IMG/VR virus record: IMGVR_UViG_3300023184_000093
Location: 1-64,000 of that record
Strand: one strand, 5' to 3'
Length of the DNA: 64,000 nt
Source: a virus
Part shown: positions 1 through 64,000 of the stretch, piece by piece
Numbering within the stretch: position 1 is the stretch's first letter
Layout of the letters: every line of letters starts with the position of its first letter
Translations under genes and position numbers: made by a program
Notes under the pieces: model-generated
What the model was told of the DNA's origin: nothing
Database searches by the model: none
The model's input: only the letters and a program-made list of their open reading frames with translations

Positions 1-2927
1 CTGGTTCAACAGGTACGCAGGGAGAGATTGGTTTCACCGGTAGCACAGGTACGCAGGGTGTAACTGGTTATACAGGTAGTACAGGTACTCAGGGAGAGAT
101 AGGTTTCACTGGTTCAACAGGTACTCAGGGCGAGATTGGTTTTACTGGTTCAACAGGTACTCAGGGCGAGATAGGTTTCACTGGTTCAACAGGTACTCAG
201 GGCGAGATAGGTTTCACTGGTTCAACAGGTACGCAGGGAGAGATTGGTTTCACCGGTAGCACAGGTACGCAGGGTGTAACTGGTTATACAGGTAGTACAG
301 GTACTCAGGGAGAGATAGGTTTCACTGGTTCAACAGGTACTCAGGGCGAGATTGGTTTTACTGGTTCAACAGGTACTCAGGGCGAGATTGGTTTTACTGG
401 TTCAACAGGTACTCAGGGCGAGATAGGTTTCACTGGTAGTACTGGTACTCAGGGCGAGATAGGTTTCACTGGTTCAACAGGTACTCAGGGCGAGATAGGT
501 TTCACTGGTAGTACTGGTACTCAGGGCGAGATAGGTTTCACTGGTAGTACTGGTACTCAGGGAGAGATAGGTTTCACTGGTAGTACAGGTACTCAGGGAG
601 AGATTGGCTTCACTGGTAGTACAGGTACGCAAGGTGTTACTGGATTTACTGGTTCAACCGGCACGCAGGGTGAGATTGGTTTCACTGGTTCAACCGGCAC
701 GCAGGGTGAGATTGGTTTCACTGGTTCAACAGGTACGCAAGGTTATACTGGTTTTACTGGTAGTCAAGGAGATAAAGGCGACCAGGGATTACAAGGTACT
801 ACTGGTACCCAAGGACCACGTGGCTATACAGGTGAGCAAGGTATTAGTGTCACTTTAATAGGAAGTACAGCAACTGTTGGTGGTCTTCCTGCAATAGGTA
901 ACCCAGGTGACGGATGGATTGTTGATGCAGATGGTGATCTGTATTTTTGGAATACTATTACATCTACATGGAATAATGTAGGTCAAATTGTTGGGCCACA
1001 GGGAGCAGAAGGTCTTCAAGGAAACATGGGACCACAAGGCCCTCAAGGTAATACAGGTACTCAAGGTATAATTGGTTTCACTGGTTCAACTGGTACTCAA
1101 GGTGTAACTGGATTTACTGGTAGTACAGGTACTCAGGGCGAGATTGGTTTTACTGGTAGTACTGGTACCCAGGGTATAACTGGTTATACAGGTAGTACTG
1201 GTACTCAAGGTGAGATTGGATTTACTGGTTCAACAGGTACACAAGGTATAACTGGTTATACAGGTAGTACAGGTACTCAGGGAGAGATAGGTTTTACCGG
1301 TTCAACAGGTACCCAGGGTATAACTGGTTATACAGGTAGTACAGGTACGCAAGGTGAGATTGGTTATACTGGTTCAACAGGTACTCAGGGTATAATAGGC
1401 TATACTGGTTCAGCTAGTACAGAAACTGGTTATACAGGTAGTGTTGGTTATACTGGTAGTACTGGCACGCAAGGCGAAATTGGTTTCACTGGTTCAACAG
1501 GTACCCAAGGTGAGATTGGATTTACAGGTAGTACAGGTACTCAGGGTATAATAGGCTATACTGGTTCGGCTAGTACAGAAACTGGTTATACAGGTAGTGT
1601 TGGTTATACTGGTTCAACAGGCACGCAAGGTATTACTGGATTTACTGGTTCAACTGGTACTCAGGGTGAGATTGGTTATACTGGTTCAACAGGCACGCAA
1701 GGTATTACTGGATTTACTGGTTCAACTGGCACACAAGGCGAAATTGGTTTCACTGGTTCAACTGGCACACAAGGTGAAATTGGTTTCACTGGTTCAACAG
1801 GTACTCAGGGTATTACTGGTTATACTGGTAGCCAAGGTGATCGCGGATGGACTGGTAGTATTGGTTATACAGGTAGTGCTGTAATAGGACTAAAAACTGA
1901 CACAACTGGCACAGTAACACTTAGTACAGGATTTAAATTTATTCCTGAAACCGATAAATTACAAGATTTAGGTTCTCCTGATAAACGATTTGGAACACTT
2001 TATCTAGCAGGAAACACTATTGATTTAGGTGGAACTACTTTATCAACTGCTCCAAGTGGTGGATTAGTAATAAACACATTAGTAATAGGAACCACACTTA
2101 CTAATGCTGTTATAACTTCTACCGGAAGTAACTTAGTAGTATTAGCAGATACAATTGAAACTGGTAATATTTCATCAACAGGAACAATTACAGCTACTAA
2201 TATAATAGTATATGGAACAACATCAGCAACATCAACTATTACTGGTTCTCTTGTTGTTGGTGGTGGTGTTGGTATTGGTGGTGATTTATATGTTGGTGGT
2301 GAAATAGTCGCACAAAAATTAACAATACAATATACCACAGTAACAACTACAATAGTAGAAACTGATGACATAATAAAAACAAATAATACAACTACTTCAA
2401 TTTCAACTTCTACAGGAGCGTTAATAATTGCTGGTGGTGCTGGGTTTGGCGGAGACTTAAATGTAGGTGGTTACATTAGATTAGGTACTACAACCACTGG
2501 TGTTACTATTAGTGTTGACGCTCAAAATAATATACGATTTACTTCAATTAATGGTACTATTTTAAATGGGTATACTGGTAGTACAGGTACGCAAGGCGGA
2601 TCTGGATTCACTGGTTCAGCAGGTACGCAAGGTGTACAAGGTTTAACCGGCAGTCAGGGTACACTAGGCAGACAAGGTACATACGGAATACAAGGTGTAC
2701 AAGGTTTAATTGGCAGTCAGGGTATACAAGGCGTACAAGGCCTGGGCATACAAGGCAGACAAGGTGTTCAGGGATTTGGTATACAAGGTGCTACGGGTAT
2801 ACAAGGTATAAAAGGCGAACCAGGAACCGGCGGCAGCGGTGGCGGTGGCAGCTATAATCTAGATGGCGGATATCCAAACACAAATTATGGTGGAATTTCC
2901 AGTTTGGACGGCGGCGGCGTAACTTGA
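1..2927 (+). CDS. Collagen-like tail fibre protein (5' end outside window)
   Basis: The reading frame is open from base 3 to the stop at 2925-2927, so the gene starts upstream of the window; the ATG at 1026 is internal. Two blocks of Gly-X-Y triplets (about 3-770 and 1026-1880) are built from a 12-residue unit, GSTGTQGEIGFT, with Thr or Gln in the Y position and almost no proline. Between them (about 845-1010) lies a small globular insert with a GDGW..DADGDLYFW core, a module that recurs in the gene at 6447. After the collagen blocks come two beta-rich segments with the motif GGVGIGGDLYVGG, then more GIQG/GVQG triplets. The C-terminus (NLDGG...TNYGG...LDGGGVT) is a tail I recall from cyanophage fibre proteins. 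Probable role: trimeric fibre shaft of the virion. Confident about fibre, not about which fibre. Confidence 0.8.
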   Translation, partial: GSTGTQGEIGFTGSTGTQGVTGYTGSTGTQGEIGFTGSTGTQGEIGFTGSTGTQGEIGFTGSTGTQGEIGFTGSTGTQGEIGFTGSTGTQGVTGYTGSTGTQGEIGFTGSTGTQGEIGFTGSTGTQGEIGFTGSTGTQGEIGFTGSTGTQGEIGFTGSTGTQGEIGFTGSTGTQGEIGFTGSTGTQGEIGFTGSTGTQGEIGFTGSTGTQGVTGFTGSTGTQGEIGFTGSTGTQGEIGFTGSTGTQGYTGFTGSQGDKGDQGLQGTTGTQGPRGYTGEQGISVTLIGSTATVGGLPAIGNPGDGWIVDADGDLYFWNTITSTWNNVGQIVGPQGAEGLQGNMGPQGPQGNTGTQGIIGFTGSTGTQGVTGFTGSTGTQGEIGFTGSTGTQGITGYTGSTGTQGEIGFTGSTGTQGITGYTGSTGTQGEIGFTGSTGTQGITGYTGSTGTQGEIGYTGSTGTQGIIGYTGSASTETGYTGSVGYTGSTGTQGEIGFTGSTGTQGEIGFTGSTGTQGIIGYTGSASTETGYTGSVGYTGSTGTQGITGFTGSTGTQGEIGYTGSTGTQGITGFTGSTGTQGEIGFTGSTGTQGEIGFTGSTGTQGITGYTGSQGDRGWTGSIGYTGSAVIGLKTDTTGTVTLSTGFKFIPETDKLQDLGSPDKRFGTLYLAGNTIDLGGTTLSTAPSGGLVINTLVIGTTLTNAVITSTGSNLVVLADTIETGNISSTGTITATNIIVYGTTSATSTITGSLVVGGGVGIGGDLYVGGEIVAQKLTIQYTTVTTTIVETDDIIKTNNTTTSISTSTGALIIAGGAGFGGDLNVGGYIRLGTTTTGVTISVDAQNNIRFTSINGTILNGYTGSTGTQGGSGFTGSAGTQGVQGLTGSQGTLGRQGTYGIQGVQGLIGSQGIQGVQGLGIQGRQGVQGFGIQGATGIQGIKGEPGTGGSGGGGSYNLDGGYPNTNYGGISSLDGGGVT
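3..770 (+). repeat. Tandem 36-bp collagen-coding repeats, block 1
   Basis: About twenty near-identical 36-bp units (ggttcaacaggtactcaggg + gagattggtttcact, with synonymous variants) each encode four Gly-X-Y triplets. Copies differ mostly by silent changes (ggtagt/ggttca, cag/caa). The array extends beyond the left edge of the window. Confidence 0.9.
1050..1884 (+). repeat. Tandem 36-bp collagen-coding repeats, block 2
   Basis: Second array of the same 36-bp unit in the same reading frame. It is interrupted twice by a copy of the variant segment GSASTETGYTGSVGYT (about 1408-1455 and 1567-1614), which points to duplication of a larger block containing several units. Confidence 0.85.
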
Positions 2928-2933
2928 TAAATA
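2925..2933 (+). promoter_or_regulatory. Putative T4-type late promoter
   Basis: TGATAAATA overlaps the stop codon of the collagen-like gene and lies 26 bp before the next ATG. T4 late promoters consist only of a TATAAATA-like -10 element. Confidence 0.5.
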
Positions 2934-2959
2934 CCTCTGAGCAGCTATAAAAGGTAAAA

Positions 2960-5900
2960 ATGGCAGTACAAATTCAATTTAGACGAGGAACGGCTTTCGA
3001 ATGGCATTCCGTTAATCCCAAACTCGCTGAAGCAGAAATGGGGATTGAAACCGATACCAATTTGTTTAAAATTGGAGACGGTATAAACTTTTGGGATGAC
3101 TTAGACTACGGCGGTATTCGCGGTTATACTGGTTCTGCAAGCACATCTACATTAAGCATGGCTGTTTCTAATGTTATCTACGTTAGTAAAAGCGGTAATG
3201 ACTTAAATGATGGACGTACATTAGCTAGTACAAAACTTACTATCGCGTCAGCAGTAGCGTCAGCTAGTACAGGTACTACTATTTTTGTTAAAAGCGGCGA
3301 TTATATTGAAAATACTCCTATTACAGTACCGGATTTTGTGTCAATTGTTGGTGATAATTTAAGATCTGTAACTGTTAGATCCACTACCTCCACTAACGAT
3401 ATATTCTATGTTAATAACGGTGTATATATTGCACATATGACATTTAAAGATCATGAAGCACCCGCAGCAGCAATATCATTTCCACTAGATGGCAGCGCAG
3501 GAGTTATATCAACAAGCCCATATGTACAAAACTGTACAAGTATGACCACGGATGGCACAGGTATGCGGGTTGATGGCAATTTAGCTCTAGGTACAAAGAG
3601 TATGGTTGTTGACGCATTTACACAATACAACCAGGGCGGTATAGGCATACATATGTTAAACAGCGGTTATACACAGCTAGTTTCTGTGTTTACCATTTGC
3701 TGTGATAAAGGCTTCTTGTGCGAATCGGGTGGATTTTGTTCTATTACAAATAGTAATAGTAGTTTTGGTAATTATGCATTATATGCAGACGGTGTAAGTG
3801 CGGTAAAATATACAGGTAATGTCAACGGTGATACTAATGGCAGAACATTTGTTATAGATAATTTAAGTACTAAACCTAGTATCGGCGATGCTATAAGTTT
3901 TGGGGACGGTAATTTTTATACTATTGCTGATAGTACATCATTTAAAACAGGTAATACTACTATAATATATCCTATTATTTCTGGAGAAGATGCAGGATTA
4001 AGAAATGCCAGACAAACTATTTTAAACGATAAATCTAAATTACAAGTTCAAACAATTAATCATATTCTAAAAATATTTCCAGGATTTGATTTTAATCAAT
4101 TTAAATGTAGTAGAGATGTAGGTACTATTTTAGATAGTGTATGCTACGATATGGTATTAGATACAAATTATCAAAGTATTTTGGCAGGAACAAGTTATTA
4201 TAGAGCAGCATCTTCTACAGTAGTTACCACACAATTGACTGAAACATTAAATGCTGTAACTTTCTTAAAAAATAAAGTTTTAGAATTATTAACTCCTGCT
4301 ACAACTGCCTATACTCGTATATCTAATCTATTTGATATAATATTAGATATTATGGAAAATGGATTAGGAGTTACACCTGCGTTTGCATTTAATCCTTCAT
4401 CAACATCTACAATATATGCTCAAAATGCTGTGCTTCAATTACAAGCCAATAAGAATTTTATTGCAGAGGAAACAGTAGCCTATGTAAGTGGATTTACTTA
4501 TAATACTGCCACTTGTTATAGAGATACTGGACTCATTGTTGATAGTATAGCATTTGATCTATTTTATGGTGGAACAAGTCAAAGTGTATTTGCAGGATTA
4601 CAATATTGGAGTCAGAATGGTTACGTTGGAGATATTCTTAATGAATTAACAACTACTACCGCTGCTATAGCTTATGTTAGGGACCAGGTTAGTGCAATTG
4701 CTAATACCCACGGTGGAACTACTCCACGTGATATAGTAATTGATAATTTTAATACAATTATAGATATTTTAAATACAGGTACAACAGGTGTTACAGATCG
4801 TATTGTTCCTAATGGGGTTGCATCCGTTGATACTGATATAAATTCTGCTTATATATCTATACTGGATGCTAAAGTCACTATACAAAATGATACAATTAAT
4901 TGGATAACAACAAACTATCCAGATTTTACTTATACTACTTCCACATGCTATAGAGATGTTGGATACATAATTGACAGCGTAGCATTTGACCTTCTACATG
5001 GAGGCAATAGACAAAGTATAATGAGTGGAGTTTATTATTATGGTTATAATACAAATTCTACTGCTACTGTTATTGCCAACGAAATTCCTCAAACTACTGC
5101 TGCATATAATTTTATAAAAAATATATCAGAAAAAATAATTACAAGTACAATAATAACAGCTACTTATCAAACTGTAGTAAGTCAATACCTATCAGCTTCT
5201 GTTGGAACTACTGCAGAAGCTCGTTTGATACATCAAAAAATATCTACTATAACAAATATTATTAATAATGGTCCAAGTGTTGCTCCACCACATGTACCAA
5301 TTGGATTAATTCCTAACAGCAATAGTAATTTCCAACATGCATTTGAATTATTATTGAATAATAGAGCATTCATACAGGCAGAAACTGTAGCATTTATTAA
5401 TACTAGCTATGTAGGAGTAGTATATAGCACAGCTACATGTAAACGAGATGTTGGATATATAATTGATGCTGTTAGTTATGACGTACTGTATGGTGGTAAT
5501 AGTCAAATCGCTGTAGCCGCTGATTCTTATTATGATGGTGCAGTATTTAGAATAGCCAATAGTGAAAAATTAGCCACAATTGCTGCTTATGAATTCATTA
5601 AAAGCATAGTTGACGATGTTATATTAAAAAATACTATAACTCCATTACAATTAGCAGTGGGACAAGATACTAGCAATGCCGTAGGTGATCAAACAACTTC
5701 TGATAATGCTCAAGCATTAATTGAAATAGTTGCTAATATTGTAGAAAATGCATATTCTAGCACAGTTACTTTACAACAGACATTGTCTACTATTGTTGAT
5801 GATAATACACCAGTAACATTCCAACAATATAGTTTAATTCAAAGTTCTGCACATAATTTTGAATGGATTGGTGCTGGTACAAATATAAATGCTGCATTAC

Positions 5901-6109
5901 CTTACCTAGGAGGAGAACCTATTACAGAAAATCAAGCTGTAGCGATTAATGGGGGCAAAGTATATTTTACAGGTACAGATCAAAAAGGAGATTTCAGAAT
6001 TGGTAATGACCTAGTTATAAATAACAACATAGGAACAATATCCGGAAGGACATTTACCAAAAGTCTGTTTGCGGTAATGACACCGTATATATTAGCAATT
6101 GGGGCATAA
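2960..6109 (+). CDS. Beta-helix tail fibre protein with Mtd-like N-terminal domain
   Basis: 1049 aa. Residues 1-55 (IQFRRGT...W...NP.LAEAEMG.ETDTN.FKIGDG) match the short N-terminal module of many phage fibres, resembling the start of the major tropism determinant. Residues about 65-310 look like a right-handed beta-helix: a YVSKSGNDLNDG opening, IFVKSGDY, a TFKDH turn and a Cys pair in FTICCDKGF. I recall this block as strongly conserved in cyanophage fibres. Residues about 345-960 contain four copies of a helical module marked by C-x-RD-x-G-x-I-[IV]-D-[SA]. The C-terminus has NGGKVYFTGTDQKGDFRIGN, also typical of these fibres. RBS AAAGG precedes the ATG. Likely a late virion fibre or receptor-binding component; enzymatic activity is not evident. 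Confidence 0.8.
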   Translation: MAVQIQFRRGTAFEWHSVNPKLAEAEMGIETDTNLFKIGDGINFWDDLDYGGIRGYTGSASTSTLSMAVSNVIYVSKSGNDLNDGRTLASTKLTIASAVASASTGTTIFVKSGDYIENTPITVPDFVSIVGDNLRSVTVRSTTSTNDIFYVNNGVYIAHMTFKDHEAPAAAISFPLDGSAGVISTSPYVQNCTSMTTDGTGMRVDGNLALGTKSMVVDAFTQYNQGGIGIHMLNSGYTQLVSVFTICCDKGFLCESGGFCSITNSNSSFGNYALYADGVSAVKYTGNVNGDTNGRTFVIDNLSTKPSIGDAISFGDGNFYTIADSTSFKTGNTTIIYPIISGEDAGLRNARQTILNDKSKLQVQTINHILKIFPGFDFNQFKCSRDVGTILDSVCYDMVLDTNYQSILAGTSYYRAASSTVVTTQLTETLNAVTFLKNKVLELLTPATTAYTRISNLFDIILDIMENGLGVTPAFAFNPSSTSTIYAQNAVLQLQANKNFIAEETVAYVSGFTYNTATCYRDTGLIVDSIAFDLFYGGTSQSVFAGLQYWSQNGYVGDILNELTTTTAAIAYVRDQVSAIANTHGGTTPRDIVIDNFNTIIDILNTGTTGVTDRIVPNGVASVDTDINSAYISILDAKVTIQNDTINWITTNYPDFTYTTSTCYRDVGYIIDSVAFDLLHGGNRQSIMSGVYYYGYNTNSTATVIANEIPQTTAAYNFIKNISEKIITSTIITATYQTVVSQYLSASVGTTAEARLIHQKISTITNIINNGPSVAPPHVPIGLIPNSNSNFQHAFELLLNNRAFIQAETVAFINTSYVGVVYSTATCKRDVGYIIDAVSYDVLYGGNSQIAVAADSYYDGAVFRIANSEKLATIAAYEFIKSIVDDVILKNTITPLQLAVGQDTSNAVGDQTTSDNAQALIEIVANIVENAYSSTVTLQQTLSTIVDDNTPVTFQQYSLIQSSAHNFEWIGAGTNINAALPYLGGEPITENQAVAINGGKVYFTGTDQKGDFRIGNDLVINNNIGTISGRTFTKSLFAVMTPYILAIGA

Positions 6110-6112
6110 AAT

Positions 6113-6454
6113 ATGGCAACCGCAACACTACCTTTAAATTCGTTTAAAACAAAAGCATTTGAATTAACTACAGTTACTCAAACAATCTATGAAACACCTG
6201 CTAATGTTACTACTATTGTATTAGGGGCACAAGCTACCAACATTGGAGGAATACCAGTTACTGTAAAGTTTACTTTGGTAAAAAATGCCACCGACTTTGT
6301 TATGCTCAAAGATTTTGAAATTCCAGTTAATGACGCATGTGAAGTTACAACAGGCAAATTAGTAATCGAATCTGGAGCAAGTATTACCGCTAGTGCTGGT
6401 GCAAATAATAGTGTTAATCTAGTTTTAAGCATATTAGAAACCAGCAATGAGTAA
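6113..6454 (+). CDS. Small beta-rich virion-associated protein, hypothetical
   Basis: 113 aa, starting 3 bp after the upstream stop and overlapping the next gene by 8 bp, so translation is probably coupled. The sequence alternates beta strands and turns (VTTIVLGAQATNI, PVTVKFTLVKN, KDFEIPVND, GKLVIESGASITA) and has no cysteines. The pattern of an IP turn followed by a strand, GASITASA and a terminal beta strand resembles the 123-aa protein at 42222, suggesting two divergent copies of one fold. No enzymatic motif. Position among fibre genes suggests a small fibre or tail accessory protein. Confidence 0.65.
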   Translation: MATATLPLNSFKTKAFELTTVTQTIYETPANVTTIVLGAQATNIGGIPVTVKFTLVKNATDFVMLKDFEIPVNDACEVTTGKLVIESGASITASAGANNSVNLVLSILETSNE

Positions 6455-9400
6455 AAGTAGATTATTCAGCGGTAAGATAAAGAAATTAACCGGTGGTAAT
6501 CTCTCCGTTGATCGCTATGAATATTTAGATATAAGTCAAGCTGAACCAGATCTTGGATTACCATTTAATAATGGACAATTATTAGTTGGATATACCGATG
6601 GTGTAAGAATTTGGTCTAATACAATAACTAATGCTACTTTGGTTGGTGTTAATACTGTTACTGGAACACTGTTAATAACTACAGTAACAAATTCAATATC
6701 AACAGATACAGGTGCATTAATAGTAGAAGGCGGTGTTGGGATTGGTGGTGATCTATATGTTGGCGGATCTGTAACTGCTGGGTCATTTATTGGATCATTC
6801 ACTGGACTTGCAACTACCTCTACACTTGCAGAATTTGCCAATACTGCTACTTATGCTCTAAATTTCAACACAGGTACTTTGGTAGCCAATGCAGTTAGTG
6901 CTACAACATCTAACTTTGCTACTACAAGTGGTTTTGCGTTAAGTTTCAATACAGCAACATTAGTAGCACATGCAGTCTTAGCTGATACAGCTACAACATC
7001 TAACTTTGCAACTACAAGTGGATTTGCATTAAGTTTCAACACAAGCACTTTAGTATCTAATGCAGTTAGTGCTACAACATCTAACTTTGCAACTACTTCT
7101 GGTTTTGCGTTAAGTTTCAATACAGGTACTTTGGTAGCCAATGCAGTTAGTGCTACAACATCTAACTTTGCAACTACTTCTAGTTTTGCATTAAGTTTCA
7201 ACACAAGCACTTTAGTATCCAATGCAGTTAGTGCTACAACTTCTAACTTTGCTACTACAAGTGGATTTGCGTTAAGTTTCAATACAGGTACTTTAGTAGC
7301 TAATGCAGTACAAGCATCTTCTAGCACATATGCCGATGTTGCAGGAACTTCCTTAACTTTAAGTAGTGGAACATATACAATTGTTAATACAACAATATCA
7401 TTATCAACTACTACCGGTGCGTTGGTAGTAAACGGTGGTGTTGGTATTGGTGGTAATTTATATGTTGGTGGTGAAATAGTTGCACAAAAATTAACTATTG
7501 AATATACAACAATTACTACTACGCTGATTAAAACAGATGATATAATTCAAACATCTAATACTACTAATGCAACTACTTCAACTGATAGCGGTGCGTTAAA
7601 AATTGCAGGCGGTGCTAGTATTGGCATAGATTTATGGGTAGGCGGTGACGTATTTACTCAAGGTCAGAAAGTAATTACTACTGCTACTGTTAATGATTAT
7701 GCATCTAAAACTATTATTACAGCTGGTACAGATACTGCAATAAGCACTAGCACTGGTAATATTACAATTTGGAATACTAGCACTTTAGAAAGTGTAACCG
7801 GTAGAGGTAATACAACCAGCCATGCTATCAGGATCAATAATACTCTTACCAGCACATCTTCATTCTCTGACAATGCATTATATGTAGCAGGTGGTATTGG
7901 TGGTAATAGTGGATTTAATATCAATGGTGATGGATACTTACATGGCAATTTAAATGTTAGTGGTTATATCACCGGTACTAACATAACGTTAAATGTATTA
8001 TCTGCTAATAGTGCTACATTCTACGGTGATGTTACAGGTAGTGGTGCATTGTATGCGGGTGTGCTTGGTTATACTCCATTTGCACAAACGATGGCCCAAT
8101 TCACCGGTGATCTTAATGATTACATGGAAATTAATGTACAAAATATTAATCCAGGTAATTGGGCAAGTACAGATATTGTAGCAAGTGCGGATAATGTTAC
8201 TGAATCTAGTGCATTTATTGATATGGGTATTACCAGCAGTGGATGGGACGGAACTGCTCCTAATACGTTTGCAGATAATTTAGGACCCAATGATGGATAT
8301 TTGTTAGTTGGTGATAGTGAGTTTCCAACAGTTGGACATTTAGTAATTGGTACATTATCATCCGAAACTACTGTTAAAATTGTAGTAGCCGGTACTAACT
8401 CTAATTATGTTACTGCTATTTTCAATACTGCAACTACCCAATCAATATCAACAACTACAGGTGCATTAGTAGTACGTGGTGGTTTAGGTGTTGGTGGTGC
8501 AATCAATGCAATGAATACCAGCTATGTTGCTGGTTCAAGAATTTTAACTGCGGTTGATTTAGAAACAATTACACATACTGCTACATACATCACCAACAAT
8601 CCAGGCAGTGTATTTGGATTGGCTACAATTGCTAATACTACAACAGTTTATGGAACTTATGACTTTGGTAGTGTAAGTGATATTTGGACATTCAACGACT
8701 ATAATACTGGAACAAACACTGGCTATTATAGTATTCACGATGCGGCTACACAGCCTGCTCATATTGTTTATGTTGGTTTTAATGGTATTACAGATTTCAA
8801 TCGTATTGTATTGAATATTAACTATACACAAGCATCTGGACATACACAGGATATTGATTTATATAACTATACTCAAAGTCAATGGGATACATTTACTACC
8901 TATTCTGGATCTACCGGCTGGTTTGAATTTATTCTTGGCACAATTGATTCAGCACCATATATTTCCGGTGGTAAGGTTAGTCTTAGAATTTATCACGTTA
9001 GTTTTGGTAATATTAATCATAGAACCTGGATTGACTATGTTGCCTTAGAAAAGAGTAGTCAAGGTGGGCAGGGTCCTAGAGGTGCTACTGGAGCAACTGG
9101 TGCTCAGGGAGTGTTAGGATCACAAGGTATTCAAGGAACTTTTGGTACACAAGGTGTTCAAGGTACACAGGGTGTTCAGGGTCTAACCGGACAGCAAGGC
9201 GTACAAGGAGTTCAAGGTACACAAGGTGTTCAAGGTACACAAGGTGTTCAAGGTCTAACCGGACAACAAGGTGTTCAGGGTGTATTAGGACAACAAGGTG
9301 TTCAAGGTACACAAGGTGTTCAAGGTCTAACCGGACAGCAAGGCGTACAAGGCGTTTTAGGTCAACAAGGTACACAGGGTGTATTAGGAGAACAAGGTAC

Positions 9401-12400
9401 ACAGGGTGTATTAGGAGAACAAGGTGTTCAAGGTACACAGGGTGTTCAAGGTACACAGGGTGTATTAGGAGAACAAGGTACACAGGGTGTATTAGGAGAA
9501 CAAGGTGTTCAAGGTACACAGGGTGTATTAGGACAACAAGGAGTTCAAGGTGTATTAGGACAACAAGGAGTTCAAGGTGTATTAGGACAACAAGGTACAC
9601 AGGGTGTATTAGGACAACAAGGAGTTCAAGGTGTATTAGGACAACAAGGAGTTCAAGGTGTATTAGGACAACAAGGTACACAGGGTGTATTAGGAGAACA
9701 AGGAGTTCAAGGTGTATTAGGACAACAAGGTACACAGGGTGTATTAGGAGAACAAGGTACACAGGGTGTATTAGGAGAACAAGGTGTTCAAGGTACACAG
9801 GGTGTTCAAGGTGTTACTGGTAGCTTTACTGGAACAACCGCATTAGTAGTTAATATTACAAATACTAGTTCTAGCACATCAACTACTACCGGTGCATTAG
9901 TTGTAGAAGGTGGTGCTGGCATTGGTGGTAATTTAAATGTTGGTGGCAATTTATATGTAATAGGTGTTCTTACCGCAAGTAATTTTGTTGGTACATTTAC
10001 AGGTTCTGTAAGCGGAACTGCCGATGCCGCAATTTATATCACCGGTGGTGGTCCAGGACAATTATTATTTCAAACTGCTACCAATTCTACAAAATTTGTT
10101 AGCACAGGTACTACTGGTGATATTTTAGTAAGTTACGGAACAAGTTCTCCTACATTCCAAAATACATTAACATTAGCCGGATCTGCACAATCGTCATCAA
10201 CAAATACAGGTGCATTACAAGTAGTAGGTGGAGCAGGTATCGGTGGTAATTTATATATTGGTGGTAATTTATATTCAGGCGATCAGCGTATTGTCGCTAC
10301 TACAATAACAGCAGGTACTGATACAGCAATTAGTAGTAGTACTGGTGCTATTACAATTTGGAATACTAGTACATTACAAACAATTACTAATAGAGGAAAT
10401 TCTACTACTAATGCGATATTAATTACTAATACCACAAATACAACATCTACCAATACTGGTGCATTAACTGTTGGTGGTAGTGTTGGTGTTGGCGGTAATT
10501 TAAATGTTGCAAACAAATTAAAAATTGGTGCAAATTTAAATGAGACTTTATTACCTAATGTACCTCTACAGGTCACTGGTAATGTAAATGATTATTTACA
10601 AGTCAATATACAAAATCTTAACTCAAGCACTTTTGCTAGTACAGATCTAGTATTAACTTCTAATAAAGGCACCAATAGTAATTATTATGTAAATCTTGGT
10701 ATTAATAGCGAAAATTATGCAACACCAGATTTTGGAATAACAAATTCCAACGATGGCTACCTTATTAATAAAGGTGGAAATTTAGTTATCGCTACAGCCA
10801 ATACTGGAAAAACTATTGAATTCTGGACAGATGGTACTGTATTGCCTGGATCAACTCCTGATTTTGGAGCCACTACTGGTACACATATAATGAGTATGGG
10901 TACTGAAGGTGTTAAGATTTATAATACCACTTCATCTATAAGTTCTACAACTGGAGCACTACAAGTATTAGGTGGAGTCGGAATTCAAGGCGATCTACAT
11001 GTCGGCGGCCAAATTACTATTTTTGGAACAATACTTATAAATGGTTCAGAACAAGGATTAGGATGGACGGGTAGTGTAGGTTATACTGGTAGTAGAGCAT
11101 ATACAGGTAGTCAAGGTTATACAGGTAGTGCAGGTGATACAGGCCCTCAAGGAAATCGAGGTTATACAGGTTCAACAGGTACACAAGGACAAATAGGCTA
11201 TACAGGTAGTCTAGGTAATCAAGGACCTCAGGGTCAACAAGGTATACAAGGTAATCAAGGTGATATTGGATTTACCGGTAGCCGTAGTACAGAAACTGGA
11301 TATACAGGTAGTTTGGGATACTCAGGTAGTCAAGGCCCAGCAGGTACCAGTGTTGTAATTAAAGGTAGTACATCAACATATACATCTTTACCGGGATATC
11401 AAACACCACCAACACCAATGACTTATGCAGGAACTGCTGGTGACGGATATATAACACAAGATAATGGTTATTTAAATGTTTGGGATGGCAGTTTATGGAT
11501 TCCGGTTGGACAGTTTGTTGGCTATGCTGGTAGTTTTGGATATACTGGTAGTGCTGGATATACTGGTAGTCAGGGGTATACTGGTAGTCAAGGGTATACT
11601 GGTAGTCAAGGTTATACAGGTAGTGCTGGATATGTTGGTAGTGCTAGTACTGCTACTGGTTATACAGGTAGTATTGGATATACTGGTAGTCGAGGCGACA
11701 AAGGCGAAAGCTCTTATACATATTCTGCATTTCCACCAGCAGATCCAGTAGTAGGCGATCGTTGGTTTAATACTACCTATGGTATTGAACTTGTATATAC
11801 ACAAGACGCTGATAGTTATCAATGGATAGAAATATCTGCTAGTGGATATGTTGGACAATTTGGTTTTACTGGTAGTCAAGGTAGCACAGGTACCAGCGTT
11901 ATCATTAAAGGAACTACTTCAACATATACTTTATTGCCAGGTTATCCAAGTAGCTATACAGGTTTATTTAATGACACATATGTTGCCACCGATTCAGGAC
12001 ATATGTGGGTATGGAATGGTACAACATGGTTAGATGTTGGAAATATTATTGGATATACAGGAAGCCAAGGTGTACAAGGTCCAGAAGGTCCAGTCGGCGA
12101 TACAGGTGTACAAGGTAATAAAGGATATACAGGTAGTCAAGGTATAAAAGGTGATACTGGTAATACAGGGTATTGGGGTAGTAGAGGGTATACAGGTAGT
12201 GAAGGTATAAAAAGTGGATTACGATTCTATTTTGATGCAACCTCAAGTAATCCAGGTACAACACTAAATGGTAGTATACGATATAACAATACCGTTACTA
12301 CATCAACAACTGAGTTATATATTAGTACCACTGATGTAACTGGATCAAATATTTCTAATTGGTTGGCACAGTTTATACCTACAAGTAATTCTGGTTCACC

Positions 12401-13634
12401 TAAAGGTCAATTAACAATTAATTATGGATTGAGCATTAGTACATTTACTAATGTATTCAATGTACTAACTGCAACAAATAATACCACATATTATACAGTA
12501 AGTGTTGGATATGTTATTGGAGATAATACCACAGTTGGATCACTTTATAATTTAGATCCATTAAGTGTAAATTACATAAGAACAGGTGATCTTGGATATA
12601 CAGGTAGTACTGGAACTGCTGCTCAAGTTCAACTTGGAACAGTTACTTATAGTGCTACTACAGCCACGGTTACTAATGCCGGTAATAATCAATTTGCTAT
12701 ATTTAATTTTGTACTACAAAGTGGTTATACTGGTAGTGCTGGAACTGGAACTGGTTACACAGGTAGTTTAGGTAATTTTAGCAGTGCAGTACAACAATTT
12801 AATACACAAACGTCAAACTATACTTTAGCATTAACTGATGCAGGTGCATTAATAAAATTAAACAGTACTAGCCCTATTGTACTAACAGTTCCGGCAGAAA
12901 GTTTAGTTAATTTCCCAATTGGAAGTAGATTAGATTTAGAACAACTGGGTACCGGTGGAGTTACTGTAGTTGGTGATTCTGGCGTTACCGTGATATCTAC
13001 AGATTACCCAATATTAAATTTACAATATAGTCTAGCTTCGCTGGTTAAAACTGATTCAAATGAATGGTTATTTGTTGCACCAACAGGCGGCTTGGGATAT
13101 TCTGGTAGTGTTGGATATACAGGTAGTTTTGGATACACAGGTAGTTTTGGATACACAGGTAGTATTGGTGGATTTAATGCTGTACAAACATTAAACATAC
13201 AAACTGGTACTACATACACAATTGCAGCAGCCGATGCTGGATATTTAATAGAAATAAACAATGCCGTTGGTGGTACAGTCATTGTTCCGCGTGATGTTGA
13301 TGTTGCGTTTGCTATTGGGCAACGTGTAGATATTTCTCAAATTGGAGCAGGCCCTGTGACAATTGTACCATATTCTGGTGCTGTTACCCTTCGTTATACT
13401 GATTATCCTATATTAAATCTTCCATATAGCATAGGAACATTAATAAAACTAGCTGCTAATGAATGGTCATGGATTGGTCCTGCTACTAGTGCCGTGGGAT
13501 ATAATGGTTCTGCTGGCCCAATGGGACCATCTGGTAATAACGGATTTGTTGGTAGTCGAGGTGATGTTGGTGCATCAGGTGTAAGTTCTTATTTCTCAGT
13601 CATAACCGGAGCGGCCGGGTGGTACTGGCAATAA
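6447..13634 (+). CDS. Giant modular collagen-like fibre protein (2395 aa)
   Basis: 2395 aa, ATG inside the end of the previous gene. Order of parts: N-terminal module (1-50); GGVGIGGDLYVGG beta segments (about 85-115 and 325-400); five to six 27-residue repeats with core FALSFNTGTLVANAV (about 135-290); several beta domains; a collagen-like array of GVQGVLGQQGTQG triplets (about 874-1123); further GGxGIGGNLxxGG segments; GYTGS-rich triplets (about 1535-1770) carrying inserted small domains with a WVWNGTTWLDVG-type core; and two related 100-residue beta modules near the C-terminus, each with a TDYPILNL motif. No catalytic motif. A late structural fibre, likely a trimeric shaft with interspersed globular knobs. 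Confidence 0.8.
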   Translation: MSKSRLFSGKIKKLTGGNLSVDRYEYLDISQAEPDLGLPFNNGQLLVGYTDGVRIWSNTITNATLVGVNTVTGTLLITTVTNSISTDTGALIVEGGVGIGGDLYVGGSVTAGSFIGSFTGLATTSTLAEFANTATYALNFNTGTLVANAVSATTSNFATTSGFALSFNTATLVAHAVLADTATTSNFATTSGFALSFNTSTLVSNAVSATTSNFATTSGFALSFNTGTLVANAVSATTSNFATTSSFALSFNTSTLVSNAVSATTSNFATTSGFALSFNTGTLVANAVQASSSTYADVAGTSLTLSSGTYTIVNTTISLSTTTGALVVNGGVGIGGNLYVGGEIVAQKLTIEYTTITTTLIKTDDIIQTSNTTNATTSTDSGALKIAGGASIGIDLWVGGDVFTQGQKVITTATVNDYASKTIITAGTDTAISTSTGNITIWNTSTLESVTGRGNTTSHAIRINNTLTSTSSFSDNALYVAGGIGGNSGFNINGDGYLHGNLNVSGYITGTNITLNVLSANSATFYGDVTGSGALYAGVLGYTPFAQTMAQFTGDLNDYMEINVQNINPGNWASTDIVASADNVTESSAFIDMGITSSGWDGTAPNTFADNLGPNDGYLLVGDSEFPTVGHLVIGTLSSETTVKIVVAGTNSNYVTAIFNTATTQSISTTTGALVVRGGLGVGGAINAMNTSYVAGSRILTAVDLETITHTATYITNNPGSVFGLATIANTTTVYGTYDFGSVSDIWTFNDYNTGTNTGYYSIHDAATQPAHIVYVGFNGITDFNRIVLNINYTQASGHTQDIDLYNYTQSQWDTFTTYSGSTGWFEFILGTIDSAPYISGGKVSLRIYHVSFGNINHRTWIDYVALEKSSQGGQGPRGATGATGAQGVLGSQGIQGTFGTQGVQGTQGVQGLTGQQGVQGVQGTQGVQGTQGVQGLTGQQGVQGVLGQQGVQGTQGVQGLTGQQGVQGVLGQQGTQGVLGEQGTQGVLGEQGVQGTQGVQGTQGVLGEQGTQGVLGEQGVQGTQGVLGQQGVQGVLGQQGVQGVLGQQGTQGVLGQQGVQGVLGQQGVQGVLGQQGTQGVLGEQGVQGVLGQQGTQGVLGEQGTQGVLGEQGVQGTQGVQGVTGSFTGTTALVVNITNTSSSTSTTTGALVVEGGAGIGGNLNVGGNLYVIGVLTASNFVGTFTGSVSGTADAAIYITGGGPGQLLFQTATNSTKFVSTGTTGDILVSYGTSSPTFQNTLTLAGSAQSSSTNTGALQVVGGAGIGGNLYIGGNLYSGDQRIVATTITAGTDTAISSSTGAITIWNTSTLQTITNRGNSTTNAILITNTTNTTSTNTGALTVGGSVGVGGNLNVANKLKIGANLNETLLPNVPLQVTGNVNDYLQVNIQNLNSSTFASTDLVLTSNKGTNSNYYVNLGINSENYATPDFGITNSNDGYLINKGGNLVIATANTGKTIEFWTDGTVLPGSTPDFGATTGTHIMSMGTEGVKIYNTTSSISSTTGALQVLGGVGIQGDLHVGGQITIFGTILINGSEQGLGWTGSVGYTGSRAYTGSQGYTGSAGDTGPQGNRGYTGSTGTQGQIGYTGSLGNQGPQGQQGIQGNQGDIGFTGSRSTETGYTGSLGYSGSQGPAGTSVVIKGSTSTYTSLPGYQTPPTPMTYAGTAGDGYITQDNGYLNVWDGSLWIPVGQFVGYAGSFGYTGSAGYTGSQGYTGSQGYTGSQGYTGSAGYVGSASTATGYTGSIGYTGSRGDKGESSYTYSAFPPADPVVGDRWFNTTYGIELVYTQDADSYQWIEISASGYVGQFGFTGSQGSTGTSVIIKGTTSTYTLLPGYPSSYTGLFNDTYVATDSGHMWVWNGTTWLDVGNIIGYTGSQGVQGPEGPVGDTGVQGNKGYTGSQGIKGDTGNTGYWGSRGYTGSEGIKSGLRFYFDATSSNPGTTLNGSIRYNNTVTTSTTELYISTTDVTGSNISNWLAQFIPTSNSGSPKGQLTINYGLSISTFTNVFNVLTATNNTTYYTVSVGYVIGDNTTVGSLYNLDPLSVNYIRTGDLGYTGSTGTAAQVQLGTVTYSATTATVTNAGNNQFAIFNFVLQSGYTGSAGTGTGYTGSLGNFSSAVQQFNTQTSNYTLALTDAGALIKLNSTSPIVLTVPAESLVNFPIGSRLDLEQLGTGGVTVVGDSGVTVISTDYPILNLQYSLASLVKTDSNEWLFVAPTGGLGYSGSVGYTGSFGYTGSFGYTGSIGGFNAVQTLNIQTGTTYTIAAADAGYLIEINNAVGGTVIVPRDVDVAFAIGQRVDISQIGAGPVTIVPYSGAVTLRYTDYPILNLPYSIGTLIKLAANEWSWIGPATSAVGYNGSAGPMGPSGNNGFVGSRGDVGASGVSSYFSVITGAAGWYWQ
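6850..7320 (+). repeat. 81-bp tandem repeats inside the fibre gene
   Basis: Five to six copies of an 81-bp unit encoding a 27-residue repeat that ends in NFATTSG followed by FALSFNTxTLVxNAVSATTS. Copies are near-identical at the DNA level, e.g. gctacaacatctaactttgc recurs several times. Confidence 0.8.
9069..9816 (+). repeat. Collagen-coding GVQG/GVLGQQG repeat array
   Basis: About 80 Gly-X-Y triplets encoded by short units such as ggtgtattaggacaacaagg and ggtgttcaaggtacacag. Gln and Val dominate X and Y, unlike the Thr-rich arrays at the left of the window. The antisense frame stays open only because the array has no antisense stop codons. Confidence 0.85.
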
Positions 13635-13637
13635 ATA
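13629..13637 (+). promoter_or_regulatory. Putative T4-type late promoter
   Basis: CAATAAATA spans the stop codon of the 2395-aa gene, 28 bp before the next ATG, the same arrangement as at 2925. Confidence 0.5.
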
Positions 13638-13665
13638 CGTATAATTAATTTAAGGAATATTAAAA

Positions 13666-14436
13666 ATGGCTGGAAATTCATCCCCAATTTTTTCAAGAGT
13701 AGGAGATATACAGGGCGGTGTATTGATCGTTAACTCATCTACTAACTCTGCTATTGCAGACTTTGCAGGTACAGGAACTTTTGTTGTTCCAGTTTTTACA
13801 GCAGATCTTACCAACGGCGGATTTATACAAAGAATAAGATTTAAAGCAAGAGCAGACGGTGCTAACGTTGCTACTGTTGCTCGTATATGGATTAATGAAG
13901 GCACATTGAATCTCTCATCACCATTAATTGCTCCAACAACACTTACCGGAACTCCTTCTGCAACCGGTGGTACATTAACAACTGGTACGTTTTATGCCAA
14001 AGTACAGGCAATCGATCAATGGGGTGGATTAGGACCAATATCAGCTGAATCATCTGCGGTTAACGTATTAGCACCTGCAGGAACTGGATCAATTAGTTGG
14101 AACTGGACTCAGGTAACTGGTGCAGTTAGTTATCGTTTATATACTGGCCCAGTTGCCGGCGGCGAATATGTTTATTTTGCTTCAACAGTTAGTACATTTA
14201 CACAAACAGTTCCTATTATTTCATCGCAATTGGCCAATCCTGGTGACTATGTTGTTAATAATATGTTCTACGGTGAATTATCATTACCTGCAACTGCTGT
14301 TGCTCAAACAGCCGCTACAGTTGAACTTGATTATCCAATGAACTTGGCATTACCTCCAGGGTATAGAGTTATGGTAGGATTTGGTGGAGCGGTGGCCACA
14401 GGTTGGTATGTAACAGGTATAGGCGGAAAGTATTAA
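13666..14436 (+). CDS. Putative tail protein with fibronectin-III-like domain
   Basis: 256 aa, RBS AAGGA before ATG. The N-terminal 80 residues are beta-rich and of unknown family. Residues about 85-185 look like a fibronectin type III or other immunoglobulin-like domain: a GTYYAKVQAID-type strand (seen as TGTFYAKVQAIDQWG), then SWNWTQVTGAVSYRLYTG and TFTQTV. The remaining 70 residues are again beta-rich. No catalytic residues or membrane segment. Such domains are common accessory carbohydrate- or surface-binding modules on phage tails. Only 3 bp separate it from the next gene, so the two are probably co-transcribed from the 13629 promoter. Confidence 0.65.
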   Translation: MAGNSSPIFSRVGDIQGGVLIVNSSTNSAIADFAGTGTFVVPVFTADLTNGGFIQRIRFKARADGANVATVARIWINEGTLNLSSPLIAPTTLTGTPSATGGTLTTGTFYAKVQAIDQWGGLGPISAESSAVNVLAPAGTGSISWNWTQVTGAVSYRLYTGPVAGGEYVYFASTVSTFTQTVPIISSQLANPGDYVVNNMFYGELSLPATAVAQTAATVELDYPMNLALPPGYRVMVGFGGAVATGWYVTGIGGKY

Positions 14437-14439
14437 TCT

Positions 14440-15414
14440 ATGTTAGATATAAGTCATCTTGCCGGTAATCCTAAGTATGATGTACAGGTATTTTATGCAA
14501 ACTCTCCTGTGGCAGGTGCAAACTGGGCTACTTGGGTTAAACCACGTGGCATTAACTTTGTACAATTTTTTGTATTATCAGGAGGATGTGGCGGAGGCAG
14601 TGGTACAGTAGGTGCGGCAAGTACAGCAGGCGGTGGTGCTGGTGGTCCTTCTGGATCGCAGGCCATTGTTACTTTTCCAGCGTGGGCAATACCAGATATA
14701 TTATACATCTCAGTGGGCAATGGTGGACTTGGTGGTGCAGCAGTTAATACAAACCCAGGCTTAGTTGGGGTAGCAGGTGTTGCTAGTCATGTTGCTATAT
14801 ATCCTGATACTGCTTTAACTGCACAAAATTTATTAATTAAAGTTAATGCCGGTGTGGTTGGTGCCGCCGCAGCTCTTGCTGTAGGTGGCACGGTTGGTAC
14901 TGCTGCTGCTATTACTCTAGTTTCCGCATCACCTTTAGCTGCTCTAGGAACATTTTATTCATCGGCTGTTCTTAGTCTTAACATTGCTGGGCTAACTGGT
15001 ACCGCAGGTGGTGCTGCTATTGCTGCTGCTGCTTTTTCATTAGGTACAACTGGTTTAATAGTTACACCCGGAACTGGTGGTGCTGGTCTTGGAGCAGCAG
15101 CTTCTGTTGGTCTTACCGGCGGCAATATTACCGGTGCTGGTATATTTCCTACATTACCGGGTGGTCTTGCTGGTGGCACAACAACTGCATCTGGTGGTGC
15201 TGGTTCTAATGGTATTCAACCGATACGTGGACTATGGTTCTTTTATGGTGGAACCGGTGGTGCCAGTTCTGGTGGTGCTGGTGGTAGTGGTGGCAGAGGC
15301 GGTGACGGTGCTTATGGCAGCGGCGGTGGCGGCGGCGGTGGTGCATTCACTGGTAATTTTAGTGGAGCAGGCGGCAAGGGCGGCGACGGTATAGTAGTTG
15401 CCACCAGCTGGTAA
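14440..15414 (+). CDS. Glycine-rich adhesin-like tail protein
   Basis: 324 aa. After a short N-terminal segment ending FVQFFVLSGGCGGGSG, the protein is dominated by Gly-rich loops (GGGAGG, GGTGGASSGG, GGGGGGGAF) alternating with short hydrophobic strands, ending GGDGIVVATSW. This is the layout of phage glycine-rich domains and recalls the polyglycine-II sandwiches of T-even gp38 host-range adhesins; I infer similarity of architecture, not homology. Likely a receptor-recognition protein. Codon use is richer in G and C than the neighbours because of the glycine codons. Confidence 0.7.
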   Translation: MLDISHLAGNPKYDVQVFYANSPVAGANWATWVKPRGINFVQFFVLSGGCGGGSGTVGAASTAGGGAGGPSGSQAIVTFPAWAIPDILYISVGNGGLGGAAVNTNPGLVGVAGVASHVAIYPDTALTAQNLLIKVNAGVVGAAAALAVGGTVGTAAAITLVSASPLAALGTFYSSAVLSLNIAGLTGTAGGAAIAAAAFSLGTTGLIVTPGTGGAGLGAAASVGLTGGNITGAGIFPTLPGGLAGGTTTASGGAGSNGIQPIRGLWFFYGGTGGASSGGAGGSGGRGGDGAYGSGGGGGGGAFTGNFSGAGGKGGDGIVVATSW

Positions 15415-15448
15415 TTTTCAAAAATATTAATCATACTAAAATCTAGAT

Positions 15449-15457
15449 TAATAAATA
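15449..15457 (+). promoter_or_regulatory. Putative T4-type late promoter
   Basis: TAATAAATA lies in the 70-bp gap before the conserved 130-aa gene, 28 bp upstream of its ATG. Confidence 0.5.
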
Positions 15458-15484
15458 TCAAATAATACACGCACGAGGTAAAAA

Positions 15485-15877
15485 ATGGGACATTTTGCAA
15501 AAGTAGATAACGGCATAGTAACACAGGTTATTGTAGCCGAACAAGACGTAATTAATACAGGTATGTTTGGTGATCCTAATTCTTGGATACAAACTAGCTA
15601 CAATACATTTGCTGGCAAGCATACATCAGGTGGAACACCACTAAGAAAAAATTATGCAGGAATTGGTTATGTATATGATTTAGAAAGAGATGCTTTCTAC
15701 GTTCAACAACCTTATCCAAGTTGGATTTTAAATGAAGATACTTGTGTATGGGAATCTCCTGTACCTATGCCTGATATAGTTGAAGGATTTAGTTATACAT
15801 GGGATGAAGCAACTGTATCATGGATATCTATTCCAATTCCTCAACCTTCTGAAGAACCTACTTTACCAGCTGAATAA
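15485..15877 (+). CDS. Conserved T4-like phage virion-associated protein
   Basis: 130 aa with RBS GAGG before ATG. The sequence (FAKVDNGIVTQVIVAEQD, WIQTSYNTFAGKH, LRKNYAGIGYVYD, PYPSWILNEDTCVWE) is one I recognise as a conserved small protein of marine T4-like phages, often encoded in the tail/structural region, with no assigned function. It has no signal peptide or membrane segment. Being near-identical in length to its relatives, it is unlikely to be truncated. It sits between adhesin genes and is probably transcribed late. Confidence 0.75.
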   Translation: MGHFAKVDNGIVTQVIVAEQDVINTGMFGDPNSWIQTSYNTFAGKHTSGGTPLRKNYAGIGYVYDLERDAFYVQQPYPSWILNEDTCVWESPVPMPDIVEGFSYTWDEATVSWISIPIPQPSEEPTLPAE

Positions 15878-15880
15878 GAA

Positions 15881-18800
15881 ATGACCTTAGATTTAGGTAT
15901 AATTCGTCGACAACGTTATTTTTCAACATCGACAGCAACACCCCTAACTACTAGTACCTATGCCCAAGGCGGAAATATAACGTCATATATCTATAATGGT
16001 ACAACTTATATTGCCCATATTTTTACAGTATCTGGTATATTTACAGTTACATCTGCAATATATCCTTTGGACATTTTAGCAGTAGCTGGTGGAGGGGGTG
16101 GTGCTAGTTCTGGAGTAAGTGCTGGTACTGGTGCAGGCGGCGGGGGTGCAGGCGGTGTTGCCACAACTGGAGTAGTTAATAACATCAATAGAATATATCC
16201 TAGCAGTTCATACATAGCAGTAACTACATCAACAATAGCTAATGCTGTAGGTGGTTGGGTTCCTAGTGTGTTTTCGGACTTTGTTGGAGGTACTGGAGGA
16301 TTTCACTTTACTTGGAGTGCTGTTCAACAAACGGGTGGTGGTGCAAGAACTATTCCTATACCTGAACAAGGCGGTGATAATAACACTGTTTTTCAAAGGT
16401 ATTATTTAGAATTAGCTATAACTGGTATTGGACCTGCTGATGTTGCTATTGGATTGATTAGAGATGGTGCTGTTAAGGACGGATATGCTAACATACCATA
16501 TGTAAACTTAAATGGTGGCACAGTTAATAACTGGACAGGTGTAGGAACTGCATTAGGAACATTTGTGCCCGGTGACACCCTTCAAATTGCATGGAGTGCT
16601 GCTGATCAACTTACTAGTTATCTAACATATTGGTGGGTGGGTAAAAATGGAACTTGGGCCAATGCTACACCTTGGGATGCGGCTAACGCTGGATACACTA
16701 CAGGAACATATCAAACAAGTGCTTTGAGATTAATTGTTATGAGTGCTGCTTCAGGTGGCGGTGCTGTCAGAGGTAGATTTAGATCAGGTAGCGAAAACTT
16801 ATATACCTCCCAAGCTATTAGTGCTGGTAATTATGGTACTACTATTACTAATCACTCTGCATATTATACAAGTTCGTTAGGATCAGGATATTTTTCAACA
16901 GGTACAACGTTTGGTGTTACAATAGGTGCTGGTGGAGTAAAAGGAGGAGGCCTCGTAGAAAATAATTTTGGAGCCAATGGCGGTGATACCGTAATTTATA
17001 ATGCAACTAATCCTTCATTTTTTTACTCTGCGTATTTTGCCAATAGTTATATAACAGTTACTAATCCTGTATTTGCGTTTGGCACCGACAATTTTACCAT
17101 AGAAACTTGGATATATCCAACTGCATCTTATGGACAAAGTGGTGGAAATTATGTTCATCCTATATTTAATTCTAGAAGTTTTTCAGGTACAGATGTTGCA
17201 AATGCTGGATTTATTGTTTATTTAGATTCCAATAATAAAGTTGGTGTATATACTAATGGGACTACTTATCTCACCACTGTTAATATTGTTGCAAATGCTG
17301 CGTGGAGTCATATAGCCGTTACAAGAAATAGTAACATAATCAATGTTTATATAAATGGTGTAAAAGATGCTAGTAGTTTTACAGCTAGTGCTACACAAAA
17401 TTTTACCAACAATCTCGTAATGATAGGATATGGTAATAATCAAACAAACATAGCTATTCCTCAATATCTACAAGGTTACCTTAGCAATTATCGTATAGTA
17501 AGAGGATTATCGGTATATACAAATAGTTTTACTCCACCTACAACTATTAGTTCAGCAACACAGTCTGCTGGTACAAATATCAATGCTATAACTACTCAAA
17601 CAGTATTACTAGCATTTAACACAGCTACTATTGGAGATATTTCCACACTTACTAATGTATTAACTCAAACATCCGGCACCATAACTGTGTCAACCTTTGC
17701 ACCATTTACCACATCGTCGGTGTTAATCAGAGCATTTGGTGGTGGTGGTGGTGGTGGTGGTACAGCTCCTGGATTTTATGGAAATGGACAAAATGGTGGA
17801 AGTGGCGGTGGTGCTCCTGGCTCCGGTGGTAGTAATGCATACATGATCGGCGGTGCAGGGTTTCCGGGACAAGGAAACCGTGGAGGTCATGGCGGCAATG
17901 CTCTAGGATGTGGTGGCGGCGGCTATGCATATATAGGTGGGCCAGCTTTAAATGGACTGCCAGGTGGATGGTCACCTGGCTTTAACGCCGCAGGCTACGG
18001 CGGCGCTGGCGGGTATTTTAATCATTCAGGTGTCGTGACAGCCTATGCTGGTGGGGGTGGTGGTGGGGCATGGAGTAGTAGTGGATATAATCCCGGTCTA
18101 GGTGGCATCGGTGGTGGTGGCAATGGAGCATATGTTGGAGCAGCACAAATTAATGCTACAGCGGGTACTGTTAATTCTGGTGGCGGTGGTGGTGGTGGCA
18201 ATTATTTAGCTACAAATTCTGCTGCCGCAGGTGGTAGTGGCATTGTTATATTTAGATACCCTACAAATATTCCTGATCCAGATCGTATTACACGACTTGG
18301 AATAACTGATCCGTATTTAAAAAATACAATATTATTATTGTCAGGACAAATTTCTAACACAGCTACAAATAATAGTATTATAGATAGTAGTAACAATTTT
18401 GCATCTTTTATTGTTTCAGCAACTAACACTATTTCACAAGGTGCATTTAGTCCATATGGATCACAATGGAGTACTTCTTTTAATGGTGTTACAGATTATA
18501 TATCATTTGTGTCAACAGTTACCACAGGTACAGCGTTTCAACAAAACGTGTTCTGGGGAGCAAATAAGAGTTTTACCATTGAGGCGTGGTTAAATCCAAA
18601 TGGACCTCAATTATCTAATACAGCCACTATTATTTTAGGTGATGCATCTCCTACAGGGTTAGGATTAGCATGGGGAGTAGGTTTAGATTCTTCTAATAAA
18701 CCAATGATGTATTGGAAAGATCCAGCTAATACTGGTAACTTTTTAACCGCAACAAATATTTTATCAACCGGTACCTGGACACATGTTTCTTGGATATCCA

Positions 18801-21193
18801 ATGCAGGTACACCTACAATATATATAAATGGAGTTTATCAACCAATTGTTGTATCTGGATCTAGCACACTAACAAATTCTACACAAACATTCGGGATAGT
18901 AGTAGGAGCGTACTTTAATAAATTCTATAATGGATCTATTAGTAATCTAAGAGTATCAACTAGTTCTGCTGTGTATTCTACCATTGGCATCTTTCCACCT
19001 ACTGTACCAGTAAATATATCAACTAGTACTATTTTATTAACTTGTAATACATATAGACATGCTGACAGCAGTATATCATCATTTGCCATTAGCACAGGAA
19101 CTACTACTAGTATACCAAAAATACAAAAATATTCTCCATTTACATTAGGATATCCTTATACACCAATATCCATAGGTGGTAGTGCTTTTTTTAATGGTAC
19201 CAGTGATTATCTGTTTTCAACTACTATTACAACTCCTTCAGTTGAATACTTAATAGTTGCTGGCGGCGGTGGTGGCGGTTCAGCAGACAATAGTGATGGT
19301 GGCGGCGGTGGTGGTGGTGCTGGTGGATTGTTAACTGTTGCTGGAGTTTTTGTACCCGCAGGAACACCAATTACTGTTACTGTGGGTGGTGGTGGTACTG
19401 GCCGTGCAAATAATTCTGGACTAGCAGGCAGTAATGGAACAGATTCGGTCTTTGGTAGCATAACTGCTACTGGCGGTGGTGGTGGCGGTGCCTTCGCAAC
19501 ACCAGGCGGCTCAGGCGGCTCAGGTGGCGGTGCCTTTGGTAGGGCTAGTCAATTGGGCGGTGCTGGCACATCAGGACAAGGATTTTTTGGAGCGAACTCA
19601 GGTGGCGGCGCTCTCGGCGGCGGGTGGGGCGGCACAGGTGGTGGTGGTGCAGGTGCGTCAAGTATTATAAATTCTAATGCTAATGGAACCGCAGGTGGTG
19701 CAGGCGTAGCATCTTTAATTACTGGAACATCTGTAACATATGCAGGTGGTGGCGGTGGTGGTAGTGGTGGTGGCGGTGCTGTTGGTGGGGCTGGTGGAAC
19801 AGGCGGCGGCGGAGCTGGTGGACGTAACACAGTCAATGCAGTTGCAGGAACAACTAACTCGGGTGGCGGTGGTGGTGGAAGTGGGGTAATCGCCAATGGT
19901 GCTAACGGCGGTTCTGGTATTGTTATTATTAGATACTCAGATAATTATCCTGTCGCAACAGCTACAGTTGGTTCACCTACATATACAGTGTCAGGTGGTT
20001 ATAGAATATATACATTTACAAGTAGTGGGTCAATAACGTTTGATAATGTTTTTGGGTTGCCGACAGCAGTTCCTTTACAACTTGATTCAGATTTTTCTAT
20101 TGACTGCTGGGTATATACTACAGCGACCACAGCTCAATGTATTTTTGATTTTGCCGGCAATAACGGCAATGCACTACGTCCAAATTCATTTGCATTGAAC
20201 ATGGCCGCAACGACTAGATTACTGTCATTCAGTTATAACAATACGATATCTCCTAATTCATCTACAGCTATTAATGTTAATACATGGAATCATATTGCTG
20301 TAACAAGGCAGGGTGGTGTTATGTCAATATATCAAAATGGTATTGCAACATTAATTACTAACACATCAACTAATTTTTCCAATGGACAACTAGTAATAGG
20401 CAGAAACGGCCCAACATCAGCGTCGTTTTTTAGTGGATATATATCAGATTTTAGAATAATAAAAGGTCGCTCAATATATAGCGGTAATTTTAATCCACCT
20501 GTTGCACCTTTAAAAGTTATAGATGCAACTAACAGTACATCACTGTTATTGAATTTTAGCAATGTTGGTATAACTGATTCTACAATGCAACATAATGTTC
20601 TTGTATTAAATTCTGCTACCATGTCATCTGCTGTTACAAAATATAATTCTAAAAGTATATATTTTTCAGGAGTAGCTGATTCTATATCAATCATACCAGT
20701 ATCTACTTCTAGTTATTCTTTAGGAACTCTTGATTTTACTGTAGATATGTGGGTATATGTTTTACCACAAACAATTTGGGCAGATAGACAAACTCTACAA
20801 TCGGCAACTATAAGAACAATTTTTGATATGAAATCACAAAATTTAGCCAATGCTGGGTTTGATATATTTTTAGGCACCACAGGTACTTTGAATGTTAGTA
20901 CATTAAACCTTGCTTATATAACAGGAACTACATTTATTAGTGTTAATACATGGAATCACATAGCATTGGTTAGACAATCAAATAGTTTTAGTTTATATTT
21001 AAATGGCATTCCTGAAGGACGTACCTATACTGGGGCCGTTCCTAGCTTTATCAATCCAATAGTACGTATAGGAACTGGTGCTCTAGCAACTGGATTTTTT
21101 AGTGGCTATATTGACGAATTACGTATTATCAAGGGAGTTGCAAGATATACTGCTCCATTCATTGTACCCCAGAAAGCTATTCCGGTTAAATAA
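15881..21193 (+). CDS. Large glycine-rich/LamG adhesin (1770 aa)
   Basis: 1770 aa, 3 bp after the upstream stop. The N-terminus carries DLGIIRRQR, shared with the next gene. Order: glycine-rich domain (about 60-375) interrupted by a SPRY-like insert (about 105-310, with WWVGKNGTWANATPWD); LamG/concanavalin-like domain (about 378-565); glycine-rich domain (about 610-795); LamG (865-1060); glycine-rich (1118-1390, ending TYT..GYRIYTFTSSGSITF); LamG (1390-1555); LamG (1590-1770). LamG units show F[TS][IV][ED]xW and WNHIAVTR...YxNG strands and a final SGYIxxxRIIKG. No enzyme motif. LamG and SPRY folds commonly bind glycans or proteins, so a host-surface adhesin is the likely role. Confidence 0.75.
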   Translation: MTLDLGIIRRQRYFSTSTATPLTTSTYAQGGNITSYIYNGTTYIAHIFTVSGIFTVTSAIYPLDILAVAGGGGGASSGVSAGTGAGGGGAGGVATTGVVNNINRIYPSSSYIAVTTSTIANAVGGWVPSVFSDFVGGTGGFHFTWSAVQQTGGGARTIPIPEQGGDNNTVFQRYYLELAITGIGPADVAIGLIRDGAVKDGYANIPYVNLNGGTVNNWTGVGTALGTFVPGDTLQIAWSAADQLTSYLTYWWVGKNGTWANATPWDAANAGYTTGTYQTSALRLIVMSAASGGGAVRGRFRSGSENLYTSQAISAGNYGTTITNHSAYYTSSLGSGYFSTGTTFGVTIGAGGVKGGGLVENNFGANGGDTVIYNATNPSFFYSAYFANSYITVTNPVFAFGTDNFTIETWIYPTASYGQSGGNYVHPIFNSRSFSGTDVANAGFIVYLDSNNKVGVYTNGTTYLTTVNIVANAAWSHIAVTRNSNIINVYINGVKDASSFTASATQNFTNNLVMIGYGNNQTNIAIPQYLQGYLSNYRIVRGLSVYTNSFTPPTTISSATQSAGTNINAITTQTVLLAFNTATIGDISTLTNVLTQTSGTITVSTFAPFTTSSVLIRAFGGGGGGGGTAPGFYGNGQNGGSGGGAPGSGGSNAYMIGGAGFPGQGNRGGHGGNALGCGGGGYAYIGGPALNGLPGGWSPGFNAAGYGGAGGYFNHSGVVTAYAGGGGGGAWSSSGYNPGLGGIGGGGNGAYVGAAQINATAGTVNSGGGGGGGNYLATNSAAAGGSGIVIFRYPTNIPDPDRITRLGITDPYLKNTILLLSGQISNTATNNSIIDSSNNFASFIVSATNTISQGAFSPYGSQWSTSFNGVTDYISFVSTVTTGTAFQQNVFWGANKSFTIEAWLNPNGPQLSNTATIILGDASPTGLGLAWGVGLDSSNKPMMYWKDPANTGNFLTATNILSTGTWTHVSWISNAGTPTIYINGVYQPIVVSGSSTLTNSTQTFGIVVGAYFNKFYNGSISNLRVSTSSAVYSTIGIFPPTVPVNISTSTILLTCNTYRHADSSISSFAISTGTTTSIPKIQKYSPFTLGYPYTPISIGGSAFFNGTSDYLFSTTITTPSVEYLIVAGGGGGGSADNSDGGGGGGGAGGLLTVAGVFVPAGTPITVTVGGGGTGRANNSGLAGSNGTDSVFGSITATGGGGGGAFATPGGSGGSGGGAFGRASQLGGAGTSGQGFFGANSGGGALGGGWGGTGGGGAGASSIINSNANGTAGGAGVASLITGTSVTYAGGGGGGSGGGGAVGGAGGTGGGGAGGRNTVNAVAGTTNSGGGGGGSGVIANGANGGSGIVIIRYSDNYPVATATVGSPTYTVSGGYRIYTFTSSGSITFDNVFGLPTAVPLQLDSDFSIDCWVYTTATTAQCIFDFAGNNGNALRPNSFALNMAATTRLLSFSYNNTISPNSSTAINVNTWNHIAVTRQGGVMSIYQNGIATLITNTSTNFSNGQLVIGRNGPTSASFFSGYISDFRIIKGRSIYSGNFNPPVAPLKVIDATNSTSLLLNFSNVGITDSTMQHNVLVLNSATMSSAVTKYNSKSIYFSGVADSISIIPVSTSSYSLGTLDFTVDMWVYVLPQTIWADRQTLQSATIRTIFDMKSQNLANAGFDIFLGTTGTLNVSTLNLAYITGTTFISVNTWNHIALVRQSNSFSLYLNGIPEGRTYTGAVPSFINPIVRIGTGALATGFFSGYIDELRIIKGVARYTAPFIVPQKAIPVK

Positions 21194-21215
21194 GTGATAA
21201 TGAGAAATTTGAAAA

Positions 21216-24200
21216 ATGCCATATGATTTAGGGGTAATTAAAAGACAACGTAGAGAACCACCTGTTATTTCCACCAGTACCTATGGTGGAAATTTTGTGG
21301 GATTTTATTCTACAGGTATAGGTGATAATATTAATTATTATGCTGTCCATGTATTCACCTCATCGGGGCAATTCACCAAACCTAGTTATGTAACTACTAC
21401 CACTGCACAGGTATTGGTAGTTGCTGGTGGCGGCGGGGGTGGTCTTGCAGGTGGTATTAGTACTAGTCCCGGCGGTGGTGGCGGGGCTGGGGGTGTCATA
21501 AATTCTTCGACATATTCTATCACTGCCACATTAACTATATTAATTGGCGCCGGTGGGCCAGCGGCAGGAGGAGACGTCGACCCGGCAATAGGCACAGGAA
21601 GTGCTAGTACTGTAACTAATGGTGTTACCATACTTGTAGCATCAGGCGGCGGTCGCGGTGGCTATAATTATAGCACTGGAATAGATCCTCAGGCATCAGG
21701 TGGTGCAGGCGGTTCAGGAGGCGGCGGCTCCTATGCTGGATTTGGGCTCGGCGGAGCCAGCACCAGCACACAAGGTAATATTGGTGGTACTGGTAATGCA
21801 GGTTATACCGGTTCACCTCTTTATGCAGGTGGTGGAGGTGGGGCTGGTGCAGTTGGTGGTTCTGCAAATGCCAGTGCTTCGGGTCAAGGTGGATCAGGTA
21901 CGATTACCCTTATTACAGGATCTCCAATTTGGCTAGCAGGTGGAGGTGGCGGTGGTGCCAACGCAACTGGATACAACAACGGTAGTTATGGCGGTGGAGG
22001 CCCCGGTGGTACTACATCGGCGGTTGCTGGAGTAGCAGGAACAACTAACTCAGGTGGTGGTGGTGGTGGTGGCGGTGGTACTACCGGTGCTGGCGGATCA
22101 GGTGGTAGTGGTATTGTTATCATAAGCTATGCCATCCCTGCAAACTTATATCCAATAAATCAATCTGATCCATACTTTGGCAACAATTCCTTATTGTTAA
22201 ATTCTTTAGCTTTATTACCAGCAGCAAGTTTGAATAAAATTTCTAGCATAATTTCAGACCTTAGTTTAAATCAATATGCTGTGACTAATAATGGTTCACT
22301 AACTGGCAAATTAAATCCATTTGCCCCGGGGCCATATCATAGCCTTTATTTCAATGGCAATAATTTTATAAGTATAGCAACAATAAATGCAATGCCTGCA
22401 ACTACTACAGATTTTACCGTAGAGTTTTGGATGTATACAGTATCATCTGATAACATTACTAATCATTGGTTAATTGGAACAATTGTAACTAATGGATTTT
22501 ATGTTTTTCATCGCAATAATTATATTAATATTGGACAAGTTGGCGTAATTACATATACATCGCCAGCTGTATTTTCATTAAATCAGTGGACACATGTTGC
22601 TATTGTTAGAGCTAGTAATATTTTTTATATATATCAAAATGGAACTTCTGTTTTTACACAATCATGGAATCCAACATTAGTAGCTGGTGGAGTTTATATC
22701 GGTGGTGCTTCTAGTCAAAATGCATTCCATACAGGATATCTTTCAAATGTTAGAGTTGTATCATCTGTGGTGTATACAGGTAATTTTGCAATACCCACTG
22801 AACCATTGAGCACTGTACAAAATGCATCATCAAACAATATATCAGTAATTACAGCAGGTACTACGTTATTAACAGGTAGATTTGCCACAACTTCAACAAG
22901 TATAGTTGATTACAGTACTCTTACAAATTCCATGGTTAATTTTGGAGTCACTCCCAGTAGCTTAAATCCATTTAATAATTTAAATTCTTATAGTGTTAGT
23001 TTTAATAATAGTTCTTTAAGTGCAACAAAAACAAATGGTTGGGTATCAGGTAATTACACTGTAGAAGCATGGGTATATTTAAACACAGTTACTAATGCAT
23101 CGAATAGTATGTTGATAGCCGGAACATATGGTTATGGAAACATAATACCTTACATGTTCGGTTGGGAATTAACAATCAACAATTATTTAATAACACTTAA
23201 CTTTCAATCTGATACCACTGGTTATAACCCTATTAAAATAAAAACATTAGCCACCACTGCAATAAACACTGGTGGACAACTTCTTACAGATATTAGTTTA
23301 TATAATGCTCCTCTAAACATATCTTCCAACCTTTCTCAATCCCTAGAAAGTTGGATATTTCCAACAAATCCATTTAATAATAGATATGGTAGTTTTGCAA
23401 ATATGGCGATGTACAATTCTCTATATAACTTTAACTATGGCCCCGTTTCTCGTCCTAGAATGGACACCATACCGAGTTTCGATGGAGCCACCCGGACTTT
23501 TACACTCGAAGCATGGATATTTATGGACCCAAATTTGCCAGTTTTCAACCTTGCTGGACCTATTATTCAAGGTGTTGATTGGGCATTTGGTATTGGCAAC
23601 AACGGTACTGCATGTAAGTTACAATTTGTGTATAGAAGGTGGAACTCATCAAGTGCCACTAGAGACTTCTATCCATATCTTGAAGGTCCTAATAATAAGA
23701 GCATGACCAGCACAGCATCTGTACCAATAGGACAATGGGTACATGTAGCGTTTGTGAAGAATGTAAATCCTATCTACCCTAGTTTTTATATAAATGGAGT
23801 TCAAGAAATTAGTAACACCGGGTTCTATTATACCGGCGGCGACTATATGAACCCAGACAACACTTATGCTCAAGTTGGTGGTGTCGGGCTTCTTTCTTAT
23901 GTTACAACCGGTAATATTGGTACTACTGGATATTTGGATATGAATGCAAAATTGTTCGCTTTTATATCCAATGTTAGGTTAGTTCAAGGAGTAGCAGTAT
24001 ATACTGGTAATTTTACCGTACCTACTGATAATTTAACCATTACACAATCTAGCGGGACAAACATATCTGCTATTGTTTCTAACACTGCTACAACTCTTTT
24101 AACAGCAGTTACCACAGCCTCTATAACACAACAAGTATTTTCAACAAGCACTTGGTATCATGTTGCATTTACAAAATCATCAAATATTGTCTCACTATAT

Positions 24201-27200
24201 GTTAATGGCGTTGGTTATGCATCATTAACATTACCTGATTCTAATTTTCAAGAAAAAAACATATTACAAATTGGAAAATCATATTCCCCAAACAATATCT
24301 TCCTGGGCACCTTTTATGGAACTCCGTTATATGGGAATATCAGCAACTTTAGAATCGTTAATGGTACTGTGGTATATCCTGGAAACTTTACTGTACCTAA
24401 TGGACCATTACAATTAACACAGGTTGCCAACGCATATGGTGGAACCAATACCGCTGCCATTTCTAATGCAACCTCTGTTACTTTCTTAACAGCAAAATAT
24501 TATTCTTATGTGGGGCTACTTCTTGGATTTAATGACGCTGGATCAAATAATCTAGTTGTTACACCAACCGGTAATCCAGGACAAGGAACATTCAGTCCAT
24601 TTGGTAACAATTGGAGTATGTTGTTTAATGGTACCACTGATCATTTAAGCATACCTATTGCAAATTCATCTAATTCTGGTACATCATTTGCATTGGCGTT
24701 TAATAATAATAATTGGACTATAGAAACTTGGGCATATCTTACTGCAAATGCAGGTACTGCATATATTGCCGGTCAATATAATACCAGTAATTATTCTCCT
24801 TTGGGATTATATATTACTGGAAATAAACCCGCAGTTGGAGTATCAAATGCAGGTACATTATGGAATATTAACCCCACATCACCTAATGTATTATCAACAG
24901 GTACATGGAATCATATTGCCGCAGTACGTAATGGTGGTAGATATAGTCTTTATGTTAATGGAATAGAGCAAATATTTGCTGTTAGTTCAGTTCCCACAGT
25001 TGACAATAGTGTCAATGCTGGAGTATTAGTTGCAACTAATACAATTAATTCTGCACTAAATCCATTTGATCAAAGTATATATAATAGTTTATATTTTGAT
25101 GGTGGAAGTTATTTAAATTTATCAGCTAATGCAGGATACAACTTTGGTACTGGTGATTTTACCATAGAATGTTGGATATATCCATTAGCATATGTCGTTG
25201 GATCGGCAACTGCTTCGGAAATTATTGACCTTTGGTCAAATGCAAGCGGCAGTTTTATAGTTGGACAATGGCAGATACAAATTAGTGCCGCTGGTTTAAT
25301 TCAATTCCCATACGCTACTGGTGCTGCTGGTGCTGCAACGCTTACATCAATTGCAATCATAACATTAAACGCTTGGTCACATGTTGCTGTAGTTCGTTCA
25401 GGATCGGCTGTAGGCAATCTTAAAATATATTTAAATGGAGCTGTTGTTGCAACTAGTGCCGGAGCAGTGATACAAAATATAGGTAGTACCGGGGCAGGTT
25501 CAATTGGTAAACAAACCAATGTTGCAAGTATTCCTTATTGTTATAATGGTTACATATCAAATGTACGTATAGTTAAAGGACAGGCATTATATACTGCTTC
25601 ATTTGTGCCACCTGCCTCCTCAATAGGTGTTGTACAAGTCGGTGTAGCTGGTGGTGGACTGGCAACTTCTACTTCTACAAATACCACACAACTATTAGTT
25701 GGTAAATTTATCGATCAACGATATTTCTTTGATGATTATAGTTTAAACAATTTTACACTGACAAATAATGGAGGAGTTAGTGCTGCTACTTTATATCCAC
25801 CTATTAACTCAACTAGTACATTTAATAGTATGTACTTTAATGGTACAACACAATATCTAACAATCCCCAATGCTACGGCGATCACACTTAACACTGGTGA
25901 TTTTACTATAGAGGCATGGGTATATACTACAGTATTAAACGGACAAAATGGTATATTTGGTAAAAGAGAATTACTGCAATACTATGGTGTAATATTCCGT
26001 GTTCTTAATAGTACAAATAAACTGGTCATGCAAATTGCATCTGATACAGGTAATACATGGGCAATTGATGCTAATCTTGATTTTGGATTACCTGCATTAA
26101 CAATAAACACATGGTATCATGTGGCATTAGTAAGAAATGGTAGTTCTTTTAGAATATATCAAAATGGTGTAGGTGGAACAATCTATACCTATGCCGGCCT
26201 TATCGCACACAATACTGCACCTGGATATATTGGTAAATCAGACGGATCAGGTGGAGGACAATTTTGGAATGGATATATTTCTAACTTTAGAATTGTAAAA
26301 GGTGTTGCAGTATATACAAATAATTTCACAGTACCCACAGGACCATTAAACAATGCACAAGTTGCTAATCCATACGGAGGATTTAATACACAGGGCATCA
26401 ATAATAACGGCACAAGTATATTAATAGCAAAATCATCTTCCTTGATCAATGAAGGCAATGTTGCTGTAGACTATAGTATTGTTCCTAATTATATGACCAG
26501 TGCAGTCAGGCCTACAGTTAATAATTTCTTTCCACCTATTGGTTCAACTAGTACATATTATAATAGTTTATTTTTTGATGGTACTCAAAGTCTTACTCTG
26601 ACAGCACCACAAACTTCACTTTCGTTTGGTACCACTGGCGAATTTACCATAGAAATGTGGGTATATCCTACAGCTCTTGCACTCGATGGCATCGCAGCAG
26701 GTTTAATAGATGCAAGGGCAGGCCAAAGCGGGTCACCTTGGGCTCTTGATTTAACATTGTCTGGTGGTAATATGTACCTTCATATGACAGTGAACACTGG
26801 TGGTGGCCCTACGGGTGTTACTCCAATACCACTAAACAATTGGACACATATAGTTTTTACAAAACAAAACGGTGCAATAAAATATTATGTCAATGGTGCC
26901 TTAGATATTTCTAGTACTTCTAATGCTAATACATCTCCGTTAGATGCAGGAAGTGCTACTCAAGTAATAGGAAGAAATAACGAAAGTGGACGTTTTTTCA
27001 AAGGTTATATTTCTAACTTAAGAATAGTAAAAGGTCTAGCAGTTTATACAGGGCCATTTACTATACCTACTCGACCATTAACAATTACACAAACCGCCAA
27101 CCCCTACGGTGGTAGTAATGTACAGGCAATATCCACTGGTACCTACACATCGTTATTAACCATATTACCTGTTAACGTTAGTAATATAGTTGATTATAGT

Positions 27201-30200
27201 ACTAACACATCCGTGATAACCATAGGGTCAGGTACAGTTAGTTTAAGTACATTGGATCCATTCATTGCAAGTACTTATAATTTACATAGCGTTTATTTTA
27301 ATGGTAATAGTTCATTGTCTCTTACTTCTTCAAGGCTAGCACTAGGCAGTTTGTTGTTCAACGGTACCAGTCAGACTCTTACCTTTTCGGCACAAACTGC
27401 ACTTTCGTTTGGCACTGGAGATTTAACCATAGAAATGTGGGTTTATCCTACCTCGCTTGCACCTGATGGTATATATGCAGGGTTAATAGATGCAAGATCA
27501 GGATCTGGAAACACGTCGTGGAATGTTGGCTTATTTGTATCTGCAGGTAATATGTATGCTTACATGCAAATAATAGGAGCCACAGGAAATCCATCGGGTA
27601 CTACTATAATTCCATTAAATGCTTGGACACATATAGCCTGGACAAGACAAAGTTCTACATTTAAAATTTTTGTTAATGGTGTTGTTGATTATACTGCTAG
27701 TGAGACTCGTGCAATTGATGCCGGAGGTACTAGTCAAACAATAGGAAGACATAATGAAGCAGGTCGTTATTATCGTGGTTATATTTCTACCTTGAGAATT
27801 GTTAAAGGTACCGCAGTTTATACATCATCCTTTAATCCATTATTACAAGTAATTGGTAATATTGTTAACACATCATTGCTATTATTAGTTACTAGCGATG
27901 CCAATAAAATAATAGATTCAAGCAGCACTCCGGTTACATTAACTAATAATGGTGCTGTTTCTTTTAGTTCCGTGACGGTTCCGCCAGCCCCGCAATATTG
28001 GTTATATAGTGATCACACAGTAGAGTCATGGGTATATTTAAACTCGTCTACAATTACAACTAATAATATAACAAGTAATATGTTAATAGCCGGAACATAT
28101 GATGGTGCGACTACTACCGGCTGGGAATGGACAATCAATCCTTATGTGATGACACTTAATTATAGAAATTCTGGAGTAGTAATATCTTTTGGTACAAGTC
28201 AATTACCTATTCTTAGCCAGGTTATTGCAGACAGAGGTGGAATTGGTCTAAGTCCAACAAACACAGCGGTAACATTAAGTCCTGCAAGTCCTCTTTCTGA
28301 TGGTTATGGAAGTTTATATTTTAACGGTACAAATGCCCAAATAACAAACCCAAAAAATAGTGGATTCGATTATGGATCAGGAAGTTTTACTATTGAATCT
28401 TGGGTATACTATCTTGGCACAGTCGCCTCAACTACTATTATAGGTCATCAGGCTGGCCCAACTCCGGGAAGATCCTGGATGTTTACTATGCTAATTGCCG
28501 GCCACTTATATTTTGATTGGTCCTCAAATGGTAGTTATGGCACGCCCGGGTCTTTTGTTAGTTCTTCAACCGCTCCACTAAATCAATGGAATCATGTGGC
28601 ATTTGTGAGAAATGGTACAATTTACACATTTTATATAAATGGTGTTGCTGCTGGCTCGGGTTCCATGACTGCTGGGATAGCGTTTCCAAATTCAGGGTCA
28701 TTGGCCATTGGTTATACTGCAAATGAAACCACAAGCGGACAATCATTTTTTAAAGGGTATATATCTAACCTACGTGTAGTTAAAGGACTGGCAGTATATA
28801 CTGGTAATTTTACACCCACTGGGCGATTAACTTCTACACAAGTTGCCGGTACAAATATACAAGCAATATTAACTGCAAGTTATACCAGCATTTTATTGGC
28901 GGCAAATCCAGCAGTTTCTTCTCAAACATTTGCACTAAACACATGGCATCATGTAGTATTCACAAGACAAGGCACTACCTCTACAATGTATATTAATGGT
29001 GTTCAAACAACATCAACTGTGATCAGTGGATATACCGATCAATATACTCTCCGCCTTGGATACATAGGATTTACTAGCCCTACATCATCCTACCTAACAG
29101 GATATCTTAGTAACTTTAGAATAGTCAATGGTGTAGCGGTGTATACAGGAACAAACTTTCTTCCACCCACTGGTGTATTAACTTTACAACAACCAGCTAA
29201 CCCGTTTGGTGGAACAAATACTAATGCTATTACAGATACTAATAATATTAGAATTTCAACATTGGCATTTAGTGGTGTTACCATAACACCATATAATACC
29301 AATTCAAATATGTTGATAGGTAGAGCAGGATCTGGTATAACCAGCGTGTTTCCTGGATATCTATCTAATTTTAGAATAGTCAATGGTACCGCAGTGTATA
29401 CTGGTAATTTTACTGCACCTAGAGCACCATTATCATTACTTAAGAATACTAGTTTGTTAATTGCCGCTAGTAGCTGGTATGTAGATAAAAGTCCATATAA
29501 TTTTCAAATCAGCACTGGAACGGTGAGTAGTGTGCCTGCTATAACAAAATTCACACCTTACAAAATACCCGGTGAATATAATAGATCTATAGTTGGTGGT
29601 AGTATATATTTTAATACAACAACAGCAGCTGGACAGAATTTAAGTCTTGGTTCGCCTAGCTCATTGGCATTAGGTAGCGGAAATTATACAGTAGAATGTT
29701 GGATATATATTAATGCATATAATACATTAAACAGTGTTATTATAGATTGGCGTACTAATGCGGGCACCACTGCCGGTGTACCTGTATTATATCTATTAGC
29801 CAATGGAACTATACAATGGCAAAATACTGGCGGCACAGGTCTTTTAACTTCAGCTGTAACTTCACCTATCTCTGATCGTATAATATTGAATACATGGAAT
29901 CATATTGCCATGGTTAGATATAATTCAATGTTGTATATGTATATCAATGGTGTGGTTGTAGCCAATGTAGCAGATTCTACAGCATTAACAATTCAAACAC
30001 TTTTCATTAATAGTCCCATTACAGCCAGCAATCAAACATTGTTTGGTTATGTATCTAATGTTAGAATACTAGCAGGAACAGCTTTGTATGTACCAAGTAT
30101 AGTTGTTCCAACTACAACTTTAACAGTTCTTCCTGACACGGCGTTATTGGCATTAAAAACCAATGCAACTTTAATTAAAGATAATTCACAGAATAATTTT

Positions 30201-33200
30201 TTTATAGCAGACTCAACTAGTACAACAATTCAAAGAGTATTCACACCGTTTGGTGGTAGTGGTAGTGCATTTTTTGGTAATAGAAATACATTCTTAACTA
30301 TTAGTAGTAGTACAAATTCAGCGTTTGCATTGGGCACCAACGATTTTACTTTAGAAGCCTGGGTATATCAAACGGAACGTAATATATATTTTGGATCATT
30401 AATTGTTGGAGCACTTACCTATAATGTATCTCTTCTTTCTTCAGATTGGCATTGGATAATTGATCCTAGTGGATATCTAAATTTTCAGTCAGGGTATCCT
30501 GCAGTTTATAGTGCAACATCAAATGTTAAAGTTCCATTAAATGTGTGGACACATGTTTCGTTTGTAAGAAATTTTGGATCACCTTCTTTCTATATAAATG
30601 GAAAGAGTGCAGGTGGTTCTCTTTCAAATTCTACTAGAAATTCAGCAGCCGGTAGTTTATGGTGGGATAATGACGTTGATCTTTATAAAAATACGTCTGT
30701 ATATATTAGTACCTCAACCGTTTCAATGTATGATAATTATACCTCCGATGAATGGAGTTTCTTACATAACGGCCAGCAAGATTATACAATTGATCTTTGG
30801 GTTTATTCTAGTTCGTTGTGGGGTGGGTATGCATGGGACGACCCTCTCATCAACCCCTCGTCAACTTCTATTATCAATACTGGGCACTTATCAACGCCAA
30901 TAGGCTTATACATTACTGATTTTGGTGCAGTTAATTTAGCAACTAATTTTGCTCCTTATTATATGTTTACCGTACCTCCTGGACAAGCCCCAAATGATTT
31001 AGCCGGTACTTGGGGCACTAAAATAAGTGGATCACTTTGGTATGGAATTTCTAATGCCACTGAATATATTGGTGTTTACGCAGGTGCTGGATCTATTCAA
31101 CCAAATATATGGAATCATATAGCAGTAACATTTAAATCTAGCACCAAAGAAATAAAACTTTTTATAAATGGAAAAAATCAATCTGTAACTGTACATAGAA
31201 TGTTAACCAATGGAGCGACCGCTAGTGGAAGTTTTTCATATCCTACTGGTCCTTCGAAGTATACTTTAGGAGTAGGCGGCGCACCCTTCTCTGGATATAT
31301 GACAAATATACGTATAACTAAATCCATTGTATACACCACTGACTATACTATAGTAATACCTACACCTAATATTACTAATGCCATAACATTATTATTAGTT
31401 AATAGTAATGCCAATAAATTTTTAGATTCTAGTGATGGTAATAGGCCACTGCGTTTTGATACTACTGCCAACCCTATTATCTACAGCCCTACATTTAGTA
31501 ACAATGTACCATCTATTGTAGTTAATGCGGTAGGATCTACTTTAAGTTTGAATTTTAATGGCAGTTCATATCTAACAGTTCCTTCTAATCCAATATTTGC
31601 ATTTGGTACTGGAGATTTCACTGTTGAATGTTGGTGGTATCAAAGCGTGGCCAATACAGATCGAGGGTTTTTAAGCAGCATAGCAGCTACAACTGGCACA
31701 CCTGCCGTCGGTATACAATTAGCAGGCAACGGTGCATTTACTGGTTTGAATACAGGTGGATCATTTGACACATTCTCATGGACACTACCACTAAGTCAAT
31801 GGAATCATGTAGCCTTTGTTAGAATTAATGGAATAGCATATGCTTATGTAAATGGTGTGCTCGCATCATCTGGTCCTACTACCCTAGGTAATAATTTAGT
31901 TGGTTCTGGATTTGTTATAGGATGCTCATATACTAATAATTTTAGTTTTCTAGCAGTTGGTTATATTTCTAATGTGCGAGTAGTTAAAGGTCTAGGAGTA
32001 TATAACAATAACTTTATTAAACCAACTTCAACATTAACTAATATCACAAATACTGTATTATTATTAAATGTGAACTCATCCGGTAATTATCTAAAAGATG
32101 ATAGCACTACTAATTTTTCTCCTATTACAATTACAGGAAATGTAACTTATAATGCCAGCACACCGTTTAGTTCTGGTGGCAGTTTAGCTTTTGATCAGGG
32201 TGGAGCAGCATCACGCTTGACTTTACCTAGTTCCACAGCATTTAATTTAACTGGTAATTTTACATTAGAAGCATGGATATACCCTACATATTTACTATCA
32301 GGTGGCAATGGAATATTTGATGCCAGAGTTACTGGTGCATCTGCTCTACCGTGGGCTTGGTATGTTGACGGTCCTACTAAGGCACTAGCGTTTTTCAATG
32401 GAACATATTATATAGGTACTACTCCTATTACTACAAGTACCTGGACACATATTGCTGCCACAAGATCAGGTAGTAATTTTAGAATGTATGTTAATGGTAT
32501 TTTAGATTATACCGCTAGCATAACTGGTGCAATAAGCCCTGGATCTACAAGTGCAGTAGTTGGTATAAAAGATGATAATCTTATCAACTACAAACCAATT
32601 AATTATATTACTAATTTAAGAATAGTTAATGGTACAGCACTATATACTGGTACTTTTACGGTACCTACTCTCGAATTACAAACTACTCAGCAAGGAACAG
32701 GCACTTATATAAGTGCAATTTTTACCGCAAGTTATGTTTCGTTATTAACAGCACAACACTATGCTATAGCAGATATCAGCGTATTTAATAATTCTATAAC
32801 TAATAATAATGCAGTTAGTGTTTCTAACACAGTGAAACCAGCTCTTACTTTTGATCTAGCAAATGCTAATTTTATTAATACACAAAATATTAATATTGGA
32901 GGGCATGAAAATACTACAGCAACCGCGTTTAGAGGTTACATGAGTAATTTACATGTTGTAAAAGGTCAGGCCAAATATGGTAATGCTTTTAAAACACCTA
33001 CTACTGATTTTACCACACTTACTAATAGTGTATTATTAACAATGTTAAGTACAGATACTAGGTTTGTAGATTACTCAGCCAATGCATTTACTATAACTAA
33101 TACTTCTACATCATTACAAGGATTCTCACCATTTGATGTAAATTATAGTACATATTTTAATGGTACTAGTTATATAAGTATTGGTGACTCATTACCTCTT

Positions 33201-36200
33201 AATCTTTCATCTAGTACAAATTGGACCATAGAAACTTGGGTAAATCCATTAGGAAATTATAGTGTTAACAATAGTATATTATTTGCAAAACGTAATGCTA
33301 GTGCTGGAGCACCTCTTTACAATAGTTTGTATTTTAATGGAACTTCAAATCTAACAGTTACTTCATCAAATTCACCAGGATTTGTTGGTGCTGGTGAAGA
33401 CACTATTGAATGTTGGGTTAATTTTTCATCTTTTACACTTGGCTCTCGCCACGTAATTTTCCAAATTTATAACGGTAATTCAACTTATAACGGAACAAGT
33501 CTAACTTATAGACCCACAGATGGTAATACTGGTACGTTTATTGCTAGTATAGGGAATTCATCAGGGATTAATTCACAGGAGATCTATAGTAATACTGTTA
33601 TTGTAGTTACAAATAAATGGTACCATGTAGCTCTCCAAGCAAATAATCAAGGAGTCTACGCGACCCAAATTGTTCATTCATTGTATCTTAATGGAACTCC
33701 TATTATACTTTATGATTCTTTTGTATCCATCCAGCCCCCCAGTGATTTTTACAATCCGGATAGATCAGCAGATATAGTGCTATCTATAGGAGCAGCATTA
33801 TCAACATATGCAGGGACTGTCAACCTAATAGGTTACATATCAAACTTTAGAATAGTTAACGGTATAGCATTATATAACAGTTTAGTTGATAGGTTAAATG
33901 ACAGTGTTTACCCAATTAAAACAGTAAACAATGTCCCAGAAACTGGACATTTGACATATACAGGTAAGGTTAATATCCCCCTACTACCATTTGGTACCAC
34001 ACAACTTGCTAATCCTTCCGGGGGCATTAATACCCGGGCATTATCAACTTCAAGCTATACTACATTATTAGTAGGTAGATTCACAGGAGGTCTTGATTCT
34101 ATTGTTGACTATAGTGATTATAATTTATCTATAGTTAATAATTCTGTTGTGGTTTCTACACTTGCTAATAATCAAGTTGGAAGTTTATATTTTAATGGCA
34201 GTTCATATTTAACAGCACCAGTTGGAGCAAGTACATTTGGTACAGGTGATTTTACGGTTGAATGTTGGTTCTATAAAACAGCGGCCCTGAATAGCACATT
34301 ATTAAGCAATGTGCCAAGTGGTGTTGATATTAATTATTGGGCATTATCTACCTATGCTGATGGACATTGTCAATTTACAATAAGAGATGCTAGTCAAATA
34401 TTTGTTACTGGTAGTATAATCACTGCAATTAACACATGGGTTCATCTAGCGGTAACAAGAACATCTGGACTTGTTAAATTGTTTGTTAATGGTGTATTAG
34501 ATAATTCAGGGACTATTACTAAAACCGTTACTGCTAGAATAACTGTTATTGGGGCTTTCTTATATACTGGATATTTGTCGTATTTCCAAGGTTATATGTC
34601 TAATGTTAGAATAGTAACCGGTGCCGCAGTGTATACCACTGCATTTATTAAACCATATGCACCATTGAGCAATACACAAACTTCTAATACAAGTGGTCTT
34701 CCAAGTATAGCAATTCCATCTTTAAATTATAGTGCATCATTTGATGGAAGCACACAATATTTGTATGTTCCAACTACTACTGATATGGTGCTTGGTACTG
34801 GAGATTTTACTATAGAACTATGGGTATATTTGAATGCTGCACCGGCGTCTGGCAAAGTGTTTCTAATGTTAGATTTTAGACCTGCTCTTACACCTAGTAC
34901 AGCGGCCGGATATATTAACTTCTACGTTAGCCCAAGTTTACAAATTGGGGCAAATCTTGCTGCATTTTCTTATGGAGGTGGAACTGCATTGGCTCTTAGT
35001 ACCTGGTATCATGTAGCTTTGGTCAGACGAAATAGTAATTCAAATATATATATTAATGGATCGGCTATTGGAGGAGGAATTACTGATACAAATAATTATC
35101 TCGGTGCAACAAATAGACCAGTAATTGGCACAGATAGTAATTCTGTGTTAGCAGCTGGATATTCTTTAAATGGTTACATCTCTAACCTAAGAATAGTAAA
35201 AGGCATTAGTGCATACGCAGGTAACTTTACCAAGCCAACTAGTTCACTAACTCTTAGCCAGGTTCCATCGGGTAATATACTTAGAATTCCTGCAAGTTTG
35301 AATACATTAACTTATAAAATTTTCTCAATCACTGGAAACACTGGAAACAATGCAACAAATGGATATATAAAACTAGGGAATGGTAACATATACTTTAATT
35401 TATATGATATTTGGTCAGCAGAATGTTGGTTCTATTCCCCCACTGGTTCATCATTTGGTCAAATTATGGGAACACGGAGCAGCTTGAATGCTGGATATGC
35501 TGCTTTTCTCTTTGCAGAAGTTAATAATGTATTACAATTTTATTCTTCTTCTAACGCCTCTAGTTGGGATTTGTTTAATACGCCAGTTAATACTGTTGCA
35601 ACCATAACACCAAATACATGGCATCACATAGCGGTTAGTAGAACTACTACTACAATGTATGTTTATTATGATGGAACAGTATCACTTACACGTGACCTTA
35701 CAGGAATTGGATTTTCTGGATCTCAACATAACATTTATATGGGTGCAGGCGATTATTTAAACCAGGGCAGCGATAGTTGGACAGGATATATTGCTGATTT
35801 TAGATTTGTTACTGGTGAAACTCCGTATACTGGTACAAATTTTACTCCTCCTAGTATACCATTAGAAGCTACACAAGAAAAGTCTGGTCAAATTGGACCA
35901 ATTGTATTTACAACCTCAACACGTTTTTTAGTTGGCGGAACACTTCCAACTCCAGGCTACTCGCTTGGTCTAGGAGCACTAACTATTGCTGATCGTAGTT
36001 ATTATCAGAATCCTGAAGTAACACGATGGCCATCCTTTTTTCCAGGTTCTGTTGGTACCTCAGTAGCTGGTATATTAGGTGGAACTACTCCTGGATTCCC
36101 TACACTTACTCCAAATTATACTACTTTATTAACATTGCAATCACCAATTGTTGCAAATACTTCTAATAATAATGTTAGCATTGTTAATATAGGTACTGTT

Positions 36201-38048
36201 CTTACTACAACTAAAAATCCTTTTGGTGCAGCAGCAACTAGTTTGTTAACAGCAAATTTTGTTGATGAAAATATATCCATTGTTGATTCATCAGGAAATT
36301 CATTTGCTATTACTAATGTTGGTGGAGTTACTACTTCTACTGCATTAAATCCATTTGCAGCAGCATATGGATCGGCAACTGCATCTTATGAAGGATATTT
36401 AAATAGCGGTACAGGCTTTTTAGGATTCTTTGACGGAACAACTTACTCAACATCTACAACGGCATTAACTAGTGGTATATGGAGTCACGTTGCTTATACA
36501 TATGATGGTACCGCTATTCCACCTAGTGTTAATATCTACGTAAATGGCGTCCGTGTTCATCAAACTTCTACACTTTCAATTCAAGATAATCAGGAAACTT
36601 TATACATTGGTGGTGCTTCAGGTGTTATTGAACATTTTTATGGAAATATGAGTAATTTTAGAATAATTAAAGATTATTCATTATATCTTGGATCTTATTT
36701 TGGCGACATTCCTAAATCAATTTTAACCACAAATATTAATACTATTCCTTATCCAAATACATCTACTATTGCTAGCAGTGTATCATTATTAACATTACAA
36801 AGAGGTTCAATTAATGATAATTCAACCTATCAAAATACTGTGTCATTTGGTGGAACACCAACCACTGTATTAATCTCTCCATTTGGAAGTTCTACAATTA
36901 TAAGTACATATTTTAATAGTGGAACAAATTATTTGACTATATCTGCACAAAACGCTTTAAGTTTAGGTGTTGGTGATTTCACTGTAGAGGTATGGGTATA
37001 TCCAACAGCACCACAGAGTACACTAGCTGGATATTATTCGTCAATTCTTGATGCAAGAGCAAGTGTAGGAGGTATACCATGGATAGTTTCATTAATAACT
37101 ATTGCTGGTGGTGCTCTTAAAGCAATCTTTTATGATGGAACCCAACGTACAGCATCAACTACTGTGCCATTAGGAACTTGGACACATATAGCATGGACAA
37201 GAACAAATTCTATATTAAGAATATTTGTTAACGGTGTAGTAGATTATGTATTAACTAATCACACAATTAATCTATCTGCTGGTACAACTCAATATATAGG
37301 AAGACTGTATGATGGTAATCCTCATTGGTATCAAGGTTATATATCTAATTTAAGAGTAGTTAAAGGTACTTCATTATATACAGGAAACTTTGTTCCATCA
37401 CAAATACCTTTAACTTCAGTAGCAGGTACTTCAACTAATTTATTAACAAACTTTGTTGATACCAGAGCCTTTGATTATTCAGGTAATACAGTAATTAAAG
37501 CAAATACAAGTTCGGTGACTTTAGTAAATTCAGTGGCTAAAAATAATTTATATAGTATTGGATTTAATGGAAGTACTGATTTTATAACTGTTTCTAGCAG
37601 TACAGGATTTATTTACAACGCCAATGATTTTACTTGGGAACTGTGGGTATATCCTACAAGTCCAATTTGGGCTACCACCTCAACATACTTTATAGAACAT
37701 GGTATTAATGGTGGAAGTTTAAGATATGCCAACAATAAAGTTTTCTACTATAACATAAGTACGGCTACTTCTACCGCTAGTACCGTATTAAGTATTAGTT
37801 CATCTACATGGACACATATAGCAGTGGCTAGATCTAGTGGTCTTACATCCTTATTTGTCAATGGATCCTTTGTAGTTAACACTCCTGATTATTATAGTTA
37901 CAATACAGCAACAATTGTAACTATTGGAAATACCAGCACTGCTTCAAGAAACTATTTCCAAGGATATATAGAAGATTTACGTATTACTAAAGGTGTGGCA
38001 CGTTATTCATCAACTTTTGTACCACCTATAAAATTATCTAATAGATAA
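21216..38048 (+). CDS. Giant LamG-repeat adhesin (5610 aa)
   Basis: 5610 aa (16.8 kb), uninterrupted. The N-terminus carries DLGVIKRQR, shared with the 1770-aa protein, then one glycine-rich domain (about 48-305). The rest is a chain of about 26 complete or partial LamG (Laminin_G_3-like) modules. Complete ones run from YFNGTxxL, DFTIExWVYP and TWTHIAxxRxxxxxxxxxNG to GYISNxRIVKGxAxYTGNF. Several modules lack one half: first halves only near residues about 620-690 and 2280-2345; last halves only near about 2570-2720 and 3900-3930. It ends like its neighbour (GYIEDLRITKGVARY). No signal peptide, protease or membrane segment. Probably a glycan-binding tail adhesin, among the larger phage proteins I know of. 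The precise virion location is unknown. Confidence 0.75.
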   Translation: MPYDLGVIKRQRREPPVISTSTYGGNFVGFYSTGIGDNINYYAVHVFTSSGQFTKPSYVTTTTAQVLVVAGGGGGGLAGGISTSPGGGGGAGGVINSSTYSITATLTILIGAGGPAAGGDVDPAIGTGSASTVTNGVTILVASGGGRGGYNYSTGIDPQASGGAGGSGGGGSYAGFGLGGASTSTQGNIGGTGNAGYTGSPLYAGGGGGAGAVGGSANASASGQGGSGTITLITGSPIWLAGGGGGGANATGYNNGSYGGGGPGGTTSAVAGVAGTTNSGGGGGGGGGTTGAGGSGGSGIVIISYAIPANLYPINQSDPYFGNNSLLLNSLALLPAASLNKISSIISDLSLNQYAVTNNGSLTGKLNPFAPGPYHSLYFNGNNFISIATINAMPATTTDFTVEFWMYTVSSDNITNHWLIGTIVTNGFYVFHRNNYINIGQVGVITYTSPAVFSLNQWTHVAIVRASNIFYIYQNGTSVFTQSWNPTLVAGGVYIGGASSQNAFHTGYLSNVRVVSSVVYTGNFAIPTEPLSTVQNASSNNISVITAGTTLLTGRFATTSTSIVDYSTLTNSMVNFGVTPSSLNPFNNLNSYSVSFNNSSLSATKTNGWVSGNYTVEAWVYLNTVTNASNSMLIAGTYGYGNIIPYMFGWELTINNYLITLNFQSDTTGYNPIKIKTLATTAINTGGQLLTDISLYNAPLNISSNLSQSLESWIFPTNPFNNRYGSFANMAMYNSLYNFNYGPVSRPRMDTIPSFDGATRTFTLEAWIFMDPNLPVFNLAGPIIQGVDWAFGIGNNGTACKLQFVYRRWNSSSATRDFYPYLEGPNNKSMTSTASVPIGQWVHVAFVKNVNPIYPSFYINGVQEISNTGFYYTGGDYMNPDNTYAQVGGVGLLSYVTTGNIGTTGYLDMNAKLFAFISNVRLVQGVAVYTGNFTVPTDNLTITQSSGTNISAIVSNTATTLLTAVTTASITQQVFSTSTWYHVAFTKSSNIVSLYVNGVGYASLTLPDSNFQEKNILQIGKSYSPNNIFLGTFYGTPLYGNISNFRIVNGTVVYPGNFTVPNGPLQLTQVANAYGGTNTAAISNATSVTFLTAKYYSYVGLLLGFNDAGSNNLVVTPTGNPGQGTFSPFGNNWSMLFNGTTDHLSIPIANSSNSGTSFALAFNNNNWTIETWAYLTANAGTAYIAGQYNTSNYSPLGLYITGNKPAVGVSNAGTLWNINPTSPNVLSTGTWNHIAAVRNGGRYSLYVNGIEQIFAVSSVPTVDNSVNAGVLVATNTINSALNPFDQSIYNSLYFDGGSYLNLSANAGYNFGTGDFTIECWIYPLAYVVGSATASEIIDLWSNASGSFIVGQWQIQISAAGLIQFPYATGAAGAATLTSIAIITLNAWSHVAVVRSGSAVGNLKIYLNGAVVATSAGAVIQNIGSTGAGSIGKQTNVASIPYCYNGYISNVRIVKGQALYTASFVPPASSIGVVQVGVAGGGLATSTSTNTTQLLVGKFIDQRYFFDDYSLNNFTLTNNGGVSAATLYPPINSTSTFNSMYFNGTTQYLTIPNATAITLNTGDFTIEAWVYTTVLNGQNGIFGKRELLQYYGVIFRVLNSTNKLVMQIASDTGNTWAIDANLDFGLPALTINTWYHVALVRNGSSFRIYQNGVGGTIYTYAGLIAHNTAPGYIGKSDGSGGGQFWNGYISNFRIVKGVAVYTNNFTVPTGPLNNAQVANPYGGFNTQGINNNGTSILIAKSSSLINEGNVAVDYSIVPNYMTSAVRPTVNNFFPPIGSTSTYYNSLFFDGTQSLTLTAPQTSLSFGTTGEFTIEMWVYPTALALDGIAAGLIDARAGQSGSPWALDLTLSGGNMYLHMTVNTGGGPTGVTPIPLNNWTHIVFTKQNGAIKYYVNGALDISSTSNANTSPLDAGSATQVIGRNNESGRFFKGYISNLRIVKGLAVYTGPFTIPTRPLTITQTANPYGGSNVQAISTGTYTSLLTILPVNVSNIVDYSTNTSVITIGSGTVSLSTLDPFIASTYNLHSVYFNGNSSLSLTSSRLALGSLLFNGTSQTLTFSAQTALSFGTGDLTIEMWVYPTSLAPDGIYAGLIDARSGSGNTSWNVGLFVSAGNMYAYMQIIGATGNPSGTTIIPLNAWTHIAWTRQSSTFKIFVNGVVDYTASETRAIDAGGTSQTIGRHNEAGRYYRGYISTLRIVKGTAVYTSSFNPLLQVIGNIVNTSLLLLVTSDANKIIDSSSTPVTLTNNGAVSFSSVTVPPAPQYWLYSDHTVESWVYLNSSTITTNNITSNMLIAGTYDGATTTGWEWTINPYVMTLNYRNSGVVISFGTSQLPILSQVIADRGGIGLSPTNTAVTLSPASPLSDGYGSLYFNGTNAQITNPKNSGFDYGSGSFTIESWVYYLGTVASTTIIGHQAGPTPGRSWMFTMLIAGHLYFDWSSNGSYGTPGSFVSSSTAPLNQWNHVAFVRNGTIYTFYINGVAAGSGSMTAGIAFPNSGSLAIGYTANETTSGQSFFKGYISNLRVVKGLAVYTGNFTPTGRLTSTQVAGTNIQAILTASYTSILLAANPAVSSQTFALNTWHHVVFTRQGTTSTMYINGVQTTSTVISGYTDQYTLRLGYIGFTSPTSSYLTGYLSNFRIVNGVAVYTGTNFLPPTGVLTLQQPANPFGGTNTNAITDTNNIRISTLAFSGVTITPYNTNSNMLIGRAGSGITSVFPGYLSNFRIVNGTAVYTGNFTAPRAPLSLLKNTSLLIAASSWYVDKSPYNFQISTGTVSSVPAITKFTPYKIPGEYNRSIVGGSIYFNTTTAAGQNLSLGSPSSLALGSGNYTVECWIYINAYNTLNSVIIDWRTNAGTTAGVPVLYLLANGTIQWQNTGGTGLLTSAVTSPISDRIILNTWNHIAMVRYNSMLYMYINGVVVANVADSTALTIQTLFINSPITASNQTLFGYVSNVRILAGTALYVPSIVVPTTTLTVLPDTALLALKTNATLIKDNSQNNFFIADSTSTTIQRVFTPFGGSGSAFFGNRNTFLTISSSTNSAFALGTNDFTLEAWVYQTERNIYFGSLIVGALTYNVSLLSSDWHWIIDPSGYLNFQSGYPAVYSATSNVKVPLNVWTHVSFVRNFGSPSFYINGKSAGGSLSNSTRNSAAGSLWWDNDVDLYKNTSVYISTSTVSMYDNYTSDEWSFLHNGQQDYTIDLWVYSSSLWGGYAWDDPLINPSSTSIINTGHLSTPIGLYITDFGAVNLATNFAPYYMFTVPPGQAPNDLAGTWGTKISGSLWYGISNATEYIGVYAGAGSIQPNIWNHIAVTFKSSTKEIKLFINGKNQSVTVHRMLTNGATASGSFSYPTGPSKYTLGVGGAPFSGYMTNIRITKSIVYTTDYTIVIPTPNITNAITLLLVNSNANKFLDSSDGNRPLRFDTTANPIIYSPTFSNNVPSIVVNAVGSTLSLNFNGSSYLTVPSNPIFAFGTGDFTVECWWYQSVANTDRGFLSSIAATTGTPAVGIQLAGNGAFTGLNTGGSFDTFSWTLPLSQWNHVAFVRINGIAYAYVNGVLASSGPTTLGNNLVGSGFVIGCSYTNNFSFLAVGYISNVRVVKGLGVYNNNFIKPTSTLTNITNTVLLLNVNSSGNYLKDDSTTNFSPITITGNVTYNASTPFSSGGSLAFDQGGAASRLTLPSSTAFNLTGNFTLEAWIYPTYLLSGGNGIFDARVTGASALPWAWYVDGPTKALAFFNGTYYIGTTPITTSTWTHIAATRSGSNFRMYVNGILDYTASITGAISPGSTSAVVGIKDDNLINYKPINYITNLRIVNGTALYTGTFTVPTLELQTTQQGTGTYISAIFTASYVSLLTAQHYAIADISVFNNSITNNNAVSVSNTVKPALTFDLANANFINTQNINIGGHENTTATAFRGYMSNLHVVKGQAKYGNAFKTPTTDFTTLTNSVLLTMLSTDTRFVDYSANAFTITNTSTSLQGFSPFDVNYSTYFNGTSYISIGDSLPLNLSSSTNWTIETWVNPLGNYSVNNSILFAKRNASAGAPLYNSLYFNGTSNLTVTSSNSPGFVGAGEDTIECWVNFSSFTLGSRHVIFQIYNGNSTYNGTSLTYRPTDGNTGTFIASIGNSSGINSQEIYSNTVIVVTNKWYHVALQANNQGVYATQIVHSLYLNGTPIILYDSFVSIQPPSDFYNPDRSADIVLSIGAALSTYAGTVNLIGYISNFRIVNGIALYNSLVDRLNDSVYPIKTVNNVPETGHLTYTGKVNIPLLPFGTTQLANPSGGINTRALSTSSYTTLLVGRFTGGLDSIVDYSDYNLSIVNNSVVVSTLANNQVGSLYFNGSSYLTAPVGASTFGTGDFTVECWFYKTAALNSTLLSNVPSGVDINYWALSTYADGHCQFTIRDASQIFVTGSIITAINTWVHLAVTRTSGLVKLFVNGVLDNSGTITKTVTARITVIGAFLYTGYLSYFQGYMSNVRIVTGAAVYTTAFIKPYAPLSNTQTSNTSGLPSIAIPSLNYSASFDGSTQYLYVPTTTDMVLGTGDFTIELWVYLNAAPASGKVFLMLDFRPALTPSTAAGYINFYVSPSLQIGANLAAFSYGGGTALALSTWYHVALVRRNSNSNIYINGSAIGGGITDTNNYLGATNRPVIGTDSNSVLAAGYSLNGYISNLRIVKGISAYAGNFTKPTSSLTLSQVPSGNILRIPASLNTLTYKIFSITGNTGNNATNGYIKLGNGNIYFNLYDIWSAECWFYSPTGSSFGQIMGTRSSLNAGYAAFLFAEVNNVLQFYSSSNASSWDLFNTPVNTVATITPNTWHHIAVSRTTTTMYVYYDGTVSLTRDLTGIGFSGSQHNIYMGAGDYLNQGSDSWTGYIADFRFVTGETPYTGTNFTPPSIPLEATQEKSGQIGPIVFTTSTRFLVGGTLPTPGYSLGLGALTIADRSYYQNPEVTRWPSFFPGSVGTSVAGILGGTTPGFPTLTPNYTTLLTLQSPIVANTSNNNVSIVNIGTVLTTTKNPFGAAATSLLTANFVDENISIVDSSGNSFAITNVGGVTTSTALNPFAAAYGSATASYEGYLNSGTGFLGFFDGTTYSTSTTALTSGIWSHVAYTYDGTAIPPSVNIYVNGVRVHQTSTLSIQDNQETLYIGGASGVIEHFYGNMSNFRIIKDYSLYLGSYFGDIPKSILTTNINTIPYPNTSTIASSVSLLTLQRGSINDNSTYQNTVSFGGTPTTVLISPFGSSTIISTYFNSGTNYLTISAQNALSLGVGDFTVEVWVYPTAPQSTLAGYYSSILDARASVGGIPWIVSLITIAGGALKAIFYDGTQRTASTTVPLGTWTHIAWTRTNSILRIFVNGVVDYVLTNHTINLSAGTTQYIGRLYDGNPHWYQGYISNLRVVKGTSLYTGNFVPSQIPLTSVAGTSTNLLTNFVDTRAFDYSGNTVIKANTSSVTLVNSVAKNNLYSIGFNGSTDFITVSSSTGFIYNANDFTWELWVYPTSPIWATTSTYFIEHGINGGSLRYANNKVFYYNISTATSTASTVLSISSSTWTHIAVARSSGLTSLFVNGSFVVNTPDYYSYNTATIVTIGNTSTASRNYFQGYIEDLRITKGVARYSSTFVPPIKLSNR
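22330..38040 (+). repeat. Array of divergent LamG-coding modules
   Basis: About 26 modules of roughly 500-650 bp identified by the recurring strands F[TS][IV]E[ACSM]W and GY[IL]SN[FLV]R[IV]V. Sequence identity between modules is low to moderate overall, but short DNA blocks at the end motif are very similar (e.g. taagaatagtaaaaggt). Confidence 0.75.
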
Positions 38049-38069
38049 TTATACCGAATAAATATATAT

Positions 38070-38906
38070 ATGACAGCTATTAATTTTCCAACAACATCAA
38101 CTAACGGTACGGTTTTCTCATTTGGTGAAAGAACCTGGACTTGGGTGGGTAACGAAACTGGATTTTGGAAAGCCACAAGTACAACATTAGGTTATACAGG
38201 TAGTACAGGATACACAGGTAGTAGGGGTGTTCCTGGTCCTAGCGGATCTGCTACTAATCCTTGGTTTAGTACATCAACTAATTATACAGCAATAGATGGT
38301 GATAGAATCATATTGAATAACACTTATGAAGCGTTTAGTATAACATTACCTGCAATTGCCAGCATCGGTACATATATACAAATGACAGATGGTAATGATC
38401 TAAGTAATGGAAATCCAGTTACTGTACTAAGAAATGGTAATACTATAGAAGGTGCCGCTAACGATATAAGTTTAGATCTTAAAGGTAGTACATTTGAATT
38501 TGTATACAATGGTTCAACCTGGCAGGTTACTGCTACGGGTGGTCCAAAGGGTGCAATTGGATACACTGGCAGTGTTGGTGCTAATACTATCACACTACAA
38601 CAACCAGGAAATTTAGTAACGTTTGTCGGAACGGCTCGATGGTATGCTCCATTTGCTTGTAATGTAACATCTGTAAAACCCAGGGTTAGAATTGCACCTG
38701 ATGCTGTTGTTAGTATAAATTTATGTAAAAATGGATTCGCTATATCAAATATAAACATATCAACAGGGCAAACATCAGGTACAGCTGACACAACTGGTTA
38801 TGTACTAGCCTCAGGTGATTATTTAACTGTTAATGTTTTATCGGTAGGATCAACATCGTATCCGGGTGTTGATTTGTATGTACAATTACAATACCAACCG
38901 ATTTAA
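38070..38906 (+). CDS. Short fibre protein with collagen-like spacer
   Basis: 278 aa. It opens with MTAINFPTTSTNGTVF and a WTWVGNETGFWKA segment, a start typical of phage fibre proteins, followed by a brief GYTGSTGYTGSRG collagen-like linker (about 43-60). A beta module of about 90 residues (FSTSTNYTAIDGDRIILN...ITLP) resembles the paired modules near the C-terminus of the 2395-aa protein. A second GYTGS linker leads to a C-terminal beta domain of about 90 residues, probably the binding head. A GAATAAATA motif at 38056 is too close to the ATG to give a normal leader. Confidence 0.7.
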   Translation: MTAINFPTTSTNGTVFSFGERTWTWVGNETGFWKATSTTLGYTGSTGYTGSRGVPGPSGSATNPWFSTSTNYTAIDGDRIILNNTYEAFSITLPAIASIGTYIQMTDGNDLSNGNPVTVLRNGNTIEGAANDISLDLKGSTFEFVYNGSTWQVTATGGPKGAIGYTGSVGANTITLQQPGNLVTFVGTARWYAPFACNVTSVKPRVRIAPDAVVSINLCKNGFAISNINISTGQTSGTADTTGYVLASGDYLTVNVLSVGSTSYPGVDLYVQLQYQPI

Positions 38907-38924
38907 TATTAAACTGGATTTTAG

Positions 38925-38933
38925 GCATAAATA
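38925..38933 (+). promoter_or_regulatory. Putative T4-type late promoter
   Basis: GCATAAATA sits in the 69-bp gap, 42 bp before the ATG of the 742-aa gene. Confidence 0.5.
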
Positions 38934-38975
38934 CAATAAAATTGCAGCATTGTCTGCGTATATAACGGAAAAATT

Positions 38976-41204
38976 ATGACAATTACAACCTCATCATACA
39001 CTACAAATAGTCTGAGAATTAATATCAGCAATGAAACATCATCAACAAACATTGTTCCTGCTATTCAACTAGGAATGATCAAAGGAGGATGGACACTCTA
39101 TGATATTACTACAGCTAGTATAACACCTGGAGCATTATATAGTCCTATTACAACTTTAGTTTATAGTGCTCCTAATGCAGATGGTGTGACAACCAAATAT
39201 ATAATCATACGTATTGATACTGTTAAATTAGTTATATACACATCAACCTGTGAATCATGGAATGCATCTACTCACGTTCCTACTAATGAAACGTGGACTG
39301 GAGGAGGGGTATTCCAACAAGGATATGATATTAAAGATAGTATTATCCTAGTATCTGCCACTCCACGTCATTGTGTAATTTGGACATTTATCAAGAGTGA
39401 ACCCGGTATATGGTCTGGTGTATTTGAATTTGAACGTGTGGCAAGTGAAGATGTTACCTCGGGTACTCCAGTACCTAATTGGGCATGGACAAATAGTTTG
39501 ATACTTGGTACTCCTTATGGACAACCTGATAATAATAGTGCTAGTCCTATTATGTTTGCTTTCCCAAGAACTGCGGACGGTGCTACTGGTGCTAGAGCAG
39601 CTCAGATTTATGCACCTGTGACTAATAGAGGAATGTATCCACCTAGTTACCCAACTGCTTCTCTAACTGTTGCCAATGATGTAAATCGTTTACATTTAGG
39701 TTCTTATGCTAACTCTTTGAGTTCTGGTACTGTGGTATATGGTTGGGATACACTTAAAACAGTAGTAAGTCCTATATCTGCAGATGCTATTACTAAGTTT
39801 ATGCCATTGGGTAGAGCTTATGATGTAGGCATTACTAAACCAATAGGTGGTGCATTAGACACTGTATTTGTTAATCTTGATAGCACAGGTGGGTGGCCGA
39901 ATGCATCAGGTCCAAGTACAGAATCTTTATTATTACCGTTAAATGGTGGATCTGAACAATCATGGACAGCAGTATATACCACTGGTACTACTAATTTCTA
40001 TGCATCTTTGCCTGCCGCTACTACTGCAACTAAAGTTCTTTCTATAGGTAATAATATATGGGTAAGTACAAATCAAGGAATTTATACATTTGATCAATCA
40101 TTAGGACAAGGTGCACCTATGACATTAAGGGTGCCTCATGCTACTAGTGGTGGTGTACTTGACATGGTATTTGATGGTGGTAGAGTTGTTTATGGTTCGT
40201 TAGCCACAGGAATTGTTGCAGTAGATACAGAAACGTTTACTACCTCTACAATTGCAACTATTACATCTGGTACATCTTATTTGAGTATTGATGGAAAATA
40301 TGTATATGGTGTGGCAAGAACAGCGTTATTTACTCATTTCTGTTTCTCCTTTAGCAGGGCTACTTTTTCAGCAGGTGTGTTTTCAAATTTTGTAACATCT
40401 GCTACATATATCACATCCAGTGCTACTTTTGCTGCCACTGGATTAGGCGTACCTGTTCCAGACTATCAAGGAAACGTATATGTTGCTAGTCAGGCAGGAA
40501 TAGCTACTGCTCAAAGTATGATAATAGGTAGATATAATGCTGACACCGGTGTAGGAACTTCAATTGTAAATCCTAAGTTTGCTGCATATTGGCCATCTGG
40601 TGTTACCATTGCACCATCAGATTCGCCCACTAGTTGGTATTTTGATTATACAGCAACTCCACCTAAACCATATCTTTTTGTCAGTGGTGCTTCTGCAACC
40701 AATGCACCTCTTGGTGGTGCAATCTATGAATTTACTGCAAATACTTTAACTACATCTTCATATTCTAACTGGACTGGAAATACTACCGGTGTAATTTGCA
40801 ATGCAAGTGCCGGTACAACAACACCAGGTGCCTATGATTATAGAGGTGATTTGAGTATAGTACCTGTAAGAGGTACGCTTATGGTTAGTCCTAAAAAAGT
40901 AGGAATACCTGCTGCAACTGGTTATACTGCTCGTATAATACCTAACCATCCGCAATCCAACAATTCTGCTGGTGCATTTTCACCAGGTCTATCATTATAC
41001 CTAACGGGACAATCCGCAGTGGGTATAATTACAAGTGCTATAGGATTTGGCGGTAGTATAAACACAAATGGAGTGAAATTATTCGGATCATATACTCAGA
41101 CTGGTGCCAGTGATAATCGTGTATATGTTGTATCTGGTTTACACAATGTTGCTTATACATCTGCCGGTTATGGTGGAATAGGTAAATTAATAGTCAAGGG
41201 ATAA
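38976..41204 (+). CDS. Putative beta-propeller tail protein, unknown function
   Basis: 742 aa. I do not recognise the family. The middle and C-terminal parts contain repeated four-strand-like patterns (VLSIGNNIWVSTNQGIYTFD; DMVFDGGRVVYGSLATGIVA; YLSIDGKYVYGVARTAL; YQGNVYVASQAG), spaced about 45-60 residues apart as in beta-propellers of the YVTN or quinoprotein kind. There is no signal peptide, no membrane segment and no catalytic motif. Placed inside the adhesin cluster and preceded by a late promoter motif, it is probably a virion surface protein. Confidence 0.6.
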   Translation: MTITTSSYTTNSLRINISNETSSTNIVPAIQLGMIKGGWTLYDITTASITPGALYSPITTLVYSAPNADGVTTKYIIIRIDTVKLVIYTSTCESWNASTHVPTNETWTGGGVFQQGYDIKDSIILVSATPRHCVIWTFIKSEPGIWSGVFEFERVASEDVTSGTPVPNWAWTNSLILGTPYGQPDNNSASPIMFAFPRTADGATGARAAQIYAPVTNRGMYPPSYPTASLTVANDVNRLHLGSYANSLSSGTVVYGWDTLKTVVSPISADAITKFMPLGRAYDVGITKPIGGALDTVFVNLDSTGGWPNASGPSTESLLLPLNGGSEQSWTAVYTTGTTNFYASLPAATTATKVLSIGNNIWVSTNQGIYTFDQSLGQGAPMTLRVPHATSGGVLDMVFDGGRVVYGSLATGIVAVDTETFTTSTIATITSGTSYLSIDGKYVYGVARTALFTHFCFSFSRATFSAGVFSNFVTSATYITSSATFAATGLGVPVPDYQGNVYVASQAGIATAQSMIIGRYNADTGVGTSIVNPKFAAYWPSGVTIAPSDSPTSWYFDYTATPPKPYLFVSGASATNAPLGGAIYEFTANTLTTSSYSNWTGNTTGVICNASAGTTTPGAYDYRGDLSIVPVRGTLMVSPKKVGIPAATGYTARIIPNHPQSNNSAGAFSPGLSLYLTGQSAVGIITSAIGFGGSINTNGVKLFGSYTQTGASDNRVYVVSGLHNVAYTSAGYGGIGKLIVKG

Positions 41205-41213
41205 TTTATTTGT

Positions 41214-41251
41214 GATATCCTTTTACCTCATTACATATAGTTAAGGATATC
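41214..41251 (+). promoter_or_regulatory. Inverted repeat overlapping a ribosome binding site
   Basis: GATATCC (41214-41220) pairs perfectly with GGATATC (41245-41251) across a 24-nt loop. The 3' arm contains the AAGGA Shine-Dalgarno sequence of the gene starting at 41254, so the folded form would hide it. The stem is only 7 bp. Confidence 0.35.
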
Positions 41252-41253
41252 CA

Positions 41254-41940
41254 ATGGCTAATCGTTACTGGGTACTCGGCAGTGGAACATGGAACTTGAC
41301 CAATACTGTGAACTGGTCTTCTACATCTAGTTTTGCAGTAGGTGGTGCCACTGTTCCTACTCCTAATGACGATGTATATTTTGACATAGGTTCAAATGTT
41401 GGTACATCACCTTTTACAGTTACATTAGGAACAACAGCTACATGTGCAAGTCTTAATATAATTAGACTAGATGGGCAATTAACATTTAATCTAGGAACAT
41501 TGTATGCAAATACACTTACTATATATGGTAGTGTTAATATTGTTAATACAACATCTATATTTTACACTAGTGTGTCTCCTAGTTGGGGTCCCACAACATC
41601 GACTAATTTTACAGCAACTAATTTTATAAAACTTGGATTTACTGCTACTTCTATGGTAAGTATACCAATCGCTACCACAGTAGCTAAAATATCAGGATCT
41701 GCTAATTTAGGAGAAGTATTGGTATCTCCTATATTATCATCTGCATCAAGATTACCGTTAGGTTCTATCAATATAGGAGAATCACCATTAGTAATAAATG
41801 TAGCATCAACTAGTTTAAGTTTAGCATTTACTCCAAAATATTTCCCAACATTCCCTGATTTACCAATTACGGTAATAGAGAAATTTGGAATAACTTATTC
41901 TAACACAATAACACCAATACCTTATCAATTCTGGGGATAA
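41254..41940 (+). CDS. Beta-solenoid-like fibre accessory protein
   Basis: 228 aa. It begins MANRYWVLGSGTWNLTNTVNW, a start I have seen in phage and bacterial surface proteins (MANRYWV.GTGTW...NWS), followed by VPTPNDDVYFDIGS and repeated short strands (TFNLGTLYANTLTIYGSVNIVN) that look like a beta-solenoid. No enzymatic motif. The next gene starts 1 bp after its stop. Likely a virion surface or fibre component. Confidence 0.6.
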   Translation: MANRYWVLGSGTWNLTNTVNWSSTSSFAVGGATVPTPNDDVYFDIGSNVGTSPFTVTLGTTATCASLNIIRLDGQLTFNLGTLYANTLTIYGSVNIVNTTSIFYTSVSPSWGPTTSTNFTATNFIKLGFTATSMVSIPIATTVAKISGSANLGEVLVSPILSSASRLPLGSINIGESPLVINVASTSLSLAFTPKYFPTFPDLPITVIEKFGITYSNTITPIPYQFWG

Positions 41941-41941
41941 T

Positions 41942-42220
41942 ATGGCAACAATAAGTATAAAAGATATTTTAGGATCAAACCTTGTAGGATATGTAGGTAG
42001 TCGTGGACCTGCGGGCGGCTATACTGGTAGTTTTGGATATACCGGTAGTCAGGGTGACCCAATGGGATGGACAGGTAGTAAGGGATATACAGGTAGTCGT
42101 GGACCTGCAGGCGGCTATACTGGTAGTAAAGGTGATCAAGGTGATCAAGGTTACATCGGATCATCCGGTGGTATATCAACAGGTAAAGCCATTGCTATGT
42201 CAATGATCTTCGGAGGATAA
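41942..42220 (+). CDS. Short collagen-like protein
   Basis: 92 aa. After about 18 residues (ISIKDILGSNLVGYVGS) it consists of Gly-X-Y triplets including GPAGGYTGS, duplicated at about 22 and 49, and ends GKAIAMSMIFGG, a hydrophobic C-terminus I recall from small cyanophage collagen-like proteins. Tightly packed between neighbours (1 bp gaps, GGAGG RBS for the next gene lies in its 3' end). Probably a small fibre or spike component. Confidence 0.65.
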   Translation: MATISIKDILGSNLVGYVGSRGPAGGYTGSFGYTGSQGDPMGWTGSKGYTGSRGPAGGYTGSKGDQGDQGYIGSSGGISTGKAIAMSMIFGG

Positions 42221-42221
42221 A

Positions 42222-42593
42222 ATGTCAGCACCAAATATTGTAAATGTATCGTCAATTATAGCAGGATATGTAGCTCAAGTACCTGCAAATATTATAGCAA
42301 ATGTATTGTTAAATAATTCACCAGGCAGTAATGCGGTTATAAAAGTAAATTCTTTAGTAATAACCAACGTAACAGATGGTGCAGTACCAACTACAGTATC
42401 TATCAATAATGCAGCCACTGGCTCTGGAACAAATTATAGAATAGCCTATAACATATATGTACCAGCCGGGGCCAGCTTGCAATTAGTAGATAAAGGAAAC
42501 TTTTTATATCTAACTGAAGATACAAGTATAATGATAACATCTGGTACAGCATCGGCATTAGAATATGTTGCTGTATATGAAACTATTAGCTAG
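42222..42593 (+). CDS. Small beta-rich virion-associated protein
   Basis: 123 aa, GGAGG RBS. Beta-rich throughout (NAVIKVNSLVITNVTDGA, TTVSINNAA, YRIAYNIYVPAGASLQLVDK, FLYLTEDTSIMITSG, LEYVAVYETIS). Its strand order and the IP/VPAGAS turn resemble the 113-aa protein at 6113. This type of small protein is frequent among structural genes of marine phages. No function can be assigned. Confidence 0.6.
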   Translation: MSAPNIVNVSSIIAGYVAQVPANIIANVLLNNSPGSNAVIKVNSLVITNVTDGAVPTTVSINNAATGSGTNYRIAYNIYVPAGASLQLVDKGNFLYLTEDTSIMITSGTASALEYVAVYETIS

Positions 42594-42608
42594 TATATAA
42601 AATAGACC

Positions 42609-43505
42609 ATGTCTAAGTTTTATAAAAGACTTGTTCAACCGGGTCGACCAGATAGTCCTACAACAATTTCAGCTGGCGGATTTTGGACCATACGTGATCA
42701 ACGATTAGCCCGGGCTAGTGGAATATGGCCTGATGGTGTAATTCCTAATCTTAATTACCTTGTAGTTGGTGGAGGTGGTGCTGGTGGAGACTCGGTAAGT
42801 TTGCAGCGCGGCGGAGGTGGCGGGGCTGGTGGATTACTAAATGATACATTTACAGCATATAATGCTAACACATATACTATTACAATAGGTGCTGGTGGAA
42901 CTGCTGTTAATGATGGAAGTGGTAATAACGGTGGTAATTCAGTTCTATCTAATGGTAGTACTAACATCATCACTGCGTATGGCGGTGGTGGTGGCGGCTA
43001 CAGCCCCAATAATGGAAACAACGGAGCATCAGGTGGCGGCGGCGGAGAGGGAGGCAGCAGCGGCGGCGGCTATCATCTTGGTGGTAAAGGTGTGTATCCT
43101 GGATCAACTTATATAAATGCTCCAAGACAAGGTTATGATGGTGGTAATGCACAGAATAGCCCGTTTCAAGGTGGTGGTGGTGGTGGTGCTGGCGGACCAG
43201 GTGTAGGTTTGATTCGTGGTCCTGGATTATATATAAACATTGCAGACGGATCAACAATAGCAGGCACATTTGCTCAAGGAGCAGGCACCCTAGATGAGGT
43301 AATCACTGCAAATTCCGGTAACGGTGGACAAGGATCTCACTATAACTTTACTGGCGAAAATCATAATGGTCAAGATGGAGTGGTTATACTTTGGTGGTCT
43401 GCCTCTTACAACAAACCTAGTATCATTACAGGTACATATACCTATTCAAAACAGAATGGATACCATATATACAAATTCACCGGCAGCGGTTCAATAAAAT
43501 TCTAA
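42609..43505 (+). CDS. Glycine-rich adhesin-like protein A
   Basis: 298 aa. N-terminal segment with GGFWTIRDQRLARASGIWP, then a glycine-rich domain (YLVVGGGGAGGDS; GGGGGAGGLL; AYGGGGGGYSP; GGGGGEGGSSGGGYHLGG) ending DGVVILWWSASY and TYTYSKQNGYHIYKFTGSGSIKF-like strands. The same ending is found in the 326-aa protein that follows and within the 1770-aa protein, so these are paralogous modules. Probably receptor-binding; glycine-rich loops in T-even gp38 are the variable host-range part. Confidence 0.7.
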   Translation: MSKFYKRLVQPGRPDSPTTISAGGFWTIRDQRLARASGIWPDGVIPNLNYLVVGGGGAGGDSVSLQRGGGGGAGGLLNDTFTAYNANTYTITIGAGGTAVNDGSGNNGGNSVLSNGSTNIITAYGGGGGGYSPNNGNNGASGGGGGEGGSSGGGYHLGGKGVYPGSTYINAPRQGYDGGNAQNSPFQGGGGGGAGGPGVGLIRGPGLYINIADGSTIAGTFAQGAGTLDEVITANSGNGGQGSHYNFTGENHNGQDGVVILWWSASYNKPSIITGTYTYSKQNGYHIYKFTGSGSIKF

Positions 43506-43509
43506 TAAT

Positions 43510-44490
43510 ATGAGTAATAATCCTAGACATATAATCCAACGTTATTATGTTCCTGTTAGTCAATCCAACATATCTGGTGTTTGGTCAATGAGAGAAGAAA
43601 TGCAGGGAGCATTTGACGGTGTATGGTCGTCGAGCGGTGTAATCCCAATAATTAATTATTTGGCTATTGGTGGTGGCGGTTCAGGCGGTAACGGAACTAG
43701 AACTGGAACCATTTCCGGCGGTGGTGCCGGTGGTGCAGGTGGATTAATAGTTGGATCATTTGGGCCAACATATAAACAACCTAGCTCAATTTATGGATAT
43801 CCATTAACTATTACAGTAGGAGCAGGGGGGCAACCAATTCCTCGTATTGGTTCTACTCAAGCTGGAAATTCTGGTAATAATGGTAATGATACTACAATCT
43901 CTGGAGAATTTTTTGTGTTAGGAACACTAGTTGCCTATGGCGGCGGGACTGGTGGTGGTGGACAACAATATGCTGACGTCGGAACTACGGGAGCCTCTGG
44001 AGGATCGGGTGGTGGACAAGGCGGATACAGTACTGGCTCTAACCCTATACTTGCAGGAGCATCAACACAAGGCAGCTCAACATATGGTGGATATGGTAAT
44101 AGCGGTGGAAATTCTTCAGGTTTAGGTGGAGCAGCCGGTGGTGGTGCAGGCTCATCCGCAGCAGGGCAAACCGCTGGTGATGGATTATTCGTTAATGTAG
44201 CCAATGGATCTTCTTATTCTGCTATATATGGTAGAGGAGGGGCTCCTGCTTCGGATAGATTAAACGTTGCCGGCTCTGCTCAGGGATATGGTAGTGGTGG
44301 TAATGGCGGATTTTCTGATTACACTAATCCTTCAAATCAAGGTGGGTCTGGACAAAACGGTAGGGTTATATTTTGGTACGATAGTGGTTTCCCTCTAGCA
44401 TCTTCTGTAACAGGATCCTATACATATACTTTAGAAAAAGGATTCAGAATATATGTATTTGATTATCCCGGCGGCACCATATCATTTTAA
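43510..44490 (+). CDS. Glycine-rich adhesin-like protein B
   Basis: 326 aa, paralogue of the preceding gene: NISGVWSMREEMQGAFDGVW parallels its partner's GGFWTIRDQRLARASGIW, then INYLAIGGGGSGGNG, multiple Gly-rich loops, a GRVIFWYDSGFP strand and a C-terminal GSYTYTLEKGFRIYVFDY. No catalytic motif. It is the last gene of the adhesin block; the next gene has a different type of promoter. Two adjacent copies suggest alternative or paired host-recognition tips. Confidence 0.7.
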   Translation: MSNNPRHIIQRYYVPVSQSNISGVWSMREEMQGAFDGVWSSSGVIPIINYLAIGGGGSGGNGTRTGTISGGGAGGAGGLIVGSFGPTYKQPSSIYGYPLTITVGAGGQPIPRIGSTQAGNSGNNGNDTTISGEFFVLGTLVAYGGGTGGGGQQYADVGTTGASGGSGGGQGGYSTGSNPILAGASTQGSSTYGGYGNSGGNSSGLGGAAGGGAGSSAAGQTAGDGLFVNVANGSSYSAIYGRGGAPASDRLNVAGSAQGYGSGGNGGFSDYTNPSNQGGSGQNGRVIFWYDSGFPLASSVTGSYTYTLEKGFRIYVFDYPGGTISF

Positions 44491-44501
44491 TATCAAGATC
44501 T

Positions 44502-44529
44502 TTGACATTACATTCATTTAGTGTATAAT
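44502..44529 (+). promoter_or_regulatory. Near-consensus sigma70 promoter
   Basis: TTGACA (44502-44507), 16-bp spacer, TATAAT (44524-44529). The start point expected about 7 bp downstream (around 44536) leaves only about 5 nt before the ATG at 44541, so the mRNA would be essentially leaderless. Confidence 0.75.
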
Positions 44530-44540
44530 TAATAGCATAT

Positions 44541-47500
44541 ATGAAACTTGCTATTATAGATATTATTGGTATACCCTACGATGGTAATACTATAGACCGT
44601 CAAGGGCTTGGTGGTAGTGAAAGTGCTGTTACACTTATAGCACGAGAATTAGCACAAATTGGATTTACTGTTACAGTATTTAATAATTGTGGTATGGATC
44701 ACGCAAAACCTGGAAACTATAACGGAGTTGAATATAAACCATTAATTGAATTGGCTAATGATCATGTTTTTGATATTGTTATTAGTTCACGTACAGTAAT
44801 ACCATTTACTGATCCTAAAGACTATGACAAATTAGGAGATAATAGAGCAAATCCATTCTATAGCATGAATTTGTATGATAGGATATTGTCCAAAGCAACA
44901 ATGCGTATATTATGGATGCATGATACATTTTGTCTAGGTGATAACATCATTGAGGAACTTACAGTTGCTGATCGTATAACTGATATATTCACTCTCAGCG
45001 ATTTCCACTTAACCTATGTTGCAAATTGTAATCACGGCCGCAGACGCAATTTTGAAGTACTAAAACGTAAGATGTTTATCACACGTAATGGTGCTAGAAA
45101 TTATAAAAAAGAAGTTGATATCAAAGCCAAGGATCATAACTTATTTGTATATAATGCTAGTGTGACTAAGGGTATGATTCCATTAGTAAATCATATTTGG
45201 CCTAAGGTAAAGGCTATGATACCCAGTGCTAGATTAAAAGTCATAGGTGGCTATTATAGATTCAGTGAAAGTTCAGCACCCGATCAGCAAGAAAAAGATT
45301 GGCGTCGAATGGCAGCTGATCCAGGCAATTTAGAACTTGGCATTGAATATACTGGAGTTATTTCACAAAAAGAAATTGCCGATATATTAACTTCTGCTAG
45401 TTTTATGATTTACCCGGCGGCATTTCCTGAAACATTTGGTATATCATCATTGGAGAGCTTATTATATAACACTCCTGTGATCACTTGTAGATTTGGTGCA
45501 TTGGAAGAAATTGCATTAGAAGGTGCTTGTTATCATATAGATTATTCTATAGAACCTAACGGATTGTTTCCCGATATTAATAGTCCCGAACAAGTTAATA
45601 AATTTGTAGAAATGACTATAAAAGCATATCATAATCGATATCTGCATCAACAAAAACAATACTACTGTAATATTGTTAAAGATATTGCAGGCTGGGATAC
45701 TGTGGCTCTACAGTGGAAACAATTTATAGCCCATAAGTTAGGAAAATATCTATCTAGAGATAGCTATCGTCGAGTTTCAAAGATTAATCATAGAGTACAC
45801 AAAATATGGAATCGTAGATTTACTAATGTTATAGAATTGGAAAACTATAAATCAGGTAATGAACAAAAGATAGTAGTTATTAGTCCTTTCTATAATTGTG
45901 CTGAATATATTTCTCGTTGTGTGACTAGTGTGGCCACACAAGATTATGATAATTATGAACACATTTTAATAGATGATGCTAGTACAGATAATAGTCTAGA
46001 AGTCATCATAGAAACATTAAGGCCGATGCCTGCAGATATTAGAAATAAGTTCACAGTTATTTCAAATAAAGAGAATTTAGGGGCAGTTAGGAATCAAATA
46101 CAAAATATTAGATCAATGATCAAAGATGATGCTATTATTATGTTATTAGATGGTGATGATAGCCTTGTTAATGACAATACTATATTTTCTTATTATAATT
46201 CTATCTATGATGGAACTACTGAATTTACTTATGGTTCCTGTTGGAGCATGGTTGATAATATTCCATTAATCAGCCAACCATATCCTGAAGAAATTAAACA
46301 AAATCGATTATACAGAAACTATCATTTTAATTGGATATTACCTTATACACATTTACGTACATTTAAAAAATTATTGTTAGATAAAATCGATGACAGTAAA
46401 TTTAAAGATAGTAATGGTAATTGGTATAGAGCAGGCGGAGACGGAAGTGTATTTTATGCATTAATAGAAACAGCAGATCCAGATCGAGTAAAATGCATAA
46501 CAGATATAGTTTATAATTATAATGATGCAAGTCCATTAAATGATTATAAAGTTAATGCAGAAGAACAAAATAAAAATGCAAGAGAGATAGTAAACAATAT
46601 GATTCAACCAAAAAAAAAGATACTTATAGCAATTCCTACAGCTAAGAACATTGAACCAGATACATTTAAAAGCATATATGATCTTATTGTACCTGATGGA
46701 TATGAAACAATGTTTCAATTTTTCTATGGATACAATATAGATCAAGTACGCAATTTAATTGCAGATTGGGTAATAAATGGATTTGATTACTTGTTTTCAG
46801 TAGATAGTGACATTGCATTTCCTCCAGATACATTAGCTAAATTATTATCCCACGATAAAGATGTAATAAGTGGTTTGTATATACAACGTAAACCGGGACA
46901 ACATATATTAGAAATATATGAACACACTCCAACCGGCGGTGTTGCTAATATGCCTTATGGAAAATTAAAAGGCAGATCATTGTTAGAGGTAGCGGGTTGT
47001 GGATTTGGTTGTGCATTGGTTAAATCAGAAGTATTTAGATCTATAGGATATCCTCAATTTAAATATCATAGTGCAATTAGTCATAATAATACAGTATCCG
47101 AAGATGTAGATTTTTGTACCAAAGCTAGAGACAAAGGTTTTAAGATTTGGGCAGATCCTACTATATTATGTAGACATATTGGAAGTTTTACATTTAATAT
47201 AGATACTAATATACCTGCTATTGACACACATTCAACTGTAGTTGATATTAAACAATTTTTAAGAGAATTACGCGAACCATATCCATTCCCACCAGCACAT
47301 ATAGATTACTTGATTAAATTAAAAGATCAAGGAATAGAGCCAAAAGTTGTTTATGATATAGGTGCGTGTGTATTGCATTGGACTGATAGAGTAAGAAAAA
47401 TTTGGCCAGATGCAGAAGTTATAGCATTTGAAGCAGCAGATGTACATGAGTTCTTATATCAAGAAGCGGGTGTAAAATACTTCATAGGTGTACTAAGTGA

Positions 47501-47912
47501 CCAAAGTGGTAAAGAAGTTAATTTCTATCAAAACAATGAAGCACCCGGCGGCAATAGTTATTATAGAGAAAATCCTGATATTCAACCAGCAGCGGCAACA
47601 CTATACAGTGACAATTATATTAGAAAACTTAAAACTATTACACTTGATGCTGTTGTTAGTCTTAATAAGTATCCGCCACCTGATTTGATTAAAATGGATA
47701 TTCAAGGTGCTGAATTAGATGTGCTTAAAGGTGCTCAAGAAACTATTAAAACTGCCAAACATATTATATTAGAATTACAAATAGTAGAATATAACAAAGG
47801 TGCTCCGTTAAAAGATACTGTGATTGCTTATATGGATTCAATAGGCTATGACTGTTTAGGACTTTTTAGCAACAACGGTCCCGACGGCGACTATCATTTC
47901 GTGCGTAGATAA
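44541..47912 (+). CDS. Multidomain glycosyltransferase-FkbM methyltransferase fusion
   Basis: 1123 aa. Residues 1-400 look like a GT4 (GT-B) glycosyltransferase: GGSE near 24 and the E-x7-E motif in PETFGISSLE (296-305). Residues about 442-690 are a GT2 (GT-A) domain with VVISPFYN, LIDDASTDNS and a DGDD (537-540) metal-binding motif. Residues about 692-890 form a second GT-A-like domain with SVDSDIAFPP (753-762) and a late EDVDFC. Residues about 935-1123 match FkbM methyltransferases: VVYDIGACVL, IAFEA and LIKMDIQGAELDVL (1049-1062). No membrane segment. Probably assembles and O-methylates a glycan in the cytoplasm. The acceptor (fibre protein, host surface sugar or DNA) cannot be told. No clear Shine-Dalgarno sequence; sigma70-type promoter. 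Confidence 0.8.
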   Translation: MKLAIIDIIGIPYDGNTIDRQGLGGSESAVTLIARELAQIGFTVTVFNNCGMDHAKPGNYNGVEYKPLIELANDHVFDIVISSRTVIPFTDPKDYDKLGDNRANPFYSMNLYDRILSKATMRILWMHDTFCLGDNIIEELTVADRITDIFTLSDFHLTYVANCNHGRRRNFEVLKRKMFITRNGARNYKKEVDIKAKDHNLFVYNASVTKGMIPLVNHIWPKVKAMIPSARLKVIGGYYRFSESSAPDQQEKDWRRMAADPGNLELGIEYTGVISQKEIADILTSASFMIYPAAFPETFGISSLESLLYNTPVITCRFGALEEIALEGACYHIDYSIEPNGLFPDINSPEQVNKFVEMTIKAYHNRYLHQQKQYYCNIVKDIAGWDTVALQWKQFIAHKLGKYLSRDSYRRVSKINHRVHKIWNRRFTNVIELENYKSGNEQKIVVISPFYNCAEYISRCVTSVATQDYDNYEHILIDDASTDNSLEVIIETLRPMPADIRNKFTVISNKENLGAVRNQIQNIRSMIKDDAIIMLLDGDDSLVNDNTIFSYYNSIYDGTTEFTYGSCWSMVDNIPLISQPYPEEIKQNRLYRNYHFNWILPYTHLRTFKKLLLDKIDDSKFKDSNGNWYRAGGDGSVFYALIETADPDRVKCITDIVYNYNDASPLNDYKVNAEEQNKNAREIVNNMIQPKKKILIAIPTAKNIEPDTFKSIYDLIVPDGYETMFQFFYGYNIDQVRNLIADWVINGFDYLFSVDSDIAFPPDTLAKLLSHDKDVISGLYIQRKPGQHILEIYEHTPTGGVANMPYGKLKGRSLLEVAGCGFGCALVKSEVFRSIGYPQFKYHSAISHNNTVSEDVDFCTKARDKGFKIWADPTILCRHIGSFTFNIDTNIPAIDTHSTVVDIKQFLRELREPYPFPPAHIDYLIKLKDQGIEPKVVYDIGACVLHWTDRVRKIWPDAEVIAFEAADVHEFLYQEAGVKYFIGVLSDQSGKEVNFYQNNEAPGGNSYYRENPDIQPAAATLYSDNYIRKLKTITLDAVVSLNKYPPPDLIKMDIQGAELDVLKGAQETIKTAKHIILELQIVEYNKGAPLKDTVIAYMDSIGYDCLGLFSNNGPDGDYHFVRR

Positions 47913-47920
47913 CATAAATA
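47912..47920 (+). promoter_or_regulatory. Putative T4-type late promoter
   Basis: ACATAAATA starts at the last base of the upstream stop codon and lies 23 bp before the ATG of the nuclease gene. Confidence 0.5.
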
Positions 47921-47922
47921 TT

Positions 47923-47943
47923 GGTAGTTAATTAAGGACTACC
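47923..47943 (+). promoter_or_regulatory. Hairpin presenting the RBS before the nuclease gene
   Basis: GGTAGT (47923-47928) pairs with ACTACC (47938-47943), directly against the ATG at 47944. The AAGG(A) Shine-Dalgarno sequence lies in the 9-nt loop and at the loop/stem border. The predicted late start point (about 47926) would fall inside the 5' arm, so a late transcript would lose part of this hairpin, whereas read-through RNA would keep it. Confidence 0.4.
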
Positions 47944-48765
47944 ATGAAAAAACTACTAACTATTGCCTTGCTATTTGTAGCAGGATTAGCTCAAGCCTGG
48001 GACCAACGTGCCCCATTACAACCAGGTGCATGTCAAGTACATAGCCCATATGGATTTGCTGCCACACAAAGAGCAGCACAACCAATTTGCCGCGAAGCTT
48101 ACCTAGTCGCATATGATGCTCCTGTTAAGATTCCTGTATATGTAGCATATACATTATTGCCACAAAATGCACTAGGATGCTGGCCACGCACAAATGCGTT
48201 TGTATCAGATCAAAGTGTACAGGGAGGTGCTCGACCGGATGATTATGCTGGTACAGGCTACGACAAAGGTCATATGAGTCCTGATGGCGACTTATCTTGG
48301 TCACAACAGGTTGAATATGAAAGTTTTTTAATGACTAATATGGTACCTCAGAGAGGATCACTTAACAGAGGTATATGGAAACTACTTGAAACCAGCGTTC
48401 GTGGATGGGCAGTTCAATTGAATCAACCATTTACTATCTATGTTGGCGGAATTTACAACAACGGAGATAAACGTATTGGCAACGGTGTTATTGTTCCTCA
48501 TGCTTATTATAAAATTGTTATTAATAATCAAACTAGACAAGTAGCAGGATGGTTGTTCCCGCATGTTGAACCTTACCCAAACTTAGGTAATGACCTAACT
48601 GTTTTCCGTAAACCAATTGCTGATATTATGCAAGAAGCAGGAGTCAAATATGCTTTCCCCGCAGGAGCAATCGAACTACAACCAGGACAAGAATGGCCTA
48701 TGAATTTTGGACAACTTACAGCGGCTAAGAAACAAAAATGTGGAGCAAATGCTTCAGCTGATTAA
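47944..48765 (+). CDS. Secreted DNA/RNA non-specific endonuclease (NucA/EndA type)
   Basis: 273 aa. Residues 1-18 form a Sec signal peptide (KK, hydrophobic core LLTIALLFVAGL, AQA cleavage site). The beta-beta-alpha-metal nuclease core is clear: YDKGHMSPDGDLSW with catalytic His110, then TNMVPQRGSLNRGIWKLLE with Asn132, Asn141 and Glu149 matching the DRGH...N...N..W..LE pattern of the family. It should degrade DNA and RNA in the periplasm or outside the cell, using a divalent metal. In a phage this could destroy DNA of superinfecting phages or salvage host nucleotides. Five cysteines in the mature part may allow disulfides. Start chosen at the ATG giving the complete signal peptide. Confidence 0.88.
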   Translation: MKKLLTIALLFVAGLAQAWDQRAPLQPGACQVHSPYGFAATQRAAQPICREAYLVAYDAPVKIPVYVAYTLLPQNALGCWPRTNAFVSDQSVQGGARPDDYAGTGYDKGHMSPDGDLSWSQQVEYESFLMTNMVPQRGSLNRGIWKLLETSVRGWAVQLNQPFTIYVGGIYNNGDKRIGNGVIVPHAYYKIVINNQTRQVAGWLFPHVEPYPNLGNDLTVFRKPIADIMQEAGVKYAFPAGAIELQPGQEWPMNFGQLTAAKKQKCGANASAD

Positions 48766-49406
48766 GTCTTAGTTTTACAATTATTTCCGTGCCAGCGAGT
48801 ATAGTTATTAACACTTATAGTTTTAGAACAATACTCACACACTTTTTTTAACTGCGAAGTATGCCTGCCCTCATCTAATTGTTTTCTCATTATAGATCCC
48901 CCAATTAGATTATGTGTTCCGGCATCTATTCTTGCTTGGTTAGACGCGGGTCCTAAAAAATTATGTGTTTTATTTTCTAATCTTTTTAAGTTAGATTCAC
49001 GTTGAATTTTTCCACCTTGAAAATTATGTGTACCATTAGCTATTTTTTTGTTATTAACTATAGAAGCAGCCTCAACTCCTTTACGTTGAACATTAGGATC
49101 TAAAAAAGGATGTGTTCCGTCTGCTAACTTTTTATAAGCAACTTTCCTTGCTATCTCTGATAATTCTTCTGAAGATAGTTTCATACGAACAGCTATAGCA
49201 TAACAAGCACCATAATCGCCCTGAGAACAATGAACATCGTAGTGTTCTTGTATAGTAATACCTGTTAAGTTAGCAGGATCGTGATTACTATGATTGCCGT
49301 CTATATGATGGATTTCATAACTTCGTCCTTCACTATCTTTAGGGATAGGACCGTTATGTTCTTGATAGATCTTTCTGTACCTAGCAGTACCACAATAAAT
49401 ACACAT
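48762..49406 (-). CDS. HNH homing endonuclease
   Basis: 214 aa, antisense; its stop overlaps the nuclease stop by 4 bp. The start has CxxC (CIYC, residues 2-5) and the HNH core YEIHHIDGNHSNHDPANL (30-47) with HH33-34, Asn47 and later H55/H59. A second zinc pair CEYC lies near the C-terminus. Between them, four to five short repeats of the form [AN]xGTHNFxGG resemble NUMOD3-type DNA-binding motifs of homing endonucleases. RBS AAGGAG is 8 nt before the ATG. Free-standing, no intron is apparent. Its promoter/leader is shared with the GIY-YIG gene at 63345, indicating mobile-element-like regulation. Confidence 0.85.
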   Translation of the reverse strand: MCIYCGTARYRKIYQEHNGPIPKDSEGRSYEIHHIDGNHSNHDPANLTGITIQEHYDVHCSQGDYGACYAIAVRMKLSSEELSEIARKVAYKKLADGTHPFLDPNVQRKGVEAASIVNNKKIANGTHNFQGGKIQRESNLKRLENKTHNFLGPASNQARIDAGTHNLIGGSIMRKQLDEGRHTSQLKKVCEYCSKTISVNNYTRWHGNNCKTKT

Positions 49407-49426
49407 TGCTGATGCTCCTTCAAAGC

Positions 49427-49474
49427 GTTAGAGTAGTTGGATATTTCCAGTATCGCGAACTACAACTTTATTTA
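49427..49474 (-). repeat. Homing-endonuclease leader repeat, copy 1
   Basis: 48-bp segment matching 63907-63954 at 44 of 48 positions. Read on the minus strand it holds a late-promoter-like AACTAAATA (49469-49477) and then a hairpin (GTAGTT...AACTAC, 49433-49463, with inner GGA/TCC). The four differences fall outside both stems. Confidence 0.8.
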
Positions 49475-49484
49475 GTTAAATACT

Positions 49485-49580
49485 ATGAATGAAACTACAA
49501 ACAATCCAAATGAATATCCAGTCTATCCAGAAGATGATGGCACAGATCGTCCAAGAAATCCTTACAGCCCTGTATGAAGC
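49485..49580 (+). CDS. Possible 31-aa Pro/Asn-rich micro-ORF
   Basis: Encodes a 31-residue acidic, proline- and asparagine-rich peptide starting MNETTNNPNEYPVYPEDDG and ending NPYSPV. No signal peptide. It overlaps, in another frame, a 46-aa ORF starting 4 bp later. The Shine-Dalgarno sequence is weak. Composition looks protein-like, but length alone gives little support. Confidence 0.3.
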
Positions 49581-49629
49581 ACTAGCAAGAGTAGGATGCG
49601 GATTAGCAGGACTCCCTTACCCACCTTAG
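49489..49629 (+). CDS. Possible 46-aa amphipathic micro-ORF
   Basis: Encodes MKLQTIQMNIQSIQKMMAQ followed by an amphipathic helix (VQEILTALYEALARVGCGLAGL) and PYPP. It is in the +1 frame relative to the 31-aa ORF, whose start overlaps (ATGAATG). Either, both or neither may be expressed. I cannot assign a family. Confidence 0.3.
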   Translation: MKLQTIQMNIQSIQKMMAQIVQEILTALYEALARVGCGLAGLPYPP

Positions 49630-49721
49630 GGCACGTTAGTCGTCACGGTTATAGGCGTCCGCGCAATTGAACTTCCAGGCGTACTTGGAGCCAGATAAAG
49701 TAACTGGCACTAAATAATACT
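49630..49721 (+). other. Non-coding gap before metallopeptidase gene
   Basis: About 90 bp, slightly less AT-rich than the surroundings. I see no ORF, tRNA or terminator. A CTAAATA variant of the late motif (49710-49716) lies only 5 bp before the next ATG, too close to be convincing. Confidence 0.4.
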
Positions 49722-50126
49722 ATGAAGATTACTGAGTTACTAGTTGAAGGTAGAGAATCTCGAGCAACATTTGTTGACATGTTCAAGAAGTTTCTTCCCT
49801 TGGCTATGGAAATATTAGAAATAGATAGACTACCTAAAATGAACTTTGAATCTGAAATAGATTCAGGTGGCCAGCCAAGTTTTGGTATGTATGTCAATGA
49901 TGAAAAAACCCTACATGTTGCTATTCTAAATCGTCATCCAGTAGATATTTTACGTACAGTAGCACATGAATTAGTTCATTTTAGACAAGATATGCGTAAT
50001 GAACTTAATGATAATAGTGGTGAGACAGGATCACCTGAAGAAAATCAAGCACACGAGATTGCCGGTGTTATTATGCGTCACTTCAATAAACAACATCCGC
50101 AATTCTTACGTAGCCAGCCAATCTAA
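49722..50126 (+). CDS. Small HExxH metallopeptidase-like protein
   Basis: 134 aa. Opens MKITELLVEG. The core VAHELVHFRQDM gives HExxH (His82, Glu83, His86), and a downstream EENQAHEIAG (about 106-114) offers the third zinc ligand, as in SprT/gluzincin-like folds. I recall such short proteins in T4-like cyanophages next to structural genes; the substrate is unknown (capsid maturation or host protein cleavage are possibilities). No signal peptide. It ends just before a minus-strand terminator. Confidence 0.7.
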   Translation: MKITELLVEGRESRATFVDMFKKFLPLAMEILEIDRLPKMNFESEIDSGGQPSFGMYVNDEKTLHVAILNRHPVDILRTVAHELVHFRQDMRNELNDNSGETGSPEENQAHEIAGVIMRHFNKQHPQFLRSQPI

Positions 50127-50132
50127 ACGGTC

Positions 50133-50163
50133 GTAAAAAAGCCCCGATCTAATGCCGGGGCTT
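50133..50163 (-). terminator. Rho-independent terminator of the minus-strand operon
   Basis: AAGCCCCG (50139-50146) pairs with CGGGGCTT (50156-50163). On the minus strand the stem is followed by a run of seven T, so it ends transcription coming from 51228. On the plus strand there is no T-run, so it would be a weak terminator for the metallopeptidase gene. Confidence 0.8.
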
Positions 50164-50193
50164 CTGGACTACGTCCTATATATTTTTATTATA

Positions 50194-50469
50194 TTATTTT
50201 TTAGATGCAGTAGTACTACTAGCATTAACAAATGAATACATTTTTTCTGCTGTCTCTAGAACTTTATCTAGTCCTGGAAAAGTTGGCATTGCCACTGTAC
50301 TAACGATTTGACCAGTCTTCTCGTCACGAGTAGCAGTCATTTCCCATCCTTGGAATTTAGCATGGAAATCGTCTTGTACTAGACTTTTAGCCATTCCGAG
50401 AATGTCTGTACGGATTTCGTAACCGTTCTTGTTGAATTTTACTTCAGGTGCTTTAATTGTGTTTGACAT
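50194..50469 (-). CDS. Conserved T4-like cyanophage-type protein, unknown function
   Basis: 91 aa. The sequence (TIKAPEVKFNKNGYEIRTDILGMAK, FQGWEMTATRDEKTGQIVSTVAMPTFPGLDKVLETAEKMYSFVN, in two conserved blocks) is familiar from marine T4-like phages. It has no known function. Mixed alpha/beta, soluble, Ser/Thr/Lys-rich tail. RBS AAGGAG. Last gene of the minus-strand operon. Confidence 0.7.
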   Translation of the reverse strand: MSNTIKAPEVKFNKNGYEIRTDILGMAKSLVQDDFHAKFQGWEMTATRDEKTGQIVSTVAMPTFPGLDKVLETAEKMYSFVNASSTTASKK

Positions 50470-50494
50470 AATTTTCTCCTTGTGTGTGTATGTC

Positions 50495-50776
50495 TTAGGC
50501 AGTAGCCCTCTTGCTACGTGTAGCCTTAGCCTCGGCTACTTCTTCATTCTTAGGAAACAACTTGTCAGAGATTGAATCCATGGAATATTTTGCGAGTTCA
50601 GTAAAGTTGTGTGCCAACATTTTAGCAAACTGTGTCTGAGCATCGATGTATTCGTGTGCTGCCTTGTTCAGTGTGGGATCAGTAATGATCTTGTCTGTTA
50701 GGCCTCGCTTGGTTTCTTGGAACGCTTCGATATGTGCGTCAAGTGTTAGATATGGTGCGAACATTTTATTAAACAT
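50495..50776 (-). CDS. Helical, phasin-like small protein
   Basis: 93 aa. Mostly alpha-helical (TLDAHIEAFQETKRGLTD, AAHEYIDAQTQFAKMLAHNF, ELAKYSMDSISDKLF) with a basic Ala/Lys/Arg tail (AKATRSKRATA). The helix pattern and YIDAQTQFAK segment resemble phasin-family proteins, which coat polyhydroxyalkanoate granules or act as scaffolds, but the resemblance is weak. RBS AAGGA. Together with the downstream gene it forms a pair that I recall in similar phages. Confidence 0.6.
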   Translation of the reverse strand: MFNKMFAPYLTLDAHIEAFQETKRGLTDKIITDPTLNKAAHEYIDAQTQFAKMLAHNFTELAKYSMDSISDKLFPKNEEVAEAKATRSKRATA

Positions 50777-50825
50777 TTTTATTTCCTTGTGTATGTGTCT
50801 AGCAGTAATTGTACTGCATTGTTAT

Positions 50826-50918
50826 TTATATTACAATTGTTATGAGTGTTTTAGTTTTAAAACGCTCAGGATAATTTAACCGTTCCCACTCCTCATCGGA
50901 GACAGGCCACCAGTACAT
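50826..50918 (-). CDS. 30-aa micro-protein
   Basis: Starts MYWWPVSDEEWERLNYPERF and ends TLITIVI. Its ATG shares one base with the stop of the preceding gene (TAATG), a typical coupling arrangement that supports real translation. Too short for a family assignment; aromatic and acidic N-terminal half, hydrophobic C-terminus. Confidence 0.45.
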   Translation of the reverse strand: MYWWPVSDEEWERLNYPERFKTKTLITIVI

Positions 50919-51052
50919 TAGATCCAGCCCTTAAATTCTTCCATCATAATACGCTTGGCACCGGCATGATCACCACGCTGTGCTAGATGTGTAGCAGCAC
51001 GGGCCTTGCCCATGTCACCTAAAAAGTTATAGATTGATTTTATGATTTTCAT
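50918..51052 (-). CDS. 44-aa small protein (MKIIKSIYNFL type)
   Basis: Reads MKIIKSIYNFLGDMGKARAA, then THLAQRGDHAGAKRIMMEEF and ends KGWI. This short basic helical type occurs in many phages and proteobacteria. It starts 2 bp after the previous stop, with RBS AAGGA inside the upstream gene. Function unknown. Confidence 0.65.
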   Translation of the reverse strand: MKIIKSIYNFLGDMGKARAATHLAQRGDHAGAKRIMMEEFKGWI

Positions 51053-51054
51053 GA

Positions 51055-51228
51055 TTACCAGTTCCTTCCTGCTTGTTGCATGTCAAATTGACGAGTAAGA
51101 CGATCCACATCACATGCATTTTGTGGTGCATGACACATAATGTATGCTTCTAATGCTGATCCGTAAGTTTGTGGCTTATTAAAATTCTGAAACATCTTGT
51201 GGAAGTATTCAGCTAGTTGGGTTAACAT
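51055..51228 (-). CDS. 57-aa small protein, DUF3563-like
   Basis: Reads MLTQLAEYFHKMFQNF ... SALEAYIMCHAPQNACDVDRL and ends QAGRNW. The pattern of a short N-terminal helix, then EAYI...AxDVxxLxRQFDM resembles DUF3563-type proteins. RBS GGAG precedes the ATG. It is the first gene of a five-gene minus-strand operon running to the terminator at 50139. Confidence 0.65.
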   Translation of the reverse strand: MLTQLAEYFHKMFQNFNKPQTYGSALEAYIMCHAPQNACDVDRLTRQFDMQQAGRNW

Positions 51229-51288
51229 ATTTTTCTCCTGTTGTTAAAATATTGTAGCGACTCAGTAGTTCTACTAATATACTTATCT

Positions 51289-51317
51289 ATTTTATGCTGC
51301 AACCGCACAATTTACAA
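51289..51317 (-). promoter_or_regulatory. Sigma70-type promoter of the minus-strand operon
   Basis: On the minus strand TTGTAA, 17-bp spacer, TAAAAT, about 60 bp upstream of the 57-aa gene. No ATAAATA motif is nearby, so these genes are probably early. Confidence 0.55.
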
Positions 51318-51379
51318 GTCTTTATTTTTCCAAACATCTATGTTACAATCTACTAAATATCAATAACAAGGATAACATC

Positions 51380-51679
51380 TTGAAAAAAGCAACTCGTAGT
51401 CTATTAGAAGAACTTAATTCCATATCGGAAAAGAAAAACAGTGAAGCCATAATTGAAGCTAGGGCTACACATGTTATTGACAGTGCAATCAATCTATTAG
51501 CACTTATTAAGGAAAACTTCTCCACAGAAGATGCTTATGAATTAGAACGTAGACTAATTAATAGCATTAAAGGCGGTGATCCTGCCAAATTTACCCGTAG
51601 TATACGTAGGTTAAGAGATAACAAAGAAACCGCTAAACATTTAATTGTTATAGAAGGTGATGTTAAAAACGACGATTAA
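51380..51679 (+). CDS. Conserved small helical protein with TTG start
   Basis: 99 aa, read from a TTG codon at 51380 (RBS AAGGA 8 nt upstream), giving MKKATRSLLEELNSISEKKN. I recall proteins of this kind (..RATHVIDSAINLL.., LERRLINSIKGGDPAKFTRSIRRL) in marine T4-like phages. All-helical, highly charged. No in-frame ATG lies near the conserved start, so TTG is probably genuine and may keep expression low. A TACTAAATA motif (51351-51359) or a TACAAT -10-like box (51344-51349) could drive it. Function unknown. Confidence 0.65.
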   Translation: MKKATRSLLEELNSISEKKNSEAIIEARATHVIDSAINLLALIKENFSTEDAYELERRLINSIKGGDPAKFTRSIRRLRDNKETAKHLIVIEGDVKNDD

Positions 51680-51709
51680 TAAACCATTTGGTTAATTTTT
51701 TTCTAATTG

Positions 51710-51718
51710 AGATAAATA
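51710..51718 (+). promoter_or_regulatory. Putative T4-type late promoter
   Basis: AGATAAATA, 51 bp before the 133-aa gene. The leader between them contains a short GAGTTCC...GGAGCTC inverted repeat. Confidence 0.5.
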
Positions 51719-51769
51719 AAAACATAAAGAGTTCCATGGGGGAGCTCAAACAAATTAGGAGATTTTAAA

Positions 51770-52171
51770 ATGGCAACAATTAATAGAGTTCACGGCCAAA
51801 CTAGTGCCGGAGCATTTTTTGGTTATACACCAATGGCAGTTAGAGTTAATTACTCTGGTAAATTTACAGCTGATAGCGTTAACGGTACAACAGGCGCAAT
51901 TACAGACGGTGGTTATACAATTGCACGTAGAGTAATTCAAACATTTGGTAGCATTGTATGGTTAGGTGCTCGTACTGATGACGACTACATTTTTGTAATC
52001 GTTGATCAACCAACTTTCAACACAGGTGATGGTACTGGTGGTCAAGGTGCAACAACTGGCTTTGGTGCTTTAAAAACAGCATTGCAAGCAGCATTAGGCG
52101 GAACTACTTCCTCATACACAACTGTATCTGGAACATCTATCACCAATCAAGGTGCATTCACATTAGCTTAA
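51770..52171 (+). CDS. Small virion-type protein, hypothetical
   Basis: 133 aa, RBS AGGAG. Starts MATINRVHGQTSAGAFFGYTP; Gly/Thr/Ala-rich and beta-predicted, with no charged clusters. I recall proteins beginning MATINRVHGQT in T4-like cyanophages. It forms a single-gene transcription unit between a late promoter and a strong terminator, which suggests high late expression, as for a capsid decoration or tail protein. Confidence 0.65.
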   Translation: MATINRVHGQTSAGAFFGYTPMAVRVNYSGKFTADSVNGTTGAITDGGYTIARRVIQTFGSIVWLGARTDDDYIFVIVDQPTFNTGDGTGGQGATTGFGALKTALQAALGGTTSSYTTVSGTSITNQGAFTLA

Positions 52172-52190
52172 TATCTAATTAAGTGAGAAG

Positions 52191-52219
52191 AAAGGGAGTT
52201 TCGAACTCCCTTTTTCTTT
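52191..52219 (+). terminator. Rho-independent terminator
   Basis: AAAGGGAGTT (52191-52200), loop TCG, AACTCCCTTT (52204-52213), then TTCTTT. Ten perfect pairs and a T-rich tail. Confidence 0.9.
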
Positions 52220-52228
52220 GAGTAAATT

Positions 52229-52237
52229 TACTAAATA
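52229..52237 (+). promoter_or_regulatory. Possible late promoter (CTAAATA variant)
   Basis: TACTAAATA, 21 bp before the next ATG and just after a terminator, so some promoter is required here. Confidence 0.4.
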
Positions 52238-52258
52238 TAAACATTGAGGAGATAGAAA

Positions 52259-52672
52259 ATGGTAGGAATAACAAAAACACATGAGACATTAGTTGCACCA
52301 GCGTATAAGAATGGTGTAACATTACAATTTGTAACTATCTCATTTCCAAATGTAGATTTAACAGCAAAATTAGGAAGAGTAAACGGTGTACAAAGCCCAG
52401 TGGTGCAAGCACTAGATGCTATTGCTCAACTAGCCAGTATTGAAATTATTGGTACTCCAAGATATGCTACTACTACAACATTGAGTATTGCTTGTGCAGC
52501 ATTAGGTGGTGCATTTGGTACAGCAGACTATGATGGTGATCATGATGTTGAAACATTTTCGGTTGCTTGCCAACAAGCAATAGTTGCAATTGCTACTAGC
52601 ACAGGATCGTTACAAGGGTATGATAATACTAATACTACAGTAGCAGCAGAAATACGCGGTGTTGCTCTTTAA
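52259..52672 (+). CDS. Small virion-type protein, hypothetical
   Basis: 137 aa, RBS GAGGAG. Ala/Thr/Val-rich, no cysteine cluster, with segments LQFVTISFPNVDLTAKLGRV, VVQALDAIAQLASIEIIGT and LSIACAALGGAFG. Like the gene before it, it sits alone between a promoter motif and a strong terminator, a layout expected for an abundant late structural protein. No family recognised. Confidence 0.6.
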   Translation: MVGITKTHETLVAPAYKNGVTLQFVTISFPNVDLTAKLGRVNGVQSPVVQALDAIAQLASIEIIGTPRYATTTTLSIACAALGGAFGTADYDGDHDVETFSVACQQAIVAIATSTGSLQGYDNTNTTVAAEIRGVAL

Positions 52673-52690
52673 AATTAATTAAAGAATAAA

Positions 52691-52718
52691 GAAGGAAGTT
52701 TTTTAACTTCCTTTTTTT
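52691..52718 (+). terminator. Rho-independent terminator
   Basis: AAGGAAGTT (52692-52700), loop TTTT, AACTTCCTT (52705-52713), then a T-run. Confidence 0.9.
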
Positions 52719-52721
52719 ACG

Positions 52722-52730
52722 ACATAAATA
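52722..52730 (+). promoter_or_regulatory. Putative T4-type late promoter
   Basis: ACATAAATA directly after the terminator, 17 bp before the next ATG. Confidence 0.55.
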
Positions 52731-52747
52731 TATTATATAGGTATATT

Positions 52748-53173
52748 ATGCAAACCATTGAAATAAAAACTTTAATAGATATAACAAACACCAATGTGTC
52801 TCGTCCCAACCAAGGCACACAACTTGAAATGGATCAACATAGAAACTTTACAACACTAAAACAATGTGCAGAACTTAGATCAATTATTTCTTATGATTTT
52901 TCACCTGAGCTGCAAGTAATAGATGTTAAAGATTTAGGATTTGGTTCTAAGTATAAAGGCAAACATGCTGTGTGGACTTTTAGATTTAGTCCTGATAGAT
53001 CAGGAGCCTATGCTAACGATGATAATGATATAGGATGTTTACTTGAAGATGTACATGGAGTTCCGGTTGTTGAAAAGTTAACTGAAACGATAAATATCGA
53101 GAAGGCCATTTTCGAACTAATAGATGCGTCTTCCAAGAATACAGTCATCAAGGCAATTAAAGGCACAATTTAG
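52748..53173 (+). CDS. Conserved T4-like cyanophage protein, unknown function
   Basis: 141 aa. The blocks IEIKTLIDITNTNVSRPNQG, VIDVKDLGFGSKYKGKHAVW and LLEDVHGVPVVEKLTETINI are ones I recognise in marine T4-like phages, in genes near the structural cluster. No enzymatic motif; mixed alpha/beta; no signal peptide. First gene of a co-directional run that continues to 56310. Confidence 0.7.
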   Translation: MQTIEIKTLIDITNTNVSRPNQGTQLEMDQHRNFTTLKQCAELRSIISYDFSPELQVIDVKDLGFGSKYKGKHAVWTFRFSPDRSGAYANDDNDIGCLLEDVHGVPVVEKLTETINIEKAIFELIDASSKNTVIKAIKGTI

Positions 53174-53216
53174 GCAATAAGTTGGAAATTCGTAAACCCT
53201 AAAGGAGAGTCCAGAG

Positions 53217-53537
53217 ATGGCCCGTGAAGCACTTGCTACCGTTCCCGAACGTGTTAGCGTATTAGAAACAAAAGTAGATAATATTGAAGAAAAGATTGAT
53301 GATCTTAAAGTAGATGTCAAGGAAATGCACGATTGTCTTGATAAGACACGTGATAGTATTATGGAACAACTTTCTGTAATGCATAAGGCCAATGTCGATC
53401 AACATAGTGATATGGCTGGTAAGATTAAAGCCCTTGAACAATTTAAAACAAAATGGGTTTATCTTAGTGCAGGAGCATTAGCAGCAGTAGGATGGATTAC
53501 AGGACATGCTGAAACATTACTAGGCATTTTAAAATAA
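53217..53537 (+). CDS. Coiled-coil membrane-anchored protein (XhlA-like)
   Basis: 106 aa, RBS GGAGAG. Residues about 10-75 form a heptad-rich coiled coil (VSVLETKVDNIEEKIDDLKVD) and residues about 80-104 a single membrane segment (WVYLSAGALAAVGWITG). This is the layout of XhlA/hemolysin-type and holin-associated phage proteins. It could help membrane disruption or anchor a complex at the inner membrane. No separate holin or endolysin was seen in the window. Confidence 0.6.
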   Translation: MAREALATVPERVSVLETKVDNIEEKIDDLKVDVKEMHDCLDKTRDSIMEQLSVMHKANVDQHSDMAGKIKALEQFKTKWVYLSAGALAAVGWITGHAETLLGILK

Positions 53538-53538
53538 T

Positions 53539-53901
53539 ATGCGTATATTGGAATTATTAGAAGCGGTACCAGTTGGGTCGAGTACACAACCAGCACCAGC
53601 ACCTGGAACAACTCCGCCAGCCGCACCTGCACCTGGAACACCACCAGCTACACCAGCACCTGGAGTACCTCCTACAGCACCAGCAACTGGAGCACCTCCG
53701 CCAGCCGCACCTGCACCTGGAACACCACCAGCTGCACCAGCAACTGGAGCACCTCCTACAGCACCTGCACCTAATCCTGCACTACAGCAAGGTATGAAAG
53801 ATACCATGACAGATCTTGACAAAATTGCAGCACAGATTGTAGCACTCAAACAACAACAACAGCAGATGCAGCAGCAAATGCAACAACCACCAAAAGTATG
53901 A
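53539..53901 (+). CDS. Proline/alanine-rich linker protein
   Basis: 120 aa. Starts [13 protein letters not shown], then about 65 residues of Pro-Ala-Gly repeats ([16 protein letters not shown]) encoded by tandem 21-45-bp DNA repeats, followed by a helix ([19 protein letters not shown]) and a Gln/Met-rich tail ([12 protein letters not shown]). Likely an extended spacer with a C-terminal coiled coil. Overlaps the next gene by 4 bp (ATGA). Function unknown. Confidence 0.55.
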
Positions 53902-54110
53902 AAATAGGTCAGTTATTATCAGGGATGCACATTGTTCTCACCAATGAAGAACAATCTTTTGTCCATAGACATAAAGATAATGTATCTATTACCAGTTTGG
54001 ATGAGCACGATTTATGGCTTGCTCAAAACCTTGTCCGCAAGGGAATTTACTCGATAAGTAAAGATAACCGAACAATGGTAAAAAAATTAGATGAAACAAC
54101 AACTACCTAA
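53898..54110 (+). CDS. Conserved 70-aa T4-like phage protein
   Basis: 70 aa, starts in the stop of the preceding gene and overlaps the following one by 20 bp. Reads [20 protein letters not shown]..., with a LDEHDLWLAQNLVRKGIYSI block that looks like a small winged-helix-type fold. I recall this sequence pattern in cyanophage genomes. Function unknown; translationally coupled to its neighbours. Confidence 0.65.
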   Translation: MKIGQLLSGMHIVLTNEEQSFVHRHKDNVSITSLDEHDLWLAQNLVRKGIYSISKDNRTMVKKLDETTTT

Positions 54111-54564
54111 TGATGTTTATTCTGCAATAGAAAAACTCAGCAAAGACGCTAAATCAAAATTATTACAGCAAGGTGTAGTAGTGCCTATAAGAGGCAAAGA
54201 TGGTGTCATTAATGTAGGAAACTACGCAATTAAACGAAAAAAAGATGGGTTTTATTGCATTTTAGACTTTGAAAAAGAAGTAATTCTAGATAGAATTAAT
54301 CTTCCACAAACAGCAGCAGTAATAGCTAATAGACTAGCATTAGGCAAATATATTGATGATGTGGTTGTTGATGCTGATACAGGCTACGGATATTCATTGT
54401 TTAATGAAGAACTACATACTAAATTAGCTGACAAGAATATAAAAACTAAGATGATAGATCGTGCTGATGTTATGTATACTAAAGCTAAAATAGATAGGTA
54501 TAAGAAGGAACAACACCTGAAAACCGTAATGAGAAGTTTTAATAAACTTATGCAATTTAGCTAA
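54091..54564 (+). CDS. Conserved phage protein, unknown function
   Basis: 157 aa, alpha/beta, lysine-rich. Contains GKDGVINVGNYAIKRKKDGFY, DRINLPQTAAVIANRLALGKY and a C-terminal helix (DRADVMYTKAKIDRYKKEQ). No signal peptide or catalytic motif. Its 20-bp overlap with the preceding gene suggests coupling. I recall similar genes in the same position in marine T4-like phages, perhaps in virion assembly. Confidence 0.6.
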   Translation: MKQQLPNDVYSAIEKLSKDAKSKLLQQGVVVPIRGKDGVINVGNYAIKRKKDGFYCILDFEKEVILDRINLPQTAAVIANRLALGKYIDDVVVDADTGYGYSLFNEELHTKLADKNIKTKMIDRADVMYTKAKIDRYKKEQHLKTVMRSFNKLMQFS

Positions 54565-54567
54565 ATA
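54559..54567 (+). promoter_or_regulatory. Possible late promoter (CTAAATA variant)
   Basis: AGCTAAATA over the stop codon, 27 bp before the next ATG. Confidence 0.35.
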
Positions 54568-54594
54568 ATATTATCAATCTTTCCGGGATTAACT

Positions 54595-55953
54595 ATGAAA
54601 ACAAGTGATTTTAACTCTCCGCTAACAAGTGCCAAACTAAACGAAAACATGAACAAGATGTTCGGTGTACGAGTTAAGTTGGAAAACTATTCAAGAGAAC
54701 AGCTAGAAGATATGCGTAACAAATTACGCACCCGCGTTTTCCAACAAGAGGGTTCAGCAGGCATTAATGATTTGCTAACCAACGAAACATATCAAAAAGA
54801 CAAGGCCATGTTGGACTTGCTAAACACAAGGATTAAAGAAATGCTAGGCGAAGACATCAAAAAACTACGTGACAAAATGGATCAATTAAGCGAAGCTAAA
54901 AAAGGATCCAAGGGTACAATGGCTAACAAAGACTACGACAACGACGGCAGAATTGAAACAGGTAAAGCTGAAGTCATGGGTAGCCGTATGAAGGCTGCTG
55001 CTAAGGCCGGCAAACCATTCAAGGAAGCACAGGGGGACGATGCAAAAGCTCGTGTTGCTCAACAGCAGGCAGATCGAGATGATCCAATGAGCCCTAACTT
55101 TAAAGATACCAACAAAAAACCTAGTAGTGTTCGCCGAGTCCAAGGTACAAGCTATGGTAATCAAGCTCAAGAGAAAGAGAAAGACAAAGAGCTTGAAGAA
55201 GGCAAATCATGTTCAAAAGGTCATACTAAAATGACCAAAGGATGTAAAGAGTGTGCTGGTATGTATGAAGCCAAGAAATCTAAGCCAGATACAAATAACA
55301 ACAACATCCCTGACTATGCTGAAGATGGTAAAGGGCCAAACGATACAAAGAAAAAAGGTGCAGCACCTAAGAAAGGTGTAAACCCTTTTGCTAAAAAGAA
55401 AGTTAAAGAAGCCTTTAATTCCTTTAAGCACAACGTTCAATTTGTTAATGAAAGTTTAGGCTATCTATTACAAGAAGATGAAGAAGGTAAGGCTAAGGCC
55501 ATTACCGCAGCAGGTGATATGGTCAATGACTTTACCAGTTGGATGCAACGTGTTGGCCAATATCAAACTAAAACTATGATTGAATTAGCGGATGCTATCA
55601 AAGCAGACTTTGGAGCACAAGAAGCAGAAGCATTCAAAGCCACAGTTGGACCAGCATTGTCTGCTACACTTGAGACACTAACTCAACAACGTGAAGCAGT
55701 AAGTGCAGCAGTAGCAACATTGGCAGGCGAAGCTACACCTGACGCAGCAATGGGCATGGAACCAGAAATGCCTCCAGAGCCGGGTATGGATATCGGTGCT
55801 CCTGATGCAATGAATCCAGAACCAGCCGGTGATGAATTTGGTGGAGCGGATGCAGCAGCAGGTGCAGGAACAACCGGACGTGAAATGCGTGAAAGCAAGT
55901 TTGCTCGCAAATTGGCCGAATCACATAACATCATGGCTTCATTGGCAAAGTAA
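54595..55953 (+). CDS. Large acidic/basic structural protein with zinc-knuckle-like motif
   Basis: 452 aa. N-terminal helical coiled region (1-100), then a low-complexity charged linker (about 100-280) containing DYDNDGRIETGKAE (EF-hand-like), CSKGH...GCKEC (about 205-222, possible zinc knuckle) and NNNNIPDYAEDGKGPND. A helical part follows (about 285-385), then a Met/Pro/Ala-rich acidic stretch (MGMEPEMPPEPGMD) and a terminal helix ending FARKLAESHNIMASLAK. I recall such proteins in cyanophage structural clusters. A scaffold or core-like role is possible but unproven. Confidence 0.6.
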   Translation: MKTSDFNSPLTSAKLNENMNKMFGVRVKLENYSREQLEDMRNKLRTRVFQQEGSAGINDLLTNETYQKDKAMLDLLNTRIKEMLGEDIKKLRDKMDQLSEAKKGSKGTMANKDYDNDGRIETGKAEVMGSRMKAAAKAGKPFKEAQGDDAKARVAQQQADRDDPMSPNFKDTNKKPSSVRRVQGTSYGNQAQEKEKDKELEEGKSCSKGHTKMTKGCKECAGMYEAKKSKPDTNNNNIPDYAEDGKGPNDTKKKGAAPKKGVNPFAKKKVKEAFNSFKHNVQFVNESLGYLLQEDEEGKAKAITAAGDMVNDFTSWMQRVGQYQTKTMIELADAIKADFGAQEAEAFKATVGPALSATLETLTQQREAVSAAVATLAGEATPDAAMGMEPEMPPEPGMDIGAPDAMNPEPAGDEFGGADAAAGAGTTGREMRESKFARKLAESHNIMASLAK

Positions 55954-56310
55954 ATGAAATTATTTGAAGTAGATCTTGGATCCGCAAGCGACATTCTGAG
56001 GATTCTACAAAGTAACGCTAACAAGCCAGGTTCTGCAGGAACAGGTCGGTCTTTGACTGTGCCTTTTACTGCAATGATTAATCTGTTAGATCGATTTGAT
56101 TTGGGTATTAGTACCATAGACGGTATACGTAAATGGGTCGAAACAGTTCCTGGCGCTAAAGCAGTTATTGACAGTGTGTTGGATGACGGATCTGTTATAG
56201 TTAAAACCGCAGCACAAAATCCCAATAAAGATAAAGCACAACAAGCAGGCGGTGCAAGTCCTGCAATTGATGCCATGGCATCTAAAAATGCCAAAACTAT
56301 AACCAAATAG
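55954..56310 (+). CDS. Small phage protein, unknown function
   Basis: 118 aa, starting directly after the upstream stop. Opens MKLFEVDLGSASDILRILQ; the middle (VPFTAMINLLDRFDLGISTIDGIRKWVE) is helical, followed by VIDSVLDDGSVIVKT and a polar tail. No family recognised. Last gene of the run before a sigma70-type promoter. Confidence 0.6.
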   Translation: MKLFEVDLGSASDILRILQSNANKPGSAGTGRSLTVPFTAMINLLDRFDLGISTIDGIRKWVETVPGAKAVIDSVLDDGSVIVKTAAQNPNKDKAQQAGGASPAIDAMASKNAKTITK

Positions 56311-56339
56311 TTGCTATACTGATTGTCAAGTGTTATAAT
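56311..56339 (+). promoter_or_regulatory. Sigma70-type promoter before the exonuclease
   Basis: TTGCTA (56311-56316), 17-bp spacer, TATAAT (56334-56339). Only 9 bp separate the -10 box from the ATG, so the mRNA would be leaderless, as at 44502. Confidence 0.65.
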
Positions 56340-56348
56340 TAACACTAT

Positions 56349-57047
56349 ATGACAACAACTTACAATCCACCGCCTTTCGTTGAAAGATTTCAATATAAAA
56401 ATTGTGTACAGATCAATGATCCAATAACTCGAAAAAGAGTATACCGAACTCCAGACGGAGAAAAACTACCTAGCGTAACTACTATCTTAGGTGCTACTAA
56501 AGATCAAACGCATCTTAATGCATGGCGAGATCGTATCGGACACGATAAAGCACAACAAATTACCACAGAGGCAGCAGGGGTTGGTACTGCAATGCATGCC
56601 AATTTGGAACGTTTCTTAATTGGAGAACAACGTCAACCAGGGAGCAATCCAGTGCATGTACAGGCTAACAAAATGGCCGACATCATTATTGAAAACGGTC
56701 TTAGTAAAATGAGTGAAGTTTGGGCTATGGAACAAAGTCTTTACTTTCCTGGATTGTACAGCGGTACTACTGACTTGATCGGTATACACGAAGGTGAGCC
56801 GGCAGTTTGCGATCACAAACAAACTAATAAGCCTAAAAAGCTAGAATGGGTCGATGACTACTACATACAATTGATGGCGTATATACTAGCACATAATGAA
56901 GTATATGGAACTAATATACGTAAAGGTGTTATATTCATGTGTAGTAGAGATTTACAATATCAACAATTTACACTAGAACCTAAAGACTTTAACAAATGGC
57001 AAGACGCTTGGTTGAATAAAGTTGAAGAATATTATAAAATAATTTAA
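56349..57047 (+). CDS. PD-(D/E)XK family exonuclease
   Basis: 232 aa. The RecB-like nuclease signature is visible in order: VGTAMHANLE (His83), Glu128, SGTTDLIG with Asp142, VCDHKQT with Asp155 and Lys157 (the D-x-K), and the QxxxY motif YYIQLMAY (Gln174, Tyr178). This family cleaves DNA with magnesium ions and in phages works in host-DNA breakdown, recombination or end processing. Similar genes are common in cyanophages. No Shine-Dalgarno sequence is evident; the promoter and leaderless arrangement suggest early expression. Confidence 0.85.
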   Translation: MTTTYNPPPFVERFQYKNCVQINDPITRKRVYRTPDGEKLPSVTTILGATKDQTHLNAWRDRIGHDKAQQITTEAAGVGTAMHANLERFLIGEQRQPGSNPVHVQANKMADIIIENGLSKMSEVWAMEQSLYFPGLYSGTTDLIGIHEGEPAVCDHKQTNKPKKLEWVDDYYIQLMAYILAHNEVYGTNIRKGVIFMCSRDLQYQQFTLEPKDFNKWQDAWLNKVEEYYKII

Positions 57048-57058
57048 AGGAAATAATA

Positions 57059-57610
57059 ATGAAAACACATAGAACTCATTTCTATCATAAAATACAAGGG
57101 TGGCCAAATCAGCTACCACAAATTTATGCAGAAGCAGTAAAAATTGCCCCACAGTCGGGCGCACATTTTGTAGAAATTGGATGTTGGAAAGGAGCCAGTG
57201 CATCGGCAATGTGTGTAGAAATAATTAACAGTGGAAAAGAAATTAAATTTGATTGCGTAGATACATGGGGCGGAAGTGCAGATGACTCTACACCTATTGT
57301 ACATGATGATTCAGTTTATAATGAATTTTTAACAAATTTAGAATCTGTTACTGGTTATTTTAATCCTATAAGAATGCTTAGTACAGAAGCAGCAAACCTT
57401 TATCAAGATGAGAGTTTGGATTTTATATGTATTGATGCTTCGCATGATTACGAAAATGTAAAAGCAGATATATTAGCCTGGTTACCTAAATTGAAGTCTG
57501 GTGGGATACTTGCAGGGGATGATTATCCATATCCCGGAGTTGCAAAAGCAGTTCAAGAAATTTGTCCAGGTTATACTGGACAAATTGGCTGGTGGTGGAC
57601 AAAACCCTGA
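57059..57610 (+). CDS. Class I SAM-dependent methyltransferase
   Basis: 183 aa, RBS AAAGGA. Motif I is FVEIGCWKGASA (37-48); the motif II-like acidic strand is FDCVDTWGG (64-72); motif IV-like residues are LDFICIDASHDYENVKADI, followed by SGGILAGDDY. This matches the Methyltransf_24/CmcI-type fold, used on small molecules or sugars. No DNA-binding extension and no DPPY motif, so DNA methylation is unlikely. It may modify a glycan or lipid of the host, or partner with the glycosyltransferase at 44541, but there is no direct evidence. Confidence 0.75.
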   Translation: MKTHRTHFYHKIQGWPNQLPQIYAEAVKIAPQSGAHFVEIGCWKGASASAMCVEIINSGKEIKFDCVDTWGGSADDSTPIVHDDSVYNEFLTNLESVTGYFNPIRMLSTEAANLYQDESLDFICIDASHDYENVKADILAWLPKLKSGGILAGDDYPYPGVAKAVQEICPGYTGQIGWWWTKP

Positions 57611-57629
57611 AAATTAACTAGCCCTTTCA

Positions 57630-57638
57630 TGATAAATA
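57630..57638 (+). promoter_or_regulatory. Putative T4-type late promoter
   Basis: TGATAAATA, 22 bp before the ATG of the beta-helix protein. Confidence 0.55.
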
Positions 57639-57660
57639 TCTCATAACGAGGGATATTATT

Positions 57661-59343
57661 ATGGCTGTGGTTGAAATTTCAAAAATTCAAGTACGTAGAG
57701 GACAAGAAAATCAAACTGGTATACCAGCATTAGCCGGTGGAGAATTTGGTTGGGCAGCCGATACTGAGCATTTATACATTGGCCTAAGAAGAGATGACGG
57801 CGGTGCTAGAGATGCTAATGTTAGAATTCTAACTGAAAATGATTTAATAGTATCAAATCTTTTTGATTCATCTATTGCGGCTAATTATACCTATCGTAAT
57901 GATACCGACCCTCCTATTACTGCTCATCCAACCACGGGTATTGCATTTGTAAGAGATATTAATAGAAAAATAGATGACTTTGTTAGTATTAGAGATTTTG
58001 GTATAATTGGGCAGGGTGGTGCTATTATTGAATCAGAATTGATTCAGGCTGCTATAGATCATTTATTTCTTGATCCATTAAAAAGTACCACATATTTTGG
58101 AACATATACTGCTAAGGTATTATATTTTCCAGCAGGTGTTTACAATATAGATCAACCTATACTTGTTCCAGGTTATACAACTATAGTAGGTGATGGAATT
58201 GGTAAAACTATTATTAATTTAAAAGCTACCAATAGTTCCGCTATTCAAACAATAGATGCAGATAAAAATGATATCTATACAAACAGGGTAACATTTGATA
58301 CAGGCAATATGTCCTCAGGACCTTCGCAGCCTAATTATCTGCATGTACAAGGATTAACTATACAGTATAGTACAGATATTGGTGTAGCTAATTGTTTACC
58401 TTTAGTAAGTTTAGATTGTTCTGAAAATGCTACGTTTAGAGATGTTAAATTTGCAGGCAATCATTATATAGGTGATAACATAGATGCAGGACACAGTGCT
58501 ATTACCATTAGAGGATATGCCGGTGCTGAAAATTTAACAGTATCATCTAATAATACATTAATTGATAACTGTGAATTTGATGGATTTTATCATTGTGTAA
58601 TATCAAATTTTGATATTGTAAATCCTGTTATACAAAATTCTCAGTTATATAATTCTGTAAGAGGAATTACATTCAATGATGAAGTCAACCCCGAGGCAAC
58701 AACTGGCCCTCGCGGTGCTCGTATCTTGAATAATAGATTTGTAAAAATTAATCAACAAGCTATATATGTTGGAGATAGTGCCAACGGTTATACTTCTGAT
58801 AATGTTATTATGAATAATCGTTTTTACAATGTAGGTAATCTTAACTATGGTAGAACTAGTACAACTGGTACCTCTGTGATTACATTAGGTAACGGTGATG
58901 TAAGCATGAACAATTGGTTTGATAGACAAGAATATCAAAATACAAAGTTTGGAGATACTCTGATTAATTATGTACCGCTTATTAGTGGTCCTGCTGTTGT
59001 TAATAATTTAGCAGTTAAAACTGCTTTTATAGATGCAGGGGCATCTACTATAATTAGATTACCCATAACTAAATTATCACAAAATTTAACTGTTAATTAT
59101 AAGTTAACTCAAGGTATTCCAGGAGCATATACTATTGATAGAATTGGAAAACTTAATATATATCTACAGCCAGGCGATACTCCAAATGATACCAATATTT
59201 TAGATGAATATACTTACATTGCTGGGGAAGGTGATATTCGATGGAGTGTGATAGTTGTTGCTGCACGTGCCTATTACGAACTAAGTATATTAACTTTGCT
59301 TAACGATCTTACACTAGAATTTCAAACTAACCTAATGATCTAA
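57661..59343 (+). CDS. Beta-helix tail protein (pectate-lyase-like)
   Basis: 560 aa. N-terminal Mtd-like module (IQVRRGQENQTGIPALAGGE), related to that of the 1049-aa fibre. Residues about 105-430 look like a right-handed beta-helix of the Pectate_lyase_3 type: DDFVSIRDFGIIGQGG, LYFPAGVYNIDQPILVPGYT, VGDGIGKTII and repeated short strands (NCEFDGFYHCVIS; RILNNRFVKINQQAIYVGDS; NVIMNNRFYNVG). The C-terminal 110 residues form a beta domain. Many such proteins are tailspikes that bind or cut polysaccharide; the catalytic residues cannot be placed from sequence. Late promoter upstream. Confidence 0.8.
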   Translation: MAVVEISKIQVRRGQENQTGIPALAGGEFGWAADTEHLYIGLRRDDGGARDANVRILTENDLIVSNLFDSSIAANYTYRNDTDPPITAHPTTGIAFVRDINRKIDDFVSIRDFGIIGQGGAIIESELIQAAIDHLFLDPLKSTTYFGTYTAKVLYFPAGVYNIDQPILVPGYTTIVGDGIGKTIINLKATNSSAIQTIDADKNDIYTNRVTFDTGNMSSGPSQPNYLHVQGLTIQYSTDIGVANCLPLVSLDCSENATFRDVKFAGNHYIGDNIDAGHSAITIRGYAGAENLTVSSNNTLIDNCEFDGFYHCVISNFDIVNPVIQNSQLYNSVRGITFNDEVNPEATTGPRGARILNNRFVKINQQAIYVGDSANGYTSDNVIMNNRFYNVGNLNYGRTSTTGTSVITLGNGDVSMNNWFDRQEYQNTKFGDTLINYVPLISGPAVVNNLAVKTAFIDAGASTIIRLPITKLSQNLTVNYKLTQGIPGAYTIDRIGKLNIYLQPGDTPNDTNILDEYTYIAGEGDIRWSVIVVAARAYYELSILTLLNDLTLEFQTNLMI

Positions 59344-59346
59344 AAT

Positions 59347-59781
59347 ATGTTTAACCAACCTGTTGATGCAAGACTAACAGAATGGATTGAACATAGGCGA
59401 GACTTAGACCAGAGCACTGAGCCATTACAGGCAGTTTGGGATTTCTGGCAATCCGCTCCGTTCATTCCACACAATAGAAATATTGATCCTTATCATCAGA
59501 AAAGCTGGCCAACCCCTTGGGAAATTATTGAAACAAATAGATATGACGATTTTACCAAGGCACTAATGATAAGTTGGACATTGAAATTGACAAAAAAATA
59601 TCAAAATAGTAAGATAGAACTCAAAACCCTTGTTGACTCTAATCGTACAAAAGAGTATAATGTTGTATGTGTAGATGATGCTTGGGTATTAAACTATAAT
59701 GATAATGGACCTGTTTCCGTTAAAGAATTAGCTAGTGGATTTAAACTTGAAAATCTAATTGAAGTTATAGGTCCCAGGTAA
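59347..59781 (+). CDS. Conserved T4-like phage protein, unknown function
   Basis: 144 aa, 3 bp after the beta-helix gene. Blocks WDFWQSAPFIPHNRNIDPY, HQKSWPTPWEIIETNRYDDF and TKALMISWTLKLT are recognisable from marine T4-like phages. Aromatic-rich N-terminal half, mixed alpha/beta. No signal or membrane segment. Function unknown; placed directly upstream of nrdA in this window. Confidence 0.7.
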   Translation: MFNQPVDARLTEWIEHRRDLDQSTEPLQAVWDFWQSAPFIPHNRNIDPYHQKSWPTPWEIIETNRYDDFTKALMISWTLKLTKKYQNSKIELKTLVDSNRTKEYNVVCVDDAWVLNYNDNGPVSVKELASGFKLENLIEVIGPR

Positions 59782-59811
59782 ATATCACCTAAGACATAAA
59801 AAGGTATAAGA

Positions 59812-62136
59812 ATGATAACAGTAGTAAAGCGTAATGGAAGCCGTGTATCCATGGACATAGAAAAGATTCAAAGACAAGTAGCATATTCTTGTAAGGGAAT
59901 CGACGGGGTTAGTCCTAGCATGATTGAAATTAAAGCTCAAATAGAACTACATGACGGGATGACCACAGAAACTATTGATCAATTATTGCTCAAAGCTATG
60001 GTAGACTTAGTCGACGAAACAGAAAATCCAGAAATTAATAATGTTAACTATCAATATGTAGCGGGTAGACAACGTGTGAGTATGCTACGTAAAGAAGTAT
60101 ATGGACAATACGACCCACCGGCTCTTTATGATATTGTAAAGAAAAATGTTGAGTTAGGTATGTATACTAAAGAATTACTAGAATGGTATACTAAAGAAGA
60201 ATGGGATATTATAGACTTATTCATCGACCATGACAAAGATGAAGGATACACATATGCGGCAATTGCTCAACTATGTGAAAAGTATCTAGTACAGAATCGT
60301 GCCACTGGACAAATATTCGAAACTCCTCAGGTACGTTATGCTGTGGCTTCTGCTACAGCATTCCATAATGAATCCAAGGAGGCTAGATTAAAATATGTCA
60401 AAGAATATTATGAATGTGCTAGTGCGGGTCACTTTACATTGGCTACACCTGTGCTTGCTGGCCTTGGTACTACTACTAAGCAGTTTAGTAGCTGTGTCCT
60501 TATCAGTAGCGATGATACTCTGGACAGCATCTTCGCTTCTGGTGAAATGATGGCCAAGTATGCTAGTAAACGTGCTGGCATTGGTTTAGAGATTGGACGC
60601 ATTCGCCCATTAGGTGCTCCTATTCGTAATGGCGAGATTAAACATACAGGTATGATACCTTTCTTAAAGAAATGGTTTGCTGACCTACGTAGTTGCAGCC
60701 AAGGTGGTATTCGCAATGCTAGCTGTACAGTAACATTTCCTGTTTGGCATTATCAATTTGAAGACCTTATTGTATTGAAAAACAATCAAGGCACAGAAGA
60801 AACCCGTGTACGTCAAATGGATTACAGCGTAGTAGTTAACAAGATGTTTTGGAATCGTTATAAGAATGGGCAAATGATGAGTTTGTTTGATCCACACGAT
60901 GTACCAGACCTGTACGAAGCCTACTATCGCAACAGCGAAGAATTTGAAAAACTATACCTAAATTATGAAAAACATCCGACAATTAAAAAGAAGAGCGTAT
61001 CGGCGGATGAAATATTCAAAAATGGCATCCTTAAGGAACGTACTGATACTGGGCGCATCTACCTTGTCAACATTGACAACGTTATCAACCAGGGGCCGTT
61101 TGATACCCAGCTTGACCCAATATATCAATCAAATCTATGCCAAGAAATACTTTTACCCACGAAGCCTTTCCAAAGAATTGAAGATCCAGAGGGACGCATT
61201 GCTCTTTGTACTCTTGGGTCCATAAATTGGGGTGCTTTCCGTAACCCACAAGAGATGCGTAAGGCTTGCAGAGTATTGGTTCGCAGTCTAAGCAATCTAT
61301 TAAATTATCAAGATTTCCTAAGCATACAGAGTAAGTTAGCCAACACGGATTTTGAACCTCTCGGCGTTGGCATTACAAACTTAGCCTACTGGCATGCACG
61401 TAAGAGTTTTAAATACGGAACACCAGAAGCATTAGCAGAAGTTAAACGTTGGATGGAACATCAAGCATATTACCTTACCGAAGCAAGTGTAGAACTAGCC
61501 CAAGAGCGTGGCCCATGTCTGCGTAGCGAATACACCTACTACGGTCGGGGAATATTCCCTTGGGAACGTAGAGCAGCAGGTGTTAATGAATTAACTGATT
61601 TCGCACCTAGCATAGACTGGGAACCATTGCGTGAACGTATGAAGAAATATGGTATACGCAATGCTACACTTATGGCAGTTGCTCCCGTTGAATCAAGTAG
61701 TGTTGTTCTAAACAGCACCAATGGTATTGAAATGCCCATGGAACTTATCAGCGTTAAAGAAAGCAAGGCAGGTTCATTTACACAGGTAGTTCCAGAATAC
61801 AAACGACTAAAGAACCGTTATCAACTAATGTGGGAACAAACCGACTGTGTTGACTACCTAAAGACATCGGCGGTATTGGCAGCATACATTGATCAAAGTC
61901 TAAGCACCAATACTTTCTATAGTCCACGACATTTTAAAGATGGAAAAGTGCCTGGTACATTGATTGCTAAAAATTTAATGTTAGCCTACAAGTGGGGCCT
62001 GAAGACCATATACTATAGCCTTCTGGATAAGGTAGGTAGTAAAAATGTATTAATGACCCAAAGTGATAGATTAGTAGCATTAGAACCTGTTACTATATAT
62101 AGTGACGACGAAGATTGCGAGGCATGTAAATTATGA
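59812..62136 (+). CDS. nrdA: Class Ia ribonucleoside-diphosphate reductase, large subunit
   Basis: 774 aa, full length for the family. Starts with an ATP-cone-like region (1-90, VVKRNGSRVSMDIEKIQRQV). Active-site residues: Cys228 (SSCVL), Asn441/Cys443/Glu445 (NLCQE), Cys466 (LCTLGS), the Tyr-Tyr radical-transfer pair in KTIYYSLLD, and the C-terminal thiol pair Cys769/Cys772 (CEACKL). It reduces NDPs to dNDPs with NrdB, supplying dNTPs for phage replication. It overlaps the next ORF by 4 bp (ATGA). RBS AAGG. An AATATC/TAAATA-rich region lies upstream but no convincing promoter. Confidence 0.97.
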   Translation: MITVVKRNGSRVSMDIEKIQRQVAYSCKGIDGVSPSMIEIKAQIELHDGMTTETIDQLLLKAMVDLVDETENPEINNVNYQYVAGRQRVSMLRKEVYGQYDPPALYDIVKKNVELGMYTKELLEWYTKEEWDIIDLFIDHDKDEGYTYAAIAQLCEKYLVQNRATGQIFETPQVRYAVASATAFHNESKEARLKYVKEYYECASAGHFTLATPVLAGLGTTTKQFSSCVLISSDDTLDSIFASGEMMAKYASKRAGIGLEIGRIRPLGAPIRNGEIKHTGMIPFLKKWFADLRSCSQGGIRNASCTVTFPVWHYQFEDLIVLKNNQGTEETRVRQMDYSVVVNKMFWNRYKNGQMMSLFDPHDVPDLYEAYYRNSEEFEKLYLNYEKHPTIKKKSVSADEIFKNGILKERTDTGRIYLVNIDNVINQGPFDTQLDPIYQSNLCQEILLPTKPFQRIEDPEGRIALCTLGSINWGAFRNPQEMRKACRVLVRSLSNLLNYQDFLSIQSKLANTDFEPLGVGITNLAYWHARKSFKYGTPEALAEVKRWMEHQAYYLTEASVELAQERGPCLRSEYTYYGRGIFPWERRAAGVNELTDFAPSIDWEPLRERMKKYGIRNATLMAVAPVESSSVVLNSTNGIEMPMELISVKESKAGSFTQVVPEYKRLKNRYQLMWEQTDCVDYLKTSAVLAAYIDQSLSTNTFYSPRHFKDGKVPGTLIAKNLMLAYKWGLKTIYYSLLDKVGSKNVLMTQSDRLVALEPVTIYSDDEDCEACKL

Positions 62137-62276
62137 TAACAATTGGATTAATGGGTGTTGGTAGTGATAATACATTGTACACACCAAGTGGTAAAAAAAT
62201 ATGCCGTGTTCCCAAATGGATGGCATGGCGTATACAAAGCATCCAACATTGGATTGCAATAAGGACCTGGAAATGA
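62133..62276 (+). CDS. 47-aa ORF coupling nrdA and nrdB
   Basis: Starts in the nrdA stop (ATGA) and ends in the nrdB start (ATGA), so it is flanked by two 4-bp overlaps. Reads MITIGLMGVGSDNTLYTPSG, then a basic, Trp-rich half ([26 protein letters not shown]). One cysteine only, so it is not a glutaredoxin. I do not recognise the family. The double overlap is good evidence that it is translated. Confidence 0.6.
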   Translation: MITIGLMGVGSDNTLYTPSGKKICRVPKWMAWRIQSIQHWIAIRTWK

Positions 62277-63373
62277 GCAAAGAACAATACAACTTGTTGA
62301 AACCAACAAACTATCTCAAACGTAAAATGTTTTTGGATCCTGCAGGTCCAGTTACAGTACAGCGTTTTGAAGAAGTCAAATATCAAAAATTACAAAAGTA
62401 CGAAGAGCTCGCCCGCGGATTCTTTTGGGTTCCAGAAGAAATTAGTCTTACTAAAGATAAGATGGATCACAAAGATGCCAGTGATGCTGTTAAACATATC
62501 TTCACTAGTAATCTATTAAGACAAACTGCATTGGATAGTATTCAAGGTCGAGCACCATTCCAAATCTTTGGACCAGTATCTAGTTTGCCCGAACTCGAAG
62601 CACTTGCATTGACATGGAGTTTTTTCGAAACCAGCATACACAGCAAATCATATAGTCACATTATTAGAAACATCTATAGTGTGCCCAAGGATGAATTCAA
62701 CAAGATCCACGACACTAAGGAAATTGTTGAAATGGCTGCTAACATAGGACGCCATTATGAAAATCTACACTTACTTAATTGCCGTAAAGAAATGGGTGAA
62801 GAAATTGATCTCCACACTCACAAGCGGGCAATTTGGTTGGCATTACATGCAAGCTATGCACTCGAGGCATTCCGCTTCATGGTATCATTCGCAACATCGT
62901 TGGCTATGGTCGAAAACAAAATCTACATCGGTAACGGAAACATCATTAGTCTCATCCTCCAAGACGAACTCCTCCATGCAGAATGGACCGCTTGGTTGAT
63001 CAACAATGTAGTCAAAGATGACTCAGACTTCGTTGTACTTGAAGAAGAATGTCGTGAAGAAGTATACGCAATGTATATGGAAGTTATTGCTGAAGAAAAG
63101 GCCTGGGCAGATTACTTGTTTAAGAAAGGACCAGTCATTGGTCTCAATGCTACTATTCTAAAAGACTTTGTAGACTATACAGCATTTATACGTTTAAAAG
63201 ACATTGGTATCAAGTATGCCGAAGAGCATCCACGTAGCAGTCCTATTCCATGGTTTAACAAACATGTTAACATTGGTAAGAAGCAAAGTGCATTACAGGA
63301 AACTGAAAGCACTAATTATGTTGTGGGAGTTATGAGTTCAGAAGTTAATCATTATGATCTTCCTGATTTGTAA
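62273..63373 (+). CDS. nrdB: Ribonucleotide reductase, small (radical) subunit
   Basis: 366 aa from [14 protein letters not shown] at 62273, chosen because this ATG overlaps the preceding stop and matches the expected length; an in-frame ATG at 62201 lies inside the 47-aa ORF. Metal ligands: Asp in [10 protein letters not shown], Glu and His in [10 protein letters not shown] with the radical Tyr at its end, Glu in ALEAFRF, and Glu/His in DELLHAEW. Between the Glu and His of the second motif there is one residue more than in the ETIHSRSY pattern of E. coli and T4. It generates the tyrosyl radical for NrdA. Its 3' end overlaps the antisense GIY-YIG gene by 29 bp. Confidence 0.95.
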
Positions 63374-63884
63374 TTACACTCCATCCTTTAACAGACTTTT
63401 GTCTATGAGCACCTTTAAATAATGAATGAACATTAATTTTACACAAATTGTATTTTGTGTAAAGTTCATTCTTAGTACAGTATTCAATAGTACCGCTTAC
63501 ATGACGAAACTTATGTAAACTATGATCGTACTGTCCATTGTTTTTGCCTTTTGTTTTGCTAGTGCGCCCCTTCATTTTTACTCGTTGTAATTCTTTCTGT
63601 CTTTCAGTTCTTATAAGTCCAGCACTACCCTCACCGCCGTCTGTTAAATTGCGCAATGTACCTGTTCCGTTATCTTTACGACCGTACCAACGAATCATTC
63701 GTCTTTCAAGTGCAAGCGCACCGAGATCTGTTAAGTTATGTTCAAGTATAATTATCTGAGATTTGTTTTTAGGAACAGAAATTACTTTTTGCTTTGAATA
63801 TGCTCGAAGCCCGTTGCCCTTACCAATGTAGTAAGGTGTGCCATCTAATCTTAGATAGGCGTAAACATAAAAGTGTAAATACAT
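63345..63884 (-). CDS. GIY-YIG homing endonuclease (Seg-like)
   Basis: 179 aa, antisense. GIY-YIG domain at the start: [10 protein letters not shown] (6-15) and YYIGKGNG (18-25), Arg27, catalytic Glu60 (ALERRM), [14 protein letters not shown] with Asn79, and TDGGEGSAG. The remaining part is basic with short modular repeats typical of DNA-binding tails ([15 protein letters not shown]). Free-standing, no intron visible. It overlaps the last 29 bp of nrdB in opposite orientation, so it sits at the nrdB/downstream junction. It shares its promoter/leader with the HNH gene at 48762. RBS AAGGA. Confidence 0.85.
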
Positions 63885-63906
63885 TGCTGATAGTTCCTTA
63901 TAAACT

Positions 63907-63954
63907 GTTAGGGTAGTTGGATATGTCCAGTATCGCGAACTACACTTTTATTTA
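63907..63954 (-). repeat. Homing-endonuclease leader repeat, copy 2
   Basis: Matches 49427-49474 at 44 of 48 positions. Read on the minus strand, ACATAAATA (63949-63957) precedes the hairpin GTAGTT...AACTAC (63913-63943). The expected late start point (about 63943) coincides with the 5' base of the stem. Confidence 0.8.
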
Positions 63955-63956
63955 TG

Positions 63957-63985
63957 TTGACTTTATCATTATCGACATATATACT
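63957..63985 (+). promoter_or_regulatory. Sigma70-type promoter for a gene beyond the window
   Basis: TTGACT (63957-63962), 17-bp spacer, TATACT (63980-63985), pointing to the right edge. It lies back-to-back with the minus-strand late promoter of the GIY-YIG gene. Confidence 0.5.
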
Positions 63986-64000
63986 AATACTATAAAGATA

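Follow-up and report, generated by a model that had tools for sequence, protein, structure and literature searches.

Few selfish genes of large phages are as common as free-standing homing endonuclease genes (HEGs), and how these are controlled is known from just a few T4 examples. Here we ask why, in one viral DNA, two HEGs from unrelated protein families are preceded by almost the same leader. The DNA analysed (the window) comprises the first 64,000 nucleotides of a 72,999-bp IMG/VR virus record, that of a T4-like phage. From the sequence of the window alone, the initial annotation had proposed a portable expression cassette, in which a late promoter starts the endonuclease mRNA at the base of a hairpin and the ribosome-binding site lies outside that hairpin.

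Two unrelated endonuclease genes share one leader

Direct reading of the two blocks (63907-63954 and 49427-49474, both on the minus strand) confirmed identity at 44 of 48 positions. As annotated, all four differences fall outside paired positions: the spacer after TAAATA holds two, and the hairpin loop and the linker behind the hairpin one each. Both blocks hold a T4-type late -10 element (TAAATA) and a hairpin at the predicted start, the predicted sense starts (49463 and 63943) lie at the hairpin base, and GCAATG and an ORF follow. A 17-mer of the block occurs exactly twice in the window and also exactly twice in the entire virus record, and two matches were seen in 0 of 100 shuffles. The ribosome-binding site, however, is not outside the structure; there are two hairpins, P1 and P2, and the Shine-Dalgarno (SD) sequence sits in the second. 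The genes and their cassettes are as follows.

63345..63884, minus strand: GIY-YIG ORF, 179 aa (phrog_15526, E 1e-22), overlapping the 3' end of nrdB on the opposite strand
63895..63899, minus strand: SD sequence AAGGA of the GIY-YIG gene, inside P2 by sequence
63876..63954, no single strand: cassette of the GIY-YIG gene, reading TAAATA ... TATTTA on the minus strand and likewise on the plus strand (covariance model R3, 71.4 bits; borders from 3,899 pairwise alignments)
48762..49406, minus strand: HNH ORF, 214 aa (PF13392, E=6e-10), a full-length homologue of I-TevIII
49415..49419, minus strand: SD sequence AGGAG of the HNH gene, inside P2 by sequence
49396..49474, no single strand: cassette of the HNH gene (covariance model R3, 86.7 bits, E 2.8e-16)

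The HNH protein is 37% identical to I-TevIII of phage Bp7 over 95% of its length. The GIY-YIG ORF itself is below Pfam GIY-YIG detection; its YAY and YYIGKG motifs are invariant in A4, and it has relatives in T4-like cyanophages.

The cassette has sharp borders and is widespread in viral contigs

Three features extend the initial annotation: a second hairpin over the SD sequence, the strand of the conserved structure, and a conserved TATTTA that closes the block shortly after the ORF begins. Across the 3,899 pairwise leader-spanning alignments, homology typically starts at TAAATA (-10/-11) and stops 9-12 nt into the ORF at TATTTA. The cassette is ~79 bp long and runs from TAAATA to TATTTA, an inverted late -10 element, within the first codons. 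An HNH locus (L085) and a GIY-YIG locus (L089) match over 354 bp at 91% up to TATTTA, and the ORFs are unrelated beyond; the same leader has been joined to different nucleases.

Searches of this and related genomes, suggested as a check of the annotation, found the cassette to be far more widespread than its two window copies. An exact IMG/VR scan with the 17-mer returned 54 contigs, 53 of which carry the whole module; the other (L051) is a chance match with the module absent, as is a minus-strand regex match in L048. Looser scans of uncultivated viral contigs gave at least 325 distinct elements with the two-hairpin cassette, a lower bound that includes one regex false positive. Whole-record covariance model searches detected up to 13 copies per genome, in records of 333 and 361 kb. 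A pattern search of GTDB genomes gave no cassette match, and a DNA similarity search of INPHARED and named phages gave only chance matches. The covariance search found a divergent cassette before a GIY-YIG gene of Pseudoalteromonas phage vB_Psh_XG4, the sole isolate found with one; this phage encodes Gp23 and the late sigma family, and its copy keeps both hairpins and misses a clear TATTTA. No significant cassette match was obtained for T4, Bp7, S-PM2, S-SRM01, B23, S-N03, Sf-CH5, Xanthomonas X1, or Stenotrophomonas Marzo.

The cassette is specific to homing endonuclease genes

Motifs in the downstream ORFs identified GIY-YIG in 193 and HNH in 73 of the 325 elements listed. The remainder are mostly GIY-YIG-like, NUMOD3-only, or zinc-finger ORFs, truncated genes, and contig ends. 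A block standing before many unrelated non-mobile genes had been named beforehand as the observation that would speak against a portable cassette. The cassette was not seen before ordinary genes; in the three large records checked, every one of the 29 cassettes lies before an HEG, whole or truncated. Coarse blastp clustering of the downstream ORFs was dropped, as it merged families via common parts.

Several individual loci are worth recording. The ORFs of L341 and L384 look Vsr/PD-(D/E)XK-like by eye, without a Pfam match, and in L360/L421 P2 is decayed and the ORF falls outside the recognised classes. Under cassettes L218, L220, L305, L337, L438, L440, and L447 lie short ORFs that carry NUMOD3-type repeats but lack a recognisable nuclease domain; these would be either decayed HEGs or DNA-binding regulators. 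An apparently intact cassette is kept on truncated or frameshifted HEGs at L018, L089, L306, G049:90219, and G056:116959. Cassettes or remnants with no HEG-like ORF immediately downstream were seen at L135 (79-157) and L374 (164-242), the latter near a contig end. Finally, a C-terminal Cys-x-x-Cys...RWHxxxC tail is common to cassette HNH and GIY-YIG proteins (48762-49406; L010, L012, L015, L016, L046, and L050), so that leader and tail are common to both and the nuclease domains between them appear shuffled.

Two covarying hairpins lie on the antisense strand

Alignments of 31 and 53 sequences each contain two strongly covarying hairpins. In the 53-sequence alignment, 95.4% of cells are paired and 139 cells carry double changes, versus 30 after shuffling; covariation is very strong. 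Read in the sense orientation, P1 has an invariant C-R-C opposite Y and P2 contains the SD sequence. The antisense-strand model has 97.1% of cells paired (100% in P1), with double changes in 13 of 19 pairs and 83 double-change cells versus 20.3 when shuffled. The G-C closing pairs are invariant as well, and the base of P2 has a G.U that is fixed. The hairpins of the GIY-YIG cassette are described on the antisense strand.

63913..63943, plus strand: P1, consisting of 6 bp, a bulged G, 1 bp, a second bulged G, and 4-5 bp, with a variable apical loop
63887..63911, plus strand: P2, 8-9 bp, with a loop complementary to the SD sequence

The imperfect pairs distinguish the strands, the element collection having scored G.U and A.C alike. 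In 65 distinct P1 lower stems (stems counted, not independent evolutionary events), imperfect pairs on the sense strand are 22 A.C/C.A, 0 G.U, and 1 G.A, which on the antisense strand become 22 G.U versus 0 A.C. Likewise 67 distinct P2 stems, again counted as stems and not as independent events, have 22 A.C versus 2 G.U in the sense reading and hence 22 G.U versus 2 A.C in the antisense one. The pair between the P1 bulges is, in the sense orientation, G-C in 209, A.C in 71, A-U in 44, and G.U in none of the elements listed. Sense A.C pairs correspond to G.U on the opposite strand, and the structured RNA is thus antisense to the endonuclease; by these pairing statistics, the selected structure lies on the antisense strand. 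Sign-test figures for the counts presuppose an independence that related sequences lack. That strand folds lower in 145 of 150 elements, and there the constant UCUAA and CAGC make the base of P2. A portable late-promoter cassette common to unrelated homing endonucleases stands, whereas the first proposal, that its structured element is a hairpin of the endonuclease mRNA, is not supported.

Among 13 copies in one genome, we counted 12 distinct upper stem/loops on a nearly constant lower stem, as expected if these were copy-specific recognition loops. Rfam searches were negative for the GIY-YIG copy (63800-64000) at E<=1 and for five loci at E<=0.1, and nothing in the whole window reached gathering score.

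A predicted second late-type promoter faces the first

On the other strand TATTTA reads [A/G]TAAATA, which places a conserved, frame-independent inverted late -10 element with N5-G spacing near the start of the target gene. The predicted promoters and RNAs are listed below.

63949..63954, minus strand: sense late-type -10 TAAATA of the GIY-YIG cassette, predicted +1 G at 63943
49469..49474, minus strand: sense late-type -10 TAAATA of the HNH cassette, predicted +1 G at 49463
63876..63881, plus strand: antisense late-type -10 (GTAAATA from 63875) in the first codons of the GIY-YIG ORF, predicted +1 G at 63886
49396..49401, plus strand: antisense late-type -10 (ATAAATA from 49395) inside the HNH ORF, predicted +1 G at 49408
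63886..63954, plus strand: predicted antisense RNA of the GIY-YIG cassette, with G, P2 (63887-63911), a 1-nt linker, P1 (63913-63943), and a U-rich tail (fold -16.9 kcal/mol; covariation)
49408..49474, plus strand: predicted antisense RNA of the HNH cassette, with G, P2 (49409-49431), a 1-nt linker, P1 (49433-49463), and a U-rich tail (fold -17.1 kcal/mol; covariation)

First, the motif is of the right kind. T4 late promoters lack a -35 element and have an 8-bp TATA box roughly one helical turn before the start (PMC2988020). The cassette motif [A/C/G]TAAATA-N5-G fits this layout, with a TATAAATA-like TATA box about one turn upstream of +1 and no -35. The N5-G spacing is modal on both strands and, on the sense side, is found in 256 of the 325 elements listed. 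ATAAATA, CTAAATA, or GTAAATA also precedes many window ORFs (2927, 13631, 15451, 38058, 38927, 47914, 51353, 52231, 54561, 57632, and 59778 on the plus strand), and is therefore this virus's late promoter motif. The T4 late sigma family (gp55-type, phrog_234) is encoded in 17 of 23 cassette-bearing records and not in the 73-kb fragment of the window virus.

Second, conservation of TATTTA is independent of the reading frame. Relative to the start codon it can fall in any of the three frames, yet it keeps a near-fixed distance from CAGC, and both motifs are conserved even where ATG precedes CAGC. In the Met-Tyr-Leu frame it is spelled TAT-TTA in 39 of 40 genes, although these codons make up 0.68 of Tyr and 0.43 of Leu codons elsewhere. 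Judged from this codon usage, conservation of TATTTA overrides codon choice.

Third, the antisense strand between P1 and the sense -10 element is U-rich and almost G-free compared with 320 ordinary late promoters of the same contigs (p about 1e-16), and the antisense RNA likely ends in this tail. A standard terminator scan did not flag the tail, and P1 has a stem rich in A-U pairs and interrupted by conserved bulges, which is unusual for a terminator. In both window copies P2 covers the SD sequence, and the predicted antisense RNA is complementary to the translation start.

A model for antisense control, and its alternatives

We consider it probable that the ~79-bp element is a portable HEG control cassette, in which convergent T4-type late promoters produce the HEG mRNA and an antisense RNA of ~60 nt, the latter masking the ribosome site. 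From TAAATA on the sense strand, transcription of the HEG would begin at the first G of P1. The second TAAATA, hidden in the first codons and read on the opposite strand, would start the antisense RNA at the G of GCUG. This RNA is predicted to fold into P2, whose loop is complementary to the SD sequence, and, after a one-base gap, P1 with its two bulged G's, and probably ends in the U-rich, G-free tail. Most likely it would pair with the 5' UTR and SD sequence of the HEG mRNA and keep ribosomes from binding, both in cis and in trans, which would damp HEG output as gene copies and late transcription rise. From this arrangement we infer that both promoters fire, where the RNA has its 3' end, and that HEG translation is repressed at late times.

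Two alternatives, both improbable and to a similar degree, keep an antisense RNA. Once an HEG has inserted in inverted orientation, the antisense-strand -10 and hairpins could serve as a late promoter and 5' UTR from which the adjacent phage genes continue to be transcribed. Retention of the HEG would thereby be favoured; embedded promoters are known in T4 HEGs (PMC2988022). The upstream neighbour is indeed co-directional with the antisense RNA at both window copies and in 179 of 264 of the elements listed, but the other 85 of these 264 have no such neighbour, conservation ends at UAUUUA, and the U-rich, G-free tail suggests termination. Alternatively, the RNA could act in trans beyond its own gene, as a small RNA or ribonucleoprotein that binds a phage or host protein, or the endonuclease, via the two bulged G's. 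The invariant bulges and G-C closing pairs and the fixed G.U at the P2 base exceed simple complementarity; against this, the upper part of P1 varies between copies in one genome, and no clear functional copy away from an HEG was found. Within the antisense model, too, the bulged motif (C-R-C in sense, G-Y-G in antisense) suggests something beyond plain antisense pairing, such as a protein partner.

Slightly less probable again is the sense leader of the initial annotation, a late promoter with 5'-UTR hairpins that stabilise the 5' end of the HEG mRNA or present or time its ribosome-binding site. In its favour, nearly all elements have a TAAATA that puts +1 at the base of the hairpin, and aligned elements have the SD sequence within P2; it does not account for imperfect sense pairs that are A.C and not G.U, for the weaker sense fold, or for CAGC and TATTTA that stay conserved with ATG upstream of both. 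A recombination or binding site in the DNA of the HEG border, incidentally transcribed, is very unlikely: the sharp borders and the ORF swap ending at TATTTA (L085 versus L089) would suit it, but the G.U/A.C strand asymmetry has no reason in duplex DNA and the spacing on both sides is promoter-like.

Comparison with known systems

The closest layout is that of IS10, in which RNA-OUT (pIN-pOUT), a 69-nt antisense RNA complementary to the translation start, blocks ribosome binding to the transposase mRNA (PMC5006887). In both, two promoters face each other where the nuclease gene of a mobile element begins, and a short antisense RNA spans its translation start; the likeness is one of layout, with no sequence relation claimed, and repression by the cassette is our proposal. 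Unlike IS10, the cassette has T4-type late promoters and two tandem hairpins with bulged G's, and one cassette is common to unrelated endonuclease families.

CfrI of cyanophage S-PM2, a ~225-nt antisense RNA that links psbA to the HEG F-CphI at one locus, likewise overlaps an HEG in a T4-like phage (PMC2984593, PMC12197685); S-PM2 (NC_006820) has no match to the R2/R3 cassette models. I-TevI, I-TevII, I-TevIII, SegB, and MobE are controlled by a late promoter and an RBS-sequestering hairpin in longer sense transcripts (PMC2988022). They share with the cassette a late promoter beside the HEG and RNA structure around the ribosome-binding site; an antisense RNA is not described for them, and T4 and Bp7 lack the cassette. 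A read-through lockout of the I-TevI type, by UAAAUA:UAUUUA pairing, was not supported (mean pairing probability 0.09, no excess over permuted pairs). Among open-licence full texts, we found no paper describing a shared antisense cassette of HEGs.

More broadly, it is about an even chance that these elements form a widespread new RNA family, a convergent-late-promoter antisense cassette that several HEG superfamilies, unrelated to one another, have taken up across T4-like and jumbo phages. The family would have copy-specific recognition loops and would act as a copy-number control shared by selfish nucleases; the bulged G's may bind a dedicated protein partner. If so, unrelated nucleases reuse one regulatory module, the cassette suggests how a dozen HEG copies coexist in one jumbo genome, and a late-phase antisense regulator becomes directly testable in a T4 background. 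The covariance model would then both find cassette HEGs and mark their start.

Other features of the window

Directly past the GIY-YIG cassette, a sigma70-like promoter (TTGACT-17-TATACT; 63957-63985, plus strand) faces a small ORF and the glutaredoxin gene after nrdB. A single ORF of 5,610 aa (21216-38048, plus strand) lies in a tail-fibre-rich region.
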